Below, in pieces: positions 1 through 64,000 of a stretch of DNA of 64,000 bases. The notes beneath the pieces were generated by a model. It did not search any database and was not told where the DNA came from. It worked only from the letters and a program-made list of their open reading frames with translations. Origin of the DNA: Xestospongia bergquistia (taxonomy: Eukaryota; Porifera; Demospongiae; Haplosclerida; Petrosiidae). The DNA is taken from NCBI GenBank assembly GCA_963965975.1, contig OZ014413.1, forward strand, positions 2,048,501 to 2,112,500, read 5' to 3'. The first letter of the stretch is position 1. Each line of letters opens with the position of its first letter. The position numbers and the translations under genes are program-made.

Positions 1-1100
1 CTGATATCACAAACATCAAGAGGATTATCGTCACCTTTACACCCAGTAATTGTATCAATTTGAGTAGGATCACCATACGTCTACATGGTAGAAATGATTA
101 CATATAATTAAAGAGAGAATATTTCATGCATAGGCTGATATAAAATTAAAAATCACTTCACTCATTATGAGTAGTGGATTTTCCTATGAAGATCTTTTTG
201 AATTATGCTAACTATAAATCATGTGTAGAGATTATTATCTATCATAGTATGCAAAGTGAACTAATATATTCTCAATCAGTAACATACACTATCATTACCA
301 TCATACTATAACATAGTCATAGTGACACAAATTAAACATGTCACATGTAAACAAATACCTAATTCCTATTATCTCCTTGTGTACATATCCCCTTTTCATT
401 TGTTTCCATGACTACCAACAAGACTTATAATTTAAATGTGTTTATGATAGGGGTCTCTTCATCATTGTCTTTATAAAAGGAGCACTATAGGAAATCAATG
501 TTCATGAAAAAACACATTCTTTTTGTCACATGCTGATGGTTTGGTATAGCATTCAACCTCTGAGACTACAAGAGTCTATGGAGCTTGTGTTAGTTACTGG
601 TGGCTAACAATGTTTTTACTAACCTGAGGTAAAAAGCCATAATTACAGACAATGCCATGATAAGGAAAACAATTATTAACAAATCGAAGCTGGCCTGTAA
701 TCTTTTTTCTCTTTTCTTGCTTTATAGGATTAAGATGTTCAAACTTATACATCTAAATGAAAAAGAAACGACTAAGAGAATTCATCACTGGAAATAAGTA
801 ATATGAGTATAAATGATATAGTGTGTTCTACTATGTGACTGGGTACATAGTACCTCCATCTTGGCATTTCTACTACCATATTAAGGACTGTCTTATCAGA
901 GTTAGCATAGAGTGGTATGTCATGAAATGGAGATATGTAGTTACCACCATTCACTGTGTAAGAGAGAGAGAGAGAGATGTATTGGTTACTATCACAGACC
1001 TATATTATCATGACTGTAAACATGTTTAAACCTTACTTAAGAAAAGGTGATATTCTGAATTGAAAGGACTGCCTCTTTCATCAATATTGTAATCAGCCAT
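1..1100 (-). CDS. Degenerate soluble inorganic pyrophosphatase paralogue (3' end beyond the window)
   Basis: Family I pyrophosphatases hydrolyse diphosphate to phosphate in the cytosol. Four exons are visible on the minus strand: 1037-1100 (start [17 protein letters not shown]), 847 or 854-953, 624-752 and 1-80, the last running off the window. They match the first four exons of the intact copy at 1837-5234, with the same intron phases. Two active-site features are damaged. The metal-binding stretch reads GDDNPLDV where the neighbour has GDNDPLDV, so the aspartate equivalent to yeast Asp117 is Asn. A 16-nt deletion at the end of exon 2 removes the TNAK loop with its catalytic lysine. Using the donor at 854 would shift the frame; a donor 7 nt further (exon end 847) restores it and gives PRWRYY joined to MYKFEHLNP. 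The gene is a pseudoenzyme or an early pseudogene. The family call is secure; activity is doubtful. Confidence 0.8.
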
Positions 1101-1836
1101 AGCTCTGAAGTCTGACAAAAGTAAATTATCAGAAGCCATAACAATATCCCATCATGACAAGCCCACTACAGACAGGTATATGCCTTGTGATGGTGACTTG
1201 TTTCATATACAGCTAAATTCTCCAAAGTTGAAACTCCAAGAATAGACAGCTGCAACAAGCAGCTGATATATTTACTTGCAATTGTTCATATACAAATCAA
1301 TTTTATTTTAGACACAGTTAAAGATAATTTTGTCAATCTGTTCATAATTCAATATATGAAAAAAAATCAATTGAAAACTCAACAAAATTATAGCAATATT
1401 CATTTCACTACACAACGTCCTAAGAGCTAGAGTTTGACATAATGTTGAAGAGACGCTACAGAGTGAGAAAATAATATTTATAAATAAATTGTATAAAAAA
1501 TTTTAAATATAATAATAACAAAACTATAATCCTCATTAGATATTGAATGATATAGTTTTTGACTTTTGTGTAAACAGCTGGAACATAGTGAAGAGAAGAT
1601 ACTATATTACAGGTATTCAAAAAATTTTTAGTTTACAATAGAAGTTTCAAGACAAGTGATCATACAAGAAGCATTCGGTTACAATATACATTAATTGTTA
1701 TATGCATTGATAACAGATATCTGATGTTCTGCTGAGTTAACATAAAAAGACTTTACTGCTATCTTCATAGAAAGTAATGCCTTCGAATTTAAATCATCAA
1801 TAAATATTACAAATTAGGTTAATTTGATACAGTCTA
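1101..1836. other. Intergenic spacer between the two pyrophosphatase genes
   Basis: AT-rich sequence between the 3' end of the intact pyrophosphatase gene and the 5' end of its paralogue. It must hold the promoter of the left copy. A strong donor-like GTAAGT near 1849 leaves open a further 3' exon of the intact gene here, but I could not identify one. Confidence 0.5.
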
Positions 1837-4800
1837 TTATCTACATAACTTACTAGACTCAGGTTCAGGATAATTAGTTCCAACATCTGGAAAACCACTT
1901 ACAATACCATTAGCACCTGTTTGATCAATGCTATCTTTAATTGAGAGCATAGTGTTAGTACTAATACATGAAATAAAGACACGCTCTCACATAAAGACAT
2001 TTTTTTGCTTACAGATTTAGTGATCCTTTGTCAGTTTTACCATCTATAAGATCTTTCCATTGACTATGTGTAGCCTCTATTACATTCATAGCAAAGGCCT
2101 ATAGAAAAGGCCATGATCATTTATGAGAAGTCATAATCAATATATGTATGATAGATTTAGCTCACTTTGTTTTGGGGTTCACCGTTAAAGGCAAACTCAT
2201 TGGGAGGTTTTCCCGTTGGCATTTTATAAATTCTAAACCAATTGACAGAGTGCTAATGTGTATGTGTACGAGAGAGTGTGTTATGAAAATTAGCTTATTC
2301 ACAATGTAATACAAGTTATAGTTGATTTTACACATTACATTTTCATTGGTGGGAAAGTACATGTACATTAAAGTTTAAATTTAAATTTAAATTTTGTGTT
2401 TTTAAAACATGCTTGCTAGTACTTTTGTATATGTCACTTGTGCAAGGTTGAATATCTCTTGAGGATGTTAACTCTTTTGTAAAGTTTAGGTAAATGGTTA
2501 AGGAAGAATTAAAAACAGCTTTAAAACTGGCTAAGTTAACAAACATTAGAACTACTGTGTATATACCTCAATAAGGCCAGGCATATGATTCTCAATATCA
2601 GATAAGTCTATAAAAAGAGAATAAATATCAGCAAATATATTGTATGACATAATATAAGTTGTCAGTACATTAATAATATTATAACTGATAACAACTAACC
2701 ATTAAGTTCAGGAGCTAGTTTGTCATTAACATTAATAGCAAATATCTTCCAGTCAGTTTCACCTGCAACAATTAACACAACAATGTATTATTTAGTATTA
2801 CCTAATTGTATGTATAGATATATGAGAGTATTGATCTACGATCTGGTTATGCTTATGTTGTACTGTAAAATAATATTGCACAAGAGGTGTGGTCTCAAAG
2901 CAATCTAGTCATTACTAGTTTGTGTTAACGTAGAACTAGCAACTAAAGATAGCTCTCTAAGTTCAATTGCACAGCAACTTTAGTGCTATAACTAGACAGA
3001 ACACTATTTACACACTCTTGTGGCATGATTTTTTTGCTAATATAGCTTTATCAGGAATTGAACTACTATTTAGCTTGCCATTATATTAACAATGATTTAG
3101 AATTAATAAGATGCTCTTCATAGTCTTTAATAAAAAATAAAACCAAACATGTTATTTTTTTAAGAGTTACCATCTCAATGTGTTACTATTAATCATTGTT
3201 AATTGTGTACTTTGGTCTAATACAGATATACTCACTGACCTTCATCAATAAGAGCTATCGTCCCCAATACTTTGACTTGAATCACCTCTCCTCTCTCAAT
3301 GACTTGAGAACCAATTTCACAGACATCTAATGGATCATTGTCACCTTTACAACCAGTGTCAGGATCAACATGACCAGGATACTCCCACGTCTAATCAGAG
3401 AAGGAAGAGATGAAATAACAAAAAAATCTTATACGAGTAATTCCTCCCTTTTTTCCAAATATGGTGGCAAGTAGTGTATCATATATAATATACTAATATA
3501 AAAGTACATAATTCCTAATGCAATGTACAAATGTACAAACTACAATATAAACTATATGTTGCTGTCCAATAAAACCATCTTCCAATATGGTGGAAGTGGG
3601 GGTATTAGAATTAAATAAAATAATTTCTAGTTCACACAAGGAAGAATTATTTAATAGACTACAAACAGGTATGATCACACTCACTATTTTACAAACCTAC
3701 TTTTAATCAATTTAGCATTTTAAAACACTTTAATTTAGCATGTATGACTTTCAAATTCATGTTCATTTAATTTATTGTGACAAAATTTTAGTGCATAAAT
3801 TTTTAGTGATTATTATAGTACTTGCTAAAACTAGTACACCCAATTATTAGTATGATAAAGGCAGCTGTATACAATACCAACACCATGTGACTTTGGGAGA
3901 CAAAAAATGTACATTGCATTGAATATCAGCAACGATAATATAGACAGACATGAACATTACACACTAGTTGTAATAATGAATAAAAAGTTACTCTACTTGA
4001 AGAGAATGCACATATTATAAAGATGATACATAATTAAGATGGTAATATGCCTTAGTACTGGATGTTACATATCAAAAAATACATGTGCACCATTCTTTAC
4101 ATATAGCATTTATTAGAGACTGACTTACCTGTGGGAAGGCCCCATAATTCCAGATATAGCCATGATAAGGAAAACAGTTGTCTACAAATCGTAATTTTCC
4201 TTTCTTAATATCTTGTTTGATTGGATTTAGAGGCTCTGAAGTGCAAATCTAAAAAAAGACAACTTCTGTTGTTACAAAATATATAAATAAGTGAATGACT
4301 TGATTGTTAATGAGTGCATAATATTTACCTCCATTTTAGCATTTGTCCAACGTGGTATTTCTACTACCATATTGAGATGAGATCTCTCAGAGTTAGCATA
4401 GAGTGGGATATCATGAAATGGAGATACATAATTATCACCATTCTCTGTGTGAGATGTGAGTGTATGTATGTATGTGTGTGAGAGAGATAGAACTATTAAA
4501 TTAAATAAATGTATCTGCCTGAAATGTAGGCACAAAAAGACAGTTACTATGGCACCATACTCAGTAACCAGACTATGAATGTGATTTACTTAATTTTGGG
4601 AATTAAGTTATCATAACATACTTTAAAATGTTGACACCTGTTAGCTGTTTGATAGCTTACTACTGTGTTGACATAGACAGTCCAAAGGACAGAGGAGACA
4701 GGAAAGCTCTGAATTAACTAACAATTTGTAAAAAAGCCCAGTCTATCTCAATGTTTATAAATGATGAGCTAACTGGAGTGCTATCAGTAGTGTAGCTATA

Positions 4801-5234
4801 TTTGGGCATGTACAATCTAATGTCTGAATAGTGAATACCCATTTTGTATTAAATGAAAATAAAATGTAATTAATATCAGTAAGATTTTTAATAGCAATAT
4901 TCACCAACAAGCAAGAGAGTTTTTATATGAAATGAGATACGTCTTTGTAGCGAGTATTCATATAAAAACAAAGAATACCTGTTATGTTGATTTATAATAC
5001 CCTCATTGTTACACATCAAAATTTCATTTAAAAAAGTCTGATATTTGAATTGTAACATTGATACGTTTTACCTCAATTTTCTAATTTAGCTTATGTTCGA
5101 ATAGATCATAGTAAGAATGACAGATTATAGTGATACAGGATAAAATTCTCTGTCTACAACTTACTGAAGAATATTCTAGAATCCAGAGAGTAAGGATCAC
5201 CTTTGCCTTTTACAACAGTCCTGTAAGTAGCCAT
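1837..5234 (-). CDS. PPA1: Soluble inorganic pyrophosphatase
   Basis: Hydrolyses pyrophosphate to two phosphates with Mg2+, pulling biosynthetic reactions forward in the cytosol. Nine exons: 5165-5234, 4329-4444, 4129-4248, 3240-3390, 2700-2762, 2567-2607, 2166-2252, 2013-2098 and 1837-1960, totalling 858 nt or 285 residues, the normal eukaryotic length. Visible family motifs in order: [20 protein letters not shown] (catalytic lysine), [26 protein letters not shown], the metal-binding [20 protein letters not shown], and [20 protein letters not shown]. Exon phases are consistent throughout and every boundary is GT-AG. The start is the only ATG before the conserved N-terminus. The last exon ends in SSKLCR and a TAA; a donor-like site inside it could allow an alternative C-terminus. 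The closest human relatives are PPA1 and PPA2; no mitochondrial presequence is obvious, so a cytosolic form is favoured. Confidence 0.93.
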
Positions 5235-5945
5235 TGTTTTTACTAGTGAAAGAAAGCGAATTCTATTGAACGAGGAAAGAGAAGGTTTACATAAACTCCA
5301 CAACATTCAGGGTCAGACTGCACGTGTCCTTTAGAGGACAGCCCTGGAATGGTAACCACTAATACAACCACGTGGCTTATCAATGACTACTCAACCTTTA
5401 AGGCAATAGTCTCTTTCGATAGCACACTTGTACGTAGATCAACATGATACTCTGAAACTTTGACATTTGAAAATGAAATTACAGAGTATTAAAGTTTGCA
5501 GTAATTACATGATTGAGGTCTCCCCAATTCATTTCATTGTCAATGTTTGCTTCCATATTAATTATTATACTTAATATAATTTACAAACAACTTGAAATAT
5601 TACTGATGATGATTGCAATGAAAAGAAATGAATGAATTAATTATTAGAACAAAAATAATGAATTATTAGAACAGAGATGAATGAATTACTGGAACAGAAA
5701 TGAACGAATTATTGGAACAGAAATGAATGAATTATTGGAACAGAAATGAATGAATTATTAGAACAGAGATGAATGAATTATTGGAACAGAAATGAACGAA
5801 TTATTGGAACAGAAATGAATGAATTATTAGAACAGAAATAATGAATTATTAGAACAGAGATGAATGAATTATTGGAACAGAAATGAATGAATTATTGGAA
5901 CAGAAATGAATGAATTATCGAAACAGATTGCTATGGAAACAAAGT
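5235..5945. other. Intergenic spacer with a minisatellite
   Basis: Separates the start of the pyrophosphatase gene from the 3' end of the Death/LRR gene. Nearly half of it is the 23-bp tandem repeat listed separately. I see no coding potential in the rest. Confidence 0.5.
5623..5926. repeat. 23-bp minisatellite, about 13 copies
   Basis: Tandem copies of a unit containing GAATGAATTATTGGAACAG. Variants alternate between TTGGAACAG and TTAGAACAG and between AGAAATGA and AGAGATGA; two units carry a short deletion. It ends about 20 bp before the stop codon of the LRR gene, so it would lie in or next to that gene's 3' UTR. Confidence 0.9.
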
Positions 5946-8900
5946 CTATGACCTAAACACAAGTCTGTCTTTAATAACTTGATAACTGTCTAATTTCTTA
6001 CAATACTCTTCATGTTGTTCGGATAGGCGTAGTGATTGTATGGTAGTATTACCAGCGAGTTCAGTACAAATTGTCTTGATATCATCATCGTTCAGAGAAG
6101 TATTGTAAAGTTGTATATCTTTTAATGATGTAGTAGTCTTTATGAGGTCCACTATAGTACTGGTACTAGCTGAAGTGACCTGACGATTATAGCTGATGTC
6201 CAATGTAATTAATGTTTGGTTTTTAGCTAGACCTTCGCAGATATAGTGGATACCCTTATCAGTTACTTCACAGTTAGGGAGTTGTAACTTTTTGAGCGAC
6301 TGGTTTTTAGCAAGGCCTTCACTGATATATCGGACTCCATTATCAGTAATGTCACAGGTAGAGAAATGCAGTACTTTTAATGCCTTGTTTTTACTTAACA
6401 TTACAGAAAAGTGAGTTGTATCTTCATCTGTGATGGTAATAGCTGACAGGACTAATTCTTCAAGTGTAGTATTAACAACGAGGGCATCACTGATTTCTTT
6501 GATATTGACACTACGAGAAGAACCTTTAAGACTTAGTGTTTTAATCGTTTTATTAGATACGAGTATTTTTGACAATGCTGTCATAAGTGTATCATCCAAT
6601 GGAGTGCTTGTTGTGTAAAGTTCTCTCACTGCACACTCATTGAGATTATTAATAATTAAAAGAGCATTTTCAAGAGATAACGACGAGAGAGTAATACGTC
6701 GTTCTTTCTTTAATCTACTCACAACGTATTGACATTCTTCAGTGTTTGATGATTTAAGATGAATCCAGCTACTATCATCCCTCCATATAACTCTCGAAGT
6801 GTCTCCTTTTAGTTATAAAATAAGGTAATAAGTAATATAGTATATTATGTTATTAATAGTAATAAGTTAATAAGTAATATAGTACATTATGTTATTAATA
6901 GTACATTATGTTATTAATAGTATATTATGTTATTGATAGTACATTATGTTATTAATAGTATATTATGTTATTAATAGTACATTATGTTATTAATAGTATA
7001 TTATGTTATTAATAGTACATTATGTTATTAATAGTATATTATGTTATTAATAGTACATTATATTGTACATGTTACAACATACTGATGTATAGAACAAATA
7101 TATATAAGTTGTTAAAATAGTTTATAATAATACTGTTAAATAAAAGAAACTCAAGTTGTTTGCATGCTAGTTTATTGCAGGCCAAAAACATTATATAATA
7201 CATGACAAAAGACATGTCTTATATCTAAATTATTTAAATACCTTAGTCATACCTTTGATTGACTCTTTATCACCACCTGAACTGCTTGGCTGTACCTCTA
7301 AAAGCTCTAGACATGTGATATAAAAATTATTAATTACATGATCTTGGACTATTGTTCACTATGTAAAAACAGACAAGGTACATGTGTAATGTGTAAGTAC
7401 ACACTATCTAATTGGCCAATGTCTCTACCTTCTTCCTAGCTGCTGCATATAATGATAGACTTGTTCCAATACACCCATTCTATCTGGTATCTTTAGTAAA
7501 ATGTTTGGCACTTAATAAAGTTAACTGTAATGCAATATTAAAAGTATGCTAAGCAGTCTAAGACTAGAATAATGGGATAGAAGGCTACAAGTACAAGTAA
7601 ACAATCTATAATTGGATGCTGTTAATTCTTTATTTAACAAACTATCTATGATTTAGTAATAGTAGTGATATTGATTGGCCACATAAAAGTTGTGCAGTAA
7701 CATAACAAAAAGCAATGTTGTGTGCAAGACACAGTGACTTATCTACAAACATCAGTTACCTTTCAAACTCTGGTTTAACTCCTCGATTTGTTTATCCTTC
7801 TCTCTTAATTGTAAATTCAATGATGTGATATCTTTTTGTAATTTCTCTTTGTCTAGTATCAACTCGGCTAAAATAAAAAAAAAAATATTCACAATAGTAC
7901 CTCTTTATGTCTTACTTTCTCTTTTCTTGAATTGTTCTACTTCTGAAATTAGTGCTTTGTTTATTTTTTTTACTTCTAATGATTGTTTTAATTCAGACTC
8001 TATATACAACAGAGAAGACAGTATACAATTCACTATAAAAATTGATTGGATGATTTAACCATATATAGTTATATAATTTAAATAATTATAAAAAAAATAA
8101 ATATTACATTATTTTTATTACTAATTGCTTTTGTTTATGTAGAAACAAACAAAACTAATTAGTTATCAAAACTTTTTGTATGATATACTAGTAACCTGTA
8201 TATTGTATTACCATATATGGTTAAACCAACCAATCAGATTTACAGTGATTTAACATGTGTTGTAAAGAACTCACCTTTACTTTCTGACATCTCTAACATC
8301 TTCTGTGTGTCTGGTTCCTCTTCAAGAGCTTCAAGAAAAAATACAAATATAATATTAATGAGATATAGGTATGATAGAGCTTATACATGATATATTATCT
8401 GATAATAATAATTAATCCTGTACAATCAATAAACATTTTAACAAGATATTCATAACTGTCCTTACTATGATGTATTGATTTAATATCTGTTGCCATCTCT
8501 CTAACAACAGTATCCAATGATTCCAATTTGTGTCTGAGATCCTCTAGACCTCTTTGTTTTTCTTCTTCAGTCTCCTATACAATATATAAAAAACTATAAT
8601 ATCTGCTGTCTTTATACAAACACTTCTTGTGTTACCTCATCTCTTTTACATTTATTGTAAATGGTACACTGACCGATGATGAGTTTTATTAGCCCTTTCT
8701 TCTTCAACAATTCAAGAGCTTCATGAGCTGTTGCAATAAGTGGATTAAGTAGACCACGTGGAAAGAAGCAAGTGACAACAATTGATCTACCCCTTTGTAT
8801 GTAACGAATCTCCACATTTCTTCCAAGCGATTCTGAAACAATCTCCTCAATATCTTCCAATGTACAGTCTCTGGGATCCCAATTCAATACAAACATAATT

Positions 8901-10624
8901 GTCTCACATTGGAGAAGAGGAGGAGTTGTTGTCACTTTCAAACTTTCACCTAGACAAAGAGAAGCTTTTGTTTTCTTACAAAATGACTGAATTGCATCTT
9001 TATATGATTTTATATGTGTCTCAGCTTTTTCAATTTTAAATGACTCCACAATACTCTCAAGACAACCGATATTAATCAGTGTACAGTGATCATTAACAAG
9101 ATCTAGGATGTCGTCAATAGAGTTGGAATGTATAACTTGAGATTTGAGACGAGGGTAGCCATGTTTAAGAAATCGCTTTAGCTCCTCCAGAGGAGGAGGG
9201 CTTGTATTAATCACTTCTCGAATTTTATGGAAAAATATAGCAAATTCTTTTCTAACAGACCCAAACACAGAACTTAAATTTTGAGGAATTGGAACTCTTA
9301 AGGCGTCATCGCTGTATACTTGTGGAAGGGAATCGTTAGGAAATACTTTCTCTATGAAAAACAAAATCATGAATTATTTTTAGGCTATATAAATTCACTA
9401 TAATAGTTTAACATAATTATTAAATATTTGTTCTATGTATCATCATTAGTATTAGAATTACAATTTAAGTAATATACTTACTATAGTCGATTAAAATGGC
9501 CTTAGCACATGGTACATTGCTAGATTTTTTTAATAATGCACTAGCAAAAATTGCCAAGTTATGGTAGTTGGTATGTACAGCATGACGTACTGCTCTTAAC
9601 AGAACAGGTAATGTCTTTTCTTCAGATTGTGGCCATTGCTCACTTTCCATTATAGCTAATGTTGGTCGTGTAATAACTCCCTCTCCACAGAGTAGCTGGG
9701 CTACTTTAAGAGAATATTGAAGAGATTGAGAAAGTGTCCCATAATGACAACGTAAAATGTCACTGGCATGATCTTCAGGGCTCATCTGATCACTATGACC
9801 TGTCATCACTACCTCTTGAATGTTAACTTCTGTTATGAAGTCATCTGGAAACACTTGATCTAAAGACAGAGAAATGTCACCTATTACTGTTCATTCTTAC
9901 CATATTCATTGATGATTCTCTTGGCTAGATCTTGTGTCTCCTTAAATTTGGACAGTACTCTATGTAAAACTTTCAACTTCTTATGATCTGAAGATACTGC
10001 TGTATATATAGCAGATAACAGACTTGTCTTCTTCTCACTATATGGCCCTTCCAATGACTCCACCTTATCAAGTGTTTCTTCACCGATAAATCTCTCACTA
10101 AATAAGAGCTGAGACATTTTTACAGGATTGATCAGACATTGAGACAAAACCATGTGGTAACTCTGGAGAGCTTCCTCTTTTACTATAAAAAATAACAAAA
10201 TTACAATCAAAGTTTTTCTTATTTACTTTTTTGTCTGGCGTTATCAGCACAAACAATTTCTCCTATATTGCCAAGAGCAGTAGCTAATGTGTCCCATGTG
10301 GTTCCCCCTTTCTCATCAACTTTGTCCACTCTTCGTAACCATAGAGTTAAACACTCCAGAAGACATCGATTAACATCTTTCCCATATTGTTCTTCAATGT
10401 TCTTCAGTGTGTCTATTAGTAAACCAAGTTGTAGACCAAGGGGTAGCCATTTTGTTTCTAAGAAGTGACTGGTTTTCAACATATTCTGAACATCAACTAG
10501 ACGTGTAATATCTACAAAAGTTTAAAAAGTACAGATTATTTTTTTACCATCTTTGATGATATTGACTGTTTTAATAAAGTAGTAACTAACCTAGTGTAGT
10601 TAGAAACAGTCCTTTTGCAGCCAT
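5946..10624 (-). CDS. Death / double CARD-like / coiled-coil / leucine-rich repeat protein
   Basis: Eleven exons: 10591-10624, 10227-10511, 9901-10182, 9482-9859, 8636-9351, 8466-8574, 8275-8328, 7916-7999, 7760-7867, 7253-7306 and 5946-6802, totalling 2961 nt or 986 residues. Start MAAKGLFLTTLD at 10624. Residues about 15-100 look like a Death domain (WLPLGLQLGLL, then ECLTLWLRR and TTWDTLATAL). Exons 3 and 4 each encode a helical CARD-like unit with the shared pattern SQ-L-K-AQLLF/C-E-I followed by EEKT-LL-AI. Exon 5 is a conserved-looking region of unknown function. Exons 6-9 are heptad-like coiled coil (for example LREKDKQIEELNQSLK). The last exon holds ribonuclease-inhibitor-type leucine-rich repeats, such as LAKNQSLKKLQLPNCEVTDK. 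It resembles an NLR without a NACHT ATPase; no P-loop was found. An innate-immune or death-signalling adaptor is inferred. The Death and LRR calls are good; CARD is tentative. Confidence 0.75.
6821..7063. repeat. 19-bp AT-rich tandem repeat in an intron
   Basis: About a dozen copies of a 19-bp unit of the form GTACATTATGTTATTAATA, with units alternating between GTACATT and GTATATT. It lies in the last intron of the Death/LRR gene, just upstream of the exon with the leucine-rich repeats. Confidence 0.9.
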
Positions 10625-11396
10625 AGTCTGGATGTTTTTATAGGCAAAAATAAGGAGTGGTTTCACAATCTAGAGGATGTGGGTGGCTTTGCAATCACTT
10701 CTTTCTCTATCTCTTACTTTTTGTGACAGCTCAAGATCTCATACCACATACTCCATCTACAGGACAACCTTACCTGTGTATGTAAAACTGACAAAGGGAC
10801 TATTAATGTTACTATTATTGTTAACATGGTATGTATTGAGGATTGTGTATGAATGAATGAATAAATTGATGGACAATTAGTCATATAAACCATCTGTCAA
10901 TTGATCTATTAGTCTAATTAGTGTTTTTATTCATTCAATAAATCATCCATTTATCCATTCTGCATTTAGTCTCAGTTCCAGACCTACACACGAATCTTTG
11001 CGTATAGGACTGAGTCCATGACTATTCAATCTTATTTATGCAATATCATTAATAGTTCTTTTTTTAGCTCGCCCAGTGAAGGAATTTCAACTTTGATAAG
11101 AGGATTGCACTTACAATCAACCAATCATAATTTATTAATCAACAATGAATTTTATAACTATCTAAATTTTAAAATTAATTGGTAATAATTATGATTGTGA
11201 CAACCAATTGTTCAACATATTATATTATGTCTAAATCATTTACCATTATCCAACATTAATTACATCTCAATATCATAATATCTAGAGGTAGTCTGTGAAA
11301 GAAAATAGACACGTAACAGGACAAACTCAACAGACATAACGAAGATAATATGAATAATTAAATATTAATTAATTAAAACCACGTGTCTTACTGAAA
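10625..11396. other. Divergent intergenic region (candidate bidirectional promoter)
   Basis: About 770 bp between the start codons of two divergently transcribed genes, the Death/LRR gene (minus) and MRPS15 (plus). It must hold both promoters unless untranslated first exons lie further away. I see no clear TATA box or repeat. Confidence 0.45.
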
Positions 11397-13155
11397 ATGG
11401 CTGTACGAAGGATTACTCAGTTACTCCATAATCTTTCTCTTACTAGTAATAGTTCATTGTTAAGTACGTCTTCAAGATGCGTCTTTAAATGTGGTAAGAT
11501 ATAAATCATTTGATAAGTAACAGAGCTTCAAAGTCAATGTAACAATGAGTGTATGGATGTGTATATTCTATACGTGAGTCTGTTATACCAACACTGCTAA
11601 CAAGTAGTTTTGAAACGATATCTTGAAAATGTTGTTTAATAATTTTTTTAACATTCCATTAGATTATTGAATAAATAAAGATGATATTATTTAGTAAATT
11701 TACTTGATTAAAATTTGTTGAAATTGACAAGGAGCAGTGACATGACAAAAATCCAAAGTCACTTTTTCTGTAATCTGTTTCATAATTGCTGCAAGTAATT
11801 GATATAAAGATATTGTTTATATCGTCCTATTGTCCTGTTATGTGTCTATTTGTTTTGGTAGTTATGAAATGTTATCACAAGAGAAATGAAATATATTATA
11901 GAGAATGGCCAGATATAAAAATGGGAGTGGTTTGAATCACTTCATGTTACATGACTTAAGAGGAACTTAGGGTAAACAAATAATGTAAAGTGTGTTCTAT
12001 TGTACAGCTGTGTGTACATACATACATGATATACTCTGTAGTATTTATATAATGTCACTTATTATAGGTACATGTACTCTCATGTAAAAGTTAAAGTTTA
12101 TTGGTTGTGTACATACATACATGAATATCCTCTATAGTATTTATACAGTGATACTTATTATAGGTACACATAACCCAATGTATTGCTTCAATCAAGTTAT
12201 AGCAACTACCACTACAAGACAATATTACAGCACAGATCCTGTGATTACTGAACCCAAGTCTACCCAATACCAGCTAGGCTATGAACATATACCAGAGTTA
12301 GAAGAGTAAGTACAGCTGTTAAATATAGGAACTTTTGCCCTTATATACATTTTATGTAGATCGTCAGAAGATTTTAAGAAAATATACAAACTGGAGTTCG
12401 CTAGTAAACAGGAATGGAACAAAAAAATTAAAGCAGAAATGATTAAAAAATTACAACAAAGAGATGGTGACACTGGATCAACATCAGTTCAAGGTACAAT
12501 ACTAACAAATCTATACTTACATGTACTAGGGATACATTGTTACACAGAGAAATGATTTCAAAATTTAAACTTACCAATTACTAGTAAATATTGTTGTTTA
12601 ATGAGTGTAAATGATATGAGACAACAAAGGCACTGTTTGAAGTAATAGTCTTAAATGTTATTCACTTTCACTTTTAAAATTTCTGTTTCTAATAATAATA
12701 TGCTATAACAACTAATGATTATGTGTTTTTTATTATTTATTAGTGGGTGTATTAACTGCTCGTATTCAGTACTTAACAGAACACATGAGAAACAACAAAA
12801 AAGTAAGTACACAGAGGGTTAAATTTACTAGATCATTAAACATAGTCTTTGAAGTGTAGTAATATCTGTTTACTTACTCTAAACGTTCCCAGTTATTTTA
12901 ATATATTTATAACACATAGTGTTACATTGCCATACTTTAATTGTACTTCCCTGTGTGTGGCCATATTAATCTTGTAATTCTTCTCTATTTTAGGACAAGA
13001 GTTGTCTTCGAAGGCTTTTACATTTGGTTCATAAAAGACGTAAATTATTGGTATATCTACGTAGAACTGATTTCACACGATATCATGAACTGTTAGAGCA
13101 ACTTAATCTGAGACCATTACAGGACAGTAAATATGGCTACATTAAGAAAGAATAG
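11397..13155 (+). CDS. MRPS15: Mitochondrial small-subunit ribosomal protein uS15m
   Basis: Component of the mitochondrial 28S ribosomal subunit, which binds small-subunit rRNA. Five exons: 11397-11493, 12164-12305, 12360-12493, 12744-12802 and 12994-13155, totalling 594 nt or 197 residues. The N-terminus MAVRRITQLLHNLSL is basic and serine-rich, as expected for a mitochondrial targeting sequence. The uS15 core lies in the last two exons: TARIQYLTEHMRNNKKD, then LRRLLHLVHKRRKLLVYLRR and DFTRYHELLEQLNLRPL. The region before it is the charged extension typical of mitochondrial forms. All introns are GT-AG with consistent phases. The start is the first ATG in the exon. The acceptor of exon 2 lies in a duplicated segment, so an alternative acceptor exists 96 bp upstream. 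Confidence 0.9.
12014..12170 (+). repeat. Tandem duplication around the MRPS15 exon 2 acceptor
   Basis: Two imperfect copies about 95 bp apart, beginning GTACATACATACATGA and ending CTTATTATAGGTACA. The second copy supplies the acceptor used for exon 2 (exon from 12164). The first has the same acceptor at 12067 and is a potential decoy. Confidence 0.8.
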
Positions 13156-14690
13156 TACTATTAGTTTACTTTGTATAAACTAATTATACTGCCTGCATTG
13201 TTATATGTAATTGTTATTATATTAAATATTTATATATGAGAAATTATACTTTTATTAATAGAAACAAAATAGGTGCAAGAGTAAAGATATCCAAGATTAC
13301 CTTAAAATGTATACAGATTGAGACCATCAAAGTTTGTAATGTTAATAGAAAGTGTCTGGAGTGCTGGTAACAGAACACCATACTTTAATGTGAAATTAAT
13401 ACATATAGGTTCTGATGTTTAATCTGGGTCTAAGGTATAGTATTAAATTCCCAATCAAGGACAGCATTCTATTACCAGCATTTAGACATAGCTAAGCAAA
13501 TAACCTCGTTTATAGGGGCTGGGTTACAGTCTATATGCTCATTCTAAGAATGCTGATAATGTTATCACAGTGATTGCCAGTTATGTTATATTATATAATT
13601 CAGTTATGTCCACATAATAACATACTTTCTAGTAGCTATGTATAGTGTACATAAATTATCTAATTAGTGAAACATAAGACAATATAAATATATACGTATT
13701 TATAAACTCTTTTTATAATCACCTTGTATTTATAATAATATACTAGTATTTCTCCTTGCACTTCTTCAAGCACATGTTGACACATAGTATCACAATATCC
13801 CATAATATAAGAGTTATGCTCATGTATGTTGCTTAGTTCTAAGTATGACTGGTTACTGTTTTATTGTAAAGACTATATTGAATAGGGTGATTGTAATTAT
13901 ATCAAACAGTATAGATAATGTTAAAGCATATAGTATGACAGTATCATCAGTAATAATGCAAAAACGGGCAATGCAGAAAAAGCCATATTTAATGCAAAAT
14001 TAATAGAGTTAGGTACCAGGTTTAGGGTTTGGATTTCACATTGATGTACTGTATGCAGTTTTAATTGTAACCAGCCCTTATAAATATGATTATTAAATTA
14101 TCATATAGAATTACTTCATGTATAATTCTTGGGCAGGGCATCCTTCTCATGTTGTGTTATATATACAATCCTCTGTTCATGTTAGCATCTTTAACTTGTT
14201 GAAATCTGATACTGTAGCAATAGTGAAGCCTTGAAAAATGTGAAGTATGTAACATTATATCCACTAGTATACATAATCGAGCTGATCGGTGATGTCAACA
14301 TGCGTGTTGATCACATGCTGTTTGGTATGCATAGTTACAAAATCATAAGAATACATGTTTGTTTATAAATGCATATAAAGATTTAATAATAACATTCCAG
14401 TCGTAATAATATACTAGTGTTCTTTATTGCACTCCCCCAAACACATCTGACAACAATACTTCATGAATATTATTGAAGTAATTGCCACAGATCATGTGAT
14501 TAACAAAAGACAGCTGTATTTAATAATATTCATTATTTTTATTGTCTACTGCTAAGAACTAATAAGTTCTAAATTCTTCTCTAGGGATGTTCAACAGGAT
14601 ATATTCCTACCTTCACATCCAGACATTTGCTTCCTTTTAAGAAGCATCTCTCAGTGGATTTTTTGCTACTGCCTGGTTTCTATTGCAAGA
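13156..14690. other. Intergenic, with a relic of the peroxidase upstream region
   Basis: No coding sequence seen. The stretch at about 13735-13830 resembles the peroxidase 5' flank at 14400-14480 and that of the pseudogene at 17150-17230 (shared pattern ATACTAGT-TTCT-TTGCAC and a later CAACA/CAAATATC part). This suggests a third, nearly lost duplication unit. Confidence 0.5.
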
Positions 14691-16184
14691 ATGGCTTTTC
14701 AGAAACTGTTACTCATTACATTTGCAATTATTTTTATTATAAAGCCTTGTCACTTGGTAACTGTAACTCAGACTGATGAAGACAGAGCAGTTGCCAGGAT
14801 ATTTCAGCTTATCAATATGATGCGTGGCCGGAATGCGAATGTAAGTTTACAATAATATAATGAATTGAATACTAGTGCTGCTTCTGTAATAGAAACTTTG
14901 TTATTACATGTCCTTAGTAGAACTTCCCTTATTAAAAGTGCCTTATATACATTAGTTAGACACTTCTTATATATAGAGGTGCTATCACTTCAAAATGTTG
15001 TTTTGAAGGATTTTATTTATTTTATTATAAACTTGTGTTTCTTTCTCCATAGACTGCAGCAAAGCTAGTTCGTTTGGCTTTCCATGATTGTGTGGGTGGG
15101 TGCGATGGCTGCATCAACTTTGCACTTGCTGACAACAATGGCCTCCAGCCCATCTTCAATACTATAAATAATATCTACGATAATGAGGGTTACAATACAA
15201 CAGGAATGTCACGAGCTGACTTTTATGCTTTAGCCGGGATTGTAGCTATCCGACATGCTGCTGACCAGCAAAGTTGCAATGAACTTGGACTTCCACCTAA
15301 CTGTACCAAACCTGTTCCTACAATGTTTATAAGGTATGGTCGAAAAGACTGTCCTATGTCTCCAAGTAGCACACGATTTGTCGAATTTCCAAATGCTCAT
15401 GGCAATTTGTCTCATGTTTTTGATATTTTTCAAGATCAAATGAACATGACTATGAGACAAGTTGTAGTCATCATTGGTGGAGCACATTCTTTGGGAGATG
15501 CTGCTCCAAATAGGAGTGGATTTCGTGGTCCATGGGCACCTCCTACAAACAGATTTGATAATGCTTTTTTCCGTCGGCTACGAAGTCCTAATAACATCTG
15601 GTTTCAACAAGTACTTAATGAATCAGGTACCCCTCACTATCAGTGGATTCGATATGACAACAATGGTAACATGCCACCTACCAATCCACCACCATCAATG
15701 ATGCTGAATACAGATATGGTAATTTATTGTATAGGATGTACAATAGTGCATGCAAGTACTAGTAGTTCACCCTAAGAGTATTTGATAATTTGTAATGATT
15801 ATTAATGGTTACTAAAGTCAAATTGTTTAATTATTTTTGTAGGTTCTCTTTCGAGCTATAAACCCAGATAATACTGGTCTGGAACGTGATATGAACTGTC
15901 GATTTAACGTTTCTAGTTGTATGCTATCCTCTACAGCTAATTATGTGATGGAGTTTGCAAGTAATAACACAGCATTTCACGAGGCATTTGGACCAGCTTA
16001 CCAGATCCTTCTTCAGAATGGATATGATGATAACCAACTTTTTGCAGCTGAAGCACAACCCACTATTACACCTACTAATGATACTAATACTACTCTGCCT
16101 ACTGGTAGTGCTGAAAGATCACAAGGTGTATTGATTACTGTCATTATAACTGCATTTATGACAATGATTGCCTATCTCATATAA
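14691..16184 (+). CDS. Secreted, membrane-anchored ascorbate-peroxidase-type heme peroxidase
   Basis: Plant-superfamily heme peroxidase, which reduces hydrogen peroxide with an unknown electron donor. Three exons: 14691-14840, 15053-15718 and 15843-16184, giving 385 residues, with all junctions in phase 0. Residues 1-20 form a signal peptide (MAFQKLLLITFAIIFIIK). The distal heme site is RLAFHDC, with Arg57 and His61. The proximal site is GGAHSLGD, with His195. SGFRGPW supplies Trp211, equivalent to the tryptophan under the heme in cytochrome c peroxidase and ascorbate peroxidase (class I). The C-terminus after about residue 350 is threonine- and serine-rich and ends in a hydrophobic stretch, suggesting a GPI signal or a single membrane anchor. 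Class I enzymes are normally intracellular, so the secretory signal is notable. It may protect the cell surface from peroxide. Family assignment is strong; substrate unknown. Confidence 0.9.
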
Positions 16185-17388
16185 TTTAACTTTATTTGCA
16201 GTGAATTTCTGCATCACAAAGTTTTTTTTAAGTCAATTGATTTAGTAATTGATTTTGTTGATTTATTTTTTTGTCATTGTATTGTTTATCACATTAGGAT
16301 CATCACGAGTTACCATATCTATGTGATCACGAGTACATTTATTAACATACCATAGTAAAACATGTGATTGTTGAGGTGTAGATTCTACTATGTATATGAC
16401 TGCTCTCAGAATGTACATGTAATATTGGTAAAAAATTGTTATACTCATGTGATTTTAAACATCATATTATACCAAGATGGATTACAAAAAGGAATCATAT
16501 CTATACATAAAGCTATATATGTTCCTTATCACCTTAGTTGATATAGAATGTAACAGTATATAGTGTAGTAAGTAGAACAACTTAACATTTGGTGACACAC
16601 GGTTTTTAATAATATTCATGATGTAATGTGAACAATAACAATTAACATATGTCAATTACCTGGCTTTGTATTCAGTGAAGTAACCTACACACAATGATTG
16701 CAGAAGAGTCAATATTTGTGTGTATTGTAGTGTATAAGGACTCTTGATAATTAGTAGATATTTGCTCAAGTTCTTTATTAGTATATACAACAAATGCATT
16801 ACCAATGATAAGGTTTATAATATAGATCTTATAACAAATTGATACATTCTTACACTAATATATGATGGTAAAATGGGCCAATACTTGGCATTTTGTCACA
16901 ATATCAGATATATATTATAATGGAACATAAGAAGGATGCATAAGACATATCATTTCTTTATGAACATAACCAGATTAATGAGATCTGATTTACAATTTAA
17001 ACATTTGTATCTAGTAAAGCCTTGTAACAATATATTATATAATATAAATCAACTAAATACTATGGTAATGTACAATTGTAAAATCACAAGGATAGCATGA
17101 ATGTCTGCATACAAACATTGCCTTTATAATGACATTCCAATTGTAACAGTATACTGGTGTTCTTTATTCCAACCTCCTCCAAACACATGTGATGTGAACT
17201 TGGCAACAATATCATCATGAATATGATAATACATATTGTTCATGTGGCAAATATTGATGCATTCCATAGCTATTAGGTTGTCCCATTATCCTCTTATAAT
17301 AATAATATAATAATATACACACATCCAGATTCTTTGAAAGAAACATTTTTCAGTAGATCCATTACTATTGCCTATTCTCTATTGTACA
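16185..17388. other. Intergenic between peroxidase and its decayed copy
   Basis: AT-rich with no coding sequence recognised. The part after 16200 resembles the sequence following the pseudogene at about 17940-18180 (shared pattern around AATTACCA-ATC-ATGATCA). This indicates that the duplicated unit included 3' flank, and the 5' flank resumes at about 17140. Confidence 0.5.
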
Positions 17389-17935
17389 ATGGGTCCTCAG
17401 AAATTGTTACCATTTGAAATTGCTATACTCTTTATTGTCCAGCCCTGTTACTCAGTGACTTTGTCTCAGGCTAATGAAGACAGAGCAGTCACCAGAACCC
17501 TTCAGCTTATATCACTATGTTGAGTGACCAGAACAGCATGATTAGGAATGTAAATTAATTTATAATTAGATTACTAGTACAGTTGAGCCTTTCTGTAATA
17601 GACATTTTACTTTAGTATCTTAAGTATAGAGATGACTTCATTTTAATGTGTGATTACTTCAAGTTGTCCTTATTGAAAGGCTCATTGTATACACTATTTC
17701 TACCTATTGCATTATATACCCTTTTTTTCTATAGCCTACAATAAATGAATTTGTTTGGCTTGCAACTGTGTGGGTGGATGAGATGGTTGCATTAACTTTG
17801 CACCTGCTGACAACAATGGTAATGTATCTATAGATATGGTACAGGAAGATTACAAGCTATATTGGTAACTGTCATAGTAACTGCTTTCATGAAAATTATA
17901 GCCCTTCTCATCTTATTTGATAATTTTTCATTGAG
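17389..17935 (+). pseudogene. Decayed tandem copy of the heme peroxidase
   Basis: Begins ATGGGTCCTCAGAAATTG, matching the peroxidase signal-peptide exon, and reads through a hydrophobic stretch to NEDRAVTRTLQLIS, where it meets an in-frame TGA after a small deletion. A donor-like GTAAAT follows, then a remnant of exon 2 from about 17735 (TTTGTTTGGCTTGCAAC then TGTGTGGGTGG) that keeps only the first 25 or so codons with deletions. About 17825-17935 jumps directly to sequence matching the C-terminal anchor exon. The proximal histidine region is absent. It cannot encode a working enzyme. Confidence 0.85.
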
Positions 17936-19447
17936 CTAACTAATTCTGTATTAGAAGACTTATTGCATTTTATTCTTATCTTAACAGCTAAAATTTAACA
18001 AAGTAATTTAGTTGATTTAGTTTTATATGAAATACTTTTGGTTATAATATATTGATTATTATATTAGTATTACCATGAATTACCACATCAACATGATCAT
18101 AAGTTTGTATAATATTAACATACTATGTGGTTGTTTTGGACTAGATTCTATAATGTACATGACACAGAATTATGACAGAATGTAGTTGTAGATATGTATG
18201 TTGTGAAGGGAGAGCTTGAGTAAATATATTCATATAATACTTAACAATTGTGTAGATTGAGATTAAACAGGGAACTCTAAATATGAATCATTTATTATAA
18301 TATAGATTTTTCTTGATATGTATATCACATGCAAATTATATATGTCCCCTCTCTTGGCACAGAGTACAATAGTACTATAGCTTGATCAGTGAAATAACAT
18401 GACAGTTTTAACAATTTTCAAGGTGTATTGTGATGATACCCAACTTGTAGTAAAGGAACATCTGCATTACTTCAATTATGACAACTTTAATTTGTATTTG
18501 TCATGAAGTATGCTAATAAGTAATACAAAATGGTTTGAACATTTTCAGCAACTGACTAATAATAGATATTTGGAGAACACCACAATGGCTGAAGGTTCTG
18601 GTGGTGGTAACTTAATGGATTGCTTGTCTTTATTGGAGTCATGACTGTTGCTATAATAATTAAATAATAAAAAAATACATATTCTGTATTATTTTAAACT
18701 TGACTTGATTCAATAAAAGACAATATAATGTCAAATAAGTTACTGAAGAAACACTACCATATCATAGTTGTTATAAAATTATTAAAAATTGATTATTAAA
18801 AAAATTAAGCAAAAAATAAGAAAATTCTGTCAGGTGGATTGCTCTTCATCTCTAATCCAACATGTTACTACAACATGTATGTATGCATACTTTGCATTAG
18901 TGCAGTTCAGCTAGAAAAAAGTAAAAGATTAAAAAGGTAAAGATAAAAGTATGTAATTAATTGTTTACATTGAGATGCCATCATATAATTAAAAATGAGC
19001 TATACTATTGCTTTTCTATGTCTGTTGCTAAAACATCATATGTGTATCATATAGTATTATTATACAGTATATATGTATACATATACATGCTATGATATTT
19101 ATGTGCTTATCATAGTTATATGGATGATTATAAACACAATGGCAATAGGTGATGAATGTGACAAAAGTAATGTTTCTCAGGTTGATGTAACTGAACATGA
19201 ACAGTGATGATGTCACATTTGATTATTGTATTGTAATACCAAGTAATATAACTTGTGGACATACTTTTATAATCTTGCTAAAGTCATATCCAGTCTAAGT
19301 TATATGTCTAATAAAAAGATAAAGGTAATCAATCACACACAATATATCATGTATTGTACTTACAATAGTTTATAATATTAGTATTTTAATTTGTTGTCAC
19401 TATTACAACTTTTAATCATTATCAGATAATGATTGCTCTGATGAGGT
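17936..19447. other. Intergenic, AT-rich
   Basis: 3' flank of the peroxidase pseudogene followed by the region downstream of the large ankyrin/GTPase gene's stop codon. No gene recognised. No canonical AATAAA was found on the minus strand immediately after 19448. Confidence 0.4.
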
Positions 19448-22400
19448 TCATTGAGTCTCAGATGGATTATCTTCATTATCATCGTCAATATTAATGTCTT
19501 CTCTTCTTAGTCTTTTGTCACTAGTCACTGATAAGTATATAATAAAAAGATGGTTTAATTAATATACTATATTTACCTTTATGTGTTCTTTGTCTTTTTA
19601 TAGGTACTGAAGATTCATATTCTGATGGTATTCCTTTCTTTTGGTAAGTCTTTCCACTTACAGGTTCCTTACCACGTCCAATAGATATGTCATATGATTT
19701 ATGTTTCTTAGACACTTTTTGCTTTTGAGGTAAATGATCTTTATCAGATTGATCTGAATCATTACTTTCTGATCTTTGTCTGTTTTCTCCTATAACAAGT
19801 AAATATAAACAAAATACATTGTTAACTTTATTAATATACTTACTGATATGTCTCTTATGTTTCATATAATCATGAGGTGATGTATTGTAAACTTGTGGTT
19901 TTCTTGAAGACTGATCAGAAACACTGGCTTCATTACGTTGTCCCTTAACCTCTACATTTATGAAATAAAGATTCTAATCTGTACTATTTATAAACACATA
20001 CTTTTCTTTGGTATTTCTTTACTCCTGTAAGATGACCCACTAGCTTCTTCCTCAACATCTTTACTTGATGTGTCACTAAACTCTGAGTCATTATCAGATG
20101 TTTGTTCTAAATACACAACTTCCATTAATTTTGGATTCTTTACTGTCTTCTTTCGTTCTGTGATAACTGAGTATAAAATAAGACATTATTAGTAATTTTA
20201 AACTTGCTTTCTTCATTTTTCATTTTCTTTTGTTCAACAAGTACATCTTGAATTGTGCTGTCTCTTGTAATGTGGTCTTTCTCTGCAGTATTTTCTAATT
20301 CTAAATTAAATTCATTAGTACATATAATATAACATTCTATATAACATACCTTTATATTTTTTCACAATTAAAGCAGCTAAATCTTTATGTGCCAAGTCTT
20401 TCAAAAAATTAATAAAAGATCCCAAAATATTGCCATTTTGTGAGACACGATCTTTTATGTCATCAATAATTAGTTCAAGGCGGTCTTTACTTGAATCTCC
20501 AGTTTTCTTATCTCTCACTGCACTATATGTACCCTCTGAAATAGCTTCCTCTGAATACAGTTCCAGCGCTAGAGCAGACGGGTCTATACTTGACTTAACA
20601 ATAATATTGGTACATCGAACAAGAGCTCTCTTAGCCACTTTAGAGTCAAATGAACTGATCTGATTAGAACCAGGTTCTGAAATGAAAAATACAGGTGTTA
20701 TGAACATGTTGATAAAGCTAATTTGATTCAGTTAGGTTAAGTGCAAGTTCTTATATGCAATCTCAAAACTTCACATGAGCTAAAGCTAAAAGTGGAAAAT
20801 GAATTGATGGGGAAAGTATCTACTTAACTCAATTAGAAAGCCATCTACTGTACTGTTACTGTAGATCAGGAAATTGTTAATTTTTAGCTTAAAAATGTTT
20901 GACTCAAAAATTTAAATGTAAAATTTTACAGGATACTTGTAAAATGTAGTTTATATACCTGACATGGACTCAGATGCATTTAAACCAATGTTCACTTCAG
21001 ACAAGCCTGCTCTTCCTTCAGAAAAGGAGACTTCTTTATCATGTTCATTATACATGCAGTTATGTGTTTACCTCTGTTGCATAGATCCCTTACAATATAC
21101 ATAGTGGTACCACTAGGCTTGATTCCTCTTAATGATATCTTGTAATTCAATTTAGTCACTGTACTAGGTTCATCTTCAGCAGAAACAGTGATGAGTATAG
21201 TAGGACAAACAGGAGGATTACTACTACCGTACATGTCTATATTTCTTTTGTATTTCTGTAGTTAACACAATTTTACATCATATCCATAAATATTATAACT
21301 ACCAATGCAGGAAGCAAATGTGGTCGAATATTCCATCCAATAAAATTATTTTCACTTTCATTGAGATCTAATTCAATGTAACTGTTTCCATCTGGATTTG
21401 TTTCAAAAATAAAGGAAAAGTCAACATCCTTTTCAACATTCAAAGGAAGCGAGGTTCTTATAAACTATAAAAAGTATTCACTTTCATTTTCTGTTACTTA
21501 TAACTTACCTCTAGTAGCGCATTGAGACACTTTGAAACTATAAACCTCATGAACCATGAATTGAAAGGAGATCGAATTTGATATACCACTTGAGCATAAT
21601 ACACATTATCAGGAGATCCACCATTATTATAGCTAAGAGGTTCATCTATATAAATAATATAGACATACATGCATTATCAACACTTGATCCTATAGATTAC
21701 CTCGTTCTTGATCAATATAAGGTGCCTCCTTATCAGGTGCAGTGATTGAATGACTTGAAATATTTCCTGAACACTGTTCTGAAGTAGATCCTGATGAACT
21801 CTGAATAGCGATTTCATTATTAGTTAATGAGGACACTGGTAATGATATGGTCTTCCCAATGTCAGAATTTAATTCATTTATGTTCATAGCTATGAAAAGA
21901 TAATAATAAAAATAAGTATAACACCTTACCTATGGTTGGTTTTATAATAAGACTTTCTGTTGATTCAGTTACTCTTTGTAACTGGGTACTAGGCTGAGAT
22001 GATTTTGTGGTTTCCTTTGATGTTCTGTGACTATCAAATAACTTCCAAATGGGACAAGAGTCAGACTTGACAATAGCTATTAACGAAAACTGAGACAAAA
22101 ATATAGAACCATATTGGTCATTTTGGTAAAATTTTCCTCCTTTTTCTAGCTGGAATTGATAGGGAAGATTGGATTCATTAAGCGGAGCAGAAGCAAAACT
22201 AAGATAGTTAGTGTGATCTTGAGTAACTAGATTTGCACAATGTTGGATTTCTAATTCGACAGGTTGAAGCAGTGGTTTAGAGGTAAATATCACATATACC
22301 ACACTGATTAATTCAGTCCCTTTAGGCATATTAAAATGTCCACCAACCAGTGCTTTAATAGTTATTCTACCAGTTTCTGTAGGAGGTAAAGCACCTTGAG

Positions 22401-25400
22401 GAAGTTTGATCCTTATGCCATATATTTCCCAATCAAGTAATGGAGGAGAGTCTGCTTGAATTATAAACATTTTTTCTCCACCAATGTACACATCATGAAG
22501 AATATCTGAAACATTTGTCAATTAAATCATTTATAGTTTTACTTACAATTGGTTTTAGCTCCATGTAATCCCAATGACTCTGTTTCCATCTTCTCAATCA
22601 CATCTAAAAATGTTACAATATATTATGTGACATATTGCAATGAGATAATATTAAAGTTTTTACTATTATAAGCAAATACACAATATATTTACCTTTAGCT
22701 TGCTGACATGTTGTCTCGTCTTCCATTAATAATTTTTTATCCAGTTTCTTTATCTCTTCTTGTAACTCTTTAATTTTAGCTAAAGAAATAAGAAACAAAA
22801 TAGAGGTGATCATTCATTGAGTGTTTACCTTTTGTCTTGTCTAGCTCCATGCTCATATTTTTCTTAACTTTTTTGTCTTGTTCTGATTGTTCTTTAAGCA
22901 TTTGGATTTTTTCTACATACACAAATAATTACACACAAACATACGTGGGTATATTACACAATATGGTTCATTGATCTATATGTTACTAAAAGAATTACTA
23001 AATGATATCATTGTTACATGAACAATATCAATATAAACAACATATTAACTTGCCAACTCAATTTTTTAAGATATTGCTCGATGGCTGTTATGTTTGGAGA
23101 GGTGAGCAGGTTGGTATGAATCTCATACAATGATAATTATATTGAATATGGTCTACATGCATTGTATAAACCTGCTAATTGCAATTTGGAAATGCACAAT
23201 TGAACCATTGAACCATAACAGAACTAATTAATACCAATTGATTCCAACTAGCTGATGTTGTATGACTTATGAAGAATGAAGTAGCCATTTAAGCCTCTAG
23301 GTTTACATGTTAAAATGTTAACCTTTCATTCAATAGCTTTTGGTTATGAATCTCAATATAAAATATAAATATGTAACCTAATTTGTATAAACCACATTTC
23401 TCAATAATGTTCTAATGAAATGCACTCAAATGCTTAACCTCGCTGCAGTCTTATCCAGAGACTTTCTTTATTCTTTTAGCCTCCTCAAGTGACATAATCT
23501 CACGTGATGCGCTAGATGATTATTGATGACCCAGCATTTCTCTTCAATCAAAGGGAAAAAAGCTTTGCCTTTTAGTGTGTCTACTGGGTACTTTGCACTC
23601 CAATTGACATGCAAAAGGTCCAATACTTTCCAACTTCTTAGTAAAAATTAGTGATTCTCCAATGACAGCTATGGTGCTAGTATTTTTAGTTCGCACTCAA
23701 TGTATCGACAAAGATAACTGCCAAAAGTTAATAAAACTGTCATAACATTCCAAAGAAGTATTTTTGCCAAACTTCTCACTTTAAAAAGTTGGAAAATGTC
23801 ATAAGCTGTATGCAGGAGGTTTTTATTGAATTCATGAGTCTTCACTGAAAGCTGTGCTTTTTTCAAAGGTTTTTCAGACATTTAAAGCTTTTTGTTCGTT
23901 TGATGCTCCTTTTGGCAGTATTCTTAACAAGTACAGAAGTTTTGCTACCATCCACTATAGTTTGGTGGCTACTACCAGTGCTGTGTTTGCTGAGATAAAG
24001 CGGTTCAAAGCCATTTGCCCAGATAACAGACAGACACACAGACACACACACTGACATACTACAGTAACCCTCGCTATGCACCCATGCACAGCGAGGTTAA
24101 CTAGCTAACACTTGACTGTGCATGTATCCATGTTGTTCAGCATGTCTGGCAATTTTGATAATCAAGTATTGTAATGATTGATAGGACTGGATATGGAAAT
24201 GTGCATATAGAGATGTTCACTCAAAATAAGTCCCAAGAAATGTGGTTTTACTAAATTGGGCATATAGAATGCAAACTATATCATAATACCATCATTTTCT
24301 TTGACAGTAAACTTCAATACTTTAACCTCAGCTTGTAAGTTTTCTAGCTCCATCTTTTGGGTTGTGTCTATACATGTGATTGAAAAAAAGAACAAGGAAA
24401 TACATTAACAATTTGAAGGCATGTCTAATAAGGTGAATAAAGAAGCATTCTATAGAAATTAGAGACACACAGAATTGTCTCAGTAAATTCTAATGATGGA
24501 TTGCTTATTATAACTTTGAAGTACCCAGTTAAATATACTACATTTCAATTATGAATGCCAACTTTTCAAACATTCATATATAGGATTACCTTTGAGTGCC
24601 AGATATAGTGAAAAGTCAAATGTCAAGTACAATTACTATGAAATAACATGTACCTTCAGTTTGTGCAATGGTTATTTCTTCTTTCTCTTTAACTTGTGAT
24701 GTCACTGTTTGGTTAGAATCTTCCATTTTTAGTTGTTTTTCTGCCATTGCTAATAAAAACTCTTTCTTTTCAACTATAATAATTAAGAAAGATGACAAAT
24801 AACAAGTAATTAATGTGAAAACTGAATTTAAAAAGCAACTCTTTATATTGAATGAAAATAGTCTCTACCTAATACTTTCTCTCTATCTTTTGTCATTGTT
24901 TTTCTTATTTTTTCTTGAAGTTCATTTTTAATTGGTTTCATTTGTTGGCTTGCTTCTATATGATGAACATATCCTCATAACATAAAGCCTTCCACTTGCA
25001 GGATCCTTACCACATCCAATAGATATGTCATGAGGTGGTGAGTCAGAATCATTATCAGATGATGACTCTGATTGTTCTGAATATACAGCTTCCATTAATT
25101 TTAGCTCCTTTAGTGCTTTCGTTTTTCCTGTTGTAACTAAGTTTAAAAGGCTTGACAAGTAATTTTCTAACTCACTTTCTTCATTCTTTTGGTCATCATA
25201 CAATTTTGAGTGTTTCTTTTTTGATGAAATAGATACACTTACATCTGATCTTAAAACATGTCTTCGTATCTCTTCACTAATTTTAGTCTGTCCCAAAATT
25301 TTGCTCTTCACAGCAGTAATGATACTGTTCCAAGTCACTTCTGTTGTGTAGTTATCAATCCAACATTGTAATACTGATGACAACTTAATTAAATCTGGTA

Positions 25401-28400
25401 AAGGACTATGTAGTAGACTCTTAAGTTCCGTATAAGGAACTCTTAATGCTTCTCCAATGTTAAACCATAGGTGTTTGATATCAGCTAACAGTTCAAGAAG
25501 ATCATGTTTATCAGGAGTTGATTTGAATATAGAATCTAAGTGATAAGTAGACAAAAACAGTAAATTTTAACAGGAATGAAAGATCTGTGCTATTTGCTAA
25601 TATTAATATAACGTGGATACACTTAGCATATAAATAATAAATATAATATTACCTATAGCTAAATAAGTATGAAGATCTTCTGGTTTGGACTAAAAAGAAT
25701 AAATTATAATATAATTTCCCATACAAATATAAAAAGAAAATACCTCATCAAACCAAATAGTATGTTTCATTTCCAGTATTATGTATCCCCCTCCTTGGAC
25801 ACATTTAGCAGCTACAGGATCATCATATTCACATATAGCAGGATGAGGAGGTAAAGATTGACATGTAGTACATGGAAATCCAAAGAAGTGTCGAGACTTG
25901 TACATATAATGTAATGATTGAGTCACTATCTTTATAGCTTTGTCAAGAGTTCGATATATATCATAGACTGGTACTATTGGTCCTATAGAAATAGTATTTG
26001 GCCATATTTCGAGGTATGTAGCTCGACTAATAAGTGTGACCTGATAATAGAGTTTTTTAACTCTAAAAGTAATTTTGTTATGAAACTGAGGTGTATCATC
26101 TAAAGTCCAGTCCATTTCTGATGACTGTTTTGTGTTGAGCAAGTGAACTACTAGACAACTGAACACACCTATAGGGCAATAACCACATTCGAAGTAGATT
26201 AGTAAAGGAGCAAGAGACATGGACTGATCTCTTTGTTCTTCTTCTATTACAGCAGGTTTGAGAGCACAAGGCATAAAATAATATTTTGGGCCATTTTTAA
26301 TTACTGTAGGCCCAGCCACGATGTGAAGATGTCTTAGAAGTGATATGAGTATGACAGGAGAAAGACGATCATCTGATTTTCTTGAAAACTTTATAATATC
26401 CTCTTCTGTAAATTGACCTGTTGTACGAAACTCATTTTCTAAAGCAGCATTTTCTGATGACTTAAAAGTAAAACAAGATGTGATTAGATGTGTAATACAA
26501 TCAAATACTAGTTGTAGGTCAGTAATGACAATGTCTTTTAGTCCATTCACCTCTGGATAGTACATAATACTACCTACTCTATGATGTAGAAACCAGAGGG
26601 CAAACATAAAGTCTTCTTTGTCAGTGATACCACATTCCAATGCTAACTTATAGCATGAATTAATGTCATGTAGAGACTTGTTAATCTTTCTTAACTTGAT
26701 ACTGAATGTACACCAAGATACTGGAATAGATAACTCTTGAAATTTGTTAGAGATGACTTTGTGAAGCATACTTCGTAATTCATCGATCTCTAATATGTCA
26801 TATGTTGTATCAATAGCATATATCAATTGATCTGGACTTGCAAACTGCACTAAATTTTCATGAAACAATTCAGAGTTCTGTATTTTAGCTTTGAGTTGTT
26901 CATTAACTTCAGCCACTTTACTATGATCTACTTGATCTCTGTGGGTAGCAATAAGGAATGCAGCAGATTCTGAATCATCATCAATTGGTGACTCATTAAA
27001 ACTCCATCCAATAGTATTTTGTCTTAAACAAGCTATACTAGCTAATGAACGAAAAATGACTTCTTCATGAGTAAGAGATGTTTCATAAGGTTGTGATTCA
27101 CCAGTAGGTGATTGATAAGTAATGTAATAACGACATCTCAAGTCTTCTGTTAACTTGAAAACTAGTAAATTGATAGCTGGACCAGTGATAAGAGCTGGTA
27201 ATATTTCATGAAATTCAGGTTGTCCTCCAGTGTCAATGATATGTAACATTGCATGATTGTCTTGACTAATTTGTCTAGTTCTCTCTTCATATATTTCTCT
27301 TTCAGTGACAGGAATAGTTTGAACAGTTTCTGATAAAACTTTAACAGCTTTTGCTTTGGAATTATCATTTTCAACTGTTTCTTGTACCTGTTGTCCTTCC
27401 ATGTCAGATGAGATGAGAGTCTCCCAGTCAAAAGCATTTTCATCAACAGCTAATTGATCTATCAATTGATTGTCCGAATTTTCATGACTTGCACTAACAA
27501 ATGCAGTCAATAATGATGACATTTGATTTGATGAACTCTTGTACTTCTTAGGTTTGACCTGATGTTGTCCAGCTGTGTTACTGGACACAGATTCCAGTAT
27601 AAACACAGCTTCTTCATCTACATTTTGTTTATTCCATTCAGTGACATTTTGTAGACAAGAAACCATACCACCTTCTTGTTGTAGTTTACGAAAGGAATCT
27701 ACCGGTACTGCTGCATCAACAACACCAGTACTAAAAGAGGGTACTATAAGTGACTCATTCAATAACCTCTTCTTTAAAGTACTTTTACCAGCACCTGGTG
27801 GTCCTGTTAGTATACATTTTACAACTCGTAAAAATGCCACTCCAGTACTTTTCATTGCTAGTTGAAACTTATTGTGAAAGTTGATAACTGTTTGTACACG
27901 TTTATCTCCATACTCACTTAAAGAAGACAATACATCTGTATCACAGTCAGGGTGATCTAGAAGATACTCCAATATTTCAATGAAGCCATGCTTACAAGCA
28001 TAATGTAATAGAGTATGGCCATCTTTGTCTATAGCATTAACACAACAACAACATCTTTCAACTAGATACCTCACTAACTCTATATTGTCAGAATATGAAC
28101 ATGCTATGTGAAGGGGTGTTTGACCATTAACGTCTTTAATGTCTGGATTATATCCAATGTTGTGGATGAGGTAGTGGACAATATTTACATCACCTAATGT
28201 AACTGCATGATGTAAGGGAAATAATGTTGTAGAATCAAGCCACTGAACAACATTATCTTTAGTCACAAGCTTTGCTAAGGTCACATGATCCTCTTGAATT
28301 ACCCTGTTCATAAAATCTTTAAAAGATATCTTTTTAAGCAATGGTACCATTATTTCCCAAGTTGATATCTTAACACACTGATAGATATCATCAGGAGACA

Positions 28401-28809
28401 ATACAATATTTTGGTTACATATAAATAAAACAATGTCTGAATGTTGATTCTTACAGGAATAATAAAGAGGGGTGTGTCCATGAATGTCATGATGCAATAC
28501 GAAACTATCTTGATGTTGAGTGAACAAGAATCTAACAAACTCAAGTTTACCAGTGATACATGCTAAATGAAGTAGAGTTGAGCCTTCATTATTAACTAAG
28601 GAGCCACAATCCACTATACCAGAGATACTAAGAAGGTACTTTAAAACCTCTAATCCACATTGAACAGAACTACAGCACAAGTGAAATAAATTGTTCCCTT
28701 GATCATCACGGATCCAAGGAGAAGCTCCTAGTTTAATAAGTCTCTTGACACTTTCCAGATCACCTCTAGTACAGGCAGTACAAAGTTCAGTTACTAAATA
28801 TGACTCCAT
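19448..28809 (-). CDS. Ankyrin / Roc-COR GTPase / Death / coiled-coil / ZU5-like / CARD-like protein (paralogue 1)
   Basis: Twenty-one exons sum to 6450 nt (2149 residues): 25744-28809, 25653-25689, 25011-25535, 24869-24955, 24654-24773, 24290-24367, 22829-22912, 22693-22779, 22547-22603, 21930-22505, 21701-21889, 21509-21645, 21303-21464, 21072-21255, 20959-21033, 20350-20676, 20208-20300, 20002-20166, 19844-19951, 19577-19789, 19448-19527. Exon 1 encodes ankyrin repeats (1-310), a P-loop GPPGAGKST near 340, DTGGQPEFHE near 525, THRD near 618 (Roc G1, G3, G4), a COR domain (WFLHHRVGSIMYYPE) and a C-x2-C/HPAIC end. Exon 3 is a Death domain, exons 4-9 coiled coil, exon 10 ZU5-like (LPQGALPP, VELEIQHCA), exon 16 CARD-like, and the rest a charged tail. 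Most effector exons start and end in phase 1. Exon 3 could instead run on to a stop at 24928. ATG at 28809 is chosen over an upstream GTG. Architecture recalls DAPK1 without its kinase. Confidence 0.75.
23434..24100. mobile_element. TTAA-flanked DNA element (piggyBac-like MITE candidate) in an intron
   Basis: A 659-bp segment bounded by TTAA on both sides (23434-23437 and 24097-24100), starting CCTCGCTG and ending CAGCGAGG. TTAA duplications are characteristic of piggyBac elements. The right end also folds on itself (CCTCGCTATGCA opposite TGCACAGCGAGG). No transposase was recognised. It sits in the intron between coiled-coil exons 24290-24367 and 22829-22912. Confidence 0.6.
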
Positions 28810-29045
28810 TGTTGACACGGTTACTGTAAAAATATAACAAACACAGTAATAATATCCTTATTAATCCAAGTGATAAGTGACTAGATTTTAGACAACTAAA
28901 TTGTTCGTACTATATAGTAGATATAGTATGTTGTGACTTTTCTCTTAGAGATGTACTGATTTGTTGACACATGTGATTATTTTGTGTAAATATTCAAAAC
29001 AAATTATGTCATTATTATCTTTTAGTTAATAAAGTTCAATAAAAA

Positions 29046-29782
29046 TAAAAGTTTGTCAAAATAACATTATGTAAAGCTGTTTGTAAATGTTCAATATTCT
29101 TATGGTCTCTAATTGTATCAAGAGCAAATATAACCTGTTCTTTACTAGAAAATTGGAGCAAATTCTCATGAAATAGTTCAACACTATTTTGTATCTTTAA
29201 TTTAAGTTGTTCATTAACTTCATACACTTTACTTTCATCAACACAATCTCTGTGAGTAGCAACGAGAAATGCAGCAGGTTCCGAGTCATCTTTAATTGGT
29301 AATTCATCAAATGTCCATCCAATCGTGTTTTGTCTTAAACAAGCAATACTGGCTAATGAACGAAAGATAGCTTCTTCAAGTGTATAAGATGATTCATAAG
29401 GTTCTAAATCATCATTGCTTGATCTATAAGTGATTTTGAAACAACTTCTGATGTCATCTGTAAGTTTAAAAGTAATTAAATTGATAGCTGGACCAGTGAT
29501 AAGTGCTGGTAAGATCTCATGAAACTCAGGTTGTCCTCCAGTATCAATGATGTGTAACAAAGCATGGCTACCCTCACTGATCTGTTCTGATGTAGCTACG
29601 TCTTCCAACTTAGCTCTATTAATAACATAATTAGTTTGTACAGTTTCTGATAAAGTTTGAACAGCTTTTATATTAGAAGATATAACTGGTTTTTCGTCAA
29701 AAAGGTCTAAAGTCATGTAGTTCCTGTTACCATTTTCATTGTCATCATGTATATAAGTCACAATGTCATCTTGTGTTTCATG
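29046..29782 (-). pseudogene. Inserted fragment of a Roc GTPase / COR coding exon
   Basis: An intronless stretch closely related to paralogue 2/3 coding sequence. It runs from METQDDI (with one G lost from ATGGAAACA, shifting the frame) through AVQTLSETVQTN, DTGGQPEFHEILPALITGP and ATHRDCVDESK to the start of COR (VILTNF). It has no ankyrin part, no P-loop and no effector exons. Both edges join 5' flank that is contiguous in paralogue 3 (about 56825-56880), so the fragment was inserted into the flank. Long open reading frame retained, so recent. Confidence 0.85.
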
Positions 29783-32327
29783 GTATTTAATTTGGTAATT
29801 TACCTACTTTTTTTGATGTATATTAGCAAAAAATTATGAAAAAGAAATAATTCTCCTATCATTGAAAACTATACTTTGTTTTACTGCTATATATAACAAA
29901 GTAAGTTCTTCTCTTGACTAAAAGTTGCTTCAAAATAACACAAGCTTGTAAGTGAGTAAGCAGTTTAACAAAACTACCATGAATGTTAGTGTGTATAGAT
30001 GAATATAGAAGATCTATAATTTCCTACAGTTATTGGACAAACTAATAAATGCTCTCTAGTTGTTTAACACAACAAAAGCCTTTTGTTTAATAATGATTTC
30101 AGAAAGAGTTCCACTAACTTTTAGTAGTTTAGTTTATTCCTAGTCTGAAATATAAAGATGAGTGAAGCATCAAACTAAAGATTATGAATAGCTTGAGATA
30201 TAACATTAGAGTGAAGTGAAAAACTTGAAACTGAACAGATAACTCACAGTTTAGAGAAAGTAGGACACTAACATAATGTCAATGTAGTTGAATTATGTCA
30301 AAATTGTCTATTTTCAAAAATTGAATACTTTGAATGCTTTAAAAGGCTTGTTAGTTAACATTAATTTATATGCTATGGATATATGCATCAGGGTCAAAAA
30401 CAAATTAATACTTTCTCCTACATTGTTTTAATTGTAACATGAACTTTTGTCAGTAAATAAAAAATGTTCATTAACATTCACTTGTGCCTTGTAAAGCAGG
30501 TTGGGCCATTTTAAAATAGGGCCATCTGGATTTAAAACTGGTTAGCAGTTTTAAAGTGAAAAGTAACATATAATAATCTACATGACACAAACAGTTTAGG
30601 ACTTCCTGGTATGATTTGTATGTCAGTTTTTGAAATCAAAATTAGAAAAATGAAGGCATACAAAAGTAACTGCGACATTCTTTGAAAGAATAAAAATACT
30701 ATGGCTTGTTTGTTAATATGGCTAATTTGTTAATAGTACAATAAAAAGAAGAAAAGAACACTTATTAAAGCTACAAAAATTATATATTAGTATATAGTAA
30801 TGTCTTTAGTAGACTATAGCTATAGAATACAAGATTTAGGGAGAGAAGCAAGCAAAATAGCAAAAAGTTTTGAGCGTAATCAGTCATGTTTGTGATAGTT
30901 AATAGAATTCATTGGTTATTATATGCATTGATAGTTAAGGATGTAGCTTTATTTCATTCATCAGTATCTATTGTTGCATACAATAGAGTACAATGAAGTG
31001 AGTGGACAAATAAATATATATATAGTAACATGTGGTCCAAGTGATTATAGGACTATCTAGCATGTGTTGTGTTCTGACAATAAACACATAGTTATCAAGT
31101 TACTAGTTTATAATTTTTATATTAATGTCTAATCTGACATTGGCAACATTTCGAAGGGTCAGCAACACCAGATTATTAAGGGTTAGTAGTATACATCACA
31201 CTAATAGATGATAAAGATTAACTCATTGTCTAGTATTCTTGTATATCTGGATTGAAATATGGTGATCAATACTTTTCAATTTAACAAGTGTAAATCTTAC
31301 TAGTGTATGCATCATTGACAAAAAGGTCAAAGTTCACATGAATATTTAATAATGTAAAATAGCAAAAGTTTTAAACAGTGAAAATTTGAGATTGAACAGC
31401 TGAGTCTCAAAGCCACCAACAGTCTAATGATAAATGTTGTAATCATTGATATCTAAGTAATGTAAAACTGAAAGTTATATTAGTCACACCTATTCAAATT
31501 TACTTCACTGTTTACACATCATCTATTGCTATAGTGTTTGTGAAAAAGTCTGATATTAAGATTTAATTTTGGCAGAGTTGTTTGTCATGCGCCAGGAATT
31601 GACCTTTTAAGTTTACTAAGGGTTAATAATTTTTAGTGTGTTCATGAGTTTTGGCTTTAGTTATGAGTACAAAGATGTGTCTATTTTGTGAGAAGTGAAG
31701 CACAACCAAAGGAAATTTATTATTAGTAGTACAACTGTTTTATCAGTGATTGGATTCAATGATATCACGATATGTAGTCATATAGATAACTTAAAGGAAG
31801 CTTGCATATCAAAATTAAAAGCTAATAAAGACACAGCTTTAAAAAACTGATAGAAGAGTTTTAAATATTTAAAAGAAAAAACAAAAGGCACCAACAAAAA
31901 AATGAGACGAGTTCCCCTTTACCAGTTAGTAGACACACCAGTACATCATTGCTAATTAAAAACTGACAAAAGAACATTTTCTTGTTAATGAGCAGTTTGT
32001 TAAGATCCAATCTAATTCACATCTTTGTGTTTATAAAGAATACCTTGGAGTAGCAATGGCTATATTTTGGGCTTAATAACTATGTCATGCAGACATCAAA
32101 TCATTCTCTTTGGTGATTCATAAAACATTCTTTCTTAGTTGCCAAAAACTCTTTGTTTAGGAAATAGAGTGATGATGATACTAGTTATATCTATAAAAAA
32201 AAAAAAAATCAACTCTGAAAATGGGGCGTGGCCGGATTGGGATAACACTATTCTTTACCGTTATTACTACCGAGAGTCTTAAGCGCTATACACCAATTTG
32301 TAATTACTATATAAGTATTACACTAAC

Positions 32328-32445
32328 CTTTAATTTTCCAGACTGGCACGACAATAACCTCTGAATGAGCACCGCTACACTTCTTATCCTTCTCAGCTAA
32401 TAACAGTATCACGTGCCACTTCCACTCATGGTCTGACCAATCAGA
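32328..32445 (-). promoter_or_regulatory. Candidate promoter and untranslated first exon for paralogue 1
   Basis: On the minus strand, an inverted CCAAT box (32437-32441 on plus) and an E-box CACGTG (32410-32415) lie 80-110 bp upstream of a donor AAAG/GTTAGT, with the exon ending at 32328. The unit recurs at 48020-48145 upstream of paralogue 2 with the same spacing, and the block AGTGTAGCGGTGCTCATTC is well conserved. Splicing to the acceptor above the ATG would give a 3.5-kb 5' UTR intron. Inference only. Confidence 0.45.
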
Positions 32446-33460
32446 TTTCATCCTACTAATTAAGTAAATAAATTATTCATCTATGAATTTAAAATAAAGT
32501 GATATTCCTCTAACAGTTCTCATCGAGTTTCATGATAAATGTTATTTTTAAATTAAGTGATAATAAAGACGGAGGTAGTGACTGTAGAGATTATTATCTT
32601 TCACAATCAATCATAAGTAACAAACTTGTCGCTATCTCAATAGGAGACCAGTACTTGTTGTATGTTACATTAAGACCTGGATTGGCCTATATACTTGAGT
32701 ATAATCAAAGATATTAGTTATACAATTACTGACCTCAAATACTCATTTGACTGAATGATACATAATAAATGATGATATTAATGTTGTGGATAGTACATTG
32801 TATTCTATAAAGTTTGATATAAAGAGTTTTGTCAAAGCTGTTAAATTAATATATATAAAACAAAATATGTCAAGAGTTTTACTTACTTCAGTTATGAAAT
32901 AATATAACCTCCTCAGAAAGGTGTCATTAAACAGAGAGAAGAGAGACTGATTGACCATACAACTTACAATACCCTCTGGTAGTACTTAAAAATGCTTGTC
33001 ATTTCAAACCTAATGACAAAAGAATATTAAATTAAATTGGTTTGTGATATCAATGAGAAGTAAGTGTTTATATTATCATTTCATAACTAATATTTCTTGA
33101 TATTATGTAACTTTACTTCTTATCATCTCCTTCCATATCATTAGATATAATATGTCATTGTTATATTTAGTCACTAACAGTGGTAACTATTGAACGATCT
33201 ACATAGATACTGTCCTATTAATGATATACATGATTATAACATTTAATTTAGTTGATAATTCTATTAGTACTTACTTTATTAACTGAATTTATACATTATA
33301 AATAAGAGAGAATCTTCCATCTGTGTTTGTACTCATCCAAGAGTTCTAATCTATTAAGATAAAAATAAACATTTAATTTAATAAATGTGTATATTCTATA
33401 CAAATGTAAGTACATGTACTACAGGTATTTACAATGTAAGAGGCGCAATTCAATGTCTGC

Positions 33461-36400
33461 TTATACAGGGACTGCAACTAGAGAAGACAAAAGAATTAAT
33501 TAAACTACATGTGATTCATTATTAATGAATATGGATATATTAGCATCTTTTAAAGTATTTAAAGTAAGGAAAGATAGAATTTATTACTTGAGATTATAAA
33601 GCTTTCTGTCTATTGTTTTCATACACATGATTTTAATTAGTGCCCTTTTACTCATTGTCTCCTTCAATATACCAGTATTACTAATATTAGTAAGTGTATT
33701 ATATATTATATATATTTATAAACTTACCTTTTTAAAAAAATATCTTTTAAATTTACTGTATGATAATGTTAGAAGTTACTTCAGTCTTCATTTTGTACTT
33801 CTTTCTAATTCTAACATAATACTTAAACAATGTAACATACAACATAATACATACCTTTATATTTTGTTATGATTATGTCAGCTAAATCATCCCGACTTAT
33901 GTTATTTAAAACATTAAGGAAAGTCCCGAAAACACTACTATCATGCTTAATCTGATCCTTTAGGTCATCAAGAATGTTTTCAAGACGTTCCTCCGTTGTA
34001 TCTCTACATTCTTTATCTCTAACTCTTTTGTAAGTACTCTCAGAAATGACTTCTTTTGAGTGGAGTTTCCTCACAAGAGTAAAAGGGTCAATGTTTGATT
34101 CAACAATAGTATCTATACATTGAATTAGAGCTCTTCTAGCTATTTCAGAATTTAGTGAAGTACTAATTAGATCACTTGTGTCTAAAATAAAAACAAAAGT
34201 TAGTCTAATAAAGTGTGTCAATCAGTTTTGGAATTATATTAAACATATAATTTACAAATACAAACCTTATAACACAAGTACTTAGTAGCTACATAACACT
34301 ATCCTTTCTGTTCATATGCTCAATTTTTTATAATTGTTATTATCATTATGTTAACCTGATTTAGACAATGATGACTTTAGATGACCTTGTTCTTTTTTTT
34401 GTTTAATATGAGACTAAAGAAAGGATACAATAATTACTGATCACTGTTATATTTATCATCTTACCTCATTAATCCATATAGTATGTTGTTCTAATAGAGG
34501 AATAAAACCATTTCCATGAACACATCTAGCAGCTACTGGATCAGGATGTTCACATATAGCAGGATGAGGAAGTAAAGATTCACAAACAGTACATGGAAAA
34601 CCAAAGAAGTGGTGTGTCTTGTTTGTATAATGTAGAGACTCAGTTACAATCTGTATACTGTTATTAAGAGTTTTATAAACAGCTAAACAGAGTTCTGATA
34701 AAGGTAAGGCTTCACTAATTTTGGGTATACGATTGATTAATATCTTAAAGTAAGTGGCTCGACTAATAAGTGTAATCTTGTCATAACATTTACCAACCAA
34801 GAAGGTGATCTTGTTACGATAATGAGGTGGTTTGTCTAATGTCCATTTTAGTCCTGATTGTTGTTTTGTACTTATCAAATGAACTACTAAACAACAGAAC
34901 ATACCTACAGGACAGTAACCACATTCAAAGTAGATTAACAATGGAGCAGGAAACATGGAGAGGTTTCCAACATCTTGTTCAAGGGTAGTAGGCTTAAGAG
35001 CACAAGGTAAAAAGTAGTAGTTCTCATTTTTAAGACCTTTCATAGGACCAGCTATAATACGGAGATGCTTTAGTAGAGATACAAGTTTTAACGGAGTCAG
35101 AGGATCATTTCTTAAAAACAGCCTTCTTATAGCTGACTCTGAGAACTGGCCTATAGTATGAAACCTTTCTTCACTACCAGGTCTTTGTATTCCTCTAAAA
35201 GTAAAGCTGGATGTTATTAATCTGGTGATATGATCAAAAACAAGTTGAAGGTCAACAATAACAATGTCTTCTAATTCTTTAACATTGGGGTAATACATGA
35301 TACTACCCACTCTGTGATGTAAAAACCACAATGCTGACATGAACTCATCTCTATCAGATATACCACACTTCTGTGCAAGCTCATAACAGGTATCTAATTT
35401 GAAAATAGACTCACTCTTTCGTAACAATACATTAAAACTACACCAAGATACTGGAATATGTAACTCATTAAAGTTTGTCAACATAACATTATGTAAAACT
35501 GTTCGTAAATGTTCAATATTCTTTTGATCTCTAATTGTATCAAGAGCAAATATAACCTGCTCTTTACTTGAAAATTGGACCAAATTCTCATGAAATAGTT
35601 CAACGCTGTCTTGAATCTTTAATTTAAGTTGTTCATTAACTTCAGACACTTTACTTTCATCAACACAATCTCTGTGAGTAGCAATGAGAAATGCAGCAGG
35701 TTCAGAATCATCTTTAACTGGTAATTCATCAAATGTCCATCCAATTGTGTTTAGTCTTAAACATGCTATACTGGCTAAAGAACGAAAGATAGCCTCTTCA
35801 AGTGTATAAGATGATTCATAAGGTTCGAAATCATCATTGCTTGATCTATAAGTGATTTTGAAACAACTTCTGATGCCATCTGTAAGTTTAAAAGTAATCA
35901 AATTGATAGCTGGACCAGTGATAAGTGCTGGTAAGATTTCATGAAACTCAGGTTGTCCTCCAGTATCGATGATGTGTAACAAAGCATGGCTATCCTCACT
36001 GATCTCTTCTGATGTAGCTACGTCCTCCAACTTAGCTCTATTAATAACATAATTAGTTTGTACAGTTTCTGATAAAGTTTGAACAGCTTTTATATTGGAA
36101 GATATAACTGGTTTTTCATTATTAAGGTCTAAAGTCATGTAGTTCCTGTCATCATGTATGTAAGTCATAATGTCATCTTGTGTTTCCATGTTTTCTGAAT
36201 TAATTGTTGAAGAGTTGTAAACGTTGTCATGGCTCTTGCCACTGTCTTCAACCACTAGATCATTTTCATCTGTGTGTTTTAAGTATAAAATTGAATTGCT
36301 AATATCACTGGAGACAGGCTTTGCTAAAGTACTACTTAATACTCTTTCAAAAAGATAAACAGCTTCTTCATCTAAATCATGTTTTTTCCAATTGCAAACA

Positions 36401-39400
36401 TTATCTTCTAGTCCAGAGACTATGGCACTTACTTGTTGTAGTTTACGAAATGATTTAACTTGTATGGCTGAATCAACCACACCAGTACTGTTACAAGGTT
36501 CTAAAAGAGTCTCATTGAGTAACCTCTTCTTCAATGTACTTTTACCAGAACCAGGTGGTCCAGTTAATATACATTTTACAGCACGTAAACATATCACTCC
36601 ACTGCTTTTCAATGCCTGTTGAAACTTGATATGGTACTCTAGTAATCTTCGTAATTCATCATCATAATTTACATCATTCAATGACACAAGTGTTTGGCAT
36701 TCTGAATGACTAATAAAATATTTAACCAGAACTTTGTTCTTTAAATTACAAGCAATTTGTAAAGGAGAACAACCTGAGTGATCTTTAACATTTATGTCAC
36801 AACCAGTTTCTTCGACTAGATACTGGACAATTTCCAATTGATTCTTCTCACAAGCTATGTGGAGGGAAGTGGAATCATGTTGTCCCTTAGCATTAATGTC
36901 ACAACCTGCTTCTTCAACTAAATATCTCACTAACTCTACATTCCCAGAAAAACGACAGGCTAAGTGGAGTGGTCTCTCGCCATCTTTGTCTCCAGCTTCT
37001 CGATTACATTCAGTTTTTGAAGTTAGAAACTTGACAATTTCTAATTGATTCTTCTCACAAGCTATGTGGAGGGAAGTGGAATCATGTTGTCCCTTAGCAT
37101 TAATGTCACAACCTGCTTCTTCGAATAGATACTTCACTAACTCTACATTACCAGAAACTAAACTTGCTATATGAAGTGGTCTGTTGCTATTATTGTCTCC
37201 AGCTTCTCGATTACATTCAGTTTTTGAAGTCAGAAACTTGACAATTTCTAATTGATTCTTCTCACAAGCTATGTGGAGGGAAGTGTAGTCATGTTGTCCC
37301 TTAGTATTAATGTCACAACCTATTACTTCGACTAAATATCTCACTAACTCTACATTCCCAGAAAAACGACAGGCTAAGTGGAGTGGTCTCTCGCCATCTT
37401 TGTCTCCAGCTTCTCGATTACATTCAGTTTTTGAAGTTAGAAACTTGACAATTTCTAATTGATTCTTCTCACAAGCTATGTGGAGGGAAGTGGAATCATG
37501 TTGTCCCTTAGCATTAATGTCACAACCTGCTTCTTCGACTAGATACTTCACTAACTCTACATTACCAGAAACTAAACTTGCTATATGAAGTGGTCTGTTG
37601 CTATTATTGTCTCCATCTTCTCGATTACATTCAGTTTTTGAAGTCAGAAACTTGACAATTTCTAATTGATTCTTCTCACAAGCTATGTGGAGGGAAGTGG
37701 AATCATGTTGTCCCTTAGCATTAATGTCACAACCTGCTTCTTCGACTAGATACTTCACTAACTCTACATTACCAGAAACTAAACTTGCTATATGAAGTGG
37801 TCTGTTGCTATTATTGTCTCCAGCTTCTCGATTACATTCAGTTTTTGAAGTCAGAAACTTGACAATTTCTAATTGATTCTTCTCACAAGCTATGTGGAGG
37901 GAAGTGGAATCATGTTGTCCCTTAGCATTAATGTCACAACCTGCTTCTTCGACTAGATACTTCACTAACTCTACATTACCAGAAACTAAACTTGCTATAT
38001 GAAGTGGTCTGTTGCTATTATTGTCTCCAGCTTCTCGATTACATTCAGCTTTTGAAGTTAGAAACTTGACAATTTCTAATTGATTCTTCTCACAAGCTAT
38101 GTGGAGGGAAGTGGAATCATGTTGTCCCTTAGCATTAATGTCACAACCTGCTTCTTCGACTAGATACTTCACTAACTCTACATTACCAGAAACTAAACTT
38201 GCTATATGAAGTGGTCTCTCGCCATCTTTGTCTCCAGCTTCTCGATTACAGTCAGTTTTTGAAGTTAGAAACTTGACAATTTCTAATTGATTCTTCTCAC
38301 AAGCTATGTGGAGGGAAGTGGAATCATGTTGTCCCTTAGCATTAATGTCACAACCTGCTTCTTCGACTAGATACTTCACTAACTCTACATTACCAGAAAC
38401 TAAACTTGCTATATGAAGTGGTCTGTTGCTATTATTGTCTCCAGCTTCTCGATTACATTCAGTTTTTGAAGTCAGAAACTTGACAATTTCTAATTGATTC
38501 TTCTCACAAGCTATGTGGAGGGAAGTGTAGTCATGTTGTCCCTTAGAATTAATGTCACAACCTGCTTCTTCGACTAGATACCTCACTAACTCTACATTGC
38601 CCGAAAAAGCACAGGCAATATGAAGTGGTCTGTAGCTATTATTGTTTCCAGCTTCTCGATTACATTCAGTTTTTGAAGTCAGAAACTTGACAATTTCTAA
38701 TTGATTCTTCTCACAAGCTATGTGGAGGGAAGTGGAATCATGTTGTCCCTTAGAATTAATGTCACAACCTGCTTCTTCGACTAGATACTTCACTAACTCT
38801 ACATTACCAGAAACTAAACTTGCTATATGAAGTGGTCTGTTGCTATTATTGTCTCCAGCTTCTCGATTACATTCAGTTTTTGAAGTTAGAAACTTGACAA
38901 TTTCTAATTGATTCTTCTCACAAGCTATGCGGAGGGAAGTGTAGTCATTATTTCCCTTAGCATTAATGTCACAACCTGCTTCTTCGACTAGATACCTCAC
39001 TAACTCTACATTGCCCGAAAAAGCACAGGCAATATGAAGTGGTCTGTTGCTATTATTGTCTTCAGCTTCTCGATTACATTCAGTTTTTGAAGTTAGAAAC
39101 TTGACAATTTCTAAATGATTTTTGGCACTAGCCAAGTGTAGGGAAGTGTAGTCATTATTTCCCTTAGCATTAATGTCACAACCTGCTTCTTCGACTAGAT
39201 ACCTCACTAACTCTACATTGCCCGAAAAAGCACAGGCTATATGAAGTGGTCTGTAGCTATTATTGTCTCCAGCTTCTCGATTACATTCAGTTTTTGAAGT
39301 CAGAAACTTGACAATTTCTAATTGATTTTTGGCACTAGCCAAGTGTAGGGAAGTGCAGTCATTATTTTCCTTAGAATTAATGTCACAACCTGCTTCTTCA

Positions 39401-42400
39401 ACTAGATACCTCACTAACTCTACATTGCCCGAAAAAGCACAGGCAATATGAAGTGGTCTGTTGCTATTATTGTCTCCAGCTTCTCGATTACATTCAGTTT
39501 TTGAAGTTAGAAACTTGACAATTTCTAATTGATTCTTCTCACAAGCTATGTGGAGGGAAGTGGAATCATGTTGTCCCTTAGCATTAATGTCACAACCTGC
39601 TTCTTCGACTAGATACTTCACTAACTCTACATTACCAGAAACTAAACTTGCTATATGAAGTGGTCTGTTGCTATTATTGTCTCCAGCTTCTCGATTACAT
39701 TCAGTTTTTGAAGTCAGAAACTTGACAATTTCTAATTGATTCTTCTCACAAGCTATGTGGAGGGAAGTGTAGTCATGTTGTCCCTTAGAATTAATGTCAC
39801 AACCTGCTTCTTCGACTAAATATCTCACTAACTCTACATTCCCAGAAAAACGACAGGCTAAGTGGAGTGGTCTCTCGCCATCTTTGTCTCCAGCTTCTCG
39901 ATTACATTCAGTTTTTGAAGTTAGAAACTTGACAATTTCTAATTGATTCTTCTCACAAGCTATGTGGAGGGAAGTGTAGTCATGTTGTCCCTTAGAATTA
40001 ATGTCACAACCTGCTTCTTCGACTAGATACCTCACTAACTCTACATTGCCCGAAAAAGCACAGGCAATATGAAGTGGTCTGTAGCTATTATTGTTTCCAG
40101 CTTCTCGATTACATTCAGTTTTTGAAGTCAGAAACTTGACAATTTCTAATTGATTCTTCTCACAAGCTATGTGGAGGGAAGTGGAATCATGTTGTTCCTT
40201 AGCATTAATGTCACAACCTGCTTCTTCGACTAGATACTTCACTAACTCTACATTACCAGAAACTAAACTTGCTATATGAAGTGGTCTGTTGCTATTATTG
40301 TCTCCAGCTTCTCGATTACAGTCAGTTTTTGAAGTTAGAAACTTGACAATTTCTAATTGATTCTTCTCACAAGCTATGTGGAGGGAAGTGGAATCATGTT
40401 GTCCCTTAGCATTAATGTCACAACCTGCTTCTTCGACTAGATACTTCACTAACTCTACATTACCAGAAACTAAACTTGCTATATGAAGTGGTCTGTTGCT
40501 ATTATTGTCTCCAGCTTCTCGATTACATTCAGTTTTTGAAGTCAGAAACTTGACAATTTCTAATTGATTCTTCTCACAAGCTATGTGGAGGGAAGTGTAG
40601 TCATGTTGTCCCTTAGAATTAATGTCACAACCTGCTTCTTCGACTAGATACCTCACTAACTCTACATTGCCCGAAAAAGCACAGGCAATATGAAGTGGTC
40701 TGTAGCTATTATTGTTTCCAGCTTCTCGATTACATTCAGTTTTTGAAGTCAGAAACTTGACAATTTCTAATTGATTCTTCTCACAAGCTATGTGGAGGGA
40801 AGTGGAATCATGTTGTCCCTTAGAATTAATGTCACAACCTGCTTCTTCGACTAGATACCTCACTAACTCTACATTGCCCGAAAAAGCACAGGCTATATGA
40901 AGTGGTCTGTTGCTATTATTGTCTTCAGCTTCTCGATTACATTCAGTTTTTGAAGTCAGAAACTTGACAATTTCTAATTGATTTTTGGCACTAGCCAAGT
41001 GTAGGGAAGTGCAGTCATTATTTTCCTTAGAATTAATGTCACAACCTGCTTCTTCAACTAGATACCTCACTAACTCTACATTGCCCGAAAAAGCACAGGC
41101 AATATGAAGTAGTCTGTTGCTATTATTGTCTCCAGCTTCTCGATTACATTCAGTTTTTGAAGTTAGAAACTTGACAATTTCTAATTGATTCTTCTCACAA
41201 GCTATGTGGAGGGAAGTGTAGTCATTATTTCCCTTAGAATTAATGTCACAACCTGCTTCTTCAACTAGATACCTCACTAACTCTACATTGCCCGAAAAAG
41301 CACAGGCAATATGAAGTGGTCTGTTGCTATTATTGTCTCCAGCTTCTCGATTACAGTCAGTTTTTGAAGTTAGAAACTTGACAATTTCTAATTGATTCTT
41401 CTCACAAGCTATGTGGAGGTAAGTGGAATCATGTTGTCCCTTAGCATTAATGTCACAACCTGCTTCTTCGACTAGATACTTCACTAACTCTACATTACCA
41501 GAAACTAAACTTGCTATATGAAGTGGTCTGTTGCTATTATTGTCTCCAGCTTCTCGATTACATTCAGTTTTTGAAGTCAGAAACTTGACAATTTCTAATT
41601 GATTCTTCTCACAAGCTATGTGGAGGGAAGTGTAGTCATGTTGTCCCTTAGAATTAATGTCACAACCTGCTTCTTCGACTAGATACCTCACTAACTCTAC
41701 ATTGCCCGAAAAAGCACAGGCAATATGAAGTGGTCTGTAGCTATTATTGTTTCCAGCTTCTCGATTACATTCAGTTTTTGAAGTCAGAAACTTGACAATT
41801 TCTAATTGATTCTTCTCACAAGCTATGTGGAGGGAAGTGGAATCATGTTGTCCCTTAGAATTAATGTCACAACCTGCTTCTTCGACTAGATACTTCACTA
41901 ACTCTACATTACCAGAAACTAAACTTGCTATATGAAGTGGTCTGTTGCTATTATTGTCTCCAGCTTCTCGATTACATTCAGTTTTTGAAGTTAGAAACTT
42001 GACAATTTCTAATTGATTCTTCTCACAAGCTATGCGGAGGGAAGTGTAGTCATTATTTCCCTTAGCATTAATGTCACAACCTGCTTCTTCGACTAGATAC
42101 CTCACTAACTCTACATTGCCCGAAAAAGCACAGGCAATATGAAGTGGTCTGTTGCTATTATTGTCTTCAGCTTCTCGATTACATTCAGTTTTTGAAGTTA
42201 GAAACTTGACAATTTCTAATTGATTTTTGGCACTAGCCAAGTGTAGGGAAGTGCAGTCATTATTTCCCTTAGAATTAATGTCACAACCTGCTTCTTCAAC
42301 TAGATACCTCACTAACTCTACATTGCCCGAAAAAGCACAGGCAATATGAAGTGGTCTGTTGCTATTATTGTTTCCAGCTTCTCGATTACATTCAGTTTTT

Positions 42401-44499
42401 GAAGTCAGAAACTTGACAATTTCTAAATGATTCTTATCACAAGCTATGTGGAGGGAAGTGGAATCATGTTGTCCCTTAGCATTAATGTCACAACCTGCTT
42501 CTTCGACTAGATACTTCACTAACTCTACATTACCAGAAACTAAACTTGCTATATGAAGTGGTCTGTTGCTATTATTGTCTCCAGCTTCTCGATTACATTC
42601 AGTTTTTGAAGTCAGAAACTTGACAATTTCTAATTGATTCTTCTCACAAGCTATGTGGAGGGAAGTGTAGTCATGTTGTCCCTTAGTATTAATGTCACAA
42701 CCTATTACTTCGACTAAATATCTCACTAACTCTACATTCCCAGAAAAACGACAGGCTAAGTGGAGTGGTCTCTCGCCATCTTTGTCTCCAGCTTCTCGAT
42801 TACATTCAGTTTTTGAAGTTAGAAACTTGACAATTTCTAATTGATTCTTCTCACAAGCTATGTGGAGGGAAGTGGAATCATGTTGTCCCTTAGAATTAAT
42901 GTCACAACCTGCTTCTTCAACTAGATACCTCACTAACTCTACATTGCCCGAAAAAGCACAGGCAATATGAAGTAGTCTGTTGCTATTATTGTCTCCAGCT
43001 TCTCGATTACATTCAGTTTTTGAAGTTAGAAACTTGACAATTTCTAATTGATTCTTCTCACAAGCTATGTGGAGGGAAGTGTAGTCATTATTTCCCTTAG
43101 CATTAATGTCACAACCTGCTTCTTCGACTAGATACCTCACTAACTCTACATTGCCCGAAAAAGCACAGGCAATATGAAGTGGTCTGTTGCTATTATTGTC
43201 TTCAGCTTCTCGATTACATTCAGTTTTTGAAGGTAGAAACTTGACAATTTCTAATTGATTTTTGGCACTAGCCAAGTGTAGGGAAGTGCAGTCATTATTT
43301 CCCTTAGAATTAATGTCACAACCTGCTTCTTCAACTAGATACCTCACTAACTCTACATTGCCCGAAAAAGCACAGGCAATATGAAGTGGTCTGTTGCTAT
43401 TATTGTTTCCAGCTTCTCGATTACATTCAGTTTTTGAAGTCAGAAACTTGACAATTTCTAAATGATTCTTATCACAAGCTATGTGGAGGGAAGTGGAATC
43501 ATGTTGTCCCTTAGCATTAATGTCACAACCTGCTTCTTCGACTAGATACTTCACTAACTCTACATTACCAGAAACTAAACTTGCTATATGAAGTGGTCTG
43601 TTGCTATTATTGTCTTCAGCTTCTCGATTACATTCAGTTTTTGAAGTTAAAAACTTGACAATTTCTAATTTTTTTTTGCCACAAGCCCAGTGGAGGGAAG
43701 TATAGTCATTTCCTCCTTTAGCATTAATGTCACAACCTGCTTCTTCGACTAAATACCTCACTAACTCTACATTGCCAGAAAAACAGGCCAAATGAAGTGA
43801 TCTGTTGCCATCTTTGTCTATACTCTCTATATTATATTTAATGTTATTAATGAGATATTTAACAATGTTTACATCACCTAATGAAGCAGAGTAATGTAAA
43901 GGAAATAATACTTTACCATGAAGCCATTGAACAATATTATCTTTGATTACAAGATTAGCTAAGGTCACATGATTCTCTTTGATCACTCTGTACATAAAAT
44001 TTCTAAAAGATATTTTCTTCAGTAATAGTTTCATTATTTCATAAGTTGAAACTTTCACACAATGATAGATATTATCTGGAGATAGTACAATGTCTTGACT
44101 ACACACAAATGAAACAATGTCTAGATGTTGATTTATACATGCATAATAAAGAGGGGTGTGGCCATGTATATCATGACATGACTCGAAAGCATCTTGCTGG
44201 TGAACACATAAGAATCTAACAAACTCAAGTTTACCAGCGATACATGCTAAATGAAGCAGAGAAGAGCTCTCCTTATTAACTAAGGAGCCACAATTAACAA
44301 TACCAGATATACTAATAAGGTACTCTAAAACCTCTAATCCACATTGAACAGAACTACAGCACAAGTGAAATAAAGTGTTCCCTTGATCATCACGTATCCA
44401 AGGGGAAGCTCCTAGTTTAATAAGTCTCATGACATTATACAGATCACCTCTAGTACAAGCAGTACAAAGTTCACTTGTATATGACTCCATTGCTGACAT
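33461..44499 (-). CDS. Giant ankyrin / Roc-COR GTPase / CARD-like protein (paralogue 2)
   Basis: Four exons: 34465-44499 (10,035 nt), 34356-34413, 33855-34181 and 33461-33477, totalling 10,437 nt or 3478 residues. The start is MSAMESY; the inner ATG at 44490 matches the starts of the other paralogues. Residues 1-225 are diverged ankyrin repeats. About 225-2590 is a huge array of near-identical paired ankyrin repeats. A Roc GTPase follows: P-loop GPPGSGKST near 2648, DTGGQPEFHE near 2850, THRD near 2940. The COR domain contains WFLHHRVGSIMYYPN, then FPCTVCESLLPHPAIC. The third exon encodes a CARD-like helical domain with the same length (327 nt) and phases as the CARD-like exon of paralogue 1. 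The short last exon (VAVPV, stop) is the least certain. There is no Death domain. A cytoplasmic sensor or scaffold is inferred. Confidence 0.78.
36798..43840 (-). repeat. Coding array of about 34 units of 207 bp (paired ankyrin repeats)
   Basis: Each 207-bp unit encodes two ankyrin repeats (69 residues), for example the part VELVRYLVEEAGCDIN followed by LEIVKFLTSKTECNREA. Register is kept exactly: the rare variant VIGCDINTK recurs at 37319 and 42701, 5382 bp apart (26 units), and a rare CGG-for-TGG change recurs at 38930 and 42035, 3105 bp apart (15 units). Units differ by few bases including synonymous sites, so they were amplified or homogenised recently. The last unit is a half-unit chimera (LEIVQYLVEETGCDIN). 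Confidence 0.95.
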
Positions 44500-46030
44500 G
44501 GTTACTGTAAAAATATAACAAACACACTAATAATATCCTTATTAATCCAGTGATAAGTGACTAAATTTTAGACAACTAAAGTATTTGTACTATATAGTAG
44601 ATATAATATGTTGTGACTTTTCTCTTAGAGATATACTGATTTGTTGTGACATATGACTATTTTAATAAAGTGTTCTATTGTACAACAGAAAATATCAACA
44701 TGGTATTTGATTTGGTAATTTACCTAATCAAAAATTTTGAAAAATAAAACTGATTGAAATGACATTTATGTTCTGTAATATTTTGACATAGCAATCATAT
44801 AGTTGTTTGATGTATTTCTGCGAAAAATATGAAAAAGGAATTATTCTCCTATCACTGAAAACTATACTTTGTTTTACTGCTATATATAACAACGTAATTT
44901 CTTCTCTTGACTAAAAGTTGCTTCAAAATGACACAGTTTCAAAAAAACTACCATGAATGATAGCGTGTGTAGATGAATAAAGAAGATCCATAAAGCCTTA
45001 TAGTTTATTTGACAAGTGAATAAATGCTCTAGTTGTTTAACACAACAAAAGCCTCTTCCTTATTAATAATTTTAGAAACATGTCCACTAACTTTTACTTG
45101 TTTAGTTTATTCCCAGTCTGAGTTATAAAGTTAAGTGAAGCATCAAACTAAAGATTATCAATAACTTGATATATAACATTAGAGTGAAATGTTAAACTCA
45201 AAATTGAACAGATAACTCACAGTTCAGAGAAAGTAGCATACTATCATAATGTCAATTGGATACTTTGAATGCTTTAAAAGACTTGTTAGTGACCATTAAT
45301 TATATGGTATGACCTGATTATAAATTTTGGCCTGTTTTTAATGAAGTCAACAGCTAGGCTGGCTAGCTAGCTATAAAACAGGTCATCATAATTATTCAAT
45401 GTAAATATCTGTGACTTGTTTTAATTGTGAATAGGACCTAAAAAAAGTCAATAGCATCTAAAAAACATCCAGCTGGTACTCTAGCTTAAAAACGTCTACA
45501 TGTTATAATATGTTTTTAATTTATTTTTAAGACCATTATATGCAAATAAAATAGAATACAAAACAATTGTCACATGTAATTCTATTGACACCATCAGTCC
45601 AGAAACCAACTTATACTTTCTCCTACATTGCTAACATAAAATGTATCCAGTATATAAAATGGTTTTTTAACTTGTGTTGACTTAGTTGTAAAGCATATAA
45701 GACAAGATGCCATATTTTGAAAGCATAATAACATTTGCAAGTATACAAATAATGATTTCTAAGAAAAAAATGACAAATCATTATCATTTTGTAAGCAATC
45801 AATTTCATAGGACAATAGCAAACATAAAATGGTAAGTATGTTTCATTTCACTCTAACATTTTGTAAACTGATATCATTGTGGTATCTGTATAACATATAT
45901 TGTAAATCAACCAATTAGTTTTACAGTGTTAAGTGCTACAATGATGAGTGTAACTGAAATGGTGTGCAATATTAGCAATGCAAGAAAACAACGAACAAAC
46001 AAATTTAAACAATGAAAAGAGCAGGTCTGT
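44500..46030. other. Upstream flank of paralogue 2
   Basis: Carries the shared acceptor above the ATG (TTTTTACAG then TAACC) and about 1 kb homologous to the flanks of paralogues 1 and 3 (for example around AATTATTCTCCTATCA at 44838). No coding sequence seen. It probably lies in a 5' UTR intron, which would also contain the Mutator-like element that follows. Confidence 0.55.
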
Positions 46031-47760
46031 AACAAGCCATTAGCGACAGAAGGTTAGCATCCAGTAAAATCCCGTATTCTAAGGGCATCCTGAAGTCACG
46101 TGCTTGACTACACGTGTTAGCAACTTGCAACAAAACGTGTTAGCAACTTGCAAGAACTAAGTATGTCTGTTTGCAAGCAACTAAGTATGTCTGTTTGCAA
46201 GCATTGTGATAAGACCTTTCAGCACAAATCCAGTCTATCAAGACATGTTAAAGCTGTTCATGAGGTAGACAGTTGCTCAGTCTTCTGCAATGAATGTCAT
46301 GACAGGTGAACAATAATAATTTGTAGTCACAAAAGTATCATTAATTATGATCATATTATGTACTAACCACACTATATATGATGCATGACAAAATAATTTT
46401 CATGGGTCAGCTCAGTAGGGAAGCCTGAGGTGAATATTTTTTTGTGAACACACAGTGAATTTTCAGTACTATTTTACTAGAACTCAGTAAATTTCTAACT
46501 CAGTGACTTAAGAATTTCATCTATCATTTTCATATTCATTAGATTTCTGAATCCAAAGGATCTGATATCTCACCTAAATAGTTCTCATAATAAGAATATT
46601 GTGTTGGAAGAACATAATTTTGAAAGTTTTTCTCAATTTCTTGATTGGAAACTCGCTGAAGAGAAAAAAAGCAACTCCCATTCAACAATGTGGAACTCAA
46701 CTAACAGCAGACAAGAAAGGGAAACGTTATTACTTCTACTGTAATCGATCTGGGAAATATGTGCCAAAGGGGGCTGGAAGTCGTCAATTAAAATTACAAG
46801 GATCATGTAAAATTGGCAACGCATGCTCGGGTTACATGAAGGCTCATCAAGACATCGACTCAGATGCTGTTCATGTGGAGTATTGCTCTCATCACCACAA
46901 TCATGAAATACAATTAGCCCACTTGACAATGGATGCCCAATTGCGAGCAAAAATAGCAACTAAGCTGCATGAAGGTGTCTCTGAAAAGAAAATACTTGAT
47001 GAAATCAGAGATAATGTTACGAGTAGCATTGGAAGAGAGCACTTAATTTCAATTCAAGATATTCAGAATATTGGTCGTCAGTATAATGTTGAAGGAGTAC
47101 AGCGGCATCAAAATGATCTTCAGAGTGTTGACATATGGGTCGAAGAAATGAGGAACGAATCCTATAATCCAATTTTGCTTTACAAAACTCAAGGTGTTGA
47201 ACAAGGTAACGATGTTGATAATCTTGCCAAAGATGATGTATTGTTGTGCATTCAAACTGAATTTCAAAAAGACATGGCAAAGAAGTTTGGGAATAACAAG
47301 GTTATATTTATTGATTCAACACATAGCACAACAATATATGATTTCTTGCTAATTACCGTAATGGTTGTTGACGAGTTTGATGAAGGTGTACCAATTGCAT
47401 GGGCCATCAGCAATCGTGAAGATCAGAGTGTTCTCATTGAGTTTTTTAAACCATTAAGGCCAAGGTTGGAAACCTCGTACCAAAATTTTTCATGTCTGAT
47501 TGTGCCGAACAAGTCTATAATCCAATGCACTGAGTGTGGTGTGTGGGTGTATAAATCTTGTTCTGGTTTATTGGACACAGATTATGATGATTACTTTTGT
47601 AAAAATTGTCTTAAAAAATTAATATCATGCCTTTACATACTGTTGATTTAATACTGAAAATTTTTTATTAATTCTAGAGTTGACTTTACACATGATTTCA
47701 GGATACTCGTAGAATACGGGATTTTACTGGATGCTAACCTTCTGTCGCTAATGGCTTGTT
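46031..47760 (+). mobile_element. Mutator-like DNA transposon, internally deleted
   Basis: A 1730-bp element with perfect 51-bp terminal inverted repeats starting AACAAGCCATTAGCGACAG (46031-46081 and 47710-47760). The similarity extends imperfectly to about 72 bp. It contains a C2H2 zinc-finger exon and a partial Mutator-family transposase. No clear target-site duplication could be read. It is inserted in the upstream region of paralogue 2; the paralogue 1 segment resumes homology near 32090. Confidence 0.9.
46163..47651 (+). pseudogene. Mutator-like transposase with C2H2 finger, frameshifted and truncated
   Basis: Exon 1 (46163 or 46187 to 46305) encodes a C2H2 finger, CKHCDKTF then HVKAVH, ending at GACAG/GTGAAC. 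Exon 2 starts at 46543 with FLNPKDLISHLN, reads to FSQFLDWKLAEEKKSNSH, and must shift frame near 46682 to enter IQQCGTQLTADKK. It then continues with a FAR1-like zinc region (YYFYCNRSGKY, CSHHHNHE) and the start of the MULE catalytic core (IDSTHSTTIYDFLLITVMVV). After RPRLETSYQNF an internal deletion joins to a small cysteine-rich end (CTECGVWV, FCKNC) resembling a PHD finger. The catalytic core is incomplete, so the copy should be inactive, mobilised only in trans. Confidence 0.8.
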
Positions 47761-48019
47761 AATTATGCCATGTAGCCATCATACTATTCTCTTTGGTGAT
47801 TCAAAATTTATTTCTTCTTCGATATCAAAAACCTCCAGTTTAGGGAATAAAGTGATGATGATACTAGTTAGATCAACAAAATTAACTCTGAACATTTGCT
47901 CACGGTACGTAGCTGGCGGGATAACATTATTTTTCCATTATTACTATCGAGCGAGAGTCTTAAGCGCTATATATACACCAATGTATAATTAGTAATTACT
48001 ATTTAAGTGTTATACTAAC

Positions 48020-48145
48020 CTTTATTTCTTATTTGATACGGGAATGATCTCTGAATGAGCACCGTTACACTTCTGCAAATACCCCAGCAGATACAGTAAT
48101 TAATCACGTGCCAGTAACATTCCAATATCTATGGTCTGACCAATG
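48020..48145 (-). promoter_or_regulatory. Candidate promoter and untranslated first exon for paralogue 2
   Basis: Counterpart of 32328-32445. CCAAT box 48140-48144, E-box CACGTG 48105-48110, conserved GGTGCTCATTCAGAG, and a donor AAAG/GTTAGT with the exon ending at 48020. It lies about 3.5 kb upstream of the paralogue 2 ATG. Conservation of the donor and both boxes while the rest drifts supports function. No transcript evidence. Confidence 0.45.
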
Positions 48146-48826
48146 AGATTTTAATTGTCACTCCTACTAGTTAAATAAATAAATTATTCATTATAATGAA
48201 TATAAGCTTGAGTGATATTTTTTCTAATTTAAACTGTTCTCAGTGTGAGTTTCAAAATATAGATACTCAAATAAAGTGACAATGAAGACTGAGATAGTGA
48301 TTGTTGAGATTATCATCTTTAATGATCAACCATTTGTAACTAAGTGGTTGTTATCAATAGGTAACCAGTTAAAATACACTTGTTGCATGTTATACCAAAT
48401 CTTGGATTGATCTATATACTTGAGTATAATCAAAAATATTAGTGATACAATTACTGACCTCGAATACTTTAAATTCCATTTGTTAGGCAGCATGACACAT
48501 AATAGATGATGATTTTTAGGGTAGTTCCTTGTGTCTTAAAGTTTGATGTAAAGAGTCTCGTGGAAACTGTTAAATTGATAGATATTAAACAAAATAGACC
48601 AAGAATAATTTACATCTGATATAATGAGTAGAAAAAAACAGAAAGGTGAAATTAAACTAAGAGGAGAAAGACTGATTGAGTAAAAAAGCTTATGAAACTC
48701 TCTGGTAGTAATCAAAATGCTTGTCATTTCAAACCTAATGACAAAAGAATATTAAATTGATTGGTTTGTGATAACAATGAGAAGTAAGTGTTCACATTAC
48801 TATTTCATAACTAATATTTCTTGATA

Positions 48827-49110
48827 TACCGTATAGCGGGATTTATTGGCGACCGATAAAATTTGGTGAATTGATGAATTTTGAAAAATTGCCAAATTAA
48901 ATAACACTCAAAATTTATCATGTAGTCACCACGCCCACATACCTACAATCTGTACACATGAAAGAATCAAACCTGAACTCCATTTTTATTTCATTAAAGT
49001 GGGTGTGGTAACAAGACATGTGCTAAATTCGTTAAATTTAATCTCACCAATTATAAAATTTTACAATTCCACCAAATTTTATCGTCGCCAATAAATCCCA
49101 GTATATGGTA
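48827..49110. mobile_element. 284-bp MITE with terminal inverted repeats
   Basis: Begins TACCGTATAGCGGGATTTAT and ends with the inverted counterpart (AATCCCAGTATATGGTA). The imperfect inverted repeat is about 45 bp and includes GGCGAC and AAAATTTGGTG. The homologous segment of the other duplicate (near 33108) lacks it, giving an empty site. Likely TA target. Confidence 0.85.
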
Positions 49111-50323
49111 CTCTACTTCTTTATCATCTCCTTCCATCATTATTAGGATTTTCATGTTATATTTAGTCACTAACAGTGGTAACTATTGAATGGTCTACAT
49201 AGATACTGTCCTATTAAAGATATACATTATTATAACATTTAATTTGGTTGATAAATTTATTAGTACTTACTTTATTAAGTGAATTTATACATTATAAATG
49301 AGAGAGGACCATCCATCTGTGTTTGTACTCATCCAACAGTTTAATCTATTAAGATAAAAATAAACATTTAATTTAATAATTATGTATATTCTATGCAAAT
49401 GTAAGTACATGTACTACTGCCATCAATATTGAATGTGAAAGTAACAAATACTATATTACAGTTAGACACAAGACCAAGTATCTATGTTACTGAATATTCC
49501 AAAAGTCTTTTATAGCTACCAAGTATGAAGAATAAGGAATCATTGACATGTTCTAAGTTTTAGTAGATATTTCTGTATTTTATACACTTGAAACTGACAA
49601 ATAACATTCCTAAACTATGTATGTCCCTATAAACTCATTATTAGTCAATTTTATTGTTTCCATGGAGTTTGTTGTGATAGTAACTGAGAAATGTTAACCA
49701 CAATACATAAGTACAATAAAGAGCATTATTGCTCTATAAGATATTATATGAAAACAGGTGATAAGATAATTAAGTTTGTTAAAAATGTAATAAAACATAT
49801 TTCTGAAAGTGAAAGTAACAAATAGTACAGGTATATTGACAATGCTCTAGTTACATCTTACCTATTAATATTGACTCCTCCTCCATATTATAGAATACCA
49901 TAGTGTCGGTTTGTGATAGAGAAACATATTTAGATTACACAGAGAGAATGAAGTACCATCTTAAAATTCAGACTAGTCAGGATACATTTCAAGGTTAGGG
50001 GATGTTAATATTTAACCAAAGAATGATACCTACATGGTATAATAAAATATTTATTTAATAAACGGTATAGTTTCTGTTGGTGTTAGTCAGTGAATGTTGT
50101 CATTAATCACCATAATTATATAATCATAAATATAATAAAGTGTAGACTTACATATATAGTCATTGTATTGTAATAAGAGCTTACTTACAATGCATGAAGC
50201 ATTAGAGACAGTGATGTTATGTTAATCAGAGACACATTTAAATGTATGTTCATACTGGGAAAATGACTAAGGAACACTAAGGTAATATAAACAAACCACT
50301 CTATGGCAACAAACTTGATTACC

Positions 50324-53300
50324 TTATTTTCGAGATGAATGATCTCTACGAGGCTGATCACTTCTTTTTGTCCTTTCTGTTACAATATAACATGATAGAA
50401 CATTTTCTAAAGATGTACCATATTCTTTTTCTTTCTCTCTGTATGACCTCCCCTTTGCAGGTTCTTTGTTATATCTACTTGATGTGTCATACAACTTTCT
50501 CCTGGGTGTGTGCTCACCAGAAGATATCAATTCAGGACTTGCTTGTTTACATCTTTCTAAAGGAAAAGTGATATTCATATAAACACAATACAGCTATTTA
50601 CTTTTATGTTTTTGTTCTCTTGGTGGTGACAGAGACAGTCTTTCTCTATATCCTTTTTTCAGATAAGATTTCTTATTTAAAGGTTCTTTGCCATATTTAG
50701 TTGATGTGTCATACAACTTTCTCCTGGGTGTGTGCTCACCAGAAGATATCAATTCAGGATTTGTTCTTTTACTTCCTGTAAAGGAAAAGTGATATTCATA
50801 TAAACACAATACTGTTATTTACTTTTATGTTTTTGTCCTCTTGGTGGTGACCGAGACAGTCTTTCTCTATATCCTTTTTTCAGATAAGATTTCTTATTTA
50901 AAGGTTCTTTGCCATATTTAGATGATGTGTCAGGTGATATGTATCTATGCTGATGTTTTGTTCTTCTAGGACTAAGAGTTTCATATTCCAACTGTTCCGA
51001 ACCTGATTCCTCTGATGTAGACCTCCTTCTTTTCCCTGTGATAAAAACAAAATTAGGAAATACTGATTGATAAACATGTGCCAAACAGTACTATAATCAT
51101 TTAGGACCATGTGGTTTGCATCTACAGTTTGCTTTATTCCATTGTTGTATAAACATCTCTGATGCTCCCTAAGCTAATATGTTACAATATGACATTAACA
51201 TACAATTATAGGATGATTTATTAAGTATAGTCATCATCACCTTTGTTTCTTGATTTGAATTCCTTCTGTGTTGATGATGAAGACATACTAGTACGAGATC
51301 CTTTTCTTTTCAGAGAAATTTCTCTAAGTGGTAGTTTATGTTCATTTGGGTTGATACTTAAAATATGTTCTCGTATTTCATTAGCAACTGCTTTCTTTTC
51401 CACAATTGGACCCTCTACTGCAGAAATGATACTGTTCCAAGTCACTTTTGTAGTGCACTGATCCATCCAACATTGTAATACTGATGATAACTTATTTTTA
51501 TTTTCTAAATTATTTTGTAATAGACTCATTAATACTGTATTAGGGACTCCTAATGCTTCTCCAATGCTTTGCCATTGATCACTAATACAAGCCAGCAAAT
51601 TAAGAAGATCTTGTTTCTTTGGTTTTGAATGAAATATGTCATCTATTAATACATAACATTAAATAAATAAAATAAAGTATACTTGAACATACAAATTATA
51701 AATTGTTATTATCATTATGTTAACCTGATTTAGACAATGATGACTTTAAATGACCTTGTTTTTCTTTTTGTTTAATGTGAGACTAAAGAAAGTATACAAT
51801 AATTACTGATCACTGTTATCTTCATCATCTTACCTCATTAATCCATATAGTATGTTGTTCTAACAGAGGAATAAAACCATTTCCATGAACACATCTAGCA
51901 GCTACAGGATCAGGATGTTCACATATAGCAGGATGAGGAAGTAAAGATTCACAAACAGTACATGGAAAACCAAAGAAGTGGTGTGTCTTGTTTGTATAAT
52001 GTAGAGACTCAGTTACAATCTGTATACTGTTGTTAAGAGTTTTATATACAGCAAAACAGAGTTCTGATAAAGGTAACGCTTCACTAATTTTGGGTATACG
52101 ATTGATTAATATCTCAAAGTAAGTGGCTCGACTAATAAGTGTAATCTTGTCATAACATTTACCAACCAAGAAGGTGATCTTGTTACGATAGTGAGGTGGT
52201 TTGTCTAATGTCCATTTTAGTTCTGATTGTTGTGTTGTACTTATCAAATGAACTACTAAACAACAGAACATACCTACAGGACAGTAACCACATTCAAAGT
52301 AAATTAACAATGGACCAGGAAACATGGAGAGATTTCCAATATCTTGTTCAAGGGTAGTAGGCTTAAGAGCACAAGGCAAGAAGTAGTAGTTCTCATTTTT
52401 AAGACCTTTCATAGGACCAGCTATAATATGGAGATGCTTTAATAGAGATACAAGTTTTAATGGAGTCAGAGGATCATCATTTCTTAAAAACAGCCTTCTT
52501 AGAGTTGACTCTGAGAATTGGCCTATAGTATGAAACCTTTCTTCGCTACCAGGTCTTTGTATTCCTCTAAAAGTAAAGCTGGATGTTATTAATTGAGTGA
52601 TCCGATCAAAAACAAGTTGAAGGTCAGTGATGACAATGTCTTCTAACTCTTTAACCTTGGGGTAATACATGATACTACCCACTCTGTGATGTAAAAACCA
52701 CAATGATGACATGAACTCATCTCTGTCAGATATACCACACTTCTTAGCAAGCTCATAACAGGTATCTAGTTTGAAAATAGACTTCTTACTCTTTCGTAAC
52801 AATACATTAAAACTACACCAAGATACTGGAATATATAACTCATTAAAGTTTGTCAAAATAATATTATGTAAAGCTGTTCGTAAATGTTCAATATTCTTTT
52901 GGTCTCTAATTGTATCAAGAGCAAATATAACCTGTTCTTTACTAGAAAATTGGACCAAATTCTCATGAAATAGTTCAACACTGTCTTGTATCTTCAATTT
53001 AAGTTGTTCATTAACTTCAGACACTTTACTTTCATCAACACAATCTCTGTGAGTAGCAATGAGAAATGCAGCAGGTTCTGAATCATCTTTAACTGGTAAT
53101 TCATCAAATGTCCATCCAATTGTGTTTTGTCTTAAACAAGCTATACTAGCTAATGAACGAAAGATAGCTTCTTCAAGTGTGAAAGATGATTCATAAGGTT
53201 CTAAATCATCATTGCTTGATCTATAAGTGATTTTGAAACAACTTCTGATGTCATCTGTAAGTTTAAAAGTGATTAAATTGATAGCTGGACCACTGATAAG

Positions 53301-56300
53301 TGCTGGTAAGATTTCATGAAACTCAGGTTGTCCTCCAGTATCAATAATGTGTAACAAAGCATGGCTACTCTCACTGATCTGTTCTGATGTACCTGTGTCC
53401 TCCATCTTAGCTCTATTAATAACATAATTAGTTAGTACAGTTTCTGATAAAGTTTGAACAGCTTTTATATTAGAAGATATAACTGGTTTTTCATCAATGA
53501 CGTCTAAAGTCATGTAGTTCCTGTCACCATTTTCATTGTCATCATGTATGTAAGTCACAATGTCATCTTGTGTTTCCATGTTTTCTGAATTGACCGAAGA
53601 GTTGTAAACGTTGTCATGGCTCTTGCCACTGTCTTCAACTAGTTGATCATTTTCATTGATGTGTTTTAAGTTTAAAATTGAATTTCCAATATCACTAGAG
53701 ACAGGCTTTGCTAAAGTACTACTTAATACTCTTTCAAAAAGATAAACAGCTTCTTCATCCAAATCATGTTTTTTCCATTTGCTAACATTATCTTCTAGTC
53801 CAGAGACTATGGCACTTACTTGTTGTAGTTTCCGGAATGATTTAACTTGTATGGCTGAATCAACCACACCAGTACTGTTACAAGGTTCTAAAAGAGTCTC
53901 ATTGAGTAACCTCTTCTTCAATGTACTTTTACCAGAACCAGGTGGTCCAGTTAAAATACATTTTACAGCACGTAAACATATCACTCCACTGCTTTTCAAT
54001 GCCTGTTGAAACTTGTTATGGTACTCTAGTAATCTTCGTAATTCATCATCATAATTTACATCAGTCAATGACACAAGTGTTTGGCATTCTGGATGACTAA
54101 TAAAATATTTAACTAGAAGATTGTTCTTTAAATTACAAGCAATTTGTAAAGGAGAATGATTTGATTGACCCTTAGCATTAATGTCACAACCAGCTTCTTC
54201 GACTAGATACCTCACTAACGCTACATTGCCATAAAATCTACATGCTATATGAAGTGGTCTGTTGTCATCTTTGTCTCTAGCTTCACGGTTACATTCTTGT
54301 TTAGAAGTCAGAAACTTCACAATTTCTAATTCATTTTGGTAACAAGCCCAGTGGAGTGAAATGTAGTCATTTTGTCCCTTAGCATTAATGTCACAACCTG
54401 CTTTTTCAACTAGATACCTCACTAACTCTACATTGCCAGAAATTCTACATGCTATATGAAGTGGTCTGTTGCCATCTTTGGCTCTAGCTTCACGGTTACA
54501 TTCTTGTTTAGAACTCAGAAACTTCACAGTTTCTAATTGACTTTCTGCACAAGCCCAGTGGAGAGAAGTGTAGTTACCATTTCCTTTAGCATTAATATCA
54601 CAACCTGCTTCTTCGACTAGATACCTCACTAATTCTACATTACCAGACAATGTACATGCTATATGAAGTGGTCTGTTGCTACTTTCATCTTCAGCTTCAC
54701 GATTACATTCAGGTTTAGAAGTCAGAAACTTCACAATTTCTAATTGATTTTTGTGACAAGCAATGTGGAGGGATGTGTAGCCATTTTGTCCCTTAGCATT
54801 AATGTCACAACCTGCTTCTTCAACTAGATACCTAACTAACTTTACATTGCCAGAAAATGTACATGCTATATGAAGCGGTCTGCCGCCATCTTTTTCTTCA
54901 GTCTCATGATTACATTCAGCTATAGAAGTTAGGAACTTCACAATTTCTAATTGATTTCTGTTACAAGCCCAGTGGAGGGAAGTGTAGTCCTTGTGTCCCT
55001 TAGCATTAATGTCACAACCTGCTTCTTTGACTAGATACCTCACTAACTCTACATTGCCCGAAAAACCACAGGCAATATGAAGTGGCCTGTTGTCATCTTT
55101 GTCTCTAGCTTCATGGTTACATTCTTGTTTAAAAGTCAGAAACTTCACAATTTCTAATTGATTTTGGTAACAAGCCCAGTGGAGTGAAGTGTAGTCATTT
55201 TGTCCCTTAGCATTAATGTCACAACCTGCTTCTTCGACTAGATACCTCACTAACTCTACATTGTCATAAAATCTACATGCTATATGAAGTGGTCTGTTGC
55301 CATCTTTGGCTCTAGCTTCACGGTTACATTCTTGTTTAGAACTCAGAAACTTCACAATTTCTAATTGATTTTCTGCACAAGCCCAGTGGAGAGAAGTGTA
55401 GCTACTATTTCCTTTAGCATTAATATCACAACCTGCTTCTTCGACTAGATACCTCACTAATTCTACATTACCAGACAATGTACATGCTATATGAAGTGGT
55501 CTGTTGCTACTTTCATCTCCAGCTTCACGATTACATTCAGGTTTAGAAGTCAGGAACTTCACAATTTCTAATTGATTTTTTTGACAAGCTATGTGGAGGG
55601 ATGTGTAGCCATTTTGTCGCTTAGCATTAATGTCACAACCTGCTTCTTCAACTAGATACCTCACTAACTTTACATTACCAGAAAATATACATGCTATATG
55701 AAGTGGTCTGTTGTCATTTTTGTCTTTAGTCTCATGATTACATTCAGCTTTAGAAGTTAGGAACTTCACAATTTCTAATTGATTTCTGTTACAAGCCCAG
55801 TGGAGGGAAGTGTAGTCCTTGTGTCCCTTAGCATTAATGTCACAACCTGCTTCTTCGACTAGATACTTCACTAACTCTACATTGCCTGAAAAAGCACAGG
55901 CAATATGAAGTGGCCTGTTACCATCATTATCTATTCTCTCTATATTATATTTAATGTTATTAATGAGATATTTAACAATTTTCATATCACCTAATGAAAC
56001 AGAGTAATGTAAAGGAAAGAATGATGTAATATCAAGCCATTGAACAATATTATCTTTGATTACAAGATTAGCTAAGGCCATATGATTCTCTTCAATCACT
56101 CTGTCCATAAAATTTCTAAAAGATATTCTCTTCAGTAACAGTGTCATTATTTCCCAAGTTGAAACTTTCACACACTGATAGATATTATCTGGAGATAGTA
56201 CAATCGCTTGACTACACACAAATGAAACAATGTCTAAATGTTGATTTATACAAGCATAATAAAGAGGGGTGTGTCCATGTATATCATGACATGACTCGAA

Positions 56301-56606
56301 GCCATCTTGATGCTGAACAAATAAGAATCTAACAAACTCAAGTTTACCAGCGATACATGCTAAATGAAGTAGAGTTGAGCCCTCATAATTAACTAAGGAG
56401 CCACAATCCACTATACCAGAGATACTAATAAGGTACTCTAAAACCTCTAATCTACATTGAACAGAACTACAGCACAAGTGAAATAAAGTGTTCCCTTGAT
56501 CATCACGTATGTGAGGAGAAGCTCCAAGTTCAATAAGTCTCTTGATATTTTCCAGATCACCTCTAGTACAGGCAGTACAAAGTTCAGTTGCTAAATATGA
56601 CTCCAT
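50324..56606 (-). CDS. Ankyrin / Roc-COR GTPase / Death protein with arginine-serine tail (paralogue 3)
   Basis: Exons: 51834-56606 (4773 nt), 51241-51643, 50823-51035, 50602-50775 and 50324-50556, totalling 5796 nt or 1931 residues. A small exon at 51725-51782, used in paralogue 2, is also present but including it breaks the frame. Exon 1 has diverged ankyrin repeats to about residue 215, eight to nine paired-ankyrin units to about 860, P-loop GPPGSGKST near 887, DTGGQPEFHE near 1090, THRD near 1187, COR (WFLHHRVGSIMYYPK) and FPCTVCESLLPHPAIC. The next exon is a Death domain (LLACISDQWQSIGEALGVP, VLQCWMDQ, TWNSIISAV). The last three exons are homologous arginine/serine-rich tails with the repeated motif YGKEPLNKKSYLKKGYRE. 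The start is MESYLATELC at 56606; longer upstream reading runs through a 3' splice acceptor. Confidence 0.78.
50602..51035 (-). repeat. Tandemly duplicated tail exons
   Basis: The exons at 50823-51035 and 50602-50775 share almost identical ends (YGKEPLNKKSYLKKGYRE then SPPR-QKHK) with identical following donors. The exons at 50602-50775 and 50324-50556 share near-identical beginnings (PELISSGEHTPRRKLYDTS). The three arose by exon duplication and exchange. All inner junctions are phase 1. Confidence 0.9.
54180..55940 (-). repeat. Ankyrin-coding 207-bp units with a four-unit (828-bp) higher-order period
   Basis: Paired-ankyrin units in paralogue 3 are more diverged than in paralogue 2. Their subtypes recur in order: HKDY, QNGY, N-x-x-Y, QNDY, then again HKDY, QNGY, N-x-x-Y, QNDY. 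This points to duplication of a block of four units, followed by divergence (KPECNREA, KQECNREARAKD and similar signatures pair up). Confidence 0.85.
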
Positions 56607-58418
56607 TGTTAACTTGGTTACTATAAAATATAATAAGCACATGATATTCCTTATTAATCCAAGTAATTAGTGACTAAATTTTAGACAACTCAAATGTTTG
56701 TACTATATAGTAGATATAGTATGCTGTGACTTTTCTCTTAGAGATGTACTGATTTGTTGACACATGTGACCATATTGTGTAAAACCTAAAATAAATTATG
56801 TCATTGTTGTCTTTAGTTAATAAAGTTCAATAAAAAGTGAGTGTTCTACTTTACAACAGAATATATCAACATGGTATTTAATTTGGTAATTTACCTAATC
56901 AAAAATTTCGAAAAATTAAATAACACTTATGTTCTGTAAAATTTTAACACAGCAATCAATTTTTTTGATGTATATTAGCAAAAAATTATATCAACATGGC
57001 AGCATTCAATTTGGCAATTTACTTAGTTAAAAATTCCAAAACTAAAACTAATTGAAATAACATCATGTTCTGTAATATTTTGACACTACGATCATATAGT
57101 TGTTTGATGTACTTTGGCCAAAAAATATGAAAAAGGAATTATTCTCCTATCATTGGAAAGTATACTTTGGTTCATTATTATATATAACAATGTAAGCCCT
57201 TCTCTTGGATAAAAGTTGTTTCAAAATGACACAATTCATACAAGCTTGTAAGTGTTTAAGAAGTTGAAAAATCCTACAATGAATGTTATTCAATAATGTT
57301 TGTTTCATTACAATGGAAGCTCTTCTCTTGACTAAAAGTTGCTTCAAAAAATAACAGAAGATTGTAAGCAGTTTAACAAAACTACAATGAATGTTAGTGT
57401 GTATAGATGAATATAGAAGATCTATAAAGTCTTATAGTTTATATTAACAGTATATTGGAGTTTATTGGACAAGTAAATATATTATCTAGTTGTTTAACAC
57501 AACTAAAGTCTTTTGCTAGTTAATGATTTTAGAAACAGGTTCACTAAATTTCAGTACTCAAGTTTATTCCTAGTCTGAGTTATAAAGTTGAGTGAAGTAT
57601 CAAACTCAAAACTAAACATAGAACTTACAGTTTAGAGAAAGTAGCATACTATCATTATGTCAATGTAGTTGAATTATGTTAAAATGTCTTTTTTCTAAAA
57701 TTGAATACTTTAAATGGTTTAAAAGGCTTTTCAGTTACTATGTTTGTTGTAGCCTGTTTTTAAAGGGCCAATAGCTTTGAAACAAGCTAGCCAGCTATAA
57801 AATATGTTAGCACAATTATATTCAAGACAAATATGTATGACTTGTTTTAATCACGAACAGGAGTTAAAGAAAGCCAATAGCGTGTAAAAGACAGCCAGCT
57901 GATACTCTAGCTCAAAAAGGTTGACATTAATTTAATGTTTTTATTTGTTTAAAGAGTATAAGATCAAATAAAAAATACAATTCAAAAATAGCTGTCATAT
58001 TTAATTTTATTTATGGTCATCAAGATCAGAAACCAACTTATTCTTTTCCCTACACTGTTTTAATCATAACATAAAATTTATCCAGTAAATAAAAATGATT
58101 GCTAGCTTTTTCACAACTATTGATTTAGCTGTAAATTGGGTTGTACTAGTTTAAAACACATTCACTCGCTTTAAAACTGGTTAGCTGGAATGTAACATCT
58201 ATACTACAAGACACGAAACAGTTACATGATTGTCTAATGTGATTTGCATGTTTTTTGTAGTTTTTTTTGGACCACAAACTCATGCATAATTATTAACCAA
58301 AACACATTTATAGCGACATATTTTACATTAACACTAGTATATTTCTATTGAGCTAGGTTCTCTTCTTTGTTGATGCACGAAGAACACTTATTAGAGCTAC
58401 AAAAATTATATATTAGTA
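56607..58418. other. Upstream flank of paralogue 3
   Basis: Homologous to the flanks of the other two paralogues, with the same acceptor above the ATG. An internal partial repeat (about 56880 and 57000, GGTATTTAATTTGGTAATTT-like) shows local duplication. No coding sequence. The flank is interrupted by the pogo-like remnant at 58419. Confidence 0.55.
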
Positions 58419-58878
58419 CAGTGCAACATCACTAGTAAGTACCCATGATAGTAGGTACACTCGGATACTGCATACTAAAATCACATGACACAACAACCAC
58501 TGTAACTACATGCCATACAAAGTATACCTGTTAACACATACACTGTTAATACGTATTTTCTTATAAACTGCACTATTAATTACTACACCATGTGCAAATA
58601 AATTGCTTATCACGTACTTATGGTCACGTGTCTGAGAGGGAAAAAAATGGCAAAATCGAAGAAGTCAATCTCTTTTGGACAAAAGCTAGATATTATCACT
58701 GAAAAAGGGGAAACTCAGGCATCTGTTTGTCGATGTCCTACTGTGTCTGAGTACCACCTGGCTTTAGATGTTGTGAAACGGTTCATTACATGTAATGGAG
58801 AGAGCCCTCACCTTCAAGCATTCAGCTGCTTGGATGATTTAGTACACTCTGTTCAACGTAAAAGTAAAAAACAAACTT
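58419..58878 (+). pseudogene. pogo/Tigger-type transposon remnant
   Basis: Left end CAGTGCAACATCACTAG is preceded by TA, as in pogo-group elements. An open frame (58620-58898) begins with MAKSKKSISFGQKLDIITEK, a pogo/CENP-B-type helix-turn-helix start, then jumps after SVCR to PTVSEYHLALDVVKRFI, which looks like the transposase C-terminal tail. The catalytic core is deleted and the right terminal repeat is missing. The paralogous flank near 30787 shows the uninterrupted TATATTAGTATATAG. Confidence 0.7.
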
Positions 58879-59310
58879 TATATATAACATTAGAGTGAAG
58901 TTTTAAACTCAAAACTGAATAGATAACCCAGTTTAGAGAAAGTAGCATACTATCAATATGCCAATTGAATACTTTAAAAGACTTGTCAGTGACCATTAAT
59001 ATATATGGTACAGCCTGATTATTAATTTTGGTCTGTTTAAGCCAACAGCTTTTTTTAATTGTGAATAGGACCTAAAAAAAGTCAATACCATCTAAAAAAC
59101 ATCCAGCTGGTACTCTAGCTTTAAAACGTCTACATGTTATAATATGTTTTTAATTTATTTTTAAGACCATTATATGAAAATAAAATACAAAAATAGCTGT
59201 CACATGTAATTCTATTAACATCATCAAGGTCAGAAACCAATTTATACTTTCTTCTACACTGTTTTAATCGTAACATTTTCTTTCAGTAAATAAAAATGGT
59301 TGCTAATAAC
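58879..59310. other. Second partial copy of the duplicated upstream flank
   Basis: Starts TATATAACATTAGAGTGAAG, matching 45170 and 30195, and follows 45170-45640 closely, with deletions. It therefore repeats material already present at about 57600-58400. No gene. Confidence 0.6.
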
Positions 59311-59768
59311 TTTGATTATACTCAAGTATGTAGACCAATCCAGGTCCTAATGTAACATACAACAAGTATATTATGACTGGTCTCCTATTGAGATAACAAC
59401 AACTTAGTTACTTATGATTAATCGTGAAAGATAATCTCTACAGTCGCTACCTCCATCTTTATTATCACTTAATTTGAAAAAAAAAATTATCGTGAAACTC
59501 ACTGAGAACTGCTAGAGGAACATCACTTTATTTAAAATTCATAGTAATGAATAATTTATTTACTTAATTAGTAGGATGTGAGATCTGAAATCTGATTGGT
59601 CAGACCATAGGTATTAGAGTGGAAGTGGCATGTGATTACTGTTATTAGCTGAGAAGCGTACGAGGATAAGAAGTGTAGCGGTGCCATTCGGAGGTTATTG
59701 TCGTGCCAGTCTGGAAAATTAAAGGTTAGTGTAATACTTAAATAGTAATTACAAATTGGTATATAGCG
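59311..59768 (-). repeat. Inverted copy of the promoter-bearing segment
   Basis: Reverse complement of about 32281-32711 (and of the related segment near 47970-48430), running from the TATACTCAAG block to AAATTGGTATATAGCGCTT. It ends abruptly at 59768, where flank homologous to 30500-30640 begins. This is the only copy in this orientation. Confidence 0.85.
59594..59724 (+). promoter_or_regulatory. Inverted copy of the candidate promoter
   Basis: Has the ATTGG (CCAAT) box at 59595-59599, the E-box position changed from CACGTG to CATGTG (59629-59634), and the donor AAAG/GTTAGT with exon end 59724. It points right, away from paralogue 3, so it cannot drive that gene in the way proposed for paralogues 1 and 2. 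Confidence 0.4.
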
Positions 59769-60196
59769 CTTTCACTTGTGTCTTTTAAAGTTTGGGCCAG
59801 TTTAAAATAGGGCCATCTGGATTTAATACTGGTTAGCATTTTAAAGTGGAATGTAACATATAATCTACATGACACAAACAGTTTAGGACTGTCTGGTATG
59901 ATTTGTATGTCAGTTTTTGAAATCAAATAAGGTCAACAGACGTGACTATGTTATTAATTAAGGAACAAGAGAATTTTTAAGATGACCAAGATGACCAAGA
60001 CACAAGCACTTCCTCAGAATTAGAAAAATAAAGGCATACAAGATTTGAAAGAATAAAATACTATTAACATATAACGTGACCTTATTTGTTAACAATACAA
60101 TAAAATAACTTCTTAATACTAAAAATAGTTTAAACTCAATGACATAATCAATTCTCATAGCATGTTGGGCAATAATTAGAAAAAAAGGCATTCTTA
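59769..60196. other. Non-coding flank beside the inverted-arm element
   Basis: Matches the paralogue 1 flank at about 30500-30660 (GGGCCATCTGGATTTAA), then unique AT-rich sequence. No gene. Confidence 0.5.
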
Positions 60197-61086
60197 AACG
60201 GAAACGTCCCAGAATGTCTAATCCCAAAATGTCTAATCCCAGAATGTCTAATCCTAGAATGTCTAATCCCATAATGTCTAAAGGTGATAACTGAGGTGTT
60301 AATGAATTGATTGTCTAATCTGAAAAGCTATATTTAAAAATCAAACGAAACAACACAGTGTCTAATTGCAGAAATGTATGATTCAATGCTTCTATTCCCA
60401 TTAGTAAGTTCATCTTTTAGCAATTTTATCTTCTCTTCTCTTTGAATTACCTTTTGTCTTTTAGCTTTGTGCAATCCTCCTGCTTGTAGCTGTAAAATAG
60501 TGACTTCAGTAGCTGCTTGTTCTTTTTGAAAGTGTTCAAGCACTTCATAAAAGTTAGGGTGTGCTTTTCTCGCTATTCTTTTAAACCTATTGTGCCATCT
60601 TTCTAAATGATTATTGGTTCTTGGGCCACTGTGAGCAAAATAGTTCCACATCGTGGTTTAAACTGACCATTCATCCAGTTTTGGTCAAAATAATCTGAGT
60701 AGTTCTTCATCTTGTCATCATCTGGTATTTCAGTTTTTAATCCATCTCAAGCAACTCGAACAAAATTGGATGGCACAAAAGCAATGGCTGCACTCTTTTG
60801 TATAAATTGCCTAATAGAGCCATCTTCTTTGTACTCTTCCACTAGTCCAAGACTTTGTACTTTTCTCCACAGACACTGCGTAAAATGAAAGTAGCAGCCA
60901 TCAATACAAGCACTGGGAAATTGAAGTTCAAGTGATTGCACTAAAGGAAGCTCAAAATCAGACATTGAAATACTCTGTTATATTAACGCCTCAGTTATCA
61001 CCTTTAGACATTATGGGATTAGACATTTTGGGATTAGACATTATGGGATTAGACATTTTGGGATTAGACATTCTGGGAATGACTCA
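60197..61086 (-). mobile_element. Left 890-bp arm: decayed Mutator-like transposase fragment
   Basis: Bounded at both ends by short arrays of a 15-bp unit (GGGATTAGACATTCT and variants): 60207-60285 and 61005-61075. On the minus strand it encodes DFELPLVQSLELQFPSACID followed by GCYFHFTQCLWRKVQSLGL (60747-60965), a Mutator-type transposase signature. A TGA and a frameshift follow, then GPRTNNHLERWHNRFKRIA (60334-60651), the usual downstream part. It is too broken to encode a transposase. Outer edge AACGGAAACGTCCC, inner edge TGAGTCATTCCC (as complement). Confidence 0.88.
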
Positions 61087-62682
61087 TGTGAACATCCTTA
61101 AAGGTAACCTTTTTATTGTTTTTATAATAATTTCTGTAAACCTAAATTCTCATTGATCTCATTCACATTTGCAGTACATTAGATACCTTGTACCAGGAGC
61201 GCATGAGCATCGCAAAGCGACGAGAAGGAGCGTCAAACTCCCTTAACCAACTGTTGTCGAATCAAGGCTTAGAACATATGTCCATATATGGACATAACTG
61301 CAAAGTGTTTTGCATTTTAATAGCTTCTGGGCTGTAACCTCTTAGTTAGGTGTGCTTTAAATAGATAAAACTTAAGAGAAGTCAAGAAGCGACTTTCTGA
61401 AGACATGGAAGTCCCTGCTACACGAAAACAGCGGCTTACTCTGTCAATGGACCCAAGAATGGCTGAACAAATGGGACATTTCAGGCTTACTGTTGGCAAA
61501 CCTGGGACTTTCTCAGGCCCATGTATTATGACTTTAAGAACTCGTGTGCTGATTTCACTTCTGCTCACCCTGGGTACACAATATATCCAGTTCATCTCAA
61601 TGGTATTGCAGTTGAGACTTTCTTTAGCCAGGTCAAGCATGCCACCTCAGCCAATTATCATCACTGAACTATGCAGAGGTGCAGTAATAACTAGAGGGAG
61701 TGTTCATGACAAGCTGAGGCGTCACCGTGGAGACTATAGAAATGCACCACTCTTTATATAAAAACACAATTTGAAACATAAACCATACAAGTAGTAAATG
61801 TTCATTCTATTAATAATGTTATAATATCAGATAATATTATCCATCATAGCAAAAAGGAAGTTTTAATAACACAGGTAAATAAAAATATATGTTGTTCAAC
61901 TGTTTCCACCTCTTTAATGACAAAAGCCTCCATAACCTACCAGTCTAATTCTTTTAAACGTTTCTCGATGTACATAACTTCTTTCTTTTTTAGTTTTTTT
62001 CACCATGATAGTTGTAATAATATTCATTGCTCCGTCACATACTTAACAGTACTTATGCTACTTAAGTGTATTTTTCTTATATGGAATAATCCATGACTGG
62101 GTTTCGACAATGGTTAGAATACAAATATAATGGCAGTTTGATGCTCCTTCACGACGCTCATGCGCTCCTGCTTGTACAAACCTGCTCTTTTCATTGTTAA
62201 AAACGTTACCTGTTTTTGCTTTCTTGCATTGCTAACATTGAGGAGTGTTTTCTTTATGAACACAACACATGCTCTTAAATGTCTGTAATTACAGGTTCCA
62301 TTAAAGTAATTATTGTATTCCCAAGTTTACATAAAAATTAAAATATATAAAAAGGTGACTTTTTGTCATACTGTTTGATTCTTTAATTACCTCATGCTAA
62401 GACACCTGACTAACAACTCGTGTACACAGAAATACTAATTGTATGTAACATTGTAGACAGAGAAACAAACTAGTAACATGCTTTTAGCTTTATTTGAATT
62501 CATTGTTCTAGTGCTTGTGCTTGGAGTTAATAAAACTCATTAGTTGTCAAATGTGTGGTTTGATTTTATCAATACTACAATGGAATAATGGAATAAAATA
62601 AGACAAATGAACACACACATATATATATACATACAGGTGTTGTCCAAAACAATTACAATTATTGTCCTGGGGTTATCATGAT
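61087..62682. other. Spacer between the inverted arms
   Basis: Contains the 977-bp inserted element; the remaining 0.6 kb (61087-61186 and 62178-62682) is AT-rich with no recognised gene and a short TA-rich run near 62620. Confidence 0.6.
61194..62170. mobile_element. Inserted 977-bp DNA element with a degenerate transposase end
   Basis: Flanked by the direct repeat CTTGTAC (61187-61193 and 62171-62177). Ends are inverted repeats starting CAGGAGCGCATGAGC, about 40 bp with an indel. On the plus strand around 61500-61760, pieces read YPVHLNGIAVETFFSQVKHA, then NYA, then ITRGSVHDKLRRHRGDYRNA in shifting frames. This resembles the C-terminal part of a P-element/THAP-like or related DDE transposase. 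The 7-8 bp duplication would fit either P-like or hAT-like elements; family not settled. Confidence 0.65.
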
Positions 62683-63572
62683 TGAGTCATTCCCAGAATG
62701 TCTAATCCCAAAATGTCTAATCCCATAATGTCTAATCCCAAAATGTCTAATCCCATAATGTCTAAAGGTGATAACTGAGGCGTTAATATAACAGAGTATT
62801 TCAATGTCTGATTTTGAGCTTCCTTTAGTGCAATCACTTGAACTTCAATTTCCCAGTGCTTGTATTGATGGCTGCTACTTTCATTTTACGCAGTGTCTGT
62901 GGAGAAAAGTACAAAGTCTTGGACTAGTGGAAGAGTACAAAGAAGATGGCTCTATTAGGCAATTTATACAAAAGAGTGCAGCCATTGCTTTTGTGCCATC
63001 CAATTTTGTTCGAGTTGCTTGAGATGGATTAAAAACTGAAATACCAGATGATGACAAGATGAAGAACTACTCAGATTATTTTGACCAAAACTGGATGAAT
63101 GGTCAGTTTAAACCACGATGTGGAACTATTTTGCTCACAGTGGCCCAAGAACCAATAATCATTTAGAAAGATGGCACAATAGGTTTAAAAGAATAGCGAG
63201 AAAAGCACACCCTAACTTTTATGAAGTGCTTGAACACTTTCAAAAAGAACAAGCAGCTACTGAAGTCACTATTTTACAGCTACAAGCAGGAGGATTGCAC
63301 AAAGCTAAAAGACAAAAGGTAATTCAAAGAGAAGAGAAGATAAAATTGCTAAAAGATGAACTTACTAATGGGAATAGAAGCATTGAATCATACATTTCTG
63401 CAATTAGACACTGTGTTGTTTCGTTTGATTTTTAAATATAGCTTTTCAGATTAGACAATCAATTCATTAACACCTCAGTTATCACCTTTAGACATTATGG
63501 GATTAGACATTCTAGGATTAGACATTCTGGGATTAGACATTTTGGGATTAGACATTCTGGGACGTTTCCGTT
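62683..63572 (+). mobile_element. Right 890-bp arm: inverted copy of the left arm
   Basis: Same length as 60197-61086 in opposite orientation. The two transposase fragments (62804-63022 and 63118-63435) translate to exactly the same residues as those of the left arm, with the same TGA and frameshift, and the outer 15-bp arrays match base for base where compared. Such identity indicates a very recent duplication, conversion between arms, or an assembly effect. Confidence 0.9.
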
Positions 63573-64000
63573 CACATAATGAGGCAAAACCTTGTATTGT
63601 ATATGTACGTCATTTTTAAACACAGTGCATCATGACATAAAAACATGACATGTTGCTATGCAACATGTCATGATTTTTATGTTCTTGATTCCAAGGAATG
63701 CATTCAGCCAATCAGATTTCAATAACCACATGTTTTGACACATCAATGTGTTTTATGGTAGATGAGAAACTTAATTGAGGCTGTTCATTGTTTCCCTTGC
63801 TTGTGGTAAGTATCTAACAAAAGCTATATGGAGGGAAGAGCAAGAGAAAATGAATGGAAGGAACTGGTTAGCTAGGTAACCAAACTGTGAAACCCTCCTT
63901 GTTGCAGCCGATGAGCAAAAATAGAACACACCCACACTGCTTGTTGTATTTTGTATGTTGAATAATGTATTAGTTGTGTACACGTGATGTTTTGTATAAA
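63573..64000. other. Right edge of the window, with a strong hairpin
   Basis: No gene. Contains a near-perfect palindrome at 63635-63682 (arms ACATAAAAACATGACATG with loop TAT after GTTGC), which could be the core of a small foldback or MITE. An unremarkable open frame on the minus strand is not supported. Confidence 0.6.

Follow-up and report, generated by a model that had tools for sequence, protein, structure and literature searches.

Output tails appear to have moved between ankyrin-Roc-COR genes and a GBP gene in the sponge Xestospongia bergquistia

Three ankyrin-Roc-COR genes and their 3' ends

The window that we analyzed is a stretch of 64,000 nucleotides from Xestospongia bergquistia (contig OZ014413.1, positions 2,048,501 to 2,112,500), with three paralogous genes on its minus strand, which we call P1, P2, and P3. 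Exon joins are based on splice consensus (GT-AG), matching phases, and open frames.

The giant exon of P2 (34465..44526) encodes an ankyrin array, a Roc-like GTPase, and a COR domain in an open frame of 3356 amino acids (stop to stop), and ends at the donor GTAAGATG. A linker exon of 58 nt with GT-AG sites (34356..34413) then takes the frame from phase 0 to phase 1. P2 ends with a CARD-like exon of 327 nt (33855..34181, phase 1-1). The CARD-like exon lies within a P2-specific cassette (33423..34327), and beyond the cassette is a 3' block (32070..33422).

P3 has the same kind of giant exon (51834..56666; ankyrin array, Roc-like GTPase, and COR). Its open frame is just 1613 amino acids because the ankyrin array of P2 is longer. 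After a linker exon of 58 nt (51725..51782), which was placed by its GT-AG sites and phase, the P3-specific cassette (49418..51695) carries a Death-like exon of 402 nt (51241..51642) and three tail exons. Tail exons 1 (50823..51035, 213 nt) and 2 (50602..50775, 174 nt) are in phase 1-1, as is the Death-like exon; tail exon 3 (50323..50556), which was placed by its splice sites and phase, includes the stop codon. Tail exon 2 is part of a tandem duplication (50459-50711 and 50681-50932, 93.3% identity by blastn). The 3' block of P3 (47753..49417) matches that of P2 and contains a 276-bp insert with inverted ends (48828-49103).

P1 has a longer series of domains. Its giant exon (25690..28857, stop-to-stop frame) is followed by a Death-like domain (25246..25542), a ZU5 domain that ends with SQFSLIAIVKS (22063..22506), UPA-like exons (21073..21464), and a CARD-like exon of 327 nt (20350..20676). 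Thus P1 does have both Death-like and CARD-like parts, as had been proposed, with ZU5 and UPA-like exons located between the two.

P2 and P3 share a switch but not a tail

We compared the window to itself with blastn. P2 34328-36823 matches P3 51696-54210 at 94.2% DNA identity, and this block covers the switch and the linker exons. Beyond the cassettes, P2 33104-33422 matches P3 49104-49417 at 90.6%, and P2 32070-33103 matches P3 47753-48827 at 73.3%. Between these blocks, P2 33423-34327 (905 bp) and P3 49418-51695 (2,278 bp) have no blastn match to each other. The best local alignment of the two cassettes scored 27 (forward) or 32 (reverse). Among 200 dinucleotide shuffles of the forward pair, the mean score was 29.2, the maximum was 38, and 156 of the 200 equaled or exceeded the observed score, which rules out hidden homology between the cassettes. 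As a positive control, the P3 cassette and its copy on a guanylate-binding-protein (GBP) gene (described below) gave a score of 1513. No kinship between the CARD and Death cassettes was found at the profile level either (hhalign E = 0.13, probability 0.5%).

These results agree with most of the original prediction, which was that the switch exon, the linker exons, and the 3' flanks are common to P2 and P3, and that the DNA in between is unrelated (about 0.9 kb with a CARD-like exon in P2, and about 2.2 kb with a Death-like exon and three tail exons in P3). Homology across the two cassettes, which would have spoken against it, was not detected by blastn or relative to the 200 shuffles. The common part is the switch and not the whole sensor, as the ankyrin arrays differ in length. 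Also, the 3' block is not private to the pair: its first 531 bp in P2 are also found behind the GBP gene (C3:1567048-1567555, 88%), and there is a partial copy at 59303-59771 of the window. In a genome-wide search that skips very common words, the block is present at just 4 loci, which rules out a dispersed repeat.

Tandem repeats and near-identical stretches are difficult to assemble, and an error in the assembly or collapsed haplotypes might mimic this pattern. However, the copies differ by several percent across most of the compared segments, splice sites and frames are intact in P2 and P3, and the loci occupy distant positions on a single 11.5 Mb contig. We consider an artifact to be highly improbable.

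Domains of the switch and the tails

The CARD-like exon of P2 scores 22.5 bits (E = 1.1e-4) against Pfam's CARD (PF00619), just under the curated cut-off of 23.9 bits, and the CARD-like exon of P1 scores 13.9 bits (E = 0.056). In our alignment of CARD exons, 3 of the 9 exons match PF00619 at E ≤ 0.01. The AF2 model for P2's exon has six helices (pLDDT 69.7), and the first 9 rows from Foldseek are CARD structures (probability 0.75-0.97, E at least 0.43). Similarly, the Death-like exon of P3 scores 15.3-16.3 bits against Pfam's Death (PF00531; E = 0.022 at 15.3 bits), which is below the cut-off of 22.6, and 2 of the 8 exons in the Death-exon alignment match PF00531 at E ≤ 0.05. The AF2 model for this exon also has six helices (pLDDT 66.7). 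When it is compared to structures in PDB, the death domains of FADD, Fas/FADD, and TNFR1 rank 2-4 with E at least 1, which is weak but consistent. Searching PDB by sequence gave no convincing match for the CARD exon and only FADD (E = 0.67-0.84) for the Death exon. So the proposed profile searches fall short of the curated cut-offs, but the models are six-helix death folds that resemble CARDs and Death domains.

It had been proposed that the same sensor and switch are wired to different death-fold adaptors. The switch is the same, but not the whole sensor, and different outputs for P2 and P3 are supported at the level of predicted folds only.

Roc and COR matches occur in the expected order and all are under the cut-offs: COR-A scores 31.3 bits in P3 (E = 2.3e-7) and 27.3 in P1 (cut-off 35.3), and Roc scores 25.0 bits in P1 and 13.3 in a piece of P3 that lacks the P-loop part (cut-off 27). 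P2 and P3 have the P-loop GPPGSGKS. For ZU5, the GBP gene's exon scores 21.9 bits, above the cut-off of 21, and P1's scores 18.7 (E = 0.0022), below it. Both have SQFS, a putative F/S cleavage site, at the ZU5 end. The UPA-like exons of P1, which are 49-53% identical to the GBP gene at the amino acid level, do not match Pfam's UPA, and we infer the name from this similarity and from their place behind the ZU5.

The P3 tail recurs on a GBP gene

The P3 tail and part of the P3 3' flank recur, at 79-98% identity per window of the alignment, on a GBP gene that is 0.53 Mb away. At C3:1.564-1.5676 Mb, the cassette (81-98%) and the 3' block (79-94%) are contiguous except for a transposon-like insert. 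The cassette itself matches C3:1563999-1567047 in pieces of 93, 88, and 83% identity, and tail exon 1 is 96% identical over 68 codons. A 162-amino-acid piece of the gene at C3:1.5585 Mb matches the GBP N-terminal domain (115 bits versus a cut-off of 21.1, E = 4.5e-33). The tail sits behind a ZU5 exon that is 97% identical (nucleotide level) to P1's.

This gene is in a GBP cluster (C3:1.516-1.597 Mb) with 11 GBP matches, 10 of them full length and 1 partial. Just 1 of the 11 has a cassette match, and the same one is the only one with ZU5 (among the 150 of 313 ZU5 candidates that were listed). The grafted gene has its last coiled-coil exon, including the donor, in common with both of the GBP neighbors that we examined (2/2), and diverges from them about 10 bases later.

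Along P3, the sequence resembles P2 as far as the linker intron and the tail of the GBP gene from there on. The joint is within that intron, at 51696..51704, where the two kinds of similarity overlap by about 9 nt. The 3' joint of P2 lies at the edge of true homology, that is, of the block that is common to P2, P3, and the GBP gene.

Because the tail of P3 is also found on an unrelated, immune-type GTPase gene (the GBP gene), signaling ends have apparently moved between genes by recombination, and, judging from these alignments, recombination appears to shift tails between genes in the P2/P3 family. As one of two histories, the original prediction had suggested replacement of the tail by recombination in flanking homology. 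Movement of tails between genes fits, but flanking homology on both sides does not, because the 5' joint of P3 overlaps by only about 9 nt.

Mosaic structure of P1 and of a gene on contig C2

Different parts of P1 have different relatives. The N-terminus of its giant exon is P3-like (dS = 0.33 to P3 and 0.76 to F7491), while its GTPase and COR are like those of a paralogue at C3:7.49 Mb (GTPase dS = 0.86 to P3 and 0.05 to F7491). Its ZU5 is nearly that of the GBP gene, and the CARD side of the gene end is 77-88% identical (nucleotide level) to a gene on contig C2. In turn, the COR of the C2 gene is closer to P3 and P2 (dS = 0.36-0.38) than to P1 (1.26), while its CARD is closer to P1 (0.41) than to P2 (0.84). 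The trees agree: for COR, P2 and P3 group together (support of 100/99) and are joined by C2 (100/100), and for CARD, P1 and C2 group together (100/98) with P2 outside. A clade of the P1, C2, and P2 CARDs has AU p = 0.175, so a single origin of these CARDs is not rejected. By these comparisons, both P1 and the C2 gene are mosaics.

The Death-like domain of P1 has no match to Pfam's Death. It is 73-75% identical (nucleotide level) to the Death exons of P3 and the GBP gene, with dS = 0.43 to P3 and 0.84 to F7491. We dropped its closeness to P3 as evidence of exchange: the protein tree places it with F7491 and F7524, a placement for which the program warns that long branches may meet. Among 94 ZU5 rows, a CARD exon lies downstream within 4.5 kb in 21 cases and upstream in 1.

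The original prediction also offered differential pruning in place of replacement: the ancestor of P2 and P3 might have had the CARD and Death cassettes one after the other, with P2 then losing the Death exon and the tail exons, and P3 losing the CARD. One deletion per gene would suffice, and the copy on the GBP gene shows that the tail is mobile, not that a tail was replaced in P2 or P3. P1 does carry both kinds of domains. Also, a stretch of the pre-CARD intron of P2 (34206..34273) is similar to an intron of the neighboring paralogue N4 (C3:2126562-2126638; 80.5%, E = 1e-15), which is its sole other match within the 362,578 bases compared, and non-coding sequence at 49639-49707 of P3 is related to sequence in the 3' flanks of both N4 and C2 but to none in P2, as if P2 and P3 each retained a different piece of an older 3' end. 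However, no gene in which a CARD of P2's type is joined to a Death of P3's type was found among the family members examined. To view P1 as a living copy of an ancestor with both domains is too simple: it is a poor proxy, being chimeric itself and having a CARD that falls with that of C2 in the tree and apart from that of P2. Overall, we view differential pruning as possible but unlikely.

Order of events

If tails were exchanged, which tail came first? The Death tail might be older in the pair. In that case, the P2 lineage would have passed a copy to the GBP gene before P2 took up a CARD cassette. The 3' block of the GBP gene is closest to P2's (92-97% per alignment window without gaps, or 88% with gaps): in the three-way alignment, P3 alone differs at 40 sites, the GBP gene alone at 32, and P2 alone at 15 (some 8 of them in the lead-in, ahead of the start of homology). 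That P3's 3' flank motif is common to N4 and C2 also fits. On the other hand, three sequences cannot be rooted, and the dS of P3 versus the GBP gene (0.06 for the Death exon and 0.07 for the tail exon) is less than that of P2 versus P3 (0.11-0.13), which may point to a later exchange between P3 and the GBP gene. We consider this order somewhat less likely than not.

Alternatively, P2 might represent the older state, and the GBP gene or its source might have donated the Death tail to P3. The joint in P3 is clean, by the dS values just given its Death exon is less diverged from the GBP gene's than P3 is from P2, and C2, a sister gene, has a CARD at its end as well. But C2's CARD is not of P2's type in the tree, and just 1 of the 11 GBP matches carries the tail, which suggests that the GBP gene was a recipient. 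This order seems rather doubtful. As for constraint on the common copies, dN/dS is 0.94 for the Death exons of P3 and the GBP gene and 0.95 for the ZU5 exons of P1 and the GBP gene, so there is no sign of purifying selection.

Exon phases and a proposed mechanism

All of the internal cassette exons that we counted (4/4: the CARD of P2 and the Death and tail exons 1 and 2 of P3) have lengths that are divisible by 3 and are in phase 1-1. (The Death-like exon of P1 was left out of this count.) The CARD exons of P1 and C2 are likewise 327 nt. The linkers of P1, P2, P3, and C2 are 37, 58, 58, and 58 nt, and all of them leave phase 1; recombination into the linker intron would therefore keep such a cassette in frame.

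We propose that P2 and P3 encode giant intracellular proteins with a sensor of tandem ankyrin repeats, a Roc-COR GTPase switch, and a C-terminal output tail. The tail would be an exchangeable cassette: a CARD-like exon, or Death and tail exons, or ZU5-UPA and then either. Ectopic recombination or gene conversion would have carried cassettes from one ankyrin-Roc-COR gene to another, and also to a GBP-type GTPase gene or out of it, and P2 and P3 would be two products of such exchange, with a nearly identical switch and different tails. Ligand binding or clustering of the repeats might cause the GTPase to oligomerize, and the tail might then seed CARD or Death-domain assemblies, so that similar signals would reach different death-fold partners through P2 and through P3. 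We give this account of P2, P3, and their kin a probability of roughly 70%. More speculatively, symmetric phase-1 tail cassettes might be swapped repeatedly between ankyrin-Roc-COR and GBP genes by ectopic recombination, with the switch exon kept alike. In such a standing exchange system for immune outputs, which we think is less likely than not to exist, individuals may differ in which tail goes with each sensor.

Comparison to known systems

DAPK and other Roco proteins have ankyrin, Roc, COR, and Death domains in that order, and the predicted domains of P3 follow this order. Unlike DAPK, the giant exon of P1 has no protein kinase among the 22 families searched for, P2 has a CARD-like exon in place of Death, and the tails seem to exchange.

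In zebrafish, Gbp3 and Gbp4 are GBPs with a C-terminal CARD, and the Fig. 1 legend also gives a FIIND (PMC4932187). Going by that legend, the sponge GBP gene is similar in having a GBP-type GTPase, then ZU5-UPA (FIIND), and then a death-fold domain. It differs in having a Death-like domain with tail exons at its end, and in that the tail is nearly that of an unrelated ankyrin-Roc-COR gene from the same genome and is present in one GBP of the cluster (among the ZU5 candidates listed). NLRP1 and CARD8 are described as FIIND-CARD and PIDD as ZU5-UPA-Death (PMC3210808). By that description, P1 has the order of NLRP1/CARD8 (ZU5-UPA-CARD) and the GBP gene has the order of PIDD (ZU5-UPA-Death), while our gene models for P2 and P3 lack ZU5-UPA. 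The same source gives SF/S and HF/S as cleavage sites, with the serine being required in CARD8 and NLRP1 (PMC3210808). The ZU5 exons of P1 and the GBP gene end with QFS, which is a similar, predicted site with Q before the F.

Domain shuffling of immune receptors is already known. In brown algae, ROCO genes are described as candidate immune receptors that diversified by shuffling of LRR exons (PMC11378527); these are also Roc-COR genes, but there, by that description, the recognition repeats are shuffled, and here the output tails. In the NLR-B30.2 genes of zebrafish, gene conversion is reported to vary by the part of the gene, and N-terminal variants are not bound to groups (PMC4852459). That report concerns recognition and NACHT parts, while the sponge genes involve C-terminal death-fold outputs across two GTPase families. 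In the sponge Amphimedon, an expansion of TRADD-N/Death proteins has 357 members, up to half with unique domain combinations (PMC8195603). In the sections that we draw on, that study is a catalog of architectures and describes no exchange joints.

The usual view is that immune receptors diversify at their recognition end. Here, the output end varies while the GTPase switch is nearly constant, and one output is common to GTPases of two families. The tail of the GBP gene recalls the GBP-FIIND-CARD fusion of zebrafish, whether their origin is common or separate. P2 and P3 form a natural experiment for asking whether CARD and Death assemblies can both be driven by one switch, and how signaling proteins acquire new wiring with the reading frame intact. 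If standing exchange of tails is true, it would be diversification of outputs in innate immunity, as opposed to the usual diversification of recognition.

Two neighboring genes share a switch but have unrelated tails

The window (C3:2048501-2112500) has three ankyrin-Roc-COR paralogues, with giant open frames on the minus strand at 25690-28857 (P1), 34465-44526 (P2), and 51834-56666 (P3). P2 34328-36823 and P3 51696-54210 are 94.2% identical; these stretches begin in the last part of the giant exon, include the linker exon, and run just into the start of the following intron. The two genes are homologous again behind their 3' ends (90.6% and 73.3% identity), in what we call the 3' block (32070-33422 in P2, 47753-49417 in P3). 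Between these homologous blocks lie the cassettes (33423-34327 in P2, 49418-51695 in P3), where comparing the window to itself gave no alignments of P2 to P3. In local alignment, the two cassettes scored as shuffled sequence does (156 of 200 shuffles reached their score); as a positive control, the P3 cassette and its copy on another gene aligned with a score of 1513. So, the original prediction of a shared GTPase exon, linker exon, and 3' flanks, with unrelated DNA in between, was borne out.

Gene models that are complete on splice sites and phases also agree with the predicted tails: a CARD-like exon in P2, and a Death exon with three tail exons in P3. In P2, the linker is followed by a CARD-like exon of 327 nt, which splices into the shared block and reaches a stop immediately. 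In P3, the linker is followed by a Death-like exon of 402 nt and two tail exons (213 nt, then 174 nt); the stop lies in the final exon. All four internal cassette exons of P2 and P3 have phase 1 at both ends and a length divisible by three, and the linker exons of P1, P2, P3, and a paralogue on contig C2 (the C2 gene) exit in phase 1. For the Death exon of P1, the donor that we guessed is not a GT and was rejected.

Some sequences in the window resemble mobile elements. Between P2 and P3, an open frame of 357 amino acids (46578-47651, plus strand) looks by eye like a MULE/FAR1-type transposase. A 890-bp inverted repeat (60197-61086 and 62683-63572, 100% identical), whose own ends are repeated inverted, is probably a young mobile element, judging from this structure.

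What the tails encode

The Pfam scores of both exons are below the cut-offs (CARD in P2, 22.5 bits vs. 23.9; Death in P3, 15.3 bits vs. 22.6). Among aligned exons, the CARD profile matches 3 of 9 at E ≤ 0.01, and the Death profile matches 2 of 8 at E ≤ 0.05. Structures were predicted with two-row alignments containing just window proteins; each has six helices (mean pLDDT of 69.7 for the CARD-like exon and 66.7 for the Death-like exon). The top Foldseek ranks for the P2 tail were CARDs of Apaf-1/caspase-9, MDA5/MAVS, CARMA1, and BinCARD; for the P3 tail, a designed protein (D_1CY5_M1) was followed by the death domains of FADD, Fas/FADD, and TNFR1. All of these have E values of 0.4 or worse, so we view them as consistent support only. 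The predicted folds are consistent with a CARD-like tail in P2 and a Death-like tail in P3.

The tail of P3 is shared with a GBP gene

Searching the genome (146.5 Mb, 21 contigs) identified a copy of the P3 cassette 0.53 Mb away on the opposite strand, at C3:1563999-1567047 (pieces of 93, 88, and 83% identity). The copy runs on into the 3' block (C3:1567048-1567555, 88% identical to P2). This locus is absent from both of our COR searches (all 14 candidates scored in one, 61 of 452 in the other). Instead, a GBP-type GTPase lies upstream of the tail (Pfam GBP, 115 bits). This guanylate-binding-protein gene, near C3:1.5585 Mb, encodes Death, GBP, coiled coil, P1-like coiled coil, ZU5, UPA-like, and Death, followed by the tail exons and the 3' block. 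The tail has thus been exchanged between genes.

In P3, the P2-like sequence ends with AACAATTTATAA and the sequence in common with the GBP gene begins with AATTTATAATTTG; these overlap by about 9 bases, in the intron between the linker and the Death exon. At the other end, P3 and the GBP gene stay collinear across the P2/P3 boundary at 49417, so the joint on the 3' side is P2's, and P3 has none there. The 3' block of P3 has a 276-bp insert (48828-49103) with inverted-repeat ends that is not in P2 or the GBP gene.

The GBP array (C3:1.516-1.597 Mb) has 10 full-length GBP matches and 1 partial match. Just one of these, the GBP gene, has a match to the cassette, and it alone has a ZU5 among the best 150 of 313 ZU5 candidates. 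The final coiled-coil exon of both GBP neighbors that we examined, including its donor, is the same in the grafted gene, which diverges about 10 bases past this donor. As read by eye, the donor is in phase 1 and would join the P1-like coiled-coil exon in frame. The ZU5 exons of the GBP gene and P1 are 97.1% identical (dS = 0.03) but the UPA-like exons that follow have dS near 1, which is a sign that a short tract with ZU5 was exchanged. For the Death and ZU5 exons in common, dN/dS is near 0.95. One tail intron of the GBP-gene copy contains an open frame that looks hAT-like by eye. Near Death-GBP genes, open frames L009 952-1224 and L010 8881-9165 (+) have a hydrophobic leader and then GDVELNPGP, which we take to be a 2A-like motif.

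The death-fold and ZU5 families are very large in this genome, with 983 Death and 313 ZU5 candidates (the best 150 scored in each). An animal source, most likely a demosponge, is suggested by introns, by base composition, and by the ankyrin, Death, and CARD expansions. Of 94 ZU5 matches, 21 are followed within 4.5 kb by a CARD-like exon in the same orientation, and 1 is preceded by one; conversely, ZU5 is upstream of 21 of 80 CARD matches and downstream of 1 of 80. CARD behind ZU5 is therefore a frequent setting. Most CARD matches have none of these 94 ZU5 matches nearby. For Death, a match from the 50 best lies upstream in 11 of 94 ZU5 matches and downstream in 1 of 94. Another open frame in the window (8615-9373, minus strand) has no Pfam match at E ≤ 0.01; by eye, it has a likeness to a death-fold and TRADD-N type protein described in Amphimedon (excerpt of PMC8195603).

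Which gene changed?

The dS between P2 and P3 is 0.11-0.13 across the N-terminus, GTPase, and COR. Between P3 and the GBP gene, the point estimates are 0.06 for the Death exon (134 codons) and 0.07 for the first tail exon (68 codons); past that exon, windows are 81-89% identical, with 92.8% in the last. For the 3' block, P2 is the closest relative of the GBP gene, and there are 40 differences in P3 alone, 32 in the GBP gene alone, and 15 in P2 alone (about 8 of these in non-homologous lead-in). A relative of P2's pre-CARD intron lies within an intron (C3:2126562-2126638) of N4, a paralogue 15 kb to the right of the window, and we saw no CARD exon behind this stretch. Sequences related to a non-coding stretch of P3 (49639-49707) lie in the 3' flanks of both N4 and the C2 gene. 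N4 also has a Death-like frame beyond its tail exons.

The signals from dS, from the 3' block, and from introns and flanks pull in different directions. We lean towards the Death tail being older and the CARD in P2 being younger. Alternatively, the ancestor of P2 and P3 may have had both tails, with each gene losing a different one. A single origin for the CARDs of P1, P2, and the C2 gene was not rejected (AU test, P = 0.175).

A mosaic family

With the switch (the GTPase/COR part, 730 amino acids) as the query, and 61 of 452 candidates scored, we found at least 13 giant genes that are closely related, of which seven are on C3 and C2 and six on C15, as well as fragments. The COR tree places P2 and P3 as sisters (support 100/99), joined by the C2 gene (100/100) and then N4 (82/75), and it pairs P1 with F7491, a paralogue at C3:7.49 Mb (99/97). 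Synonymous divergence by module conflicts with this tree. For example, the N-terminus of P1 has dS of 0.33 to P3 and 0.76 to F7491, while its GTPase has dS of 0.86 to P3 and 0.05 to F7491. Similarly, the COR of the C2 gene has dS of 0.36-0.38 to P3/P2 and 1.26 to P1, while its CARD has dS of 0.41 to P1 and 0.84 to P2. In coding and non-coding sequence alike, this end of the C2 gene is 77-88% identical to the CARD end of P1. Scanning P1 in 300-base windows, the best partner changes from P2/P3/N4/C2 to F7491, to the GBP gene, and to C2, and some windows have no partner. Judging from these comparisons, the family is a mosaic.

Directly upstream of P1 is a stray copy of the GTPase exon (29045-29779, minus strand, 735 bp; 95.2% identical to P3 and 92.7% to P2), in surroundings homologous to the 5' flanks of P2 and P3. 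The ankyrin array of P2 (36817-43819, minus strand) has units of about 207 bp, and its shifted self-alignments (83-93% over up to 7 kb) are a sign of recent expansion or homogenization. The array is much shorter in P3.

Known systems and a proposed mechanism

In excerpts of published papers, zebrafish Gbp3/Gbp4 combine GBP with a C-terminal CARD, and a figure legend names FIIND (PMC4932187); Amphimedon has 357 TRADD-N proteins, most with Death-like domains, in many unique architectures (PMC8195603); brown-algal ROCO genes undergo LRR exon shuffling (PMC11378527); and zebrafish NLRs undergo gene conversion part by part (PMC4852459). Given the zebrafish, Amphimedon, and brown-algal precedents, the principle is already known. 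CARD8, NLRP1, and PIDD cleave themselves at SF/S or HF/S after ZU5 (excerpt of PMC3210808), and SQFS near the end of the ZU5 exon in P1 (22063-22506, minus strand) and the GBP gene (C3:1562190-1562633) resembles this site. The words Roco, ankyrin, shuffling, and recombination are absent from the main text, as available, of a paper on the NLRs of Dysidea avara (PMC12909245). In the portions of the open-licence literature that we covered, we found no case of Roc-COR and GBP genes exchanging output tails in which the joint is resolved.

Roco GTPases dimerize, and CARD and Death domains nucleate filaments. We infer a likely scheme in which binding or clustering by the ankyrin array would be followed by switching of Roc-COR, and then by the tail seeding an assembly that recruits others of the same kind. 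With a different tail in place, the signal would take another route.
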